Part shown: positions 1 through 64,000 of the stretch, piece by piece
Layout: the number at the start of each line of letters is the position of its first letter
Numbering within the stretch: position 1 is the first letter of the stretch
Assembly: GCA_030533445.1 (NCBI GenBank)
Contig: CM060068.1
Location: forward strand, 37,813,510-37,877,509
Direction of reading: 5' to 3'
Length of the DNA: 64,000 bases
Source of the DNA: Cyprinodon diabolis
Taxonomy: Eukaryota; Chordata; Actinopteri; Cyprinodontiformes; Cyprinodontidae
Notes under the pieces: model-generated
The model's input: the letters and a program-made list of their open reading frames with translations, nothing else
The model's database searches: none
What the model was told of the DNA's origin: nothing
Translations under genes and position numbers: made by a program

Positions 1-553
1 GATACAATGCAGGATGGATCCATGCTTTCATGTTGTAGACGCCAAATTCTGACCCTACCATCCGAATGTCGCAGCAGAAATCGAGACTCATCAGACCAGG
101 CAACGTTTTTCCAATCTCTATTGTCCAATTTCGATGAGCTTGTGCAAATTGTAGCCTCAGTTTCCTGTTCTTAGCTGAAAGGAGTGGCACCCGGTGTGGT
201 CTTCTGCTGCTGTAGCCCATCTGCCTCAAAGTTCGACGTACTGTGCATTCAGAGATGCTCTTCTGCCCACCTTGGTTGTAACGGGTGGTTATTTGAGTCA
301 CTGTTGCCCTTCTATCAGCTCGAACCAGTCTGGCCATTCTCCTCTGACCTCTGGCATCAACAAGGCATTTCCGCCCACAGAACTGCCGCTCACTGGATGT
401 TTTTTCTTTTTCGGACCATTCTCTGTAAACCCTAGAGATGGTTGTGCGTGAAAATCCCAGTAGATCAGCAGTTTCTGAAATACTCAGACCAGCCCTTATG
501 GCACCAACAATCATGCCACGTTCAAAGTCAATCAAATCACCTTTCTTCCCCAT
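1..553 (-). CDS. Tc1/mariner transposase (DD36E type), N-terminal part
   Basis: The frame opens with ATG at 553-551 ([20 protein letters not shown]) and stays open to base 1, giving 184 codons. It is collinear and in frame with the intact transposase at 43684-44724, with scattered substitutions. The visible part covers the paired-like helix-turn-helix DNA-binding domains and the first catalytic Asp in WSDESRF. The enzyme would bind the inverted repeats and catalyse cut-and-paste transposition into TA sites. No stop or frameshift is seen here, but the two later catalytic residues lie outside the window, so activity cannot be judged. Confidence 0.9.
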   Translation of the reverse strand, partial: MGKKGDLIDFERGMIVGAIRAGLSISETADLLGFSRTTISRVYREWSEKEKTSSERQFCGRKCLVDARGQRRMARLVRADRRATVTQITTRYNQGGQKSISECTVRRTLRQMGYSSRRPHRVPLLSAKNRKLRLQFAQAHRNWTIEIGKTLPGLMSLDFCCDIRMVGSEFGVYNMKAWIHPALY

Positions 554-701
554 ACTGATGCTCGGTTTGAACTGCAGGAGATTGTCTTGACCAAGTCTAC
601 ATGCCTAAATGCACTGAGTTGCCGCCATGTGATTGGATGCTTAGAAATTAAGTGTTAACGAGCAGTTGGGCAGGTGTACCTAATAAAGTGGCCGGTGAGT
701 G
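1..701 (-). mobile_element. Tc1/mariner element, copy A, cut by the window edge
   Basis: This is a second copy of the element at 43536-44756, in the opposite orientation. The terminal inverted repeat (26 bp, starting CACTCACCGGCCACTTTATT on the minus strand) lies at 676-701 and abuts a TA at 702-703, the target duplication expected of Tc1/mariner. The element reads leftward from there. The transposase start is at 553, and the rest of the gene and the other end lie outside the window. Confidence 0.93.
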
Positions 702-722
702 TATATATATATATATATATAT
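702..722. repeat. (TA)n microsatellite at the Tc1 copy A end
   Basis: About ten TA units directly follow the inverted repeat of copy A. The same arrangement occurs at the other two elements whose outer flanks are TA-rich (25083 and 43536). Confidence 0.9.
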
Positions 723-1601
723 AAAGCTTTATATGTAGTGTTCTAAAAGCACTCTGTTTAGGTGATACAGTACTACACACAAACATGTAGTCAACATAAA
801 TGCATTTGGAAATCTTAAATGGAAAGAAACTGTTCAACTTTTTGCAGAGTAAGAGAATTGTGGTAAATATTAGGAAAATACAATGAAAATAAAAAAATCT
901 AATGAGATTGTCTTTCGATGTGCTGAGATGTTTGTATTATTTATAACAGGAAAGTAATTTTTTTTTTGTGGAAAAGGAATTTGAATTTTGCTTTGCTTTT
1001 CCCTACACAGTCTCATTACCCATTGGCAAAATGTTGTAAATAGTTGTTCTCTGTTCTGCATGTCTGTGGGGTGTTGGCAACTGTTTTCAAGGCAAGTTAT
1101 ACAAGAAGTGCTCCTTCGTAACAAGCCATCCACATGACTCCTTTTTTTATGTTAGAGTTATGTGAAAAAAAATAAGATATCAACTAAATATCTGGTTCTT
1201 TCAAAAGAGATGTTCAGAAATGTATATGATATGTTTTCATCTCTCAAAAGGTGATTGAATCACAAGTTAATACTGTTTGGCAGAATTAGGCACTGTTTGT
1301 AACCATTGGCTGTTATCAGCTGTGAAGTGGGTTTTGTTTTTTTAGCACCTTTTTCTAAAGTCATCCTGCAGGATCTCTATGAGATAAAGAGCTTTAACTT
1401 CCATCGAGACTTTTCATTCAACACTCAGCCAGTCTTTGGTGGATTTGTTGGTATGTTCTCTGGTCTGTTCTCTCTTCAGTTATCTTCTGAAACATGGTAG
1501 GATTCATTGTGTGCTCTTTGTCGGTCAGCTGGTCAGGTTGGGCTGGATTGAAGCATCCCTATACCACGGTATTTACACCTCCATGCTTCACAGCTAGTAT
1601 G

Positions 1602-1678
1602 ATATTGTAGAATCTACAATATACAAACCATGATTTGGTACAAACCATCTACAATGTAGATGGTTTGTACCAAATCAT
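1602..1678. repeat. Two adjacent near-perfect palindromes
   Basis: Bases 1602-1611 and 1613-1622 are reverse complements around one base. Bases 1630-1653 and 1655-1678 are reverse complements (24-bp arms beginning ATGATTTGGTACAAACCATC) around a single central base. Both could extrude hairpins with almost no loop. No transposon ends are recognised, so a local template-switch origin is the simplest reading. Confidence 0.85.
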
Positions 1679-1750
1679 CTGAAGTAAGTCATGATCTCGT
1701 GTTTTTTTGTTTTCTTTTCTTTTCTTTTTTTAGATCTGTTTTTATTTGAT

Positions 1751-1833
1751 CTGTAGGTCCCAGTCAAGTAAGATCTAACTGCATCATCAACCCAGCATGC
1801 ACTGCAATAGGGAAGAAATGGCAACCTCCATGG
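1751..1833 (+). repeat. Dispersed repeat, copy 1
   Basis: The segment from CTGTAGGTCCCAG to ACCTCCATGG matches 39806-39887 with a few substitutions and small indels; shared blocks include GCATCATCAAC and ACCTCCATGG. The family is not recognised. In copy 2 a hAT element lies about 85 bp further on, next to a sequence resembling the one here at 2110-2126. Confidence 0.6.
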
Positions 1834-2572
1834 GTAAAAAATATAAAATATGATAAACAGTTTATTAACTAATTATACTTTTCACTATCAAAAATGGCAA
1901 TTTCCAAGCTAAAAGGAAAATAACTACAAATATAGACTAATGTGTTCGACTAGTCATGGATCCCTTAAAAAAAAAAAACTTAAATGTATAGCAGAGGATG
2001 TTCTTTTTCCGAGTGGATCATCTAAATAAGTGGTCCTCCTAGTTGTCAACTATTCTGGTGATATGTTTAGATAATGCCGTCCTACGTTCTCGTCCCATTT
2101 TCTCTTACCCGTTGTGAGTCTGATATAGTGGAAAAATTTCAAATCTTCTTTTGGAAAGTAAGCTTGTATGAGCGATGCAAACAGCAACTTTTAAACAGAG
2201 CATGCAAGGGGAGAAATGGGCTCGTGCACGCTCTCACACGCATTTAATAGGCGCTCCCTCAGGAGTGGGTACAGGGTTGTGCATGTGCATTTGTTGTTGA
2301 GTGGAGAAGGTGGGTCTTTTCAAAAATTCGCAAAAATCCAATATTATACCTTTATATTTAACAAACAAAAAAATCTGTACTTTAAATAGACCTAAATTCT
2401 ATATTGGATGGTAACCACCTTTGCAGGGATATGAAAGTTTATACAACATCGCTATCGTAAAATATCATTTGGATGCAACATTTTAAAGGATAGAATATAC
2501 GGATGAATATATGGATGAAAATTCTCCTCCTATGTAGCATATTTGGCTAGTTGGATAGACTATAAATGTCAT

Positions 2573-3055
2573 GTTACTAACGCTGTTACCTTTTTTGAAT
2601 AACGAGTAATCTAACTAATTACTTTGACTGTAACTATAACACAGTTACCATTGCAGACACCCCGTTACTGCGCGTTACTCAGGTCGCACAATGAACCTTT
2701 TTTTCATGCTAGGATGAGAATGGCTGATGTATAGTGAGATTCCGTCTGTCAGGACCTTGGTAGGTTGGTGTTTCTCCTGGCGGGTGTTAACGTACAGCAC
2801 ACACAGAGAGATGGAGAGTGGGGATGACTCCAGCAGCAAAACAGCATTTTCCACATGGAAATACCGGTGTTACGTCGAGCTGCGTTTCCCCATCACATAC
2901 GGTTTCCCCTGCATCTCCGCACAGTGCAGGCGGCACGATTCACCGCGCAAGCGAAAGGAAATGCACATGCTCACTAAAGGCTTGCAACAGTCGCCCTGTG
3001 CTCGCGCCACAGGAGAACTATGGAGAGCGTGAACAATCAAATTATAGCCTATATG
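2573..3055. mobile_element. hAT-like element, left fragment, upstream of the gypsy insertion
   Basis: The stretch starts with clusters of GTTACT/AGTAAC-type motifs (GTTACTAACGCTGTTACC, then AACGAGTAATCTAACTAATT) typical of the terminal regions of teleost non-autonomous hAT elements. It continues to the gypsy insertion at 3056. The matching right end lies at 22790-23360. The outermost left terminus is not clear and may be lost. The open frames here (2727-3138) do not resemble a known protein. Confidence 0.45.
3051..3055. other. Gypsy target-site duplication, left copy
   Basis: ATATG lies immediately before the 5' LTR and is repeated at 22785-22789 immediately after the 3' LTR. A 5-bp duplication is normal for Ty3/gypsy integrases. 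Confidence 0.9.
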
Positions 3056-3230
3056 TGTTGGGATCTGGAGCTGTACCACCTTCCTCCAGCAGAGTGCGCC
3101 GTGGTTCTCCAAGGGCTGGAGTCTTCCAGCACACCTGAGGCGCATCTCCTCATCAGAGACCTGCCCTATATAACCAGCTGCCAGACCTTGCTTCGACGCC
3201 GCAGTGTTGACCTAGTTTGGTTAGCGACCT
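3056..3230 (+). repeat. Gypsy 5' LTR, first part
   Basis: Matches the start of the 3' LTR (22074-22248) with two substitutions. It contains a TATATAA box near 3170. It is interrupted by the retrovirus after ACCT (3227-3230) and resumes at 17138 with a second ACCT. Removing one ACCT gives 711 bp, the same as the 3' LTR. Confidence 0.95.
3227..3230. other. ERV target-site duplication, left copy
   Basis: ACCT lies before the retroviral LTR and recurs at 17138-17141 after it. The uninterrupted gypsy 3' LTR has a single ACCT at this place (near 22245-22248), which proves the 4-bp duplication. Four base pairs is the spacing of gammaretrovirus-like integrases. Confidence 0.95.
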
Positions 3231-3857
3231 TGTAGTGTATTATTTGTCATAAATGATTAGAATAAAACAAGAATTAAAAGTTTTAAATGATTAAAGAGAG
3301 TTGTGTTCATGAATACATTTATGTAGGCCAAGAGGAGAAAAACAGAGCAATGAGTGTGTGTAACTGCTGCACCTGACTGTAAGAGGAAGAAAAGCACACT
3401 CATCTGCTGGAAAGCACAGGATTAAGGCCCTTAGTGATAAGAAAAAGCACCCTCATAAAAATGAAGTATTTGACATATCAAGGTTAACCAGCTCAGCAAA
3501 ATTTGGCCATACAACTTGTGATAAATAGAGTTGTTATTTTCAAGGCACAATGTGCAGTACTGATCCCAGAAGGGGTGATGCTTTGACTGAGACACAAAGA
3601 GGAACACTAGGCCAGACTGACATGGCTTAAAGTAGGGAAAGGATAAGTTTCAACATGTTTGTGATTAAACTGTCATAAGTTTCTGATTTAAGTGCACTAA
3701 ATGTCATCATGATTTGCAAAGAAATGTCACAATGACCTGTAACAAAGACTGTTGATTAAATATATAAAAAATATGCTGTCAAAGGGATTTTCCACCGGTA
3801 AGATAAAAATAATTGGTTTTACCCGAAGAAAAAGTACCTAGAATAGTGAAAAAAGGA

Positions 3858-3903
3858 GGGGGCCTGTAGGAGGAGCTAACAGGCCCCATGAAATGTATAA
3901 AAG
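3858..3903 (+). promoter_or_regulatory. ERV LTR core promoter with upstream hairpin
   Basis: TATAAAAG at 3896-3903 is a good TATA box. Just upstream, GGGGCCTGT (3859-3867) and ACAGGCCCC (3879-3887) form a 9-bp inverted repeat around an 11-base loop. The same pair is in the 3' LTR 13,022 bp downstream. The hairpin may be a factor-binding palindrome; its role is unknown. Confidence 0.75.
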
Positions 3904-3972
3904 AGGGCCATTTTCATTATTTGTTCAGTTGCACGCCGGCGGTCAACTCGTGTGTGATTCTTTGTATGTTGC

Positions 3973-3978
3973 AATAAA
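3973..3978 (+). terminator. ERV LTR polyadenylation signal
   Basis: AATAAA about 70 bp after the TATA box, with the equivalent copy at 16995-17000 in the 3' LTR where it would end the viral transcript. Confidence 0.75.
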
Positions 3979-4119
3979 TTGCATTGGACCTGGACTTCAG
4001 CTGCTTCTGCCTGATTTTTGGATCATTGTTTGCAATTTTTCTGCCTTTTAAAGACTTTGAATTTTTACAAAAACTTAGCTCTAATTTTAAGTCGCTGAGG
4101 AGATTTCCAACGACAGAAT

Positions 4120-4138
4120 TGGCGGAGCCAGCCAGGAG
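4120..4138 (+). other. ERV primer-binding site, tRNA-Arg type
   Basis: TGGCGGAGCCAGCCAGGAG begins four bases after the LTR. Recalled vertebrate tRNA-Arg(ACG) has a 3' end whose complement is TGGCGAGCCAGCCAGGAG, so the site matches except for one extra G after TGGCG. tRNA-Arg priming is unusual and is known for snakehead retrovirus. The match rests on memory of the tRNA sequence. Confidence 0.7.
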
Positions 4139-5538
4139 AAAAGCAAAAAGGGGACGTCGGACGATCTGCAGGCACCAGCTGGAAGGCGTGGAACCCCCAA
4201 ACGGGCCCAGAAATTCACCGGTTAAAGGTGAGCTAATTTGTTATAATTTTCTAAATTAGTGGGGAACCAGCCTCCGGCGACTGCTTGTGGGTGTCAGGCG
4301 TCACAAAGCTTTTCTAAAAGAACCTAGTTTTCCAAATTTAATAAAGTAATTTCCAAATTTGATAAGAATTTATATAAGAATATATAAAGGCAGACTAAGC
4401 TAAGGAAGGGTCCAGGTATGTATGAGTATATGTGAATGCATAGCTTTAACTGTTATTAATGCTTGTATTATTCTGCATTTGATCTGTTTTGTGTTTGAAT
4501 TATTTTGTGAATAAGTTAAGCTTAACACGTGTTGTTCTGAGCGGATGATTGGTAAAGGGACAGATTGGTCAAAGCGTTTTGACATAGTCTGTGGAAGCCA
4601 TAAAATCCGGAACCAATAGTGTACGCGTGTTACGTGAGGGTATCAGTGACTAAGGTAGTCAGGGTGCTCCACGAGAAGGCTTAAGTAGTCTTAAGGTAAA
4701 AGGTATTGTGCCACTGTAGGGAAACAGTGAGGAAAAGGTATTGAGAGGCTAAGCGATAGCCAGGCTAAGGGATAGCCAGAATATTACCGATTAAGCGATA
4801 ATCGGAGAATAGTACCGCTCGACCAACCGGAGGACGTCTATGCATTTCCAGTTATCTGGGTGTAGCCGGGGGCAGCAGGGAAAAACGTATGTGCCACTGT
4901 AGGAAACAGTGAGGAAGAGTAAAAGTGCACTGTAGATATATATATATATATATAATCATTTGCTTTGTGTGTCTTGGCTAATGTGTTTTGTGTGTCTTAG
5001 TTAATGTGGAGAGTGAAAGAGTTAAGTAACTAAGGGGGAATAAGGGGTAAATAAAGATAATAATAGTAAAGGTTATAATAGTAATAAAACTTAAAGTATA
5101 ATAATAAGTTGATAGAAAATAATTAATTACTAAGTATAATTGAAAAAGAATAACCTGAAAATTAAATAAGGATTGGAAAACAGAATTGGTAATTTAAAAA
5201 CACAGAATTAAGAGAATAAAATAAAATAACAAAGTCCCAAAATAAGATTGACTAAGGTTGCAAACAGTATAAGATAAAAATATTATAAACATATATCATT
5301 ACAAGTTATTGTATTTATATAAAATAAATTATAAGATATTAATAATTAGTGAAAGTGCAAAATAATATTGTTAAATCTGTTCTTTTGAAGATCCTAATAC
5401 AAATTGTGGGAATCTAAAAATTAAGAAAACACGATCTGTATTGGAAAGAGCAGAACCAGTTACATAAAAATTAATCAAAGACTATAAAGGATAAGCAAAT
5501 AAGCACAGACCCTAAAGGTTAAGTGATTGCTGATTGCC
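4139..5538 (+). other. ERV 5' leader (packaging and splice-donor region)
   Basis: A 1.4-kb leader, very A-rich near its 3' end. AAAG followed by GTGAGC at 4228 is a good candidate splice donor for env and downstream mRNAs. A segment at 4703-4740 is repeated in altered form at 4887-4921 (shared core GTGCCACTGTAGG, then AAACAGTGAGGAA). GATAGCCAG occurs twice near 4756-4780, and a short (TA)n lies near 4937-4953. No long open frame is present. Packaging and dimerisation signals are expected here but cannot be pinpointed. Confidence 0.6.
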
Positions 5539-7983
5539 ATGGGAACTAATGAGAGCAAACAGACCGAGGGGGTAACGCCTGCCAAACTGGTAATAATGAC
5601 ACACCCCTCCAATAAGCGCAAAATTCAAAAATGCATGACAGAATGGCATAAGATGACATCTGGAAAAAATCGTTGGCCTAAAGAGGGCAGCTTTGATCCT
5701 TCATGCTGTGACGAGGTTGAAGAACAATTAAGAAATAAGGAAAAAAGGCGTGACCGAGTGCATTTGCATAAGAAACAGAAACATGCTGAACAGAGAGATA
5801 TCCTGAGATATTTTAAAGTTGAACATCAAAAGAGCCCAACAGCCCCTGACTACACTGATCATAAGCCACCACCCTATCGCCCTAGCATAGCAGGCCAGTA
5901 CCCAGTAGTAGTAGAATCAGGGAGCAAGGGAAAGATTACTGGACAACTTAAATTAGTATTAGAAGAGGAAGAGGAAGAAATAGAAATAACAGAAGAAGAA
6001 ATAAACAACACACCACAGACAGAGTGTAAATACCGTGATGAAGAAGACGATTGGGAGAGAACCCCAGAAGTAAGGAGAAAAGCTCCCCATAGTCGCTCCC
6101 TACCCCCAGCACGTCGCAGGCATTCACCATATCAAAGAGGCCCCATAAGCCACTCAGAACCCAGGACCAAGTCATCGTTGAAAAAATCAGCAAAACACTC
6201 AGAGCCTGTGATCAAGCTAGTCTTGGATGAATCGCCAGAACTAATGGAACAAATAAACCAGGAGGTGGTGGAGCTGACGGAAGAATATGTAAAACTCATA
6301 GCGAAGGAGGAAAAATTGGAAAAAGAAGTACAAAGGAAACGACTAAAACATTTGAAAGAAAAATTGAAAAAATTTGAGGAAGTATTAGAAAAACAGAAAA
6401 GGATGGAAGCAGAGCAGCTCATACAACAGGCCCGAAATGACGCCCCAGATCAGGCAAATCCATGGACTAAGGCCTTGATTGAAGAAGCTAAAATAAAAGA
6501 GGGAGAGGAGAGAAGACGCGAGGAGGAAGTCTTCATAGAGAGTGAGGAGACCGACTGGTTGCATGATGGAATGGAAGAAGAAGGCTCAGACATGCCACTG
6601 TCAACAGACCCATGCCATAAGGGGTTAAAGGAGAAAGACAGACCAGTGACCAAAGAACGGGAGCCACTCACAGCTGAATGTGAAGTGGACCTGCAAATAG
6701 AAAAAAGCGGCCCTCACTCAATGATGACCAGGTACCAAGCACGACAGCAGAAGACAGAGACAGACCAAAAAAAGGCCTTTATGGCTCCCCTGCTGTCTAA
6801 AGGACCTCAAGAAGACAGATATGTGCCATGGTCATTTATGGACATGATCACACTTGCTGGAAGGCTGACCCCTTTGGCAGATGGTGCTGACAGGTGGATA
6901 GAAAAGCTGGAAGAAATCACTGGAGGCATCAATCTGGCAGCTGGAGACATCAAGGCACTGCTGATTAAGACAGCAGGACACTCAGCAGCCAGAGAGGTGT
7001 TTGACGAAGCCAAGCTTCCAAGGGTCATGACCTCACACCAGTATGACAAGATACCATTCAACAACATAAGGCCTGAAGTGTGGGCAGCCTTGAGGAATAA
7101 ATTCCCCACCTGCAGTGACCCAACTAAGCTGAGACAAGAATGCCTAAAGGATGATGAAAGCCCCGCCCAGTTTCTGCACAGGTTCCAACAGAAATGGAAA
7201 ACAGAGACTGGAAGTGATGGGAGTGAACTGAAAACATCTGGCCCCTTGTTCAGAACCTACATCAGAGAGGCCATGCCCAAAGAAGTACAAGCCAAACTGG
7301 ATGGAGTTGTGGGACTCATGAAGATGGAGTGGCCTCTGTTCTCCGAGCATGTTATCCACTATGTGAACATGCATCGGGCCGAAAAACGGGCCTTTGAGGA
7401 CCAGAGCAAGATGCTGGCCACCAAGTTAACCCAGCTGCAGATCGGAGAGTTGTCCAAGGCTAAAAAGGAAAAAGAGAGACCCAAACACCAAGCAGCACTA
7501 ACTGTGGCAGCCACACCCTCAACTGAGAGTACACCAACAGGGGAGGCAGTGGTACAAGCACCAGTAGTGTCTCCTGTCATCCCTCCGCCCACACAGCAAA
7601 TGCAATATTCAGCAGCACCACCTGTGGGAGGAGCCCAGCCACAGCAGACCCAACCTCAACCAGTTCCTCCTATTCATGTGCATCTAAACCAAGGAGGAGG
7701 TCCCCAACAAGCAACGTTTGGAAGGGGACGAGGGGGGCCACCCATGAGGGGAAGATGGAGGGGACCACAAGGAGCCCCAAGAAGGCCCCCTCAAGGCCAA
7801 TACCAGCAGATGCCTCAAGCAGGTCCAGACATGGGACAACAGCGAGGGAGACTGCAATGCTGGGGATGTGGACAAGTTGGACACATGCAAAGAGATTGCC
7901 CCACTAGCCCATGGATGGGACCTCAGCCCCCTACTGCTGGACCAGCCACCTATGGAACGGGACAAGACATATACTGGCTATAG
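5539..7983 (+). CDS. gag: ERV Gag polyprotein
   Basis: 814 residues, starting MGTNES: Gly2 is a likely myristoylation site, supporting this ATG over upstream non-ATG codons. Residues 110-113 are PPPY, a late-budding motif that recruits Nedd4-family ligases. A charged Glu/Lys-rich stretch at about 235-310 should form a coiled coil. The capsid region, about 430-640, contains a block (QECLKDDESPAQFLHRFQQK) in the position of the major homology region. An RGG-rich segment precedes a single CCHC zinc knuckle at about 774-787 (CWGCGQVGHMQRDC), the nucleocapsid. The frame ends at UAG 7981-7983, with pro-pol continuing in the same frame. At 814 residues it is longer than a typical gammaretroviral Gag. 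No break is seen. Confidence 0.95.
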   Translation: MGTNESKQTEGVTPAKLVIMTHPSNKRKIQKCMTEWHKMTSGKNRWPKEGSFDPSCCDEVEEQLRNKEKRRDRVHLHKKQKHAEQRDILRYFKVEHQKSPTAPDYTDHKPPPYRPSIAGQYPVVVESGSKGKITGQLKLVLEEEEEEIEITEEEINNTPQTECKYRDEEDDWERTPEVRRKAPHSRSLPPARRRHSPYQRGPISHSEPRTKSSLKKSAKHSEPVIKLVLDESPELMEQINQEVVELTEEYVKLIAKEEKLEKEVQRKRLKHLKEKLKKFEEVLEKQKRMEAEQLIQQARNDAPDQANPWTKALIEEAKIKEGEERRREEEVFIESEETDWLHDGMEEEGSDMPLSTDPCHKGLKEKDRPVTKEREPLTAECEVDLQIEKSGPHSMMTRYQARQQKTETDQKKAFMAPLLSKGPQEDRYVPWSFMDMITLAGRLTPLADGADRWIEKLEEITGGINLAAGDIKALLIKTAGHSAAREVFDEAKLPRVMTSHQYDKIPFNNIRPEVWAALRNKFPTCSDPTKLRQECLKDDESPAQFLHRFQQKWKTETGSDGSELKTSGPLFRTYIREAMPKEVQAKLDGVVGLMKMEWPLFSEHVIHYVNMHRAEKRAFEDQSKMLATKLTQLQIGELSKAKKEKERPKHQAALTVAATPSTESTPTGEAVVQAPVVSPVIPPPTQQMQYSAAPPVGGAQPQQTQPQPVPPIHVHLNQGGGPQQATFGRGRGGPPMRGRWRGPQGAPRRPPQGQYQQMPQAGPDMGQQRGRLQCWGCGQVGHMQRDCPTSPWMGPQPPTAGPATYGTGQDIYWL

Positions 7984-8025
7984 GGGTGCCCAGAGAAACC
8001 TGATGGAGAGGCCATTCTACCTGTA
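7981..8025 (+). promoter_or_regulatory. Gag stop codon with likely UAG readthrough
   Basis: The gag UAG is followed by GGGGUG and then by open sequence in the same frame for over 4.6 kb. Gammaretroviruses and the epsilonretrovirus walleye dermal sarcoma virus express Gag-Pol by suppressing exactly such a UAG, helped in murine leukaemia virus by a following pseudoknot. A pseudoknot here has not been demonstrated. There is no in-frame ATG until 8092, inside protease, so readthrough is the plausible route. Confidence 0.8.
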
Positions 8026-11000
8026 TTAACCCAACGACCACAAACAGAACCCACCATTGATGTCACAATATATGACAGTCGTCATCGCTTCATGATTGAT
8101 ACAGGAGCGGCCTACTCCTGTATAGGGAAAAGTGGAATTGGCCTGCCTCTCTCAGCATCAAAGATTCGTACAGTAGGTTTCTCTGGGAAAACCCAAATAA
8201 TACCCATGACTGAGCCAGTTCCCATGATCATAGGTGAAAAGACTGTGTGTGCACCACTGCTTTACTCAGAAGATACGCCCATAAATCTGCTGGGTAGAGA
8301 TGTGCTGTGCCAGCTCAATGCTAAAATCAAATGTACCCCGAATGGAATTTCTTTTGAAGCAATAGACGACAATGAAGCCTACATGATGCCACTGGGTCTA
8401 CAAAAGACCCCACAGACAACAAGTCATGAACCAGAAGACCAAGTATTTTGGCTGAAACTCACATCATCAACTTCCTTCCTCCAACTAGAGTGGGAAACAT
8501 GGAGACCCCTGATAATGAATCACTACGAGAACTCCAAAGAACCCTTTCTCCCTCTCCATTGTACCATGTTTTATGACAAAGGCAAAACACATGAAGACTA
8601 CGAGAAAAGCTGGGATGAAGAAATTAACAACAAAACAACTGTCATCCAATATGCTGACATAATGGTTGGACCACAAGGAGCTGCAGCTGTTGTCACATTT
8701 CCTGATAAAGATGTAGCAGAATGGTTCCAAGTTACCAACTCAGCCCCACATGTCACGTTACTGATTGCAGACGAGTATGAGTCACATGATCTAGGACCCA
8801 TGGTTCAAAAAGCAAAGCAAGTCACTGAATGGGTCAACACAGCATGGGACTGCATTAAATTATCCAAAGATGGACTGTTTTTTAAGATCTCATTCTCACA
8901 AGCTGATGAAGCCATAGCAGAACACATTAAAGTTCCTGGGAAAAAACAAATGGCAGTGGCAGCAGAACATGAATCCCTATTAGAACAGGTCCCAGAGCAA
9001 GTATGGTCTAAAAGTAAAACAGATGTAGGATTAGTGAAATCAGCAGACCCCATCAAATTCACCATCAAACCAAATGCTAAATTGCCCTTCCAAAGACAAT
9101 ACCCACTTAAAAGAGAAGCAGTAGAAGGAATACAGCCTATTATTACAGGATTAGAAACAGCAGGAGTTCTTAAACCAACAGCAAGTCCCTGTAACACACC
9201 AATTTTTCCCATCAGAAAACCCAACAGTAATGACTATAGGCTAGTCCATGATTTAAGATTAATAAATGCCATAGTAGCAGAAGAGATACCAGTAGTACCA
9301 GACCCACACACATTACTGAGTAATATACCCCCAGGTACCAAATGGTTTACTGTGATAGATCTGTGCTCAGCATTTTTCAGTGTACCGGTCCATCCAGATT
9401 CTCAGTATTTGTTTGCATTCACCTATAAAGGCCAACAATACACTTATTCACGATTACCACAGGGTTTTGTACACTCACCATCAATTTTCAATCGAGTACT
9501 GGCAAATGACTTAAATCACCTTGACATACCATCCACAATGTTGATGTATGTTGATGACATTTTGATTTGTTCTGCTTCCAAAGAGCAGTGTGAAAGAGAC
9601 TCCATTACAGTGTTGACTGCTTTGGCAGAAGGAGGACACAAAGTAAGTAAACAAAAATTGCAATTCTGCCAGCAAACAGTGGAATATCTCGGCAGGCAAC
9701 TCAGTGGGGACAAGAGGTGTATTGCACCGTCCCAACTGGAAGCCATAACTCAAATGCCCAAACCTCGGACTGTTGGTCACATGTTGTCTTTCCTTGGCAT
9801 GGCAGGTTACAGCAGACCGTGGGTGTGTGATTATGCCATCAAAACGGCTCCTCTGAGAGCACTGATTAAAGCCGCAGGTCAAGGACACCAGTCGGCTCAA
9901 TTGCAATGGACAGATGAGGCAGAGGGTGCGTTCCAGCTGCTGAAACAGGATCTCCAAACTGCTCCTGCTCTGGCCAATCCAGATTATGGCAAACCATTCC
10001 ATCTCTATGTGGCTGAGCGACAAGGGTATGCATGTGCAGTATTGATGCAAGACACCCCAACAGGTAAACAGCCAATTTCTTATTACAGCACAAAATTAGA
10101 TGGTGTCGAAGAGGGTTTGCCTCCCTGCTACCAGGGCTTGGCAGCAGCAGCCTTCGCATACAAAAAGGCCTCAGTTATTACTATGGGCCACCCTATCATT
10201 TTGTACACATCACATCAATTACATGCACTGCTCACCAGTCCACGTTTTGTGATAACACAAGCTCGTCGAACAGGTTATGAAGTTCTGCTTTCAGGACCTG
10301 ACTTAACAATACAACGCTGTACCACCATTAATCCAGCCACAAGAATGGTATTGCCCACAGAAGGTGAGCCCCATGATTGTCTCCAGGAGACGGACACCTT
10401 CATGAAGGTAAGAGAGGACTTATACAATCATCCAATCCCATCTGATTTGACACTGTTCGTAGACGGATCATGTGTCAGAGGTGAGACAGGTAATAGAGCG
10501 GGATATGGAATAGTCCAACTTAACCCTGATGGGACCTTTACCAAAGTACAATCAATGAGCCTAGATCAACCTTGCTCTGCCCAATTGGCGGAGATAAAAG
10601 CATTAACAGCAGCATGTAAATTGGCTACTGGTAAAAGAGTGACAATCTATACTGACAGTGCATATGGCTATGGGGTATGTCATATAAATGCTAGCATCTG
10701 GAAACAACGAGGGTTTGTTAGAACAGATGGCACCCCAGTAACACATGGGCAAGCTGTTGTAGAATTAATAAAAGCTATGCAACTTCCATCTGCGTTGGCT
10801 ATTGTAAAATGTGCAGCCCACCAAACAGCAAAAACACCTATAGCCATAGGAAATAACTTAGCAGATGAGGCAGCTAAAGAAGCCACAGGATCAGCAGTGC
10901 AGGGACCAATGATTCATGTAACTGAGTGTGAACCCATTACTAATCTAGCCTCATTAATAGAAGCCCAAAACAACGTCTCAGAGGCAGAAAAACGTCTCTG

Positions 11001-12636
11001 GGTGCAAAGGGGGGCGGCTCGACTAACACACCCTCACGCTGGGTTGTGGCGCAGTTCTCGAGGACATTTTGTATTACCTTTGTCCTTATTACCAACGGCG
11101 ATTAAAATAATGCATGGACCTGATCATTGTTCACGAGCCCAAGTTGTTCAAAAGTTACAGGCAGTCTGGTGGTCACCGTATATGACACCAATGGTAGACA
11201 GAGAACTGGCCTTATGTCCGCATTGTCCTAAATATAATGTGCGTAAGATGTTCACACAGCCCTTAGCACATATTCCCATGCCAGACGGTCCCTTCCGCCA
11301 TCTGATGATGGATTACGTTGACATGATAACTCGGGTTCAGGGAAAGAGATATATGTTGGTGGTTGTCTGTAGGTTTAGCAGATGGGTGGAGGCATGCCCC
11401 ACTGCTAAGAATGACCACAAAGCTGCAGCAACATTTTTGTGTAAAGAAGTTTTTCCCAGATTTGGCATGCCTGATACAATATCATCTGATAATGGACCTC
11501 ATTTTGTTTCACAGGTGATCCAGCAAATGTTTAAACTGTTGTGCATAACACAGAAGTTTGGTTGTGTGTATCATCCCCAGTCACAGGGATCCGTGGAACG
11601 AGCTAACGGAGTGCTGAAATCAAAGATCGCTAAGATAATAGCTGACAGCAACAACCGTTTGACTTGGGTGGATGCCTTGCCTGTTGCATTGATGGCAATG
11701 CGCTCTCAAACTAACCGAATAACCCATCTTACTCCCCATGAAATGCTTACAGGTCGACCAATGCCTCTCCCACAGGTTCGTGGACCCCTGCTGCAGGAGG
11801 TCTCCTTGGCACAGCTTGAACGTGAAATGGGGGACTATCTCAGGTCCTTAACACGCATTCACAGGCTTATATTTCAACAGGTGAAAGCAGCTCACGGCCG
11901 AGACGAGACACACATTCCAGTGGACGTCAGGGACGTTCAAGTTGGTGACAGTGTGTTCATACGCGTCTTTAGACGTCAGTGGAACAAGCCTCGTAGGGAA
12001 GGCCCGTTTAAAGTTGTGCTTACCACTCCCACTGCCTTGAAAGTTGAAGGTAAGCCCTTCTGGTTTCATAAAAACCACTGCACCAGGCATCGGCCTCCAG
12101 ACCCACCTGGCCTTGCTCCAGGACCGACGGGCTCTGCGCATGCTGACAGGGCAGCAACAAGTCTCCCTCCGCAGCACCCCTCCACTAGCTCACAGACTGT
12201 AGATGTTGCACCGATGTCGGGCACTGATGCGCACCCACTCCCCTCCACGTCCGGCGTCCAAAGACGTTCGGCACGTTTGGCAGCCCGCCAATCACCACTG
12301 CCAGGGGACTCTGAGGATGACAGTGTTCATTCTTATGCTTCCTCTCCGCCTTCTGATTCTGGTGGCAATGATGATGCTCTTGCTGCCACTGAGACTTCTT
12401 CTGGTTCTGACCCAGATCCATCCTTCGTTCAGGCACTGGACCAACTTCTTTCTTCTGACCCACCAGATGCTGGTGGCGTCCTGTCCCCTTCACATTCCTC
12501 ACCTGTACCTTCCCCTTTCTTCCCCTCCCTCTCCCCTTCCTCCTCCACGACGAGTGGGCCGTCGATCGACTCGGTCCCGCCCACCCCATCGCCGTCTGGG
12601 CATCTCTCGGATGCGCATTCTCCCGACTCTGACTAA
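7984..12636 (+). CDS. pol: ERV Pro-Pol (protease, 2H-like insert, RT, RNase H, integrase)
   Basis: Open from the gag UAG to 12636 (about 1,550 codons). Numbers below count from Met at 8092. Protease: DTGA at 3-6. Residues about 105-300 are an extra region with H156-x-T158 and H220-x-T222. Reverse transcriptase: LVHDLRLIN, then YVDD at 486-489. RNase H: D791 in FVDGS, then AEIKALT and YTDSA. Integrase: an HHCC zinc region (HGPDHCS ... CPHC) and a D,D-35-E core (MMDYVD, SSDNGP, SVERANG). After the integrase C-terminal domain follow about 170 Ser/Pro/Asp-rich residues. This tail overlaps the upstream extension of the env frame, and its last codons overlap the env start at 12611. The catalytic motifs look intact. 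Confidence 0.96.
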   Translation, partial: GCPEKPDGEAILPVLTQRPQTEPTIDVTIYDSRHRFMIDTGAAYSCIGKSGIGLPLSASKIRTVGFSGKTQIIPMTEPVPMIIGEKTVCAPLLYSEDTPINLLGRDVLCQLNAKIKCTPNGISFEAIDDNEAYMMPLGLQKTPQTTSHEPEDQVFWLKLTSSTSFLQLEWETWRPLIMNHYENSKEPFLPLHCTMFYDKGKTHEDYEKSWDEEINNKTTVIQYADIMVGPQGAAAVVTFPDKDVAEWFQVTNSAPHVTLLIADEYESHDLGPMVQKAKQVTEWVNTAWDCIKLSKDGLFFKISFSQADEAIAEHIKVPGKKQMAVAAEHESLLEQVPEQVWSKSKTDVGLVKSADPIKFTIKPNAKLPFQRQYPLKREAVEGIQPIITGLETAGVLKPTASPCNTPIFPIRKPNSNDYRLVHDLRLINAIVAEEIPVVPDPHTLLSNIPPGTKWFTVIDLCSAFFSVPVHPDSQYLFAFTYKGQQYTYSRLPQGFVHSPSIFNRVLANDLNHLDIPSTMLMYVDDILICSASKEQCERDSITVLTALAEGGHKVSKQKLQFCQQTVEYLGRQLSGDKRCIAPSQLEAITQMPKPRTVGHMLSFLGMAGYSRPWVCDYAIKTAPLRALIKAAGQGHQSAQLQWTDEAEGAFQLLKQDLQTAPALANPDYGKPFHLYVAERQGYACAVLMQDTPTGKQPISYYSTKLDGVEEGLPPCYQGLAAAAFAYKKASVITMGHPIILYTSHQLHALLTSPRFVITQARRTGYEVLLSGPDLTIQRCTTINPATRMVLPTEGEPHDCLQETDTFMKVREDLYNHPIPSDLTLFVDGSCVRGETGNRAGYGIVQLNPDGTFTKVQSMSLDQPCSAQLAEIKALTAACKLATGKRVTIYTDSAYGYGVCHINASIWKQRGFVRTDGTPVTHGQAVVELIKAMQLPSALAIVKCAAHQTAKTPIAIGNNLADEAAKEATGSAVQGPMIHVTECEPITNLASLIEAQNNVSEAEKRLWVQRGAARLTHPHAGLWRSSRGHFVLPLSLLPTAIKIMHGPDHCSRAQVVQKLQAVWWSPYMTPMVDRELALCPHCPKYNVRKMFTQPLAHIPMPDGPFRHLMMDYVDMITRVQGKRYMLVVVCRFSRWVEACPTAKNDHKAAATFLCKEVFPRFGMPDTISSDNGPHFVSQVIQQMFKLLCITQKFGCVYHPQSQGSVERANGVLKSKIAKIIADSNNRLTWVDALPVALMAMRSQTNRITHLTPHEMLTGRPMPLPQVRGPLLQEVSLAQLEREMGDYLRSLTRIHRLIFQQVKAAHGRDETHIPVDVRDVQVGDSVFIRVFRRQWNKPRREGPFKVVLTTPTALKVEGKPFWFHKNHCTRHRPPDPPGLAPGPTGSAHADRAATSLPPQHPSTSSQTVDVAPMSGTDAHPLPSTSGVQRRSARLAARQSPLPGDSEDDSVHSYASSPPSDSGGNDDALAATETSSGSDPDPSFVQALDQLLSSDPPDAGGVLSPSHSSPVPSPFFPSLSPSSSTTSGPSIDSVPPTPSPSGHLSDAHSPDSD
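8440..8900 (+). other. Possible 2H-phosphoesterase-like domain inside Pol
   Basis: Between protease and reverse transcriptase, LHCTMFYD (8554-8577) and PHVTLLIAD (8746-8772) each supply an H-x-T flanked by hydrophobic residues, 64 residues apart. Between them lies VGPQGAAAVVTF, which looks like a strand. This is the signature of the 2H family (LigT, AKAP7, coronavirus ns2, rotavirus VP3 C-terminus), enzymes that cut 2',5'- or cyclic phosphodiesters. The spacing is shorter than the roughly 75-80 residues I recall for several members. No dUTPase motif is seen, the usual extra enzyme of retroviral pol. Confidence 0.5.
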
Positions 12637-14545
12637 TCTGACTAATCTTCTTGTAGTGTTAACCCTTTGTGGGTTAACAAGGGGGGATCTGATTAAGGTT
12701 ACTACTAACACGACACACACACACTTAATGCGTCACACACAAACATGTGCACTAGCAATGGTAACACTAGCTACTAACCAAGGGGTAATCAGTAATAATG
12801 ATGGAAAAGATTTATCACTAATGCATGTGCAAATCAAAGGATATGATTATGTAATGTCTGAAGAAATTTTAGGGAAGTCAATGGGGAAACATTGGCTTGG
12901 AATTCCACGAAGCATGGACTGCCGTGGGGATGGGATGGTGATCATTGAGGTAAGATGCAGAACAAACATATGCCAAAACACACTAACAGGACAAGTAATG
13001 ACAGTAAAAAGAGCACATAAAGTGGTGCAACTGATAAACAGAAGACAGAAAAGAGATCTAGACAAATTAAAGACTGCACACTGGGAAACCAACATGTTCC
13101 AACAATGGATTCAGTACTCTGTCCAGACAATGTTCAAAGCCAAAAAGCGCCCGAAAGATGATTGTATAGCCTGTTATAATGTTAAAAAATTACCAGCCCT
13201 TCAGATTATTCCAGGAAGTAAAATAGGCGACTGCCCAGATGTAACGGAGTGCTTTGCTCATTGTGCCATGCAGATGGCCGGAGGTCTTTCATCCTTGTCA
13301 GAAGACTACACAATATGCCCCAGAGCACTGAACCCCTCAGTCAATGATGTGATGAGCACTTTCTCCCTTCCACCCGTAGTACGAAAACCAGCTGAACTGA
13401 TTTTTCCATTTTGTATAGCCCGAGGGAAAGAATTAGAAGAGGTGACCAATAGAACCTCTAGACAAATGTGGACAACGGATGGATTGGTGACATGTAGTAA
13501 TAGAACGTGGTACCCACCGTTAAAAGATGGGAACCTCACCTACCACATTAAGTTTTGTAAAACAAGCCCCAATGCTACCATACGCTGTGAACAGGTAGTA
13601 CCAGATGGGGGACATGTTATTTATGAGTTCCAACCTTCAAGTGTATCTCAATACCGAATACTGAGCCTGGCAAAGGGATCCGTCCCTTTAGGTGACATTT
13701 TTTGGATGTGCCACAATGAAACACAGATGTTGGCCACATTGCCCCCTCAGTGGGAAGGTATCTGTGCACCAGTAATGCTGACAGGACAACTAAAGTTAAT
13801 AGTAAATAACCCAATAGACAGTAATGTAACATCTAACGAAATAACCAACCGCATTAAGAGAAGTGCTCCTGTTAAACATGAGTGGAAGACCTCAGATGAA
13901 GTATATATCTCTTGGGATCAGGTCCCATATGGGGTACCTGAGGAACAGGCTGCTATAGGGAGTGATTGGATAAAAAGCGGGAGGGGGGCTGGTTCAGTAC
14001 CAATCTATGGAACCATTGTTAATGCGCAGTATATAGCCCGCAATAGTAGATGGGTAAATCTCTTATGGTATAATCAACAAAGATTTATAAATTTTACGAT
14101 AAAAGGTATGGATCTGGTAAAGGATCAATTGCATGCAACGTCACTAATGGTTCTACAACATAGGTTTGTGTTAGAGTCTCGCATGGCTGGGGACCAAGGA
14201 ATATGTGATTATATAGGAGAAGATTGTTGTACTTTAATTCCCATGCACACAGATGTTAACGGTAGCCTCACAGGAGTCCTACAGGAAATGAAACGAATGA
14301 GGGAAGAACATGTACTGCAGTCCAATTGGAACACTCAATTGAAGGGATTCTGGGACTGGTTTAATAAGCTTGGATGGGGAAAGTATCTTAAAGCAGCAGG
14401 GATGATTTTAGGAGCAGTAATATTGATCATATTAGTAGTCATTTGTTGCATCATACCCCTTGTGCGGGGATTGGTCTCAAGACTTGTTGTGAGCATAACT
14501 GGACAGTTCCCAGTCGTAGAGATACAACTGGACCAAGTAATGTAG
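12611..14545 (+). CDS. env: ERV envelope glycoprotein (gamma-type)
   Basis: 644 residues from the ATG at 12611, chosen because a typical signal peptide follows (hydrophobic core LLVVLTLCGL, ending about residue 25). The frame is open further upstream to 12203 inside pol. The surface subunit has CIAC at 185-188, in the role of the CxxC isomerisation motif, and several N-glycosylation sequons. RIKR at 414-417 is a furin-type cleavage site. The transmembrane subunit has C-X6-CC at 532-540, the disulfide motif of gamma-type envelopes. A membrane anchor near 593-620 precedes a cytoplasmic tail of about 25 residues. The usual hydrophobic fusion peptide just after cleavage is not obvious. No internal stop or shift is seen. 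It would be made from a spliced mRNA. Confidence 0.93.
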   Translation: MRILPTLTNLTNLLVVLTLCGLTRGDLIKVTTNTTHTHLMRHTQTCALAMVTLATNQGVISNNDGKDLSLMHVQIKGYDYVMSEEILGKSMGKHWLGIPRSMDCRGDGMVIIEVRCRTNICQNTLTGQVMTVKRAHKVVQLINRRQKRDLDKLKTAHWETNMFQQWIQYSVQTMFKAKKRPKDDCIACYNVKKLPALQIIPGSKIGDCPDVTECFAHCAMQMAGGLSSLSEDYTICPRALNPSVNDVMSTFSLPPVVRKPAELIFPFCIARGKELEEVTNRTSRQMWTTDGLVTCSNRTWYPPLKDGNLTYHIKFCKTSPNATIRCEQVVPDGGHVIYEFQPSSVSQYRILSLAKGSVPLGDIFWMCHNETQMLATLPPQWEGICAPVMLTGQLKLIVNNPIDSNVTSNEITNRIKRSAPVKHEWKTSDEVYISWDQVPYGVPEEQAAIGSDWIKSGRGAGSVPIYGTIVNAQYIARNSRWVNLLWYNQQRFINFTIKGMDLVKDQLHATSLMVLQHRFVLESRMAGDQGICDYIGEDCCTLIPMHTDVNGSLTGVLQEMKRMREEHVLQSNWNTQLKGFWDWFNKLGWGKYLKAAGMILGAVILIILVVICCIIPLVRGLVSRLVVSITGQFPVVEIQLDQVM

Positions 14546-14750
14546 AACATAGCCATGATCTCCTCCCACCCCCACCAGGTACGTGCCTTTCTTTACTAAT
14601 CAAAATGTATACTAAATTGCACAACAATGACTCACATACTTATTTATGTAGATATAGTATTTTGCATGCAGATTCATTTAGAAGAAAATATGCCTCAAGA
14701 TGATACCTAAAAAATGCCCCATTATGTCTCTGAATGCAGATTAACTGACA
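14546..14750 (+). other. Env-accessory intergenic segment of the ERV
   Basis: About 200 bp without a convincing gene. CTCCTCCCACCCCCACCAG/GTACGTG near 14560-14586 resembles a pyrimidine tract and 3' splice site that could serve an mRNA for the following open frame. Confidence 0.45.
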
Positions 14751-15584
14751 ATGGAGAGAACTCATGAGGAAAAATCTTATGAGGAAAGCTATTACCCCAA
14801 GGAATGGCAAGAAAAGAATAAAGAGAGATGTTACACACAGGCGTCAGTAGGCACACACGTAGAGATAGCCGCAGGCTCCTATGTTCCCCCTAGGCAGCCG
14901 GAAGATCCTGCAGAGGGGCCGAGTGCTGCACCTACAGAGTGGAGCAAACCGATGAGGACACCCAAAAGGCAGCCTGATGATCAACCGCGAAGGCCTACTG
15001 GGAAGCCACTGTCCATCTTGATGTCACCGGGGGACCTCAGTATTGATCTCGGCCCAACCAGCACCCCTGCCAGTCCTGAGAATCCCGAGGATCGCCGACC
15101 ACCGTCACCTTGCCATCATAATTATCCGCCACCATCCATTCCAGGTGTACTGGCCATCTTTGGGGTCCTAGCAGATGACATACAGCTTGATCTTGCCGAA
15201 GCTCATCATGTTGCAAAGTTCTTGGCTCATCCGCTGGAGTCATACAACACCAACAGTGATCTCAAGCCTGAAATCACCTCTATGACCAAAACAGTTTATG
15301 CCCAATTCATGAAGGGTCTGATGCACCCCGAGCCACGACGGTCCTTTGCACGGATGCGTCGCACCATATACAAACGCAAAGTACAAGCTGGGAAACGGCA
15401 GTTGACCACGGACAATCTGGGACTGAGACAGGACCTTCAGAATGCTCATCAGACCATCATCAGCCTACAACAGCAGGTGATGCAGCTGACTACTGATCTG
15501 CAGAACGTGGCTCCATATATGCAGGGGGGCCCAAACGGAGGGCAGAATTATGAACAGAATTATGGGGGCCATCCTTATCATTGA
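14751..15584 (+). CDS. ERV accessory open frame, 277 residues, function unknown
   Basis: Begins ATGGAGAGAACT and ends TGA at 15582-15584, after env and before the polypurine tract. No family is recognised. The N-terminal 120 residues are polar and Pro-rich (for example RQPEDPAEGPSAAPTEWSKP). Residues about 125-215 look folded. A basic stretch (FARMRRTIYKRKVQAGKRQ) could be a nuclear-localisation or nucleic-acid-binding patch. Residues about 218-250 (LRQDLQNAHQTIISLQQQ) form a likely coiled coil, and the end is Gly/Asn/Tyr-rich. No signal peptide or membrane segment is seen. Snakehead and walleye retroviruses also carry extra genes downstream of env, so a regulatory role is possible. Being open in a young provirus supports it, but does not prove it is made. 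Confidence 0.7.
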   Translation: MERTHEEKSYEESYYPKEWQEKNKERCYTQASVGTHVEIAAGSYVPPRQPEDPAEGPSAAPTEWSKPMRTPKRQPDDQPRRPTGKPLSILMSPGDLSIDLGPTSTPASPENPEDRRPPSPCHHNYPPPSIPGVLAIFGVLADDIQLDLAEAHHVAKFLAHPLESYNTNSDLKPEITSMTKTVYAQFMKGLMHPEPRRSFARMRRTIYKRKVQAGKRQLTTDNLGLRQDLQNAHQTIISLQQQVMQLTTDLQNVAPYMQGGPNGGQNYEQNYGGHPYH

Positions 15585-16240
15585 TATCAACCTCAACGCC
15601 ATACTGGATATAAGGACAATGCTGATAATTGCTGATTATAAATACCTATGTTAAAAATAAGTGACATAATCATTGTGTATACTACATGTGACAGTACACG
15701 TACTGTGCAGGAGAGTGCCACTTGGTTACTCCTATGTTGGTTGTAATGACGGTCATTGACCATTAGATGACGTGCGCGCCTGCCTTAGTCCAGGCATGAT
15801 GTGGCTTTTCTTGGTTATTTATGGGTGTGTCTTGACACCTATGCAGAGGGGGATGCGATGACTTCGCAACACAAGATGCTGCTTGGGCATTGGAATTTTC
15901 CTCTGCTGAAATAATAAACAGAATTAGAAAACTCATTCTATAAAAAAAGTAAGCAACGAGGAGCAGATCCTCTCAAGTGAGCCAAGAGGGGGATCCCTCT
16001 TAGTTTGAGATGTTCTTGATTTTACATTCTACTTTTTGCTTTTTGTCATTTTACCAGGTACTCACACTTACAATTTTTTATATACCAGTCACTAGCACTA
16101 TAGGGTATGTGTTTGGTCTCACTTTTGGTTTGGGGTGCACAATATATATATATATATATAACCATCAGTTACTTTTTAAGATTTCACTTTAATGGGATAA
16201 TCACCGGCATAGCAACTTAGTGTTGATCCTTTTTAGGATC
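15585..16240 (+). other. ERV 3' untranslated region
   Basis: About 650 bp before the polypurine tract, with several purine runs (AGAGGGGGATG near 15846, AGAGGGGGATCC near 15985) and a short (TA)n at 16141-16160. A 60-codon hydrophobic open frame at 16010-16192 ends in the (TA)n and has no other support. Confidence 0.5.
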
Positions 16241-16252
16241 AAAGGGGGGAAA
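16241..16252 (+). other. ERV polypurine tract
   Basis: AAAGGGGGGAAA abuts the 3' LTR, the expected primer for plus-strand DNA synthesis. Confidence 0.9.
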
Positions 16253-17137
16253 TGTAGTGTATTATTTGTCATAAATGATTAGAATAAAACAAGAATTAAA
16301 AGTTTTAAATGATTAAAGAGAGTTGTGTTCATGAATACATTTATGTAGGCCAAGAGGAGAAAAACAGAGCAATGAGTGTGTGTAACTGCTGCACCTGACT
16401 GTAAGAGGAAGAAAAGCACACTCATCTGCTGGAAAGCACAGGATTAAGGCCCTTAGTGATAAGAAAAAGCACCCTCATAAAAATGAAGTATTTGACATAT
16501 CAAGGTTAACCAGCTCAGCAAAATTTGGCCATACAACTTGTGATAAATAGAGTTGTTATTTTCAAGGCACAATGTGCAGTACTGATCCCAGAAGGGGTGA
16601 TGCTTTGACTGAGACACAAAGAGGAACACTAGGCCAGACTGACATGGCTTAAAGTAGGGAAAGGATAAGTTTCAACATGTTTGTGATTAAACTGTCATAA
16701 GTTTCTGATTTAAGTGCACTAAATGTCATCATGATTTGCAAAGAAATGTCACAATGACCTGTAACAAAGACTGTTGATTAAATATATAAAAAATATGCTG
16801 TCAAAGGGATTTTCCACCGGTAAGATAAAAATAATTGGTTTTACCCGAAGAAAAAGTACCTAGAATAGTGAAAAAAGGAGGGGGCCTGTAGGAGGAGCTA
16901 ACAGGCCCCATGAAATGTATAAAAGAGGGCCATTTTCATTATTTGTTCAGTTGCACGCCGGCGGTCAACTCGTGTGTGATTCTTTGTATGTTGCAATAAA
17001 TTGCATTGGACCTGGACTTCAGCTGCTTCTGCCTGATTTTTGGATCATTGTTTGCAATTTTTCTGCCTTTTAAAGACTTTGAATTTTTACAAAAACTTAG
17101 CTCTAATTTTAAGTCGCTGAGGAGATTTCCAACGACA
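16253..17137 (+). repeat. ERV 3' LTR
   Basis: 885 bp, same length and, on reading, same sequence as the 5' LTR. It is followed directly by the ACCT duplication and the rest of the gypsy 5' LTR. TATAAAAG is at 16918-16925 and AATAAA at 16995-17000. Confidence 0.97.
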
Positions 17138-17677
17138 ACCTGAGCCTAGAACCTAGAATCTTTGCTGTCTCCTGAGTGAGATCTTGATCCTAATTCTTCC
17201 TTGTTTTTGCCTCACAGGAAACCTGTCTCTACCTGAGGCTCTGGATGAGCTTAACCTGCCGAGATAGCCCTCGTGAGCCAAACCTGAAGATTCCTTTGTG
17301 GACTCCCCTGCTGCTCTTGGCTAAGAGCCTGAAACTCAGATAAAGGTCCGCCTTCAAAGTCAGAAGCAAGACGCTGCAGAAACTCTTGGACTCTGCTGAA
17401 CAAACAGTCTCTGGACCCAACAGTTCCTTCTCTCTCAAAGAGAAGCCCGGACACCCTCAAGGTATTCTGCTGAGTAAACAAGGACTCATAAAACTCATCA
17501 CTCCGTTGTCTAATCAAACTATCATCTCAGCAGACTCCAGTGTTCCAGCCCTGACCAGTTCCAGTTCCAGTTTATGATCTTGTGTTTTGTGCAAACCAAA
17601 ATAAACTCTGTTAAACCTTTTACCCAGCCTCCGTTGTGTTCTGCATATGGGCTTGAAGCTTTAGACCCATCATGACA
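17138..17677 (+). repeat. Gypsy 5' LTR, second part
   Basis: Resumes the LTR broken at 3230 and ends CATGACA at 17677. AATAAA near 17601 is its polyadenylation signal. It matches 22245-22784 apart from about six substitutions. Confidence 0.95.
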
Positions 17678-18810
17678 GAACACTGCGGCCAAACACAAGG
17701 CCCAGCAGATCACCTCCGTCGGAGGCTTGAGGAGCAAGACGCTCAGATCCATGGACATGCGCAAACCCTCCATGAGTTACATACCATGATTGAATACCAC
17801 AACCAAATGCTTCAAACATATGCTAGCTACATGGGCAATGCTAACGCCACGTCAGCGGCACGTCCAGTTCCGGATCCACTTCCGCCTCCGAGGTCACCGG
17901 TCATGACGTCATCTCCTGAATTCAGACCCAGTCTCCCTGAAAAATTCTCAGGTAACCAGAAGGATTGTAAGGGATTTTTGTTTCAATGTCGACTTATTTT
18001 TTAACACTCTCCTGGCAGTTTTTCAACTGATAGAAAAAAGATAACATTTATTTTGTCCCAACTCACTGGGCGAGCCCTAGAATGGGTGGAGGCAAGGTTC
18101 TCTTCTGAAGCCAGTTTCAGGTGTACTTTTTCTGATTTTGTCTCTGAATTTTCCCAGGTATTTAACCATGACTCTGATCAAACCATTGACTCCCGAGCTC
18201 TGCTAAATTTGAAACAGGGAAATTCCACAGTGGCGGAGTTTTCCATCGACTTCCGGGTCAAAGCCGCAGCCTCTGGATGGAACGAATGTGCACTTAAGAG
18301 TGCATATTTTAAGGCCCTAAATGAAAGTTGATATTGTCATTTAGGGCCTTAAAATATGCACTCTTAAGTGCACATTCGTTCCATGGTTCGTAGCTAGTTC
18401 ATCCTATCAAGGATGAACTAGCTACGCTCGACGAACCAGCTAGTTTAGAGGAATTGATCCGTTTAACCATTAGGTTGGACAACAGACTTCGAGCTAGAAG
18501 CAGCTCTAGAAAAAAAAGTCTACATATTTCTGTGCCTGCTCCTGCATTAAATAGTGCTTCTGTTTTTTCTGGATCCACAGAGCCTGTTTTCAAGCCAAAA
18601 TCTAAGAATCAGACTTATTCTGTTCCTGTCCAAGTCTCCCACTCAGATGGAACGGGGGTCGAACCCATGCAGATTGGACACACAAGGCTAACCCCTGAGG
18701 AAAGACAATGACGTTTCAGGGGCAATCTGTGTCTATATTGTGGTGAGACTGGTCATTTCATTGCTTCTTGCCCGGCTAAGTCAAAAGCCTGGGCCCGTCA
18801 GAGGAACTGA
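17672..18810 (+). pseudogene. gag: Gypsy gag, disrupted
   Basis: Starts ATGACAGAACACTGC at the last bases of the LTR. A coiled-coil N-terminus and a Sushi/PEG10-like capsid region (FRPSLPEKFSG, TGRALEWVEARF) are recognisable. Lesions: TAA at 18002-18004 where the frame otherwise continues; an insertion of about 85 bp made of inverted copies at 18325-18409; and TGA at 18709-18711 just before the CCHC knuckle (LCLYCGETGHFIASC). The frame ends at TGA 18808-18810. The element cannot make Gag. Confidence 0.88.
18277..18437. repeat. Double snap-back palindrome in gypsy gag
   Basis: Bases 18277-18324 and 18337-18384 are perfect 48-bp reverse complements around 12 bases. Bases 18390-18405 and 18410-18425 are perfect 16-bp reverse complements around 4 bases. 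GGTTCG at 18385-18390 extends the second copy as the complement of bases ending at 18437, with 7 bases missing. The gag frame reads KALNES before and DELATLDE after, so the material between is a templated insertion. Confidence 0.92.
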
Positions 18811-18827
18811 GGAGTCTGACGGGCCAT

Positions 18828-21800
18828 TTGAAAACTGAAAAGTCTCCTCATCTGATGCTACCTGCCACTCTTTTTTTCTCTAACCAGAATCTCACCTTGT
18901 CTGCTTTCGTTGACTCTGGATGTGAGCGTAACCTTATTGACTCTAACCTGGTCCAGCAGTTACAAATTGAAACAGTTCCGTTATCCAAGCCTCTCAGTGT
19001 CTCTGCTATTGATGGAAAGAAACTCCATCAAGTTACTCATCAAACACAACCTCTAGAGCTGTTAATCTCCGGTAATCATCGTGAGACATTAACCTTTTTT
19101 GTTTTTCCCTCTGCATGCTCTCCCTTGGTGCTTGGTTTTGAGTGGCTGGAGCGACATAACCCCCATATCAACTGGGCAGAACGCCACATTGAGTCTTGGT
19201 CTACTTCCTGCCATGAGACTTGTCTTTGTTCTGCAGCTCCCGCTGTTCAGTTCCCTAGAGGTAGGGGGGAGATGGACTCTCCTGACCTTACTTCTGTTCC
19301 TTCCGAGTATCATGATCTGGCTCCAGTTTTCAGCAAGGTCAGTGCTACGTCTCTTCCACCTCACAGACCATATGACTGTGCCATTGAGCTATTACCAGGT
19401 GCTCCCTTGCCCAGCAGTAGACTTTATAACATCTCCAAGCCTGAACGTGAGACCATGGAAAAATATATTAACGAGTCTCTAGCTGCTGGGATAATCCGTC
19501 CATCTTCTTCCCCTCTGGGTGCTGGTTTCTTTTTTGTGGGCAAGAAAGATGGTTCCCTACGACCCTGTATTGACTACAGAGGCCTTAACCAAATAACTGT
19601 CAAGAATAAATACCCACTTCCTTTACTAGCATCCACATTTGAACCTGTTCAGGGGGCTACAGTTTTCACCAAGCTCGATTTAAGAAACGCTTATCATCTT
19701 CTCCGGATAAGAGAAGGTGACGAATGGAAAACAGCCCTTAAGACCCCTTTAGGTCAATTTGAGTATCTGGTCATGCCTTTTGGTCTCACAAACGCTCCTG
19801 CATGTTTTCAAGCACTTGTCAATGATGTCCTCAGAGATTTTTTTTTATATTTTCGTGTTTGTTTACATTGATGACATTTTGATCTACTCCAAGAACCTTT
19901 CTGAGCATAAAAAACATGTCCGCTTGGTCCTTCAAAGACTTGGAAAATAAGCTTTTTGTTAAAGCTGAAAAATGTGAGTTTCAACAACCATCTGTCACCT
20001 TTTTAGGGTTTGTGCTCGAGGGTGGGCAGGTTAAGCCATCCGAAGACAAGATTAAGGCAGTTTTGGACTGGCCGACACCTGAGAACCGCAAACAGCTGCA
20101 GAGATTCCTTGGTTTTGCAAACTTCTACAGACGTTTCATCAGGAACTACAGTCAGACAGCTCTACCTCTCACAACTCTAACCTCTGTTAAAAGAGCCTTT
20201 CAATGGACTCCGGAGGCGCAAAGAGCCTTTGAGAAATTAAAGACCCTGTTTTCCAGAGCTCCTATTTTGATCCAGCCAGATCCTGCTAAACAGTTTATCC
20301 TTGAAGTGGATGCCTCTGACTCTGGTGTTGGTGCAGTGTTGTCCCAACAACTCGACTCTGATCAAAGGATTCACCCCTGTGCCTTTTTCTCCCGTAGACT
20401 CTCACCAGCAGAACAAAACTACGATGTTGGGGACCGTGAACTTCTAGCAATCAAACTCGCCTTGGAGGAGTGGAGACACGGGCTCGAGGGGGCCGAGCAT
20501 CCAGTTTTGGTGTGGACCGATCACAAGAACCTAGCTTATCTCCAGTCCGCCAAACAGGCTAACCCACGTCACTCCAGATGGTCTTTGTTTTTCTCCCGAT
20601 TCAATCTCATAATCTCTTACAGACCCGGTTCCAAGAACATCAAACTCGATTCTCTCTCTCGTCTTTATTCTGCTGATCAACCTGAGACGCCTGAACCTGT
20701 TCTTCCTGCCTCCTGTACTGTTGGAGTGGTTTCCTGGGAGATCACGGATCTCATCAACTCTGCCCTAGCTTCTGAACCTGATCCAGGTAACGGTCCTCCT
20801 AACAAGACCTATGTCCCTTCTTCTGTCAGATCCCGTTTGATCCAGTGGATGCATACAGCCAAGTTTTCCGCTCACCCGGGAGTGAGCCGAACAATCGCCC
20901 TGATTTCTAGACGTTTCTGGTGGCCATCTTTACACAAAAATGTAAAGGAGTACGTATTGGCATGTACCATCTGCGCCAGAAACAAAGCCTCACACCAACC
21001 ACCTTCTGGTCTGTTGCATCCCCTACCTGTTCCTGCTCGCCCATGGTCTCACATCGCCATCGATTTTGTCACTGGTCTCCCAATCTCCCGAGGTATGTCC
21101 ACCATTTTTACCATCGTCGACCGTTTCTCCAAGTCTTGTCATCTTATTCCCCTCAGAAAACTTCCCACGGCCTTCCAGACTTCACAGCTTCCTTTGAAGC
21201 ATGTCTTCCGGCTCCATGGAATCCCTCAGGAAATACTCTCTTACCGCGGTCCTCAGTTCATCTCCCAAGTCTGGAAGGCCTTCTGCTCCGCACTAAACTG
21301 TAAGTCGTCACTTACTTCTGGCTATCATTCACAGTCCAACGGGCAGACGGAGAGGATGAACCAACAGCTTGAGTCCACTCTCCGCTGCCTAACCTCAAAC
21401 AACCCCACTGACTGGAGTCAGTACCTAACCTGGATCGAGTACGCCCACAACTCTCTCAAATCAGCTTCCACCAGTTTATCCCCATTCCAGGTTAGTCTCG
21501 GTTATCAGCCTCCACTTTTTCCTGCAGACGAGAGAGAGATCTCGGTCCATTCAGTTCTTCCTGGTCCACTAAACGTTTTGCAGACTCCAAGAGACGCCCA
21601 GCCCCCCAGTACTCCATTGGCCAAGAGGTATGGCTCTCCACACGAGACATTCCCCTCAAGGGAATGTCTTGGAAACTGTCCCCGCGATTCATTGGCCCCT
21701 ACAAGGTAGCCCAGATTATAAACCCTTCTGCCGTACGTCTACACCTTCCTCCGAGTCTCCGTATCCATCCTACGTTCCACGTCTCCCAGATCAAGCCTGT

Positions 21801-22062
21801 TGTCTCTAGCCCCCTGTGCCCTCCATCCGACTCCCCTCCACCCGCCCTGGACATCGATGGACATCCTGCCTTCACCGTCCGCCGGATCGTGGACTCCCGT
21901 CGGCGAGGTCGCGGTTGGCAGTACCTCGTCGATTGGGAGGGCTACGGTCCGGAGGATCGCACATGGGTGCCTGGCTCTTACATCCTCGATCCTTCGCTGA
22001 TCGAGGAGTACGAGAGCTCCCTCCCGTCGACGTCTTCTGGACCGCCAAGAGGCGGTCGTTGA
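18828..22062 (+). pseudogene. pol: Gypsy pol (protease, RT, RNase H, integrase, chromodomain), frameshifted
   Basis: The first frame (18828-19871) has a protease with DSG ([13 protein letters not shown]) and reverse transcriptase up to [12 protein letters not shown] shift in a run of nine T near 19848-19856 moves the YIDD motif ([13 protein letters not shown]) to a second frame, and another shift near 19935-19945 moves the rest to a third (to 21709). That part holds RNase H ([21 protein letters not shown]) and integrase (HPGVSRT ... [25 protein letters not shown]). Near 21560-21600 a deletion and shift remove the start of the integrase C-terminal region. The last frame (21664-22062) ends in a chromodomain ([19 protein letters not shown]). 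Chromodomains guide integration to marked chromatin. Confidence 0.9.
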
Positions 22063-22073
22063 GAGGGGGGTAC
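22061..22073 (+). other. Gypsy polypurine tract
   Basis: GAGAGGGGGGTAC directly precedes the 3' LTR. Confidence 0.75.
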
Positions 22074-22784
22074 TGTTGGGATCTGGAGCTGTACCACTTT
22101 CCTCCAGCAGAGTGCGCCGTGGTTCTCCAAGGGCTGGAGTCTTCCAGCACACCTGAGGCGCATCTCCTCATCAGAGACCTGCCCTATATAACCAGCTGCC
22201 AGACCTTGTTTCGACGCCGCAGTGTTGACCTAGTTTGGTTAGCGACCTGAGCCTAGAACCTAGAATCTTTGCTGTCCCTTGAGTGAGATCTTGATCCTAA
22301 TTCTTCCTTGTTTTTGCCTCACAGGAAACCTGTCTCTACCTGAGGCTCTGGATGAGCTTAACCTGCCGAGATAGCCCTCGTGAGCCAAACCTGAAGATTC
22401 CTTTGTGGACTCCCCTGCTGCTCTTGGCTAAGAGCCTGAAACTCAGATCAAGGTCCGCCTTCAAAGTCAGAAACAAGACGCTGCAGCAACTCTTGGACTC
22501 TGCTGAACAAACAGTCTCTGGACCCAACAGTTCCTTCTCTCTCAAAGAGAAGCCCGGACACCCTCAAGGTATTCTGCTGAGTAAACAAGGACTCATAAAA
22601 CTCATCACTCCGTTGTCTAATCAAACTATCATCTCAGCAGACTCCAGTGTTCCAGCCCCGACCAGTTCCAGTTCCAGTTTATGATCTTGTGTTTTGTGCA
22701 AACCAAAATAAACTCTGTTAAACCTTTTACCCAGCCTCCGTTGTGTTCTGCATATGGGCTTGAAGCTTTAGACCCATCATGACA
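22074..22784 (+). repeat. Gypsy 3' LTR
   Basis: 711 bp, TGTTGGG to CATGACA, followed by the ATATG duplication at 22785-22789. It is an unbroken reference for the split 5' LTR. The open frame 22352-22684 is LTR sequence and not a recognised protein. Confidence 0.96.
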
Positions 22785-22789
22785 ATATG

Positions 22790-23360
22790 GAGAAAGGGAG
22801 AAATCTGGATGGATGGATGGATGGATGGATACTTTTCAACCTACTGTATTTTTTATGTTAAACATTATTTGATGGCCTTTGTGGCAGGGATGGAGATCCA
22901 TATTTTATGTCACACACAGAGTATACCTCTAGATAGATAGATGGATAGATAGATGTTGCAGTATCTATAACAACCCAAACACACAGCATTTCAGAATTAG
23001 ACATCCCCAGTTATTAATTTCATATACTCACCAGATCTGAATGCCCCGTTAAAAAACTTCACATCGCGTTCCCCCCTGATGTCATTTACGTTGAGTTGCA
23101 ATAAATGCTAAACTCTCTGCAGGTTCTTGTCTTTGTCGTCCGCTCTATTCAGCTGGCTTTAGAAACACACGGCGAGAAGGTGGGGGCTGGGTGGTGAGGG
23201 TTACGGGGGCGAGAAACGCAAAAGTAACGCAATAGTTACTTTTACTAGTAACTAGTTACTTTTACTGTGGAGTAACTCAGTTAGTAACTCAGTTACATTT
23301 TGGGAGAAGTAACTAATAACTATAACTAATTACTTTTTCAAAGTAACGTGCCCAACACTG
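22790..23360. mobile_element. hAT-like element, right fragment
   Basis: The end reads ...AAAGTAACGTGCCCAACACTG (to 23360), preceded by repeated AGTAACTAGTTACTTTTACT and GTAACTCAGTTAGTAACTCA motifs. This is a form I know from teleost non-autonomous hAT families. The gypsy element sits between this and the fragment at 2573-3055. (TGGA)n at 22807-22831 and (GATA)n at 22931-22954 lie inside. Confidence 0.55.
22807..22831. repeat. (TGGA)n microsatellite
   Basis: Six tandem TGGA units. Confidence 0.9.
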
Positions 23361-25007
23361 TTTATTGAACAGTATGTAATAATTTCATATTTAAAATACT
23401 TTCAGAAGTTTGAATTCTGAATATGACTTTTCCTTTAAAAGATTGAGTAAAACTATTTTTCACTATTGTCACTAAGATGCTTTAATGATATTGTCGGTGA
23501 TCCCACAGCTCTTCTCACAGAAAAATGTAAAAGAAAAAACAGCAATTTTATTTTTATTTTTTAGAAGTTATCTCCAAAGGCTTCTAAAACCATAATTATC
23601 AGAATTTACAGCCGCCTAGAGCCATAAAGGCTCCAGGAAAGAGAGAAATGTGACAACTGGAAGCAAGGATTTCTCTCAAGCAGTTTGACCTTTGTGCAGA
23701 GGATTAGTTGGTCAGTTGGAGACAGTGTGCAGGAGCTCCTTGTCTCAGACTAGTGTTTTTTTAAACCTGCCAATGCATTAATCAGCGAAACAGGAAGTAA
23801 CACTTTTAGGAGATCTGTTGGCACTGCCTCCTTATTTTCACTAATTAAAAGCATGTCTTAGCACAGTTGATTTGGTTATTTGACACGATGCTAAATGTTT
23901 AGATTGGAATGTTTTATTGAATCACTTTAATTGGACAGCATAGTTTAAGGCTCATTTCTATTGTTAAATGACACACTGAAGGAAATTGTTTTTCAAATAG
24001 GTTGCTTGTCCAATCAATCAGTCTGGCCTCCTGCTAACTGCAAGCCAAGGAAATAATGTCACTGACCACAGAAAAGTATTTCATATAAGCTCATATCCGG
24101 TCCAGTAGCTACGCCCTCTGTGGGGGTTTAAACTGGTGACCCCATCAGGGCTGCCAGCAGCAGCTTGTCAAGAAAGACTTATTAGAAAATATGACTTCCT
24201 TTGCTGTCATTTAGGTCATTTGTTGTTGTCTGCGATTAGTCATTTAGTATTAAAATTAAAAGCACATTTTAAATTCTATGTTCAACAGTTTCCACATTAT
24301 TTCATTGTTTAAAAAAAGGATTTTTGTAAGGAACCAGCTGGTAAAAGGGAGCTTGCTTCTCCTAATTTATAAAGTTGTACCTATACTGATTGTATTTCTT
24401 CCACAACAATCTGCCTGGTGACCAGCGAGTCTTTTCTATCTGTGGTTTTTGATACTGATTAGGTGTCAGTTTTTCCTTCCTTTCATAGGTTCATACTCGC
24501 TGAGGCCCCAAATCAGCAGTTTATAAGATAACTGATCAGCCTTATTAGAATGAGGTTAATGTGTCTTTATTAGATGTTACACTTTACTGTACAATAACCA
24601 TCATTTATAAATGGTAAATAGACAATTTGTTATTAATGAACAGAAAATTTATTAAGGTTTGATTAATCTATAAACTGCATCTACACCATTTATAAAATGT
24701 AAATAGATGATTTATTAAGCATAAAACTCACTGATGTAAGGGTTAGGGCTAAACTAACATGACAGGGCAATATGAGCTATTTACCTTTAAAAATGATGTA
24801 AATGCAGTTTATAAATGATTAGCAATCATTTATAAGTTATCTGCTGTTCATTAATAAATGGTCTCTGGCATTTCTAAAGGCTGTTTATGAGTGTTATTAT
24901 TATTATTAACCAACTCAAAGTTTGTTTGCATTGTTAAATGCTAAAAACATAATAGTCTACTAGACGAATCAAAGAGCAGATACAGAGTTGCAAGATGAAA
25001 TATATAA

Positions 25008-25016
<9 letters not shown>
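23361..25016. other. Non-coding DNA with an AT-rich palindromic repeat
   Basis: No gene recognised. Bases about 24570-24870 are rich in self-complementary blocks such as CATTTATAAATGG and CAGTTTATAAATGATT, suggesting an old miniature inverted-repeat element. A stretch near 24735-24765 matches about 33766-33796 on the other strand. Confidence 0.5.

Positions 25017-25082
<66 letters not shown>
25017..25082. repeat. (TA)n microsatellite
   Basis: About 32 TA units directly before the Tc1 element B; a shorter TA run follows it at 26331-26342. Confidence 0.95.
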
Positions 25083-25085
<3 letters not shown>

Positions 25086-26330
25086 TATATTGCCAAAAGT
25101 ATTTGCTCACCCATCCAAATTATTGGAATCAGGTGTTCCAATCACTTCCATGGCCACAGGTGTATAAATTCAAGCACCTAGGCATGCAGACTGTTTTTAC
25201 AAACATTTGTGAAAGAATGGGTCGCTCTCAGGAGCTCAGTGAATTCCAGCGTGGAACTGTGATAGGATGCCACCTGTGCAACAAATCCAGTCGTGAAATT
25301 TCCTCGCTCCTAAATATTCCACAGTCAACTGTCAGCTGTATTATAAGAAAATGGAAGTGTTTGGGAACGACAGCAACTCAGCCACGAAGTGGTAGGCCAC
25401 GTAAACTGACGGAGCGGGGTCAGCGGATGCTGAAGCGCATAGTGCGAAGAGGTCGCCAACTTTCTGCAGAGTCAATCACTACAGACCTCCAAACTTCATG
25501 TGGCCTTCAGATTAGCTCAAGAACAGTGCGCAGAGAGCTTCATGGAATGGGTTTCCATGGTCGAGCAGCTGCATCCAAGCCATACATAACCAAGTGCAAT
25601 GCAAAGCGTCGGATGCGGTGGTGTAAAGCACGCCGCCACTGGACTCTAGAGCAGTGGAGACGCGTTCTCTGGAGTGACGAATCGCGCTTCTCCATCTGGC
25701 AATCTGATGGACGGGTCTGGGTTTGGCGGTTGCCAGGAGAACGGTACTTGTCTGACTGCATTGTGCCAAGTGTAAAGTTTGGTGGAGGGGGGATTATGGT
25801 GTGGGGTTGTTTTTCAGGAGCTGGGCTTGGCCCCTTAGTTCCAGTGAAAGGAACTCTGAATGCTTCAGCATACCAAGACATTTTGGACAATTCCATGCTC
25901 CCAACTTTGTGGGAACAGTTTGGAGCTGGCCCCTTCCTCTTCCAACATGACTGTGCACCAGTGCACAAAGCAAGGTCCATAAAGACATGGATGACAGAGT
26001 CTGGTGTGGATGAACTTGACTGGCCTGCACAGAGTCCTGACCTCAACCCGATAGAACACCTTTGGGATGAATTAGAGCGGAGACTGAGAGCCAGGCCTTC
26101 TCGTCCAACATCAGTGTGCGACCTCACAAATGCGCTTCTGGAAGAATGGTCAAAAATTCCCATAAACACACTCCTAAACCTTGTGGACAGCCTTCCCAGA
26201 AGAGTTGAAGCTGTTCTAGCTGCAAAGGGTGGACCGACGTCATATTGAACCCTATGGATTAGGAACGGGATGTCACTTAAGCTCATATGTGAGTCAAGGC
26301 AGGTGAGCAAATACTTTTGGCAATATAGTG
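25083..26330 (+). mobile_element. Tc1/mariner element B, complete
   Basis: 1,248 bp with perfect 29-bp inverted repeats (starting CACTATATTGCCAAAAGTAT) flanked by TA on both sides. It encodes an intact transposase. The short inverted repeats differ from the long ones of element C. Confidence 0.97.
25217..26248 (+). CDS. Tc1 transposase, DD34E, intact
   Basis: 343 residues from ATG 25217 ([20 protein letters not shown]), the usual length for Tc1 transposases. The open frame extends upstream only through the TA repeat. The N-terminal half has two helix-turn-helix domains ([20 protein letters not shown]) joined by a GRPRKL AT-hook-like linker. The catalytic triad is Asp in WSDESRF, Asp in FQHDCAPVH and Glu in DLNPIEHLW, the last two separated by 34 residues. 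It ends KGGPTSY like related proteins. It cuts and pastes the element into TA sites. No lesion is seen, so it may be functional. Confidence 0.96.
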
Positions 26331-26332
26331 TA

Positions 26333-28338
26333 TATATATATACACTTTATTTTTTATATTTCTCATTTTTCAGTTAGTTTCATGAATTGCAATCTATTCA
26401 AACATTTTGTTACAGATTACATTCTATCTATCTATAATTTCAAATAAAATTTGAAAATATTAGAATGTGAATGAAATTAAGTGAAAAAATAAAGTCTAAC
26501 AGAAGAGGAGAGTAACTTTCATAACTTTTTATTTTTTAATGAGAAATTTTTCCCAGTTTTATTTATGGATTTCCTTTTTGTACATTTCAATTTATAAAAC
26601 ATGATCTTTGCTTGCAATAATTATAGGAAAAAAATTATTCAAAAAAGATGCTAGTAGCTTTGTGGCTTATTGTCAGCATTAGCCAAAATCCAAAAACAAA
26701 GACATAGAATGAACAAAGAAATAAATATTGGTAAAACTTTTGAGCGTGGGTATTGATTTAAGAAAAATCCACATATAGGTGTCTTCCGGACAGCTAAGTT
26801 AAATACGCTAATAATGAGCATATTAGCATGAGACTGCAAACAGCACAGAACAAGAGGGGTCTAGTGCACCAATTACTGGCCAGGAGGATTAAACTTGTAG
26901 CTATCCCCTTTAATTGAAAAAGGCTGGAATAGGAAACCTTCAGATGATGTGCACTTAGATCATATAGGTGGGATGCAATCATTATGTAACACTCATTCAG
27001 CTGCATCTAATGACAGAGATAAATATTTTGCTGGTTGTAGGACAACCAACAAAGCAGCATTAGGAGATGGAAGAATGAATAGAGATAGCATGGAGTGTTT
27101 TAAATGGGAGTTTAAACTGGTGAGGAAGGAAGTTTAATTATCCTTCAACATGAGGATGGGTTAAATTGATTTAAAATTCAGATTCAGTGAGACAGAATTA
27201 TATTGTCCAAATCAACTATTTTGTGTCTTTTTTTTATGTCTGAATTTCCAAACGAGACTATAATACAAAAACTTTCATTTAAAAGGCGTATGGGGATGTT
27301 TCATATATCATAACAGCAGCACTAACAAAAGAGGGATGCAGGACTACCTGTTTGAAGGATAATTTCTCCACAGGACGCAGACCGCTGCTGGCTTCTATTA
27401 GATGATCATGTCAATAAAGTGTCTAAAAGCACAGCTGGAAGAAGCTTGCCCTTCTGCTCTCAGCAGGAGCTGCCAGACATGGAGGTCACAAAAGAAAGAA
27501 CCAATCAATCAGGCACTTGAAGAGAAAATGGTGAGTGTGTTTATGCACACTCCAGCTGCTTCTTCCCTTTATCAGCTGGGCTGTAGGTGTGCATGTGCAC
27601 GCCCAGTTTTTATGGAGTTTTGTACGTTCGCAGACGGTTGTGTGTGTGACACATCCATCAGCGCTCACATTCAAAGTGTGTGTGTGAGAGAGACGCTCTT
27701 GCTACCAGCCGAGGCTTATCAGCACGGCGGGGGTTAAAGGTGCAGAGGTCACAGCCTGCATTCCACCACAGGTCAGGATTAGCTGATCCAAAATTAAAAA
27801 TCTAATTACATTGCTTATTAGATTATATTTTTATTCAAAACAACAACACTCTTCAAACACCCAATTCTAAAGCGTGTTTAAATGACAATAACAAGCACTT
27901 CACACCTATTTAAAGTTTAGACTTTGGATTTGACATGGCTCAAAAAAGTGAGCATAAAGTCAGGGATTTTTTCTCTTAAGCCTCCAGGCTTTAAACATGC
28001 TCAATATGAAATAGTATTCTTGAAATATAACAAAATTTTGATTTCTATAGATTTCAGTGACACTTTCAGCTCTAAATAAATTTGAGAGGAGGATCCAATG
28101 CCATATCTTTCCTCCAAGAGGTTGATTATTTCCTGTTTATTAGTGACTATTTCCACAATTTGGTGTTGAACTGAATGAAATGGCACATTTATAGTCCTGA
28201 CCTCAACCAGCTTGACTTGGCTTGTGTTTGCTGTCCCTGTGAGAATGATGGCTTGACTTCATCACAGAACTATTAAAGTGGAATAATGTATTGTTTTTTT
28301 AAATAGTCAATCTCTTTTGTCAGCAAACAATATCAATA
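26333..28338. other. Non-coding DNA, no gene recognised
   Basis: AT-rich, with only short open frames that have no recognisable product. A GT-rich stretch lies near 27625-27695. Confidence 0.5.
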
Positions 28339-28503
28339 TTAAGCCGGGCATACACTGTACGATTTTTTCAATCGTTGCACACAGCTACAGCTCATACTGT
28401 GCAGTTTCGTAGTGTGAGCTCCAAAAACCGCGCGGGACTTAGCTCCGCAGTGAGATGGAGCATTTCGGACTTGTCTATCTGGAAGCCAAACGAGTAGATG
28501 TAA

Positions 28504-29012
28504 GGCCAATTTATGCTTCTGAAGCATAGCCTCTGCAACCGTCAAATCTGTCTCTGTGCGCAACCATGCCCCTTGCGCAGAGGTTCTGCAACCGTGGTCG
28601 TACACCTCAAAAAATCCTGACTACGCATTGGACGGTCGCAAACCCGCATAGACCTCAGGCGGAAGTGACAAAAAGCAGCAGTGATTGGTCCTTGGTATGC
28701 CTTTTACGGCTGTCTGTGTGGTCATCCTTCTCGATTTGGTGCCGGGGAGCGCCATTTTTAAAAACCGAGGAACAATTACAATGGACAACCGACGAAAGGT
28801 TTCACTCCCGCCTGTACTGCCAAAGTTCTCGTGACCATCCACCGAAGTTCTCGCAGGTTCTCGAATTGCCTCCCCCTTGCGCTTTGGCGGGAAACTGCTG
28901 TGCGTCCCTAGAAATTCCACACGATGGTGCAGAAGCATACCAGCAAAACTAGTTTGCGACCAAGCAAGCAAGTGAAATTCGATGTGTGCGGTTGCAGAAG
29001 TATAATGTGCCC
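28504..29012. mobile_element. Probable miniature inverted-repeat element
   Basis: The left end GGCCAATTTATGCTTCTG and the complement of the right end GGGCACATTATACTTCTG agree at 14 of 18 positions. The left end resembles a Harbinger-type terminus common in fish. A clear target duplication is not seen. Confidence 0.45.
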
Positions 29013-29218
29013 TGTAGAAGAGGAATATGAAGCTCACTAGAGTGAAACACTCTAACTTGGAAATTTGTGCAATTTTTTGTGGTGAAGGCCCTAAAAAGAA
29101 AAGGTGATGACGTATTTGGACAAAGACATGGCTGGCTACTATGGTCTGCCAATTTTACAGAAAGAACTCAATTTCACTTGCATATCCGCCATGCTTCTGT
29201 GTTTTCATCTGAGAGGAA

Positions 29219-29977
29219 CAGTGGTGTCAAAAGTACACACAATTAAGTAGAAGTATAGATACTGCAGTTTAAAAACACTGGTAAAAGTTGAAGTATCAAC
29301 TTGACCTCTTTACTCAAGTAAAAGGGAAAAAGTATGTGCTTCAAAAACTACTTAAAGTATAAAAGTATAAAGTAACCTTTAAAAAAAACAGCCAGATGCC
29401 ACTATATGAATTGAAAGCTCAATTTTTCAACTATTTGGAAAAATTCTTTGAGATAGGGCCAAGGATGAGGGAGGTCTTGTTGGTCTCGGTCTCCATCTAC
29501 TGATACGCTCTCGCCTGTGTCCGACCTTTCAGACATTTCAATATCTTTTTCTGAATCCGACATTGTAGCATGACATAGACAATTCACGTTTGGAGTTTGA
29601 AGAACACCTGCTTGCTTCTGATGATTTCCTTTGGCGTCAGCACAAATTTGACGAATAGCTAACCAACGAATGTTTGCATTATATGACTCATCAATTACAC
29701 TAGTTTTCACTAGATGTGGATGGCGCCAATGATCTGCATTGGATGGCGCACATGACGTGAAATCAGTATTTATAAACATTGAACCAAAGCCAAGAGTAAC
29801 GAGTAATGTTTGTTTTAAAAATGAAAGGAATAGAAAATACAGATACTTGTGTGAAAATGTAATGAGTAGAGGTCAGAAGTAGGAAGAAAAATAAGTAATT
29901 GAGTAAAGTATAGATACCTAAAAAGTGTACTTAAATACAGTAACAAAGTATTTGTACTTCGTTACTTGACACCTGTA
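29219..29977 (-). mobile_element. hAT deletion derivative
   Basis: Flanked by the 8-bp direct repeat GAGAGGAA (29211-29218 and 29978-29985), the hallmark of hAT integration. The ends CAGTGGTGTCAA and TTGACACCTGTA are imperfect inverted repeats. The interior carries the first part of a transposase on the minus strand. Confidence 0.85.
29402..29779 (-). pseudogene. hAT transposase N-terminal fragment
   Basis: The C-terminal part of this 125-codon frame (LPHPWPYLKEFFQIVEKLSF) resembles the segment at the start of the BED-type zinc finger in fish hAT transposases. The zinc ligands, catalytic core and dimerisation region are missing. It is likely a remnant retained between the element ends after internal deletion. 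Confidence 0.55.
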
Positions 29978-30289
29978 GAGAGGAATAATAAGAATCCTGG
30001 TTTGCGCAGTGAGCAATTTGCCCACAACGACAGACTGAATCTCAAACATGTTAGATTTCCTCAAGACCTTACGATACTGATTGCCCTTCGTTGTCCCCTG
30101 TACACTACACGATGCACAATTAGGCAGAAAGTCGGCCCGATCGCAAAATTCTCGCACGACTGGAGAATCGGCCCAAAAAGGGCAAAAAAATCGTACAGTG
30201 AATGCCCGGCTTTAGGAAAAGCCGTTAGTTTTGCAGTTTGAAGACGCTTTTTTTTTTTTTTGCTCTCTCCATGCAGCAGGAAACACATA

Positions 30290-31901
30290 CAGGTGCTGGT
30301 CATAAAATTAGAATATCATGAAAAAGTAGATTGATTTCAGTAATTCCATTTAAAAAGTGAAACTTGTATATTATATTCATACATTACATACAAACTCATA
30401 TATTTCAGATGTTTATTTTGTTTAATTTTGATGATTACAAATGACAACAAATGAAAATCTCAAATTCATCATATCAGAAAATTAGAATATTACTGAAGAC
30501 CAATAAAAACAAAGGATTTATAGAAATGTTGGCCAATTGAAAAGTATGAACATGAAAAGTATGAGCATGTACAGCACTCAGTATTTAGTTGGGCCTCCTT
30601 TGGCCTGTATTACTGCAGCAATGCGGCGTGGCATGGAGTCGATCAGTCTGTGGCACTGCTCAGGTGTTATGATAGCCCAGGTTGCTCTAATAGTGGCTTT
30701 TAGCTCTTCTGAATTGTTGGGTCTGGTGTATTGCATCTTCTTCTTCACAATACCCCATAGATTTTCTATGGGGTTAAGGTCAGGAGAGTTTGCTGGCCAA
30801 TTAAGAACAGGGATACCATGGTCCTTCAACCAGGTACTGGTAGCTTTGGCACTGTGTGCAGGTGCCAAGTCCTGTTGGAAAATGAAATCTGCATCTCCAA
30901 AAAGTTGGTCAGCTGCAGGAAGCATGAAGTGCTCTAAAACTTCCTGGTATGTGGCTGCGTTGACCCTGGACCTCAGAAAACACAATGGACCAACACCAGC
31001 AGATGACATGGCACCCCAAACCATCACTGACTGTGGAAACTTTACACTGGACTTCAAGCAACGTGGATGAAGTGCCTCTCTTCTTTTCCTCCAGACTCTG
31101 GGACCTTGATTTCCAAAGGAAATGCAAAATTTACTTTCATCAGAGAACATGACTTTGAACCACTCACCAGCAGTCCAGTCCTGTTTCTCTTTAGCCCAGG
31201 CAAGACGCTTCTGACGCTGTCTGTGGTTCAAGAGTGGCTTGACACAAGGAATGCGACAGCAGAAACCCATGTCTTTCATACGTCTGTGTGTGGTGGTTCT
31301 TGAAGCACTCACTCCAGCTGCAGTCCACTCTTTGTGAATCTCCCCCACATTTTTGAATGGGTTTTGTTTCACAATCCTCTCAAGGGTGCGGTTATCTCTC
31401 TTGCTTGTACACTTTTTTCGACCACATCTTTTCCTTCCCTTCGCCTCTCTATTAATGTGCTTGGACACTGAGCTCTGTGAACAGCCAGCCTCTTTAGCGA
31501 TGACCTTTTGTGTCTTGCCCTCCTTGTGCAAGGTGTCGATGGTCGTCTTTTGGACAACTGTCAAGTCAGCAGTCTTCCCCATGATTGTGTAGCCTATAGA
31601 ACTAGACTGAAAGACCATTTAAAGGCTTTTGCAGGTGGTTTGAGTTAATTAGCTGATTAGAGTGTGGCACCAGGGGCCATCAATTTTGAACCTTTTCACA
31701 ATATTCTAATTTTCTGATATGATGAATTTGAGATTTTCATTTGTTGTCATTTGTAATCATCAAAATTAAACAAAATAAACATCTGAAATATATGAGTTTG
31801 TATGTAATGTATGAATATAATATACAAGTTTCACTTTTTAAATGGAATTACTGAAATCAATCTACTTTTTCATGATATTCTAATTTTATGACCAGCACCT
31901 G
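30290..31901 (-). mobile_element. Tc1/mariner element C with long inverted repeats
   Basis: 1,612 bp with 202-bp terminal inverted repeats (30290-30491 and 31700-31901, starting CAGGTGCTGGTCATAAAATT) in which I find no mismatch. TA flanks both ends (30288-30289 and 31902-31903). ATTAGAATAT occurs near both the outer and inner ends of each repeat, the IR/DR arrangement known from Sleeping Beauty-like elements. It encodes an intact transposase. Confidence 0.97.
30578..31582 (-). CDS. Tc1 transposase, DD34E, intact
   Basis: 334 residues from the ATG at 31582 (MGKTADLTVVQKTTIDTLHK), preferred over an in-frame ATG 12 codons upstream because related proteins start MGK. The N-terminal helix-turn-helix (VIAKEAGCSQSSVSKHI) is followed by a basic GRKK linker. 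The catalytic residues are Asp in FSDESKF, Asp in FQQDLAPAH and Glu in DLNPIENLW, with 34 residues between the last two. It ends KGGPTKY. No stop or shift is seen. With identical inverted repeats around it, this is the best candidate for a recently autonomous DNA transposon in the window. Confidence 0.96.
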   Translation of the reverse strand: MGKTADLTVVQKTTIDTLHKEGKTQKVIAKEAGCSQSSVSKHINREAKGRKRCGRKKCTSKRDNRTLERIVKQNPFKNVGEIHKEWTAAGVSASRTTTHRRMKDMGFCCRIPCVKPLLNHRQRQKRLAWAKEKQDWTAGEWFKVMFSDESKFCISFGNQGPRVWRKRREALHPRCLKSSVKFPQSVMVWGAMSSAGVGPLCFLRSRVNAATYQEVLEHFMLPAADQLFGDADFIFQQDLAPAHSAKATSTWLKDHGIPVLNWPANSPDLNPIENLWGIVKKKMQYTRPNNSEELKATIRATWAIITPEQCHRLIDSMPRRIAAVIQAKGGPTKY

Positions 31902-31903
31902 TA

Positions 31904-34900
31904 CAGCAAATTTTCATATTCAGTGACAATTGGCTACATGTTGACCATATCTAGGTACAGTAGACTACCATCAGGAGGATGAAGGTGGTTTTTCAGCTTT
32001 AAACAAAGCTTTAAGATGGCAAATTAGAAAACATTTCTTCAGAAATCCTTAGCAAGTACAGTATTTCTCCTGTATAGCAACTTCTGAGCAGAATATAGAA
32101 ATTTAAACGAAATCATGTTAGGTTATCCTCTCAGTCTGAAAATCAATACAAATTGGGATACAGATCATTTTAGGTTTTAGATCTATAAATCTGTAAAGTG
32201 TGGTTTAAGTGAAAAAATCAGACTAAAAGCCTCACCTCTTTCATCCAACCCTCTGCTGCTCCTCTGCTGCAAGCCTATCATCATCTAGGACTATGGAGGG
32301 AAGGACGTACCTATCCTAATTCAACTGCTTCATAATAACATAACCAAATTTCTTGTTCAATAAAACTCTACCTGTTGATTGTCGACGGTGTGACTTTTTT
32401 AGGTTGAATTTTCCTTCATTCTTTGATACAAAAACTGTAAAATATTCCTTTTACAAAATGCTTATGGTTTATGTTGAAATGAGCTTCCTCAGACTTTTAG
32501 AAGGGGGGAAAAACTCTGCTTTTACTAGAGATGCTGCTTCTCCTCGCTGACCGTAGTCCGGCGTGGTGGTTTTAGCAATTGATCAGGATGCCTCACAGGC
32601 AATGGCGTAAATATCGATAAGCAGAGACAGTAGTTGCTTACGGGCCCACAACCTCTTAGGGGCCCCATCACTGACAATTGGTGAGCCCCCTACGCAGTAG
32701 TAGACTAAGACGTCTTTTTGCAGATGTAATAGTGCAAAAAACTCCCAAACACACCTGATACTGAAGTGACCAAGTACACCGGACAGTATTTATACCGCCA
32801 CACATTCCAGATTTCAACATGATGGTGAGCCTTTTAAACACCACACCAATAGCAAAGCAGACAGTGGTACTTTTAATTACTTTGTTAATAACTGAGTATA
32901 GTTCATTAGACGGATGGTAAAAAATACACTCAAATAATATGTTTCAAACCACAATAAAGATCTTAAAAGAACAATGTATTTGAGTATTTTATTTTTTACA
33001 CTATGACTTGGAATTATGGGTAACCCAGAGCATAGATTAAAACCATAACCGTTACGTACAATGTGTTAGCGACAATGGATACCAAAAAAGAGGTACTTAA
33101 GCTGATTCCAGAAAAGAAAAAGGAAAGTAGAGCTGCTGGAACAACGGAAAAATCTTCGTAAAATAAATATGTTCTTTCAAAGAACCGAAGAGGGAGAGGT
33201 GGACGTTGCTGCTACAGTGACTAAAGATTGAAACCAGGAGATGAATGGAGAACGTGGCTGAGAAGGGGAACTTTAAAGCTCAAGGCAGCCCCAAGACTTG
33301 TTGTGCTAACAACACGGATGCCCGCAAGTCGGATAAATTGTCTCGGATTTTAGAATATGTGAAAGCGTGTAAAATAATTATTGCATCATGTGCAGATTAG
33401 AACTACTTCAATTGCGCAGGCAGAACAAGAGAATGCGGAGTGTGGGGAGGAGGTTGCTTGTCAAACCTATGCATATCTGTCCAAAGCGATTCTTTGTTCA
33501 AAGAACGTTCCAGGCGACTGGTTGTCAAGAGAGCTCGTTGTTGGATTAGTCAGAAAAATAAGCCAATAAGTTTGGCAGGGGTTGGATAAGCATCCCCCTG
33601 AAATGAGTTATTGGAACTTGACATGTCTGTAAAATGTGATGGTGCTCTGTCACCAGTGGTTCAAGGTTCCATTCAAGGTGTGCAGTCACTATTTTTCCGT
33701 GTGTTAAGTGTGATCATATACTGAGGATTGCATAATTGCATCTTCTTGGCCGATTTATGGAACTGTCATGTTAGTTTAGCCCTAACCCTTACATTAGCAA
33801 CCCTATCCTGAACCTTTATCACTTGTTGTACTTCATATGCGGCCCAGCCAGATAATGTTGCTTAGGGGCCTATTGTTGTGTCGTTAAGTCATCGCTCACA
33901 GGTGTCATGATATCAGGACTTTAGAGTAATAGAGTAAGAGTAGGATAAATATGTTTATTTTCTAACAAGAGTTAGTTCCTCGGTAAAATTCTTTTATGTT
34001 GACCTGAATGCAGCTTACCATTGTGATCCCTCACAGCATTGGGGTGTGGTTCATAAGCGCCAGGCTCTCTGGCTCTTGGTGACTTTGTAAAGAAAAGGAA
34101 AAGTTGTGTCCACCATCTTCCAGTTTTAATGGTCAGATCACAAACTGCACATTGCTGGAGCTGATGGAGAAGCTATATCGACAAGCGAAAGGAAAGTGAG
34201 AACAAAATTAACTGTTTTATCTCATACTTCGATGTCACTTGATAGTGAGTCAAAAGAAAAAGAAGCCTCAAAATGATCATTTGGCAAACGTAGCACTTAG
34301 ACTGCTCAACTACACGGCATTACTTCGTTCCCCAGACAGAACAGGGGATAGACCATTTCAGAGCATCTGTGGAACCAGCGGGTGAGTGAGTATGCACAGT
34401 GGAAACAGCATAAACTATGCTGAATGCAGAAGTAAAACCTCAATGCTGATTTCATAAAACAGATAATCACTTATTCTGCAAGAAATTAGATGATTAGCAG
34501 AGGGATTTAACCTGAGCTACAGTTAAAACTTGATAGAAACAATAGGAGCTCACTCTGGAAACATTCTTACTCTTGTTCTCCTACTAATCATTTCAAATTC
34601 ACTTGCTTTAATAAAATAATACTTATAATTAAATTACTTTTGCAGTGTTCTAGTAAGAAAAGGTTACTTTGAGATACTTTTTCCTTAAAATGTAAATTTT
34701 CTAATCTTGTTTTACACCTAAATCTATATCACTATCACACCTAAGCTGCTAACAAAGTTGTATACATTATAAAACAAGATAATTACATGTTAAAGTTAAA
34801 AAGATGCCATATTTGAGTTGAGGGATTCTTCTTTTAAGCATCACAGGCTTATTATTCAATATACAGTATAAGCTGGAGTTTTATGTCTTGCTTTAAGATT

Positions 34901-34973
34901 TTTTTTTATCTTGTAAAATGTTTGTATTTCTAGAAATTTAGTAAAGCTCATTTTTACTTGCTCAAGTGATAGA
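31904..34973. other. Non-coding DNA, possible decayed hAT sequence
   Basis: No intact gene. Around 32640-32690 and 33840-33880 GGGCCC/GGGGCC-rich segments near TTGCTTA occur in a setting reminiscent of old hAT ends. Bases 33075-33240 give broken Lys/Glu-rich peptide such as LLEQRKNLRKINMFFQR, possibly from a transposase N-terminus. This is weak. Confidence 0.3.
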
Positions 34974-35143
<170 letters not shown>

Positions 35144-36939
35144 ATTTTATCAACAATAAGTCTTACTAAGTGCAGTTATCTTACAGCACTGGAAGATTAT
35201 TGAACATGTTTTGGAGTAAAACCTATCAAAACAAGATCAAAAAGACTTTTTAGATAGATCTAAGATCTTGGATAGATGGACACCTTTTTGCGGTTTAAAA
35301 AGTTTTTTCCCTTAAGAGTAGCAAAAACTATTGGAAAATTGATAACTAACAACAGCCATTTTCAAAGAAACCACCACTTTGAACAAGGAAGATAAATAAT
35401 CCCTATTAAAATGTAAATTATTCTTGTATTTGGTAGGGAAATACCACACTGCCAAACAAAGAAAAGCTACTGTCATTCAGGGTGAATTGTTTGACAGCCC
35501 TGTGTGGGCAGGGTGAGGAAAGCTGTTTGGAGAGCAAAACTCCCTTTTTTACATCTTCCCCTCATGGTTTTACTTACTCTGGAAAAACAGCCAAGGCCTG
35601 GTCTGGATTTTATTAAAAGGCACCTACATGTGTGTGTGGTTGAGTGTGCATGTCGTAATGAGAGTGGATGTTGCATCTTGGTTACACAGCACCCAGAAAT
35701 AAACCAGGATCTGAACCAAAACTGCACAGTGAAACGTATCTTTTTTTTTTTTACCCATTTCTGGTCACAAATAACCCCCCTTAGTTAAAGAACACACATG
35801 CACACTATATGTCATTGCACACAAACCCAGTAATCACATCCTAATCACACAAATCTAGCGTCACAAACTATTGACTTACTTACCGACTCCTCTTCCGGTC
35901 TTCCTCTCAGGGGAAATATTTTCAGTCAGGTTAAAAGGTTAGGAGGTGCTCCTGAATGAAGTGATTGTTTTTTTTGTTTTTTGTTTTTCTTGTTGTTTTT
36001 TTTTCTGAGCATCCAGTCATGTGACCTGTCAAAACATAATGGTGTAGAAATATGCAGTGGAGTGCTGAATGTAGATAGGACGTTTGGCCTGATGCCCCGA
36101 AACACAGCTGGGTGAAAACCTAATAACCTCTCGCTCTAAGGTAAATGTACTGAAACTTTAAACATACGCCACACTTTTGGCAATAAAGGTTAAGTTATTG
36201 AGAATTTAAATGTCCTTTTAAAAGTATTGTTAAAAAATTCATGCTTAAAACATCTTGACCCCTTTCCCACGACAATGCTTAACCGCCAACAGTATTGATA
36301 ATCGACAGCAAGCTAATGAAAATACTGTATCGCCAAAATTAGAAAACTCCATACAGCAATAAGTGAATGGGTCTTTGTATGCATACTTTTTTCTAATAAT
36401 TAAAAAGGTGGGTCTTAAAAATGTAACAACTGCATAAATAAAAGGTAGCTTTGAAAAGACTTTAAAAGGAAGTTTACATTTTCAGTATTGCATGGTTCTA
36501 CATTTTAAGATAAATTTCTATTTTTGTGAAATGAACAAAACCCAAATATCTATTTAAAAGAAAAACATAATGTATCTTCATTTTTCACCCTGCAAATTTT
36601 GGGAACAAATCTTTTTCAGGAGCTAAAACGTTTGTGTTTTTAGAATCAGGAATGTCTTGCAGCTTCTTGCCAAATCACAGGGAGCTCTTTATTTAATCTC
36701 ACTGACTTTTAAATGAATGAACTGAAAGAAAGTTAATACATTCTTTTAGTATCAGCTCACTAGTAAAAATAAAGTACATATTCACAGGTGAAATTAAACT
36801 AAGATTTATAAACATACTGTGTGGGTGGAAAAAACTGCTTAAAGTTGAAGCAGATGATAAAATTTCTCAATTAGATCATCAATCCAAGAGTCTGTGCATC
36901 TCACACCGTGGCCAAGAAACAACAATGGTATAGCAATAA
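35144..36939. other. Non-coding DNA, no gene recognised
   Basis: AT-rich, with T-rich tracts near 35740 and 35965-36005. The overlapping frames at 35473-35788 resemble nothing I know. Confidence 0.5.
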
Positions 36940-37300
36940 CTTACAAAACCATCCATCTATTTTCCATCCTGCTTTATTCCAGCTGGGGTAACAAGCAGTG
37001 CTGGTGCCTATCTCCAGCTGTCTACGGGCGAGAGGCGGGTTACACCCTGGACAGGTCGCCAGTCCATCGCAGGGTAATGCAGAGAGAAACAGGACAAACA
37101 TTCATGCACACACTCACACCTAAGGAGAATTTAAAGGAAGCCAATTAACCTAACAGTCATGTTTTTGGACTGTGGGAGGAAGCTGGAGTAACCTGAGAGA
37201 ACCCATGCATGCACAGGGAGAACATGCAAACTCCACGCAGAATCAAACCCAGAACCTTCTTGCAGCAGCACTTCTACTACCCACTGCATCCCTGTGCAGC
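36940..37300 (-). repeat. Interspersed retroposon-like repeat common in teleosts
   Basis: Read on the minus strand it runs from a GCAAGAAGGTTCTGGGTTTG block through GTTTGCATGTTCTCCC and GCGATGGACTGGCGACCTGT to an ATGGATGG-type tail. I recognise this as a very abundant dispersed fish repeat, probably a SINE or the 3' part of a non-LTR element. The family name is not certain. Confidence 0.7.
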
Positions 37301-39963
37301 CTACATTACAAACAAACTAAAATATGATTTTATCCTGCAGATGATCGCCCTGATAATGTTTAACTATGGCCAGATTAAGATGTTTCTCCCCTTGCAGATA
37401 GGACCGGGAAATGTCTGACTTGGAATGTGCTTACTGTAGGAGAAGGGACCTTCATGCAGCTTGAAAACATCAGTGCAGCGAGTGGTGAATGTGAGCCTAC
37501 AGAATTGACAAAGACTCCTGGATAGGTGTTAAAATGTCTTCAGAAAAACTAAGCCAAACTAAGTCCATAGCTAATCAAAGAACTGCTAAAGCTTTGTAAG
37601 TTTTAAATGAATCTTCTCTGCTTGGAATGTAGCAGACCTTTAGGGACTGAAAAGTCCATATCTTGTATGTGAGCTCTCTCTTGTCTCAGTACATAAGTAA
37701 AAGGTTTTCAAATGAATAAGATAACATATTTATACAATTGAATAATGCTGACTCAGAAGACAGCTGGGAGGTGATTGACAATCACACAAGAAAAGACTGA
37801 GAACCAGCAGTGAGATTGAAATTAAATCAGAGGCAAGTCTGATCCTCTTACCAGTTTCAAATGATTATTTTTGCTTTCAGAAACTTTAACTTCAAGCTGT
37901 TTTTTTTTTCTGTCTTTCTGCCCAAACTAATCTGGCATATCCATAAAAATTAAGATCAAGCCACTTTGATGGTGATCTTCCTGGCAGGACCTACTTTACA
38001 TGTTAAAAACTGCACTTTGACCTTAGGTGAGAATTTTTAAAATGTATATTATGTATAAAGCTTTATGTTTGAGTTGCAGGAAACTACAGAAGCAAAGGCC
38101 CTTATAATAATATATACAAGTTAGATCTATTGCATTTCTTCCTCTAATTTTAAAGAATTGAGATTACTTCATGCAAACAAATTAACAATAAAAACTAAAA
38201 CAAATCCAACCAAACTACACTAGATTTCATAACATTGAGTAGATTTTAAACACTATCTTTATTATTTAAAAGTAGGTGCTTCCTTTAAAAAAGTGAAATC
38301 CAAGCTTTCAGCTTCAACAACAGCAACATTTCTGAAAAAAGATGCTGAGATAACAAGATCGGTATCAGTCGGAAAGGTGGCTGTTGGTCCTGAATTAGAC
38401 CCAAACAGCACGGTGTTAATGCTTCACCCTCTGCTGCATTTCCCACACACCTGCATATACAAATAGGTCTAACAGCCCATGCAGGGCCTTAAAGATGAAT
38501 TAAAAGATATAAAGAATCAATGGTCTTGGTGGCAAAAGAAACTTTTCCTTTCAGCTGCCGTATGAGTCACTGTTTTATTTCATGCACCCCTTTTTGTGTT
38601 TATGAGTAATAATTTCCCAGGAAAAGCATTCAAGCTGGTAAACGTTTGCAACAGATAATGACACAAGTTCAGCTGTCATTATGTTATTTCACCTGCTTAC
38701 AGGGAGAAGGCATTCAGCAGTGGTTTGTTGAGACGTTCTAAGCCTTCCTTTGTAAGTTAAAACATTGTGACCGGTGCTGCCCTTTAGATGCAAAGTCCTC
38801 AACATAAGGGTGATTTAAAGGGCAATGCTTTCATTTCTGGCACTAAGAAACAAATTATGAAATACAGCTATTTACTGCGGTACCTGAAATGTTGATGTTT
38901 GGACGCAACATTTTTGCCTCAAATTGCTACATTACACTGAGGACATAAAGTCAATATTCTTTGAACCGGGCTTCTTCATACATGTTACTGATTTTCCTTT
39001 AGAAATGTATTCATTTTCTTATGGGTCAAGTTAGTCATTCCAAATTTATATTATTATCTGACTAGTTTAACTGTAAACTTCAATCAATTGTGATGCATAA
39101 TCTTTTTCCATGCAAAGTGACTAACTGTTGCAAGTTAACACGGCTGAATTTCAATGCTACAGCAAACACTGGGATGTAAAGTTCTGTAATGGGATGGATA
39201 AAATAAGGGGTAATGATTTGTTGAAGGCAACTGCACAGAAAAACTAATGGACATGTCGTTGTGTTTCCTGGCAAGAGTCCCTAAGAGAACAAATGATAAT
39301 GTACACTCCCACACACATTTAAAAACAGATGTGAGCTTTCAGAGAATCCATTAAAGCCTTTGTTGCCATAGCAGAGTGCCTGCTACCTAGGAAGAGAAAA
39401 AGTTTTATCACTTAATGAGCCTGGATCTAAAATTAGACCCAAGCTATCCTGTTATCTTCTTCCCTCACTTTCAGGTTTCTGAGCAGTTCTCTGTGTTTGA
39501 AAAAAGTCTTTGGTATATGATTTACCAACTTTGTTAAACTACCCTTAAATATTTGAGACTCTCACAGAGTACTCAACAACCTGTAGTTTTTGATTCTGAT
39601 TTTACATTTGTTCCAGTGTTAGCGCTTGTTAATTTAGTAAACAGGGGATCTCAGCAGATCACATTTGTTTGTTTCAACAGATATCTCATGTATAACGGCT
39701 CATGAAAACTTTGAGGCAGTAGTTCAGTGTGGTATCATCTAAATTTAAACCAGTGAAACACAGTGCAAATAAAACTCTGATAATGATAATCTTACTGTCT
39801 TTACTCTGTAGGTTCAGTCCAGTAAGACCTTACAGCATCATCAACAAAGCGTGCATTGCACAAGTTAAAAACGTTTGACCTCCATGGCTTAAAGATTTAA
39901 CAAAGAATACAATGCATGTGTGTCGCAGTTAATGCAAAATAGCCCCCGCCTCTTCCGCTTACA
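37301..39963. other. Non-coding DNA, no gene recognised
   Basis: Only short, unsupported open frames. A dispersed repeat (39806-39887) resembling 1751-1833 lies near the right end. Confidence 0.5.
39806..39887 (+). repeat. Dispersed repeat, copy 2
   Basis: Partner of 1751-1833, with shared blocks GCATCATCAAC and ACCTCCATGG. Confidence 0.6.
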
Positions 39964-39971
39964 GTCTGATG

Positions 39972-40957
39972 TAGGGCTGGGCGATAATTCAATAACGATA
40001 TATATCGATCGATAGACGTGTGGCGCAATAGAAAAAAAGAGTGTCGACAAAAGTTCGATAAGAAACGCAGTTTTCCTTCCTTTTCATTGTAGCCTATAAT
40101 GTAGGTTTATCCTAGTCACTACTTCCTCCCAACCAATCGCAATCGCTGACCCAGGCACACCGTCACAAAGCGCCGCCCTCTCAAACCACAACACAGAGCA
40201 CATGAAGATGTCGCAGCAAGGAGAGGCGGAGGAAATTGTTCCAAAGAAGGGTTTTTGTAGTTTGGCAGTATTTCGGTCATGGCAAGTCGGACACAAAACA
40301 AACTACAGTCATCTGTAAAAATTTGTAGGGAACCAGTGAAAACGAAGTCTGATAACACAACCAACTTGTTTTATCATCTCAGCTGCTCACACCCGCCGCA
40401 GTACAAGCTGTGTAGGCCCCGGCGCGGCTCTGCATCATCCTCCGAGGAATATTCGGGGATTTCTGCCAAATCAAAGCAGGCGTCGCAGGCTAAATTGGGC
40501 TTCCTGGTTTGTGATAAATACAAGAAAGCGTCCAAGCGGCACATGGACATTACTAATGCTGTAACATGCTTCATAGCAAAGGATACGCTGCCGTTGTCTG
40601 CTGTTGAAAAACCTGGGTTCAAAAAGCGGCTCGCCACTCTGGATCCACGAATATGAAGTTCCAGACCGAAAGTTTTTCTCAAACACAGCGCTGTCGATAT
40701 TTAATAACATAACTCAGGTCTCTTAAGTTATTTTTCTTTAAAACAATTCTGTTACGGTTAAAAAGGTTGGTTAAATAAATATTTAATTGGAAGTCTGTGT
40801 TTGTGTTCTTTATTAAAATTAAATCATTTAGCAATATAAAATGTCCAGGCAGAGCTGCACATAAAATATGGTTTCAAATCTTTTCAATAATTATCGATAT
40901 CGATCAATATGCATTTTTTTTTATCGATAAGCTTTTTTTCTATATCGCCCAGCCCTA
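39972..40957 (+). mobile_element. hAT deletion derivative (ZBED-like family)
   Basis: The ends TAGGGCTGGGCGATA and TATCGCCCAGCCCTA are inverted repeats. The flanks GTCTGATG (39964-39971) and CTCTGATG (40958-40965) are an 8-bp duplication with one mismatch. At 986 bp it is far shorter than an autonomous hAT. Confidence 0.88.
40279..40656 (+). pseudogene. ZBED-like hAT transposase fragment
   Basis: A 125-codon frame from ATG 40279. NTTNLFYHLSCSHPPQY resembles the histidine end of a BED zinc finger, and DITNAVTCFIAKDTLPLSAV with EKPGFKKRLATLDPRI matches the segment before the catalytic core of ZBED-type hAT transposases. The first BED cysteines are not evident and the whole catalytic core is absent, so it cannot transpose. 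It might still bind DNA if expressed. Confidence 0.75.
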
Positions 40958-40965
40958 CTCTGATG

Positions 40966-43057
40966 CACTTCTCCAAAATTGTAGGTGGCTGCAGACAGTG
41001 CCGCAGACAGGAGGCATCTGATTGCTCAAATATATAACTACTCTACTCTATGCATTTTTCCTGTTTGGTACCTTACCGGTTTGTTTTGTTTGTATGACCG
41101 CCATTGTGGAAAACAGCTCGGTAAGTTGGACCACCTAGGAGAGCGAGGTGCGCAAGAACCCTGGGACCCTTTTTTCACGTGGATCCCTGCTCTTTTTCGC
41201 CCTCATGTCCCTCCGCTGTCGCACAACAGCCGTATCTAGACCCAAAGCTAGTTCGGGATTGTCCCTCTTGCATTGTGGCATGGAATAACATAGCGCAGAC
41301 AACGCCCCAATATTGGGCATAAATCAAAAATAACTGCGGCAAGCTCACTGCGATACACTGCTGTGGGTGGATAAGCAGCCCTTTAGGCTAACATGTTCAA
41401 CTTGTGGTGAATTCATTTTTAAACTGAAAAATTTTTTTTTATTCAAAATAACTATTTATTTTTAATCAGATTGGGAAAAAAAACAGAAATATTAATGCAT
41501 ATGGGAACAGCAATGATCTCTTTAGACATGTTTTAATCAACTAGCATTTCCAACATTACTAAAAGACACTTATTGGTAATATTCTATGTAAAGATTGTAC
41601 CCAAAGAGCATATATGATACTTTGGAGATTTAATATATTTTTTATCATAGTTTTTGTTTATATTCAGTTGCTTATGTTTATATTTTAGGATCTCCAGACT
41701 CCAGACAATTCAGCAAAACCTGCAAGAGTATTGCAAGTATCTTTTTAGTGTTATCTGTTGTCATTTCTGCTGCACTTTTCTTGCAAATGCTATCGTGTTT
41801 CTCAGAATCTTTCCTGCCAGTCAAACAATTAACCAGAAGATTTATCTTCAGCGGCAAGCTCTAACCATTAACCACGACTCATATCTGCAGCCGCAGATGT
41901 CTGCCCGGCTACAGCTGCGAATCTCATTGAAACGATGACATTTTGATGCGCGGGAATCAGTCTTGTAAAAAGTGTCTGCTGGACAAGATTGTGTCTCTGA
42001 TGGTTAACAATACATCTGGTTTCATCAAAAAAAGAGGCATGAGACAGCATCAAGACAGGAAGCTGTAGAAAACATGAGTCTCATCTGCATGTCCTGAAGT
42101 TTCAAGATAGTTTTGACCGAGAGTAAACCCTACAGAATAATTAAAAACTATACCTCAGACAGGATATTGAAATAAATTATGATGACTGGTTATTATTTTG
42201 AACCTTTCTTTTTCCTCTCTAATCCATCTCAGAGATTTCCTCCTCGATAATAATAAGATTTCCAGATGAATCATTCTCCCTCCTCCTTTTACTTCTTTTC
42301 TCTTTTTTTTTTTTTTTGCTGTTGTGATCCAATCTGCCTAACTTTATTTTTCCCTCTGTTGCCTCTTAAAGGGATAGCTCTAATTATATGTAACGTGGAT
42401 ATGGTCAGTAATATAACTCATTTCTGCAGCAAAAAGATGAAAAATCACTCTAAGATTGAAGCAAAATGCCAGAAAACGTCAGAGCAGTAGACCTAAGAGC
42501 TAAATGGTCGGTGGCAGTGGTTGGTTGGCCATAGGGAGAGGATCCAGGCTGGTGGTCTCTTTTTTTTTTTTGTTTACCATGCAGTATATACTGTAGCAAA
42601 CAAGCTGGGAAAGATTAAAAACGTCCCTGTGAAATTTGAAAGAAGGAAAGAAACATTATACACTGCATAATTTATTTTTGTGGCACCAATCTGTGTGTGC
42701 AGTAAACAGTCTAAGCAAGCAGGGAGACCGGCATGCAGCATTTAAACCTCACACCCGCTCGCTGAATATTTGTCTGCACAACTCTGTCAAACTTTTTTCC
42801 ACCAGCTGTCCTTCTGCTCCAATCCTTTCCTCGATTCTTTCTCTGCACACACCTGGCCAAGCAGATCTGTTTCATCCAATCAAATTACTTCTTGTAAACA
42901 CTGGAGTCAGATGGATGAAAACAACCAATCAGAATCAGTAAATAAAAATACTGCACCTAGAGTTGCAGACATTGCAAAACTGAACAATTTGATTAAAGAA
43001 AGACATCAAACTAATCAAGTGAACACTAAAATGTTCTATATTATTATATATTAATAT
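40966..43057. other. Non-coding DNA, no gene recognised
   Basis: Short unsupported frames only; T-rich tracts near 42300 and 42560. Confidence 0.5.
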
Positions 43058-43330
43058 AGGGCAGACTGCAGCGTGTCATCCGGTCTGCAGAGAAGGTGAT
43101 TGGCTGCAACCTTCCATCTCTCTCAGCATGCAGGGAAGATTATGGCTGATCCCTCGCACCCCACCCACAAACTATGTCAGACACTTCCCTCTGGCAGGAG
43201 GCTGCGTTGCGTCAGGACCAAAAATTCACACCACAAGAACAGTTTCTTCCCATCCGCTACCAGCCTTATCAACAAGGCCCAGAGCCCCCCGTACCACTGA
43301 CACTGCTTCTCTCCCTCCCTCATTCAGGAT
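43058..43330 (+). pseudogene. Non-LTR retrotransposon ORF2 C-terminal fragment
   Basis: Broken frames read AGKIMADPSHPTHKL, LPSGRRLRCVRTKN and NSFFPSATSLINKAQ. This is the conserved C-terminal region of Rex1/CR1/L2-like reverse transcriptase proteins, where DPSHPL, PSGRR and NSFIPSAV blocks recur. Frameshifts and the short length mark it as a dead 3' end. Confidence 0.7.
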
Positions 43331-43472
43331 CTACGAGCTAGACCAACGTAGCATCTCCAGACCTCCTGTGTTACATTAACGCACAACCTACTGTGTATAT
43401 AGTATATAGCTATGTATTATATATTGCATATAGTATATTGTATGTTTATATTGTATAAAGTTATAGATTCTG

Positions 43473-43475
<3 letters not shown>

Positions 43476-43535
<60 letters not shown>
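43476..43535. repeat. (CT)n(TA)n microsatellite left of Tc1 element D
   Basis: A run of CT units changes to TA units and ends at the Tc1 inverted repeat. Together with the sequence to its left it mirrors the right flank (44757-44847). Confidence 0.93.
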
Positions 43536-43538
<3 letters not shown>

Positions 43539-44753
43539 TCACCGGCCACTTTATTAGGTACACCTGTCCAACTGCTCGTTAACAATTCATTTCTAAGCAG
43601 CCAATCACATGGTGGCAACTCAGTGCATTTAGGCATGTAGACATGCTCAAGACAATCTCCTGCAGTTCAAACTGAGCATCAGTATGGGGAAGAAAGGTGA
43701 TTTGAGTGACTTTGAACGTGGCATGATTGTTGGTGCCAGAAGGGCTGGTCCGAGTATTCCAGAAACTGCTGATCTACTGGAATTTTCACGCACAACCATC
43801 TCTAGGGTTTACAGAGAATGGTCCGAAAAAGAAAAAACATCCAGTGAGCGGCAGTTCTGTGGGCGGAAATGCCTTGTTGATGCCAGAGGTCAGAGGAGAA
43901 TGGCCAGACTGGTTCGAGCTGATAGAAGGGCAACAGTGACTCAAATAACCACCCGTTACCACCAAGGTGGGCAGAAGAGCATCTCTGAACGCACAGTACG
44001 TCGAACTTTGAGGCAGATGGGCTACAGCAGCAGAAGACCACACCGGGTGCCACTCCTTTCAGCTAAGAACAGGAAACTGAGGCTACAATTTGCACAAGCT
44101 CATCAAAATTGGACAATAGAAGATTGGAAAAACGTTGCCTGGTCTGATGAGTCTCGATTTCTGCTGCGACATTCGGATGGTAGGGTCAGAATTTGGCGTC
44201 TACAACATGAAAGCATGGATCCAGCCTGCATTGTATCAACGGTTCAGGCTGGTGGTGGTGGTGTCATGGTGTGGGGAATATTTTCTTGGCACTCTTTGGG
44301 CCCCTTGGTACCAATTGAGCATCGTTGCAAGGCCACAGCCTACCTGAGTATTGTTGCTGACCATGTCCATCCCTTTATGACCACAATGTACCCAACTTCT
44401 GATGGCTACTTTCAGCAGGATAATGCGCCATGTCATAAAGCTGGAATCATCTCAGACTGGTTTCTTGAACATGACAATGAGTTCACTTTACTCAAATGGC
44501 CTCCACAGTCACCAGATCTCAATCCAATAGAGCATCTTTGGGATGTGGTGGAACGGGAGATTCGCATCATGGATGTGCAGCCGACAAATCTGCAGCAACT
44601 GTGTGATGCCATCATGTCAATATGGACCAAACTCCCTGAGGAATGCTTCCAGCACCTTGTTGAATCTATGCCACGAAGAATTGAGGCAGTTCTGAAGGCA
44701 AAAGGGGGTCCAACCCGTAACTAGGATGGGGTACCTAATAAAGTGGCCGGTGA

Positions 44754-44756
<3 letters not shown>
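43536..44756 (+). mobile_element. Tc1/mariner element D (DD36E), complete
   Basis: 1,221 bp with perfect 26-bp inverted repeats (starting CACTCACCGGCCACTTTATT) and TA on both sides. It encodes an intact transposase. Copy A at 1-701 is the same family. Confidence 0.97.
43684..44724 (+). CDS. Tc1/mariner transposase, DD36E, intact
   Basis: 346 residues from ATG 43684 ([20 protein letters not shown]). The N-terminal helix-turn-helix ([20 protein letters not shown]) is followed by a second DNA-binding domain. The catalytic residues are Asp in WSDESRF, Asp in FQQDNAPCH and Glu in DLNPIEHLW. Counting between the last two gives 36 residues, not the 34 of elements B and C, which matches the DD36E (Incomer) group described in animals. 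It ends KGGPTRN. No lesion is seen. It would move the element by cut-and-paste into TA sites. Confidence 0.96.
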
Positions 44757-44820
<64 letters not shown>

Positions 44821-44847
44821 GAATACAGAATCTATAGCTATATACAA
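44757..44847. repeat. (TA)n(GA)n microsatellite and mirrored flank
   Basis: TA then GA units, followed by GAATACAGAATCTATAG, the complement of TTATAGATTCTGTATTC at about 43461-43477 apart from one base. The two flanks of Tc1 element D are therefore inverted copies of each other. Confidence 0.9.
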
Positions 44848-44911
44848 TTGACTTGGTGTTGATTGTGCAGACAATATATATATATTGTCTGCACAATCAA
44901 CACCAAGTCAA
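44848..44911. repeat. Perfect 64-bp palindrome
   Basis: Bases 44848-44879 (starting TTGACTTGGTGTTGATTGTG) are the exact reverse complement of 44880-44911, with no spacer. It lies directly beside the inverted flank of Tc1 element D. Confidence 0.95.
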
Positions 44912-47810
44912 ATTCCATTTTTATATGCTTTAATAATATAATCTGAACTATCCCTTTGATGTTTTTTTAGTGTTTGGTCAGTTTTTCAGAACAAATCCAG
45001 GACTTCAGATTTATTATTGTTTTTCAATTGTTTGATTGTCATCTAAGCTCAAAGCACAACAAAGTAAACACATTCTACTTTGCTTTCCCAAAAATAGTAT
45101 TTGTGAAATGCTGCTTAAACCAGTTTTATTGTAAATTGTAACTTTTCAATGGAAGTGGCACAGTGTTTATTTTTACCAAGACTGATAGATAAATTACCTC
45201 AAAACATCTTAATGAGTTTGCATTTATCAAACAAGCTAATCAAGGGGCTGAGTGTGCGTCAACTCTCCATTTCTCATAATGCATGTGTCATTTTGCCCCT
45301 TTGCTCTCACATACCACCTAATAAGCAAACCACACAGTCATTGCATTCTAAATTTTACAGTACATCAATGTACTATCTGTACACCACAAATGCTTCAGCT
45401 AAAAGCTAAAGATAGCTATCGCTGACGTTCAGAGCTGTTTCTGAAAGCGAAAATGGCCCAATTGATGATGATGATGCTGTTTTCCGGAGATAAATTCAAG
45501 AAGTAGCTAGAGAAAGCTATTTCTAGAGTAATACAAGTGCATCTGTCGGGTGTGTTAATAGCCCATTACAATCATCCATTACATCACGACTAAAAGACAT
45601 ACGTTTTTATTGCTATATTCAGTTCAGTCCAGGTTGCAGTAATGGCAGCAGAGGGAGCCACCTCTCACCCAGCAGGTGTAAAAGTTCCTAAATGGGGGGT
45701 GGACTATTTAAACGTTATCCGCATTCTATTGTACGTCTTTCCTACTTTTTTTCCCCAATTCTTTTGTTTCCTTTCCTTCCAGCTGTCTCTCCACCACACT
45801 TTTTATTTCCCTTTTCTGCTCAGCTCCTCCTAATACCCCCTAACTCAGGAATGCCAAATCAAAGGGACATAATCCTCCCTTCCATCTTACAGCCAATACC
45901 TTCTACCGCCACACTGAAGCCTTACACTTCATGATCTGCTGTGTCACGAAAACTTTCTGAAGCCAAGTCAAGGGAATGCAAGCTGACACTGAATCCTTTG
46001 CCCTTTCGGTTCCCGGTGAATCAAAGCTCTGAGGATGACATGTAAAGAGGCCACATCAAGGCCACCCATAAGCCGACAGAAATTCCAACAAAAACCATAC
46101 CAGTTGATCGTGAAAAGATCCAAGAGAGAACAGCTTAAACTGACGGGTCCCTGTTTGATCAAAGCTCCCAGCGACCACCGAGATGGAGCCGGCACAAACA
46201 GCAAAACAATAAAGCTGCAGATTTTAAAAGAAAAAAAAAAGGCAATTCTTGTCAGAGTTTAAACAGGCCGAAGTTTAAAAAAAATCTGTAGTCCTGAAGG
46301 AAAGCCCTATGTCATAAATGACAATTACGCCAGCTTCATTAAGAATGCTGTGTCTTGTTCGGTAACCAAACAAACATGTCTGTCATCTCTTAAACAAATC
46401 TTTAGGTTAACCAAACAAGAATTGCTTTGGCTCATCCAAAAATGCAGTAAAACATTTATAAGCAGATCTTTGCCAGGTCTGGTAGAAATTGAAGTCAGCT
46501 GTAAGGCTTGCTTTCTCAGTGCCAATCCCTTTATTAGTTCCTTTTTAAAGGTCAGATTCTGACACTTGAATGTTTTTGCTCCCCTCAAGTTTCAGGTCTT
46601 CAGAGACTCGAGTCCTCAGCATGTTCAGTCTTCCAGCTCAAGTCCAGGTAAACTCTAAAGTCTTTTTTTGTTGTTGTTTTGAGTGACCTCTGCACCCTGA
46701 AATGGATGACTCAGGCTGTGTCCACACATTTATTTTTATTTCTCTCAGTACATATTCACAAATGGAAGTCCCGTCTGACTAAATAATAAGCAAAATGATG
46801 CACATTTTCCAAATTCGTCAAACCTAAAACCAAGCAAATTTTTATATAAAGGTCTTAAGTTTTTCTATATTTAGTTACATTGCAATCACAGAGATCAATA
46901 ATTGTTACATTTATTAAATGAACAACAATCCTGGATCTGTTCTTTCAGTTCAATTTGCATGTTTTCTAAGCCATAACAAAGCTTTGTTGGGCTACTCTAT
47001 AAGGCTTAGAACTCTTAAAAAACTATTCCAGACATTTTGAATTGAAAAAGCTTCCAAGATTGGAAGGGAAACATCTTCAAACCTGGAAAACAAGGTTTCA
47101 AGTCCAGTGATTTTTTTTTTACTTTTTTAGCATGACTATTACCTGGATGACTAAGAATCTTCATAATCATACAACAATCCTGGTTTTCAGTTTTAAAAGA
47201 ATCGAAGAACTCTTTTTTGTATTCGTGAATCAGTACTTTGCAACAATTCCTGATGGAAGTAATCTTAAGTTTGTTTTTGCCAGATTTTCACATCTAAACA
47301 AAGAATCTGTCAGTTTCTTTTTAATATCCTTATCTCAGTTTGCTGGGATTTAGAATGTCTGCGGAAATATTTTAAAGTCTAGGCACTAATTCTCACTGCA
47401 TTTATATCTGGACAGAGCCAGTTTAAAACATGAGTAGAGTTTAGAATACTTATTTTAATCTATACATCACTGTTTTCCTTAGCAACAAGCTACATTACAT
47501 ACATGCTCACAGTGAATTAACCGACCAGACCTCTCAGGTCTTTTGGCTCTAATCTACTCTGCATAGCCAAAACCAATCATATAGCAGCAGCTTTTAGGTC
47601 TTATGCTTGTTATTAATAAATTCCCAGAAAACGTATTTGTTTCTAGTGGCCTTTGACTGCGTCACCAAATCATTATGGGGTCCAACTTCCGTTCACTTTT
47701 TTAATCAAATATTTTACTATTACTTTGTTATAATTATGTCATTAGTTTCACTATTCATTTTTATTCTTTAAAAGTATTCATAATCACTAATTATTTAATC
47801 ACCTCTATGG
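44912..47810. other. Non-coding DNA, no gene recognised
   Basis: Only short unsupported frames. Nothing distinctive seen. Confidence 0.5.
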
Positions 47811-48142
47811 AGAGGTTGATAGTAACTAGTTACATTTACTCAGTTACATCTATCTGATGTGATATGGATTTTGAAAGGTGATTCTTCTTGCTGATTTTAG
47901 TATTTTTTAATTATGTTAGTGTTTTTAATCCTTTTTTGCCTTTGCACAAAAAATTGTACATAAAACTGTCTGATTACTTTAGTTTAAAAATTAAATCAGC
48001 TGCTATGATCAGCAATTACTCAGTACATTAGCAGCAATTCAATTAAAGATGTTTTTAACTCTTACTTGGGTAACTCCTTGGTTGATTATGTTCTACTTTT
48101 ACTTGAGTAGAAAAGTATTAAAGTAGTGCTATACCCACCTCT
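47811..48142. mobile_element. Degraded miniature hAT element
   Basis: The left part AGTAACTAGTTACATTTACT and the right part ACTTTTACTTGAGTAGAAAA match a common fish hAT terminus. The ends AGAGGTTGATAGTA and (complement of the right end) AGAGGTGGGTATAGCA are imperfect inverted repeats. ACCTCTATG and ACCTTTATG next to the ends may be the 8-bp duplication. Confidence 0.6.
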
Positions 48143-50951
48143 ACCTTTATGTCACTACCACTGCAATGAAAATTATTTATTCTCTCTAGTTTTATTTTTA
48201 TGTACACCACTTTTAATGGTCTTGCTGCTAAATTGTGTCACAGAAATACACGTACCTAGCTCTGCCTTACATAAACACCACATAACGAGTTGTCTATCTA
48301 GGCTAAAAAAATCTTAAATTGGATTTTTAAACATTGTATTTTTTTATAGTTAGTTTCTTCTTTATCTTCTTCAGTTAGGTTTAGGTGGGTGATATCCATT
48401 GACAGTTTACTTTAAAGGCCAAAAATGGGCATTAATAGCCCAACTCTGCTTTGAATTACAACTTAACCATTCAAACCGTCTGTTATTTCTTCAAGATGCT
48501 GTTTGTTCATTCTGATTCTTTGACCCACATCTGACTTCTCAAAACAACAGTATACATTTAATAAAATAAATCACATGCTGGTAGATTTTTTTTACTATCT
48601 TTCAAAAACATTTGGGCAAGATTTTTTTAGCAGCATTTTAGTCAAGCTGTATACTTGAGCTGAAACTTTTAACCGTAATACATGTAATAAATAAAAGATT
48701 AAAATAATTCTCAAGAAAACAGACATGTCTTTGGCTGAGAGAGCAACCCACTCAGAGATATAATTATGTCAAAATTGTTACAAAAGTATAAATGCTTTGT
48801 CCTGATGATGAAAAAGCTTTTTTGTCTGTAAATATACTCTACAAACACCTCTTCAAGTGGCTTAGTTTTAACTGCTCCTGGTTCTAAATGTTCTATAAAA
48901 TCTTTTTTAAGCACCTTTTCCTATCTATCTATATTAATAAAAACAAAAGAAAAAAGAATCAACAGATGAATCGATTAGCAAAATAATTTCAAATGCAAGA
49001 AAAAGTTGCTGGCCACGCAAATACCTATCATATAAAAATATATTAACCCTAATATAAGGCATTAAAGTTGTGCCCTGCCTAACCAAAGTGTTCCTAATCC
49101 CTTTATTTCTTATCAGAACAACATAAAGAGGTAGGAACTCTTCTGTTAGGCACGGCATTTTTACACATTAGGATCTACTTCTCCACTAAGGCTGAAAAAA
49201 TGAGATATATTCTCACCTTCCTTCATATCAGTCGCAGCAACAAGTCTTACCTCATGAAGATTTGAGTCTCACCACCAAAGAATGTAAGCTGATCTTTTGG
49301 TTTCTCAATTTGTTTCGGCCTCCAGAGGACTTTGGTGGGATTCTTCCTCAAACACAAACAGGTTGAGGATATAATATTCCCAGTCCCCCTGGAATATTTC
49401 ATGCACGCACACCTGGGCTACAATATTTGCATGTGCTCTTGATGACATAATCATTTTGATTTGATAAGCATGACTAAATGTCCGAACCCCTGCAACTGCC
49501 TAAAACTTAAACTAAACTGCAGTTTGAACTAAAAATGAATGCATTTCCAACACAAATCTAGAGCCATAATAGAACCAAAGTCTTACTTCTCTGTTGAAAA
49601 CTCAAATGGGAACACATAGATAAAAGTAAACATGCATATGACTTCATATACATGCATTTCATCTGTACTTTCATACAGTATGAGCGATAAACCCTTTGAA
49701 CTCACTTGCAAGACTGAACACAGTGATTGAAGCTGAGAGGCCTCCTTGTGTATGTAAAGTACAATACATTCCTAAATGTATAGCATACTTGGATTTGTTA
49801 TTACTTAGGCTACAATAATGATCCACCTGAAGGAGTCACGAGATGACTTTAATGACACGCTTAACTCCATGGCTTCTGATCCTGGTGCGGCTCTATGTGT
49901 GTATTTGTGAGAACACGGGGACGGCTGTATAATTGATATAGGAGCAGACATATGCCTCATGGTATCTGTGTGATGTGTTGAACACAAACATACCTTCATT
50001 CCCTCACTGACCTCTGACTCATGCAGCGGTCCTTCTCTGCTCTCTGCCACTGCAAGCTCAGCTGTGTTGTTTTAAAGCTTATCTAAAACCTAATTCACTT
50101 CCCTCTTCTGAGACTTTCAAATACTTTAATCTAAAAAAAAGATTCTAACTACATAATCACAGATTCACCGATTCACAAGAGTCCAGAGAGCTTCCAAAAC
50201 CAGAACCAGACCTAAACCAAGATGTTTTGTGATATGTCAGTCTGCATTGTATTTTCTGAATTTGAATCATCAAAAGTAGGAGCCAAGACAAAAAAGTTTA
50301 CATAACATTCAAAGCTGTTATTAGCCCAAGAAAATTAATTAAGGTTAATGTTTGTCTAGCCCCTCATTAAAGATCATCCTGAACAAAAAACCCTCAGCAG
50401 AGTGAAAACCTTTACTTTGAATGTGAGCCAAGGTTGACAATTTAGAAAGAAATCTACAATAAAATATAAATAATTTGGTTGCATCAGGTCTAATAGTAAT
50501 TTAACTGTATTGATTGTGGATTGAGGGTGGATTTTTAAAACTGTTAAGGTCCCTTAAACATTAAGAGTTATCTATAAATGTAGATCACCGTTTTCCTCAG
50601 TAAAGGCCAATTACTAATAAATAAAATGTATTATTCTTGAATAAATTGTTTAAGATGTGTAATTATTGATCACATTTTATAAGTCACTATTATTTTCGAA
50701 TAAGCAAAAAAGAAAAACAAAAGTTTTTAGGTTAAACTCCAAGTTTTATAATAGTTTACAAGTTATATATATAATTGTTATAGTTTACAATTTTAAGCAA
50801 GTAAGTGAAGCACTCTCCTCACTTGTTTTGTAATGTTTACCAGTCTGTACACTAATGCTAAGGGTTAGCATTAGCAAAAATTAACTTATAATTGGAGAAA
50901 AAAAGCAGCTAACTCTGCTAAGCTTTCAAGCACCCTTGTTTTCTAAAACAC
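48143..50951. other. Non-coding DNA, no gene recognised
   Basis: AT-rich; open frames short and unrecognised. Confidence 0.5.
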
Positions 50952-51928
50952 TGTCACTACCCGATCCGTCCCAGAAGCACCATCTGTTCTGCGCATGCGC
51001 CATCAGCTCATTTGTACATCCTGGTCATCCTCGATTTTGTTGAAAATACCTAAATGAGGTTTTCCCGCCCCAAAAATCGTAAACGTACTAAAATATAATG
51101 TGTTAAAGGTTAATAATGTATTTCCTGAGAAAATAAATGCCTTAAAATCCTTTCTGTTTAATCACTCGTCTCTGCCTGATCTGCATCCAAAATAGGATCC
51201 TACACCACTTTCGGTGGCTAACTTTTTCGGGTTGGGATTTAAACCTAAATCTAGTCTTTTTGAGTTTTACGTTTTCTTTTCGTGATAACATTATGGTGTA
51301 TATAGTGCGTAATCTAAAGAAAGATACAACTAAAATGCAGATAAACATGATTTAATCATATTTTGCCAGACTGCTCTGAGCATGTCCCGTGATGATATCA
51401 AGGAAGCTGTAATGAAGAAAATGTAAAAAGCATCAAAATTGTCTCACAAAAAGTCATAAAACATTTTTTTAAAGATTTCCATTAGAATTCTTCAGTGAGT
51501 TAAGGATAGAAATAAGTCGTTTTAGTACCATAATTACATTATTTATGGACACCCGGATTTATATACTTGATATGTTTTTTATGTACCTGTCATTAAATTT
51601 GTTAGGATCCTCAGGCTTGCCCTCCAGAGGGCGCCGAGGATCCTCTTCTGCTCTGTGTTTTCCCCTTAGGGTTGGAGTTACTGTGGGGATCTGTAGACTA
51701 CCCTCTGTCTCCAGCAGAGTGCGCCGTGGGTCTTCTGGAGCTGGAACCTCCCTGCACACCTGTTGCTAATCCTCTCATCAGAAGACCTCTCCTATATAAG
51801 CTGACTTCAGACCTTGCCTCAATGCTGCAGTGTTGATCTTAGTTGGTTAGCTTCCAGAGTCTCTGTTACAGATTGAATCTTGGTTGTCTCTAGTGTGAGA
51901 TCAGATTCTAATCCCTCCTTTGTCTGTG

Positions 51929-52192
51929 TCTCACAGGAAACCTGTCTCTGGTCTGAAGCTCAGGAAGAGCTGTCTCACAGGAAACCTGTCTCTGGTCTGA
52001 AGCTCAGGAAGAGCTGTCTCACAGGAAACCTGTCTCTGGTCTGAAGCTCAGGAAGAGCTGTCTCACAGGAAACCTGTCTCTGGTCTGAAGCTCAGGAAGA
52101 GCTGCCTCACTGGAACCCTGTCTCTGGTCTGAAGCTCTGGGAGAGCTGCATCACAGGAAACCAGTCTCAAGCCTGAAGCTCTAGGAGAGCTT
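51929..52192 (+). repeat. 44-bp tandem repeat, six units
   Basis: Units start TCTCACAGGAAACCTGTCTC at 51929, 51973, 52017 and 52061, then degenerate units at 52105 and 52149. The 711-bp LTR has one equivalent unit (CTCACAGGAAACCTGTCTCT near 17212). Confidence 0.92.
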
Positions 52193-52245
52193 AACCTGCT
52201 AATCTGCCCTGGTGAGCCAACCTGAAGGTTCCTATGTGGAATCAC

Positions 52246-52419
52246 CCTGACGAATCCTATGTGGATGTTCCCTGTTGTTCTCTGCAATGAGCTGGAAGCT
52301 CAGCCTGAAGAATCCTATGTGGATGTTCCCTGTTGTTCTCTGCAATGAGCTGGATGCTCAGCCTGAAGAATCCTACGTGGATTTTCCCTGTTGTTCTCTG
52401 CAGTGAGCTGGAAGCTCAG
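52246..52419 (+). repeat. 58-bp tandem repeat, three units
   Basis: Units starting CCTGACGAATCC or CCTGAAGAATCC, each containing CCCTGTTGTTCTCTGCA, end to end. Confidence 0.9.
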
Positions 52420-52754
52420 ATCAAGGTCTGCCATGCTAAGCCTGAAGCTAGATGCTTAGCTTCTTATAAACTCTGCTAACCAACAGTCTCCGGTCCCAGT
52501 CAAGACTCTAGTGAACCAGCCCTGAACCTGTTCCAGATCATATTCTTTATCGTGTACTGGTGAACCATAATAAACTCTGAACTTTTACCCAATTTCCGTG
52601 TGTGATCTGCATTTTGGGCTTAACTCTAAGAACCCATCATGACAAAATTTCATGTTTCTCTGTTTCTTATGTAACTTTACTGCCTCTTTGCCAGAACTCC
52701 CTTGAAAGAGGTTTTTAATCTCAATGTTTTGTTTTTTTCCTGCTTAAATAAAGG

Positions 52755-53259
52755 TTAAAGCTACAGTGTGTAATAATTACAGGGATATACAGTCAGAAAT
52801 GTAATATATTATACATATGTTATTTTATCATCACCTACAAGCTCAGCCTCTTAACCTTAATATTTGCGTTGCCTTAGAATTCGTTATTTATAATTACATA
52901 GGAGCGGGTCTCGCAGCCATGGAGGCAGACATCTTTGCGCTACGGCAGCGCAGAGCCAACAAACTAGTGATTGCAAGATCGCCAAAATGTCACAACGATG
53001 TAGAAAAAATAACGGGTATATTTATTATCTTAAGTCTACATGAAATCTATACCCTACACAGACTAATGAAATACTATCTGTAAAATTATCTATGTAAACG
53101 TCATCACTTGAGAAGGTAGGTGATGCAGACGTCGTGGAAGACATTTTGTCCCGTAATGGTCGCCGTACTGTTGGGGGGGAGAAGCGGTGGGGGGGAGATG
53201 TTCATGTTGCTGCAGTCTGACCGCTAGATGTCGCTAAAAGTTACACACTGTAGCTTTAA
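52755..53259. mobile_element. Miniature inverted-repeat element
   Basis: TTAAAGCTACAGTGTGTAA at 52755-52773 is exactly inverted at 53241-53259. About 505 bp, with no transposase; the open frame 52817-53083 is unrecognised. Confidence 0.75.
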
Positions 53260-53348
53260 ATAAAAAAAAAAAAAAGTAAAAAATTAAAAATATCTATTCG
53301 TGCATGCGCAGGACGGATCATGCATCTGGGACGGATCGGGTAGTGACA

Positions 53349-54127
53349 ATCACCATTGACCAATTTTTGACCCTCATTTTTTCTTTTCTTTTTTTTTTTT
53401 GCTTGAATGTGAGAAACGTTAACGCTGAGAAGAAGTCATGTTTAGGCCCCATCACAAAGCTTTCTATTGCTAGAAGGGCCCTTTATTTTTATAATTCTAA
53501 AACAAAAAAACAAATAAAAAACAAAAAAGAAAAAATGATATATATATATATTATAGTTTATATACTTTTTCAGTAAAATGTATATTTCAATTCTGCACAA
53601 CATTAGATACTTTATGAAGTATTACTTCAAAAAAATATCACTTTGATGAAAACGTTATGACCTTAAACTGAAGCAGAGAGTATTTCACTCTTTTACAACA
53701 AGGCTTCAACAATCCTGCAGAAAAAGTAAAAACATAATTCCTATTGTCAAAAACAAGAGGAAAAAAACACTTTATTGCTTATTATGTGCTACCCCTGACA
53801 GCTGCAATAGTGGTGCATTGGCAGTTTGACTACTGTTTGGTATTCATACTATTATACTGCTAAAAATATAAGGACAAATGGGTCAAACATTGAAAATCTA
53901 AACACAAAGCTGGTTTGTCTGTTTCCTAAACACAAATTTGAATACATTTAAATTCACTTAGTAAATCTAAGAAGACTCCAGAGTGTAAAGTTTAATGTAA
54001 TAAAAATGGACAGAAGTCCCTTCAGTCTCCCAGAAACATCCCCCAAAAAAACTTTAAAATAAACCATTAGGGTTTTGTCAGATGAATGTTAAGGTGAAAT
54101 TTTGTTTTAACTATGAATTTTGTAGCA
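53349..54127. other. Non-coding DNA, no gene recognised
   Basis: AT-rich, nothing distinctive. Confidence 0.5.
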
Positions 54128-54192
54128 CTTTGAGATTTTGTTGAAATGTAAAGTGCAATACAAATAAAATTTATTATTATTATTATTATTAC
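54128..54192 (+). repeat. Short retroposon 3' tail with (ATT)n
   Basis: GAAATGTAAAGTGCAATACA, then AATAAAATTT and seven or so ATT units: a familiar 3' tail of dispersed fish repeats. Confidence 0.5.
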
Positions 54193-55759
54193 AAAGCTTC
54201 AAGTTAAAACTCCAGTACTGTGGTGTTAAAGCATTACAGCTCACTACTTTACTCTACTTATTATCCACTATCTTTCACTAGGGCTGATAAACATCACATT
54301 TTCCAAATGCATGGACAGTTAGGAACTCCACTGAACATCAACCAATTTACAAACAAATTATGATTTCTCAAATTTTCATTGTGACAACTTTTTAAAAGGT
54401 GTCATTTTTAACCTAATAACAGATCCCTACGGTGCGGGTCTGAGATCATTAAAACAGATCAGACCTGAGAGAACAGGGTCCAGTCCTCCACTGTAACAAC
54501 AGTTTGAACATCTGGCAACATGGCCCAGCTCCACTCTCTCCAATCTCTTGCTAATCTCTTTTGGTCTGCTGGATTTAACTGAAGCACAGAGAAGTGGTAG
54601 TAATAAAGACTGAACTTATTCGTCTGAACACTGCCTATATTAGGTACACTTTATTGAATTGAGAAGATCAGTATCAGCATAAAAACACACACCGTGAGTC
54701 CAACATTATGAAACAAAGCACTTTTTGATAAGATTTCCAACATGCTTCCTTAATGGCATGGTGCATTCATTTTTTTCCTGCTTTATTAAGTGTGTTGTAA
54801 GTTATGTTTGGATAGGAAGGTGCAAGCTAAACAAAATGTGTTTTTATACTGGGACTATTAGAGCTATGAAATAATTTGGAATTCAAATGCATATTAGTTG
54901 TAAAACAAATGTAAAGAACTGCAAATATTATAACAGCCTCAGAAACCTCAATTTTTAGCTGGTTTTCTGAAATGTTCCTAAAAAACTGTCGCACTAATTG
55001 TTTAACTATCGATACAAGATGTCTGTAAAAGTCTTGCTGAATGCTCAAACATCCTGTTCAGTGAATGCATCATGTCTCCTTAAAGATTCTTCCTTTTTCA
55101 TTAGTTACCACCATGAGTCATTTTGACTTTTAACCCCCTAAATTAATGTAAACAAACTTCTGGTAAGGAAACTGTTATAGTTTAGATGCTGCAATAGAGA
55201 TTCGGATTTAGGAGGTGCTGGTTTTTTAAACATTTTATTCTTTTCCAGTTATGATAGTCTTCTAAAGAGAAAAGAAAAGAGTTGCATGTCACAGCAGTCT
55301 GAAAATGCATAATTTTCATCATTCAAGATAAGACAAGAAGTTTATGCATTCTTTTAAGTCTTTCTTTTAATATTTAAGTCCTTTTTTTTCCTTTTTTCTT
55401 TTTACAGTATTTGTTGTGGGTTACACACAGTGTTTTATTCCTGCTTTCAGAAGAAATGGGTAAAGTAGCCAGAAATTGCACTAAAGTAAAGTTAATACTA
55501 AATCAATATATTCTTACTGAGGAAAAAAAGTAGTTAATTGAAGAAATTATTTAAATAAGACTATCAAAGTATCTGGTAAAAAGAATATTATTGGATAAAT
55601 TAATATTATGTTTTTTTTATATTTAGAAATGATGCAATCAGACAAATATATAAAATAAGCAACATGTAAACATTAATAAATTGGATGTATATGAAATATG
55701 CAGGAAATTAAAGTATTTTCCATAAAAAAGAGCTAAATTTATTCACCTCCCAATTTAAT
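54193..55759. other. Non-coding DNA, no gene recognised
   Basis: AT-rich, only short frames. Confidence 0.5.
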
Positions 55760-56110
55760 TCAGTCTATTTATACAGATCCAATTCACAACACATGTCATT
55801 TCAAGGCGCTTTACAACCAGATCATACAATCAAAGTCATACATTTTAAGTTTTCTATCTAAGGAAAGCCAGTTGATTGCATCGACTCATTGACTTGAAAG
55901 CAATCCCTCACACCAAGCATGCTTGTAGCAACAGTAGACAGGAAAACTCCGTTTTAACAGGAAGAAACCTCCAGAACCAGGCTTATTATGGCCATCTGCA
56001 GATGCCGACTGGGGTTAAAGGAGACAGACATAGACATAGAAAAAGAAGCAGAGATACAAAAGGCAACAGTGAACCAGCTCCAGAGGCGGCCCCATCCAGG
56101 AAACACACAG
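55760..56110 (+). repeat. Dispersed repeat common in spiny-rayed fish
   Basis: Blocks such as CATTTCAAGGCGCTTTACAA, AACAGGAAGAAACCTCCAGA and GCCGACTGGGGTTAAAGGAG are a repeat I recognise from many percomorph genomes; the family name is uncertain. The open frame through it (55876-56187) is not a gene. Confidence 0.6.
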
Positions 56111-57496
56111 CCAGGCAGATGAGCTCTATTGAGTTGAATTCAACTCTGTCTTCTCTGGTCACCTATGCTGTGCTGATGAAGTTTTAAAGAGTCAAACTCT
56201 GGCAGATTCTGAAGATGTGACTTTAATTTATCAAACCTTAAATCTACATTGAGGAAGCTTTACTCTGCTCAGCTCTGGCAACACAGAACATTGAATTTAT
56301 TTTAGAAAGGGAACAAATGTTTTCTGTGTCTGAATTAAACTTCCAGTTGACAAAGTTACACTTAGAACATTTGTATAACCATAAAATCAAAAACATTTCA
56401 TACAGAAGAAATACTTTTCCAAGTTGAATTTCCTAAATTTATTAAATCAATCCACAAAGCCGGAAATGTATAAATGTTAGAACAGGGTAAAAACAAAGGA
56501 TCCAGAGATTATATATATTGTTTCTGTATGTGAGCTTTAATGACTCAGCCTATCATTTCCATATCATGCTTTGCTCTGTAATTTAAAATTGATGTATGCA
56601 AGAAATACAGGCATTAACACTGTACCCTCTTTCAGATATTGAGTTGTTTTTACTTGAGGACATATAAAACTAGGATCATTCCCAAGGGTTTAAAGGTACT
56701 TCAGCGAGCAACATTGGTGCCTTGGAGCGAGGAAGTCCTTGGTTTGAATCATGGCCGGGGGTTTTTTTTGCCTACATTTCCCCACTGTGGGACAAAAAAG
56801 GCATTTTTACGCTAAAATGATCTGTTCTTACTCAGGCTCATGACGGAATAAACAAGTAAAGCAAAATAAATAAAGTATGCTTGAAAAGGGTTGGCACAAG
56901 AAAGTCTTATCTCTATAATTTCTAAAGTAGGACCTCTGAAACAATATTTTTTGAACAAAAAGGACATAAAATGCTAGTTTTTGTCATAATACAAATTATG
57001 TTTGCCCCAAAACTAAAACCAATTTTTTCTTCTGGCATGGTGAGTATGAAAAGGTTTTTTTCAGCCATAGTACTCTTAGAAGTTTGTAGTTGTTCAGCTA
57101 ATGACAAATTTCTCTAAGAACAAAAGTTTCCTAGACATACATTTTTGGGTATTTGGTCAACACTTAAGTTATGGCCAATATAGGTCCAAGCAACAGGGCA
57201 ATAACACAGAACATACAGTCTTAAAATGAATGCATTTGTGTTGCCATTGTAAAAGTCCAAACACATTAATAACCAAGGTTGTGTTAACAACCACTGGTTG
57301 CCTGAGATTTTATACATTTCACAAACAATTCACCCGCAAAATGTCGCCCAGCTCACTTCACAGCATCATCAAATAGGAGCAGCCTTTATCTGCTCGTGGG
57401 TTGCTGTTGTATGATGAACTCAACATGATTTAATTTTGCTTAGCGAGTCACAGAGCTGTGTTTATTGTCGAAAGTGAAACATTGGTGTCGGTGCAG
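56111..57496. other. Non-coding DNA with a possible tRNA-like SINE head
   Basis: Bases about 56705-56760 (TTGGTGCCTTGGAGCGAGGA ... GGTTTGAATCATGGCCGGGG) resemble the box-B part of a tRNA-derived SINE head. Nothing else is recognised. Confidence 0.35.
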
Positions 57497-57656
57497 GTCT
57501 CCCTGGATCCACCAGATCCTCCAGAGACCCTCTCAGTTCATCCAGTACCACCACCTGCTCCAAGAGCCAGGGTTGGAAATAGTTTACCTTCAGCGGTACT
57601 TCGATCTGCAGAGTACTAAGTATCCGAACTTACTGTTCCACTCAAGGGACGGATGA
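57497..57656 (+). CDS. Possible terminal exon of an unknown host gene
   Basis: After GTGCAG (57491-57496), a plausible 3' splice site, 53 codons read VSPWIH... style sequence with IHQILQRPSQFIQYHHLLQE and LEIVYLQRYFDLQSTKYPNL to TGA 57654-57656. AATAAA follows at about 57678. The amino-acid composition looks like real protein (amphipathic, aromatic), unlike neighbouring random frames. I do not recognise the protein and no other exon is identified. It could equally be a pseudogene or chance. Confidence 0.25.
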
Positions 57657-59822
57657 TCCTCCGTTAAGAGTTTGAATAAAAAAAGTTTTGTCTCTGCTGC
57701 CCTCCTTCACTTTATGTCACATCCAGATCCTGTCCCTGATTGGTTAAGGCAAATCAAATAAAAAGTAGATTTTCTGAACTCACGCAAAAGTCTCCTTTTT
57801 TCTTTAAAGTTTTGCTTTTCTCTATTCTTCCAATTTTCACCATTCATATTGCTGTAAACACCTCACATCTTCCATTGTTTATTCACTTCTAATTGCTTTT
57901 ACAATTCATTCACTTGATTCACATTTTTCCAGTTCAGTGTGAAAGCAACATAAGACACCACCTGGACTGAAGACAACACCAATGAATTAACAACTGAAGC
58001 CATCTTATGAAAAGTAGTTCTTTAACAGAAACTCAAAAACGTATAAACTAGTAGTGAGACAAACTTTTTCAAATTCCTATTGTAAATGGTGGATTTGCAG
58101 GCTTATAAACCATAGGGTGTATTTTGTTTTATATGCTGGCTGTCCATTTTAAATATATTTTCTATTCCTTAAATATTGGAAGTGAGCAATCTATTGTATT
58201 TTGCTATCTGAGATTAGATTCAAATAATACTTTGTTTTCAAAACCACTTGTTGATTCCCTTAGAAAAATCTTAACAGAAAACAATTGGTCTTAAACCTGA
58301 AGGTTATCAAATGTAAGACTGGAAACTTGACTCACTTTAAGGCTGTGAAACTCCACGCAGCTCCCAGCTCTGCTCCTGGCGCTGTCCTTATGCTCGTCCT
58401 CCATCCCTACTAATATCTCCAAGTCAGAGAACCTTCGTCCCCCTGCTAGCATAGTGGGATTGAGCTGACAGCCTGAACCAGCCAAACTGACATCTGCTCA
58501 GTCTGAGTCCTGCACCCCTGCTTCCCCCTCTTGTTTATCGACTTCTCCTCTTGAGTCGGGCCTCAGATTGCCCTTCCTCTACACCTGTGGTTATGTAGAT
58601 CTTTGAGGAAAAGCTAGGAGATGTATTTATTTATAGGCTTTTCACCAACAAACGAGGACAATAGATGTTTTTCTCTTAGCCTCTCAGCCTCTGTCTGGCC
58701 GACAGGGGTTTTGGTCCTGTCCAGTCGGTCATCCACACCCCTCCCACTGCCCATTTATTTCATACCCAGACAAATCTGTCTGGTCCGATTGGCTAGTCAG
58801 GTGGAAAGGGGCAGACAGAGGGAGGGTCTGTGAATGGAATCAGAGGAGGGGGGCAAATGAGGCATGAAGTTCATGAGTAGGGTGACAGCATCATCTAAAC
58901 TGTCCCAGAGGGGGATTTGACAAAGGATTTGGGCTTATCTTAGGCATTTCGTTTGTGTTATAGTACAAATTTGTTTCACCTGATATCAAGCAAAGTCAGG
59001 AAGGTGAAAGAGTTATTAGATTTCCTCTCAAGCCTTTCTTTCAGAAATAAAAAAAAACTTAAAAAGAAACTAGAATAAAGCAAGGAGAGAGGAAAAAACA
59101 CAAAACTACAAGACACTGAGAGACAGTGCTAGACTCAATTTCAGACTCATAGGGGCCAGAAACTACTTCTCGCCAAGGACCCAAGATTCCTTAAAAAGTA
59201 CAGGCGGCTCTGCCCCTTGTTTAAGTCGAAGGGAAATCATATTTAAATGTCAAATCATTATGGCTTAAACATGTATATAAATGTACTCTTTATCGGACCA
59301 TAGTTCCAAAAATTTTGAAAATTTCTATTTTCAAAAAAAAAAAATGCTGTCTTAAAAATCTGTGAGGTTTTTTTTATTATCTTTTGCAGGCCAGTTAATT
59401 ATACGCCAATTTAGGGCTACTTGGTCCCAATGTAATTTCCCATTGGGAAAATAGTGGCACTAAGTTGCTAACTGGTTAGCAAGATGCTTCTGAGAAACTG
59501 GCCGGAACGAAACTTTCTTGCGAACCTTCCGTTACAACAATCCCACCCTCTTGATAAACGACCAATCACATTCACTTTATTTACTTGTGTAAAGTCGTGC
59601 ACCACTCGGGAGAATTCGGAAATGCAATGGTTGGAATGGCCGTTTCCCAACGACTTTAAAGATGGCTTCACAGTTGGGACTACAGGTAAGTTGGTTGTCT
59701 AGATGGACACCAAATGTATCTATACCCCTCTATCACCTCCTCTTCTTCTCCCAGCATTTTAAAAGTATTTGATTTGTTCCCTTTTTTTCTGAAACCTATA
59801 ATTATTTCCCTTGTTTAAGGGA
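57657..59822. other. Non-coding DNA, no gene recognised
   Basis: The frame at 59484-59702 ends next to ACAG/GTAAGT, a perfect splice-donor string near 59688, but no partner exon or known product is visible. Confidence 0.45.
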
Positions 59823-60960
59823 GTCCGAATCAGAATATTGTTTACACACCATGCCATAAAGCGGTTCACAAGCTCCTACTACTCAGCTTCTGTCATGATG
59901 GGTTTAAGGTTCTTAGCCCACATGCAGAACACAACGGAAGCTGGGTAAAAGTTTATCAAGGTTTATTGAATGTTTCAAAATCATAAGACAATGTACTGGG
60001 TCAGGAACTGGTCCGGGCTGGTTCACTGAAGTCTGCTGAGAAGATAGTTTGATTAGAAGGCAGGCTGCTGAGAATGAGTCTTTGATAATTCAGGATTATA
60101 CCTTGACTGAATCCGGGCTTCTCTTAGAGAGAGAGAGAACCGTTGGGTCCAGAGACTGTTTGTTCAGCAGAGTTCAAGAGCAGCTGCAGCGTCTAGCTTC
60201 TGACTTTAATGGAAGACATTGATCAGAGTTTCCAGCTCTTAACTAAGAGCAGCAGGGGAATCCACATAGGAATCTTCAGGTTTGGCTCTCCTGGGCAGAT
60301 TGGCAGGTTAGCTCATCCAGAGCTTCAGGCTAGAGACAGGTTTCCTGTGAGGCAAAAACAGAAGAGAGTTAGAATCTGATCTCTCTCAAGAGACAGCTAA
60401 GATTCTTTCAGTTTCAAGGCTCAGGTTGCTAACCAAACTAAGGTCAACACTGCGGCGTCGAAGCAAGGTCTGGCAGCTGGTTATAAAGGGCAGGTCTCCT
60501 GATGAGTAGATACGTCTCAGGTGTGCTGGAAGACTCCAGCTCCAGGAGACCCACGGCGCACTCTGCTGGAGGAAGGTGGTACAGCTCCAGATCCCAACAG
60601 CTTCTTCTCCTGCTTGATGCACACGGTGACTGCTAAGTCATTTAATATTTCCAGATTAAAGGAATTCTTCTTGAACTGGGGGTCAGATGTGTACAGAGTA
60701 ACAACGGAACAGTTAGAAGTGCTGTCCCCTTTGGTGCTGACTACCTGGTTAGATAGTTGACCTTTCAGTCTCACAAACTGCAGTCTGCCTTTCAGAAAGT
60801 CTTTGATCCTTATGTCTGTTGATGCCTCTATCTGACTCCTCTGGAACTTCTGACAAAGTAAGCCAGGCTAATTCATGTTAATTGTACAAGTGAAATGAAA
60901 GATCATGATCCTGATAGTGCTTCCTGCCTTGTCTAAACGGTTGGTTTGTTGAAACAGGTG
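59823..60960 (-). pseudogene. Non-LTR retrotransposon reverse transcriptase fragment, split by an LTR
   Basis: Minus-strand frames right of the LTR (60600-60960) read STKGDSTSNCSVVTLYTSDP and FNLEILNDLAVTVCIKQE, a degraded match to the GAPQGTVLSP...LYTSD and FSDD (active site) region of Rex1/L2-type enzymes. The FSDD site has become LNDL. Left of the LTR the sequence continues ELVNRFMAWCVNNILI, the segment that follows FSDD in these proteins. The copy is inactive. Confidence 0.7.
59891..60599 (-). repeat. Solo gypsy LTR (same family as 3056-22784)
   Basis: 709 bp on the minus strand, TGTTGGGATCTGGAGCTGTA to CATGACA, flanked by the 5-bp duplication GCTTC (59886-59890 and 60600-60604). It is clearly the same family as the 711-bp LTRs but visibly diverged. 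A solo LTR arises by recombination between two LTRs. Confidence 0.95.
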
Positions 60961-61593
60961 TATTATGGCCTGTTCAACTACAACTACACAGCAATAAACA
61001 CACTTTTGAATAGCGGTTTTTTGCTTGCTCAGTTGGACCAACAGGACTTTCTCTCTAAGATGTTCATGATGTAGGATGTCAGGGCAACAGATTTATAATC
61101 ATTACAGAATTTTGGCTAAGTATCCTTTAATACAGGAACAAAGTAGGAGGTCTCCCACATCACTGGAACCAGGAACCAATGATTCAATTGAGCCTAATAG
61201 CAAAAGGGCAAACCAGAGGGCGAGGTCCATGAGTAGGTCCAGGGTTCAGGCCAGGTGATCCGATTTCCAGGGAGAATATGAGGGGCAATCCAAAGGAGAG
61301 TCAGGGCACACTTTTGGGTCCAGTAACAGTCAGGCTTTCAGATCAGCCAGGGTTTAGGCAAGCTCAGATAATGAAGAGACAAGACAGGTCAGGCAAACAG
61401 GCAGGCCATCAGATCAGATGAGGTTCAGGGATCAAAATGCTGGGATATATTTCATCAGGTGGCTCAAAATAATCTGGCCCTGATGTCTGGTCTGTAGGCT
61501 GGTTATATTCTGATGTTGATATACTGTTGATTGGCTTTGCAGCTTTGCAGAAGTTTGAGATCATAATATTGTCCAGAGTGAGTCTTGCAGGAA
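60961..61593. other. Non-coding DNA, probably part of the decayed gypsy copy
   Basis: Repeated AGATCAG and CAGGCAAACAG strings occur near 61340-61430 and again at 62855-62875, on both sides of the gypsy pol remnant, and may be traces of its LTRs. Not resolved. Confidence 0.35.
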
Positions 61594-62775
61594 TTAAAGA
61601 TCTTTCCTCTGGACCGTATCCTTTCCCGTTAACCAGGTACTGAACTCCTCTACCTGTTTCTTGAAGTTGGGATGCGACGTACTGTGTAGGATCTCCATCA
61701 ATGAGTTGGATGGGTGGAAGGGGTCTGGAGGAGGGGTGTCAAACCTTGATGTCTTGACAGGCTTGACCCAGGACACATGGAATCTTGGAGGAATTTTAAT
61801 GGTTCTTGGGAGTTGCAGACGCACATGCACCAGGTTCACCACCTTGGAAATGGGGAATGGGCTGATGAAGCGTGGTGCCATCTTTCTGATGACCACCTTT
61901 ATGGTCAAATTCCTGTTGGAGGGCCAGACCTTCTGACCTTCCTGATATTGAGGTTCCGGTAACGTTGAGCGGCCTTGGACTGTGCCTCAATCTTTTGGGT
62001 CATTGTCTTTCTGTCTCTCTTACATACTTGCTGACACCCCACTACAGTCATATGAGCTGAAGGGACTTTAGCCTCTCTCTTCTGAATGGAGAACAGCATT
62101 AGCTGAAATCTATAAACTACATAGAAAGGGGAGAGACCAATGGTAATAAATGGCAGGGAGTTGATTTATTTTTCAATGCATGGCGGGTACTCAGACCACT
62201 TTGTGGCACCAGGATCACAAATCATGCAAAGCTCCACATCCTGGCCGGCCCTCTTGGTCTGGCCATCAGTCTGCAGGTGAAATCTAGAAGACAGGCTGAA
62301 AGAGATCCACAACAATGAACAGAACTCCATCCAGTATTGTGCCACGAACTAGGGACCTCTGTCAGAGACCATGTTAGTGGGAATTCCATGCAGGCAGGAC
62401 ACTTCTTTTGTCAGGATACTACCCATGTCCTTTGCTGCAGGTAGTTTAGGTAATGGAAAGAGATTTATCATCTTAAAGAATATGTCCACTATAGTGAGAA
62501 TGACATAGTTACATTGGGAGATGAATATTCCAGTGATGAAGTCCATGGAGATGTGGGACCAAGGCTGAGAAGGAACTGGCGAATGGCGGAGATAACCAGA
62601 GGGAGGTCTGTGTGATTGCTTGGTTTGGTTGGACAAGGCACGTGCTACCACATACTCCTTGACATCCTCCCTTAGGCCACCAAAACTGAGATTGGATGAC
62701 TTGGATATTCTTTACAACCCCAGGGTGACAGAACAGACAAGAAGTGTGACACAAATCTAAAACCTTCTTAATCAA
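61594..62775 (-). pseudogene. Decayed gypsy pol (integrase to C-terminal region)
   Basis: Successive broken frames give an integrase zinc region (CHTSCLFCHPGVVKNIQ), core (SHISMDFITGIFISQ, then HGIPTNMVSDRGP), a linker (QKIEAQSKAAQRYRN) and the region before a chromodomain (PRFISPFPISKVVN, IPPRFHVSWVKPVK). Many stops and shifts. It is a different, older copy than the element at 3056. Confidence 0.85.
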
Positions 62776-62950
62776 TTGATCAAGAACAAACAGATGGTGT
62801 CAGAGATCAGTTCCAGGTTCAGTACACATGCAGAGTCCAGCAGAATTCTGAGGACAGATCAGGCAAACAGATCAGAATGGGGACAGATAGGCTCAGAGGT
62901 AAAAGTTTTCACGGTTTATATGGTTAAATCTCATAGCAAATGTGCAAAAA

Positions 62951-63675
62951 TGTTAGGAATCCAGTTTGTGTGGGTTGTGTTTTTGTGTTGTTCTCTCCTT
63001 CCACCACCAGGTGGCACCCTGTTCTTGTTGGTCCTCCCACACACCTGCGGATGGTTGGCTCATTACTGAGGACTATTTGAGCGTTGGACTGTCACTACCT
63101 CGACGCCAGAGTGTTTGCCAGTTTTGGGTACTCTAGCCAAGCTGAGTTTTGCTGAGTCTAACTAAGTCTTTGTTTTTTTTCGCCGAGCCTAACCTTGCTT
63201 TTTCTCATTGCCTTTTTGGCAGGAAGCCTTCCTGCAAGCTGGATGTTTGGCCTTTGTTTGAGTCTCACACTGAGCAGGGGATTAACCTCCACAAGTTCCG
63301 TTCAAGTCCTCCTGGATTCCCAAGTGACAGTCCGCTCAATAGCTCCTCAGGATCCAACCAAGTCAAGACCTGTTTGCCCTCCAACGAGTCTCTATCTCCG
63401 GATAAACCCACACTAACTGGATTCTGGGAGAAGAGGTCTTCTCAACCAACGTGAGTACCGTTTTCTCAGTCTCTCCAGTCATCGCTCAAAGTTCCCACTG
63501 ATCCTGAACTAACCATTGATACTTCCCTTCCCTCTTCTAGTTCCGGTTCACCAGCACACTGAGTTTCCTGAATCCTATCCCCGCTGTCCTTATCAATAAA
63601 CCTGTTCAAACTTTTATCCTGGTTCTCTGAGTGGTTTACTGCATGTGGGTCAGATCTCTTAAGAAAATCATGACA
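62951..63675 (+). repeat. Solo LTR of another gypsy family
   Basis: 725 bp from TGTTAGGAATCC to ATCATGACA, with AATAAA near 63594 and AAAAA on both sides (62946-62950 and 63676-63680) as a possible 5-bp duplication, low in complexity. The ends resemble the other gypsy LTRs but the interior differs. The overlapping open frames inside (63149-63454) are LTR sequence. Confidence 0.75.
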
Positions 63676-64000
63676 AAAAAACTTTAAAAATTTCCAACAT
63701 TTTTATCCAATTCCCTGTTTATCATAATGTAAGAAGACCACTTCAAGGATTGTTATCCATGATCCATGTAATCCATGATGCCTCTGTGTTATGAATTAAA
63801 ACACCATAATAAATTACAATGTTGAGTTTCAAAGCCTTTTACTCAGTCTTTCAAAGAGGAATTCTCTATAACCAGGGTGTGCAACATCTGTTACAAACAT
63901 TCTTTAAGTATAGACCCACGTATGGCACATAGATGTAATCCTCACATGTGTAAAACATGCATGCTAGGACTGTTTTCTATAGCTCTCATATATCTAATAA
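63676..64000. other. Non-coding DNA, no gene recognised
   Basis: AT-rich; nothing distinctive. Confidence 0.5.

What the first reader, a model, noticed from the sequence alone, without database searches (positions are those of the whole stretch)
8440..8900. 2H-phosphoesterase-like domain between protease and reverse transcriptase of a fish ERV
About 200 extra residues separate protease from RT. They contain two hydrophobic-flanked H-x-T motifs (LHCTMFYD and PHVTLLIAD, 64 residues apart), the signature of 2H phosphoesterases. Coronavirus ns2 and rotavirus VP3 use this fold to destroy 2',5'-oligoadenylate. Retroviral pol genes are known to acquire dUTPase, but I do not know of a described 2H enzyme in this position. 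Ray-finned fish are generally reported to lack OAS, so the substrate would be an open question: another cyclic or oligonucleotide messenger, or an RNA end.
Basis: partly seen in the sequence, partly recalled or inferred. Interest (0 to 1): 0.9.

Follow-up and report, generated by a model that had tools for sequence, protein, structure and literature searches.

The report
2H enzyme domain in fish retroviruses
A young endogenous retrovirus in a fish genome carries, between its protease and reverse transcriptase, a conserved domain with the two-histidine signature of enzymes that cut cyclic or 2'-5' nucleotides; such domains in fish retroviruses are already in print, so this is a well-preserved example rather than a new kind.

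Summary
Pol residues 118-281 (window 8443-8934) lie between protease and RT and carry H156-C-T158 and H220-V-T222. The domain looks old and constrained: seven divergent pol lineages of this genome, the window's included, have it at the same place, with both His and a Thr/Ser two residues on. In the window's family the four positions are kept in 45 of 45 ungapped copies (4 of 49 dropped); median dN/dS is 0.16. A profile of window-type lineages aligns with CNPase over both motifs (E 6e-4, 0 of 100 shuffles as good), partly even with the motifs masked; the match to phage Acb1 rests on the motifs. No Pfam 2H family reaches its cut-off, and two structure models were unusable. [quoted passage not shown] Most likely an active 2H phosphodiesterase made within Gag-Pol, substrate unknown. 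Added here: depth of conservation, and a TGA between 2H and RT in four lineages.

The parts
3231..4115 (+). 5' LTR (TG...CA)
   Evidence: 885 of 885 bases identical to the 3' LTR; 4-base direct repeat ACCT flanks the provirus
16253..17137 (+). 3' LTR, preceded by the purine tract AAAGGGGGGAAA
5527..7983 (+). gag ORF (mechanical TTG start), zinc knuckle near its end, TAG stop in frame with pol
   Evidence: zf-CCHC E 4.6e-5; TAG and frame
8041..8328 (+). retroviral aspartyl protease
   Evidence: RVP, (from 8092; match G000:C7:37821550-37821837)
8443..8934 (+). 2H phosphoesterase-like domain
   Evidence: present in seven ERV lineages; profile alignment to CNPase and Acb1
8557..8565 (+). first motif H156-C-T158
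   Evidence: H and T in 45 of 45 ungapped family copies; H invariant in the 12 rows of alignment A3
8749..8757 (+). second motif H220-V-T222
   Evidence: H and T in 45 of 45 ungapped family copies; H invariant, then T or S, in the 12 rows of A3
9211..9699 (+). reverse transcriptase core
   Evidence: RVT_1 E 7.6e-32
11287..11577 (+). integrase core
   Evidence: rve E 3.5e-16, MLVIN_C E 3.4e-13 further on
12203..14545 (+). env ORF overlapping the end of pol
   Evidence: TLV_coat E 0.001 and GP41 E 0.00097, both under their cut-offs

Best explanation
The stretch is a 2H phosphoesterase domain, nearest in sequence profile to CNPase, that became part of the pol gene of an epsilon/gamma-like fish retrovirus clade before its present lineages split, and has been kept under purifying selection. 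Inferred mechanism: it is translated with protease by readthrough of the gag stop, released by the protease, and packaged in particles. The two His act as general base and acid, and the two Thr/Ser hold the phosphate, to open a 2',3'-cyclic or 2'-5' phosphodiester (2H chemistry recalled, not tested). The likeliest use is removing a host nucleotide immune messenger or a 2',3'-cyclic phosphate; I hold these about equal. Shown here: position, conservation, selection, motif register with CNPase and Acb1. Inferred: single origin, fold, catalysis, cleavage, packaging, substrate.
For: Both motifs at the same place in seven lineages, whose RT, where measured, is about 40-56% identical to the window's (not measured for the L083 and L091 types). 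The inserts detect each other: L086 insert against window-family copies E 3.6e-5 genome-wide; window against L105 E 5e-9 (small database). H39, V84, H103, L106 and G118 are the only invariant columns of A3, so both His are among five (two of 12 rows start at the first motif, and some rows are near-duplicates). dN/dS against the window: median 0.16 over 29 copies with at least 15 differences (not independent); L083/L086 dN 0.08, dS 1.6. hhalign of window-type lineages: CNPase score 28.7, E 6e-4, 77 columns, both motifs in register, 0 of 100 shuffles (max 20.97); Acb1 24.05, E 0.004, both motifs in register, 0 of 100 (max 21.16). With motifs masked, CNPase still scores 20.7 (E 0.015, 43 columns, same register between the motifs); reversed profile 11.6.
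Against: No Pfam hit to a 2H family for the window sequence, and no PDB hit by sequence or profile up to E 10. BLASTP with the largest host CNPase exon found nothing. The PF05881 matches in the genome are the host gene's exons, not the ERV. With motifs masked, similarity to Acb1 and LigT falls to background (9.7 and 11.4 for all rows; 11.2 and 11.6 for window-type rows). With all 12 rows the CNPase alignment was off register, yet scored 20.0 (19.2 masked), so part of any CNPase score is not motif signal. The split into lineage groups was made after seeing that result. Column shuffling is a lenient null, and the CNPase alignment has only four similar rows. Models had pLDDT 38-41 and Foldseek found no match at E 0.001. 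22 of 70 protease-bearing loci show neither motif.
Confidence: 0.75

Rival explanations
1. The domain is a nucleotide-messenger hydrolase like phage Acb1 and avian poxvirus PDE: it destroys 2'3'-cGAMP made by cGAS when retroviral cDNA is sensed.
For: Weak Acb1 similarity: PF23474 in 2 of 11 members (best E 0.061). phrog_755 'RNA ligase' in 5 of 11 (best E 0.012); phage records give T4 57B homologues the same name, but that T4 57B belongs to phrog_755 was not tested. hhalign with both motifs in register. Motif spacing 59-64 is near T4 57B's 69. PMC11410667 (passages) reports 2',3'-cGAMP cleavage by T4 Acb1 and pigeonpox PDE.
Against: All hits are weak (Acb1 13.5 bits against a cut-off of 27) and in other lineages than the window's; in L039 the phrog_755 match puts the first motif on the second half of the profile. 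The signal vanishes when the motifs are masked. The window's own lineages score higher with CNPase. Presence of STING in the host was not tested.
Confidence: 0.3
2. The domain processes RNA or mononucleotide 2',3'-cyclic phosphates, as CNPase and LigT do, for RNA end healing or to undo host nuclease damage to genome or primer tRNA.
For: Best profile match of the window-type lineages is CNPase with both motifs in register, and part of it survives masking of the motifs. PMC9503650 section 3.4.5 suggests end processing for a subset of RNA-virus 2H domains.
Against: No direct evidence; no PF05881 match; residues beyond the motifs that set CNPase specificity were not examined.
Confidence: 0.35
3. 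The domain keeps the fold but serves as a structural or nucleotide-binding spacer in Gag-Pol, with no catalysis.
For: Fold and activity were not shown; three of the five invariant columns (V84, L106, G118) are not catalytic.
Against: Both His invariant and Thr/Ser kept in the 12 rows of A3; a spacer need not keep exactly the catalytic set.
Confidence: 0.15
4. The motifs are chance and the region is an unrelated retroviral linker.
For: Single-sequence searches find no named relative; 0.41% by shuffling is not extreme over a whole window.
Against: Conservation across lineages and selection; profile match over both motifs.
Confidence: 0.04

Closest known systems
2H domain of Walleye dermal sarcoma virus and 'the fish retrovirus' (Mazumder 2002, as cited in PMC9503650)
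   Same: 2H domain in fish retroviruses
   Different: Position and sequence of those domains were not seen; the primary paper is not held
CNPase in fish epsilon-like ERVs (Basta 2009, as cited in PMC4977317)
   Same: CNPase assigned in ray-finned-fish ERVs
   Different: Described in that review as additional open reading frames; here the domain is inside pol, and PF05881 does not recognise it
Vertebrate CNPase / goldfish G-RICH (PF05881; PDB 2i3e, 2xmi)
   Same: H-C-T and H-[IV]-T motifs align in register with the window-type lineages
   Different: Motifs 85 apart in host CNPase against 64; no single-sequence match
T4 gp57B / Acb1 (PF23474; PDB 7t26)
   Same: Similar length and motif spacing, both motifs in register
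   Different: Below cut-off; similarity rests on the motifs
LigT / ThpR of E. coli
   Same: First motif aligns
   Different: 18 columns aligned, second motif not included
Coronavirus ns2 and rotavirus VP3 2H domains
   Same: Viral 2H enzymes (passages; section)
   Different: Not compared by sequence here; reported to act on 2',5'-oligoadenylate

Membership tests
2H phosphoesterase superfamily | two H-x-T/S motifs flanked by hydrophobic residues | tested here: met
   both His invariant in A3. Of 70 protease-bearing loci (chosen from the 150 scored), 35 have both motifs in one frame, at least one in each of 7 lineages; 2 in shifted frames, 7 first motif only, 22 neither (20 of them L012 type), 4 unclassified
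2H phosphoesterase superfamily | duplicated alpha-beta fold with both His in one cleft | tested here: inconclusive
   AlphaFold2 without alignment, pLDDT 38.2 and 40.9; Foldseek no match at E <= 0.001
2H phosphoesterase superfamily | profile similarity to a known 2H family with motifs in register | tested here: met
   window-type lineages against CNPase E 6e-4 and Acb1 E 0.004; the other lineages reach only the first motif of Acb1, barely above the best shuffle (24.8 against 24.3), and CNPase off register
2H phosphoesterase superfamily | metal-independent phosphodiester hydrolysis | not testable with these tools
   needs enzyme assay
CNPase (PF05881) | Pfam match over the curated cut-off | tested here: not met
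   no match listed; the three PF05881 matches in the genome are host exons
Acb1 (PF23474) | Pfam match over the curated cut-off | tested here: not met
   best 13.5 bits against 27, in L083; window sequence not matched
Coronavirus ns2 / rotavirus VP3 / AKAP7 group | sequence or fold match | not tested
   no ns2 or VP3 comparison made; AKAP7 family search did not complete

The most novel reading that the evidence does not exclude
The clade carries a protease-2H cassette as a separately expressed unit. In four lineages it ends at a TGA before RT, and in one of them it also begins after a TGA following gag, so the enzyme would be made in excess of RT and delivered in the particle to erase a host cyclic-nucleotide alarm (such as 2'3'-cGAMP) during reverse transcription.
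Probability: 0.2. Interest if true: 0.75.

Novelty: new member of a known kind. Interest (0 to 1): 0.42.

Why it matters
2H enzymes are a recurrent viral means of clearing nucleotide messengers (PMC11410667, passages). In the papers opened here I saw no enzyme test of a retroviral one. A domain kept under selection in several ERV lineages of one genome, one copy of it in a very young provirus, gives material for a direct test of what substrate a retrovirus needs to destroy. It also corrects the idea that retroviral 2H domains are undescribed.

Tried and rejected
Single-sequence searches (Pfam, PDB, BLASTP to a host CNPase exon, IMG/VR) gave no 2H relative for the insert. Two unaligned AlphaFold2 models and two Foldseek searches were uninformative. 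Recent capture of the modern host CNPase gene is not supported: no BLASTP match and the ERV is not recognised by PF05881; an ancient capture is not excluded. IMG/VR scans with the insert, RT, L086 insert and an RT alignment found no relative. The protein database query could not be made. I could not test whether other ERV lineages in this genome lack the insert, nor whether the host has OAS, STING or AKAP7 (not completed). That the host is a fish is taken from the finding; the best PDB match of its CNPase is goldfish G-RICH.

Full report
What is there. The window holds a provirus with LTRs at 3231-4115 and 16253-17137, 885 of 885 bases identical, flanked by the 4-base repeat ACCT. Gag (5527-7983) ends at a TAG in the frame of pol (8092-12636), a readthrough layout. 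Pfam finds protease, RT, RNase H, integrase and MLVIN_C, and env weakly. Between protease and RT lies a stretch with no Pfam match above cut-off and no PDB match that contains H156-C-T158 and H220-V-T222. Two such motifs 40-110 residues apart occur in 0.41% of 200,000 shuffles.

Copies. A search of the host genome (1.22 Gb) with the insert scored 150 of 782 candidates; the 150 listed match at 93-100% identity, many in an open frame of 1550 aa. Of 49 own-family loci examined, 45 aligned without gaps; H, T, H, T were kept in 45 of 45, 43 are stop-free, and 84 of 203 residues vary among 38 distinct sequences. dN/dS against the window has median 0.16 over the 29 stop-free copies with at least 15 differences; these comparisons share the window and are not independent. 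RT in nine such pairs gives 0.04-0.12, so the insert is constrained but less than RT.

Relatives. A protease search scored 150 of 925 candidates. I examined 70 of those 150: 30 loci returned and 40 that I chose. 66 were classed in seven lineages by protease motif and 4 not; 35 of 70 have both motifs in one frame, 2 in shifted frames (in L087 perhaps by chance), 7 the first only, 22 neither. Every lineage has at least one copy with both; some of these copies carry stops between or beside the motifs (L012, L016, L091). Of the 22, 20 are of L012 type; I viewed six of them (L014, L020, L027, L085, L092, L094), which diverge after the protease. This is a result against universal retention. First motifs read HCT, HVT, HIT or HVS (HDT in copy L106); second HVT, HIT, HVS or HIS. 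RT identity to the window is 56% (L079), about 40-43% (L037, L039, L040), 42-47% (L012, L016) and 43-47% (L080).

Which 2H family. Hmmscan of 11 pieces gave Acb1 in 2 (best E 0.061), Herpes_ORF28 in 2 (0.076), F54D1_6_C in 1 (0.076), phrog_755 in 5 (0.012), three other PHROGs in 1 each, and no CNPase. Profile comparison with all 12 rows scored 20.0 with Acb1 (both motifs in register), 20.6 with LigT (first motif only) and 20.0 with CNPase (off register), each with 0 of 150 shuffles as good. Known pairs scored 26.2 (Acb1-LigT), 12.8 (Acb1-CNPase) and 11.0 (CNPase-LigT), so distant 2H families are at the edge of this method. Real-protein controls, three RT pieces, reached at most 16.6 with LigT, 13.4 with CNPase and 10.8 with Acb1. 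Split after that result into two lineage groups, the window-type group scored 28.7 with CNPase (E 6e-4, both motifs), 24.05 with Acb1 (both motifs) and 20.8 with LigT. The other group scored 24.8 with Acb1 (first motif only; best shuffle 24.3, 0 of 100 as good) and 18.3 with CNPase (off register; 1 of 100 as good). With the motifs masked, the window-type group keeps 20.7 with CNPase, in the same register over 43 columns between the motifs, and falls to 11.2 with Acb1 and 11.6 with LigT. I therefore file it in the 2H superfamily by motif and profile, nearest to CNPase, and in no named Pfam family.

Print. [quoted passage not shown] PMC9503650, found (passages; [quoted passage not shown] PMC11410667 (passages) describes LigT-like PDEs against cGAMP; 'retrovirus' occurs 0 times in its main text. 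PMC12064943 (passages) summarises poxvirus PDE and Acb1. PMC7471995 (passage) lists CNP as a host factor that binds HIV-1 Gag and inhibits particle formation. PMC8672886 held none of six terms asked; PMC7599744 and PMC10499221 only cite Basta 2009 in the passages shown. The remaining listings (10 of 19 shown; 10 of 12 shown) showed no other paper on retroviral 2H domains by title; those papers were not opened. Mazumder 2002 and Basta 2009 were not seen.

How it works. Established 2H chemistry (recalled) uses the two His as acid and base. Made behind protease in Gag-Pol, the domain would enter particles. Substrate candidates are a nucleotide alarm signal or a 2',3'-cyclic phosphate; I put them about equal, with the profile favouring CNPase-like substrates and viral precedent favouring messengers.

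A further feature. In four lineages (L012/L013/L016/L107; L080; L083/L086/L093; L091/L105) ten of ten legible junctions carry TGA between 2H and RT; L099 and L106 (L080 type) and L087 and L096 (L091 type) were not legible there. The window's family, L079 and L039 types have no stop there except in three decayed copies (L041, L069, L098). L012, L013 and L016 also have a TGA between gag zinc knuckle and protease; L039-type copies have that first TGA but not the second. This suggests a second recoding point that would make protease-2H in excess of RT; it is inference from DNA.

Noticed in passing
L012, L013, L016, L107, L080, L083, L086, L093, L091, L105 (junctions): TGA at the same place between the 2H domain and RT in four ERV lineages; L012, L013 and L016 also have TGA between gag and protease, giving a protease-2H frame bounded by two in-frame stops.
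   Followed up: partly
window 14751-15584 (+): 277-aa ORF between env and the 3' LTR; only a weak Pfam match (Gp23, E 0.092, under cut-off). A possible accessory gene.
   Followed up: no
L014, L015, L017-L031, L085, L092, L094: 20 copies of the L012 lineage keep the protease but show neither 2H motif; six were viewed and diverge after the protease. L017, L018, L019 and L023 have no stop between zinc knuckle and protease.
   Followed up: partly
window 18828-21709 (+): Neighbouring LTR-retrotransposon pol pieces: aspartyl protease and RT in one ORF, RNase H and integrase in the next.
   Followed up: no
window 24995-26248 (+), 30578-31618 (-), 43684-44724 (+): Three transposase ORFs with HTH_Tnp_Tc3_2 and DDE_3 domains (Tc1/mariner type; label recalled).
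   Followed up: no
window 3231-17137: The provirus has identical LTRs and long open gag, pol and env frames, so the insertion looks very recent.
   Followed up: partly
G000 C16:7677919-7678794 (L009-L011): Host CNPase gene in three exon matches, 64% identical to goldfish G-RICH over the compared part.
   Followed up: partly
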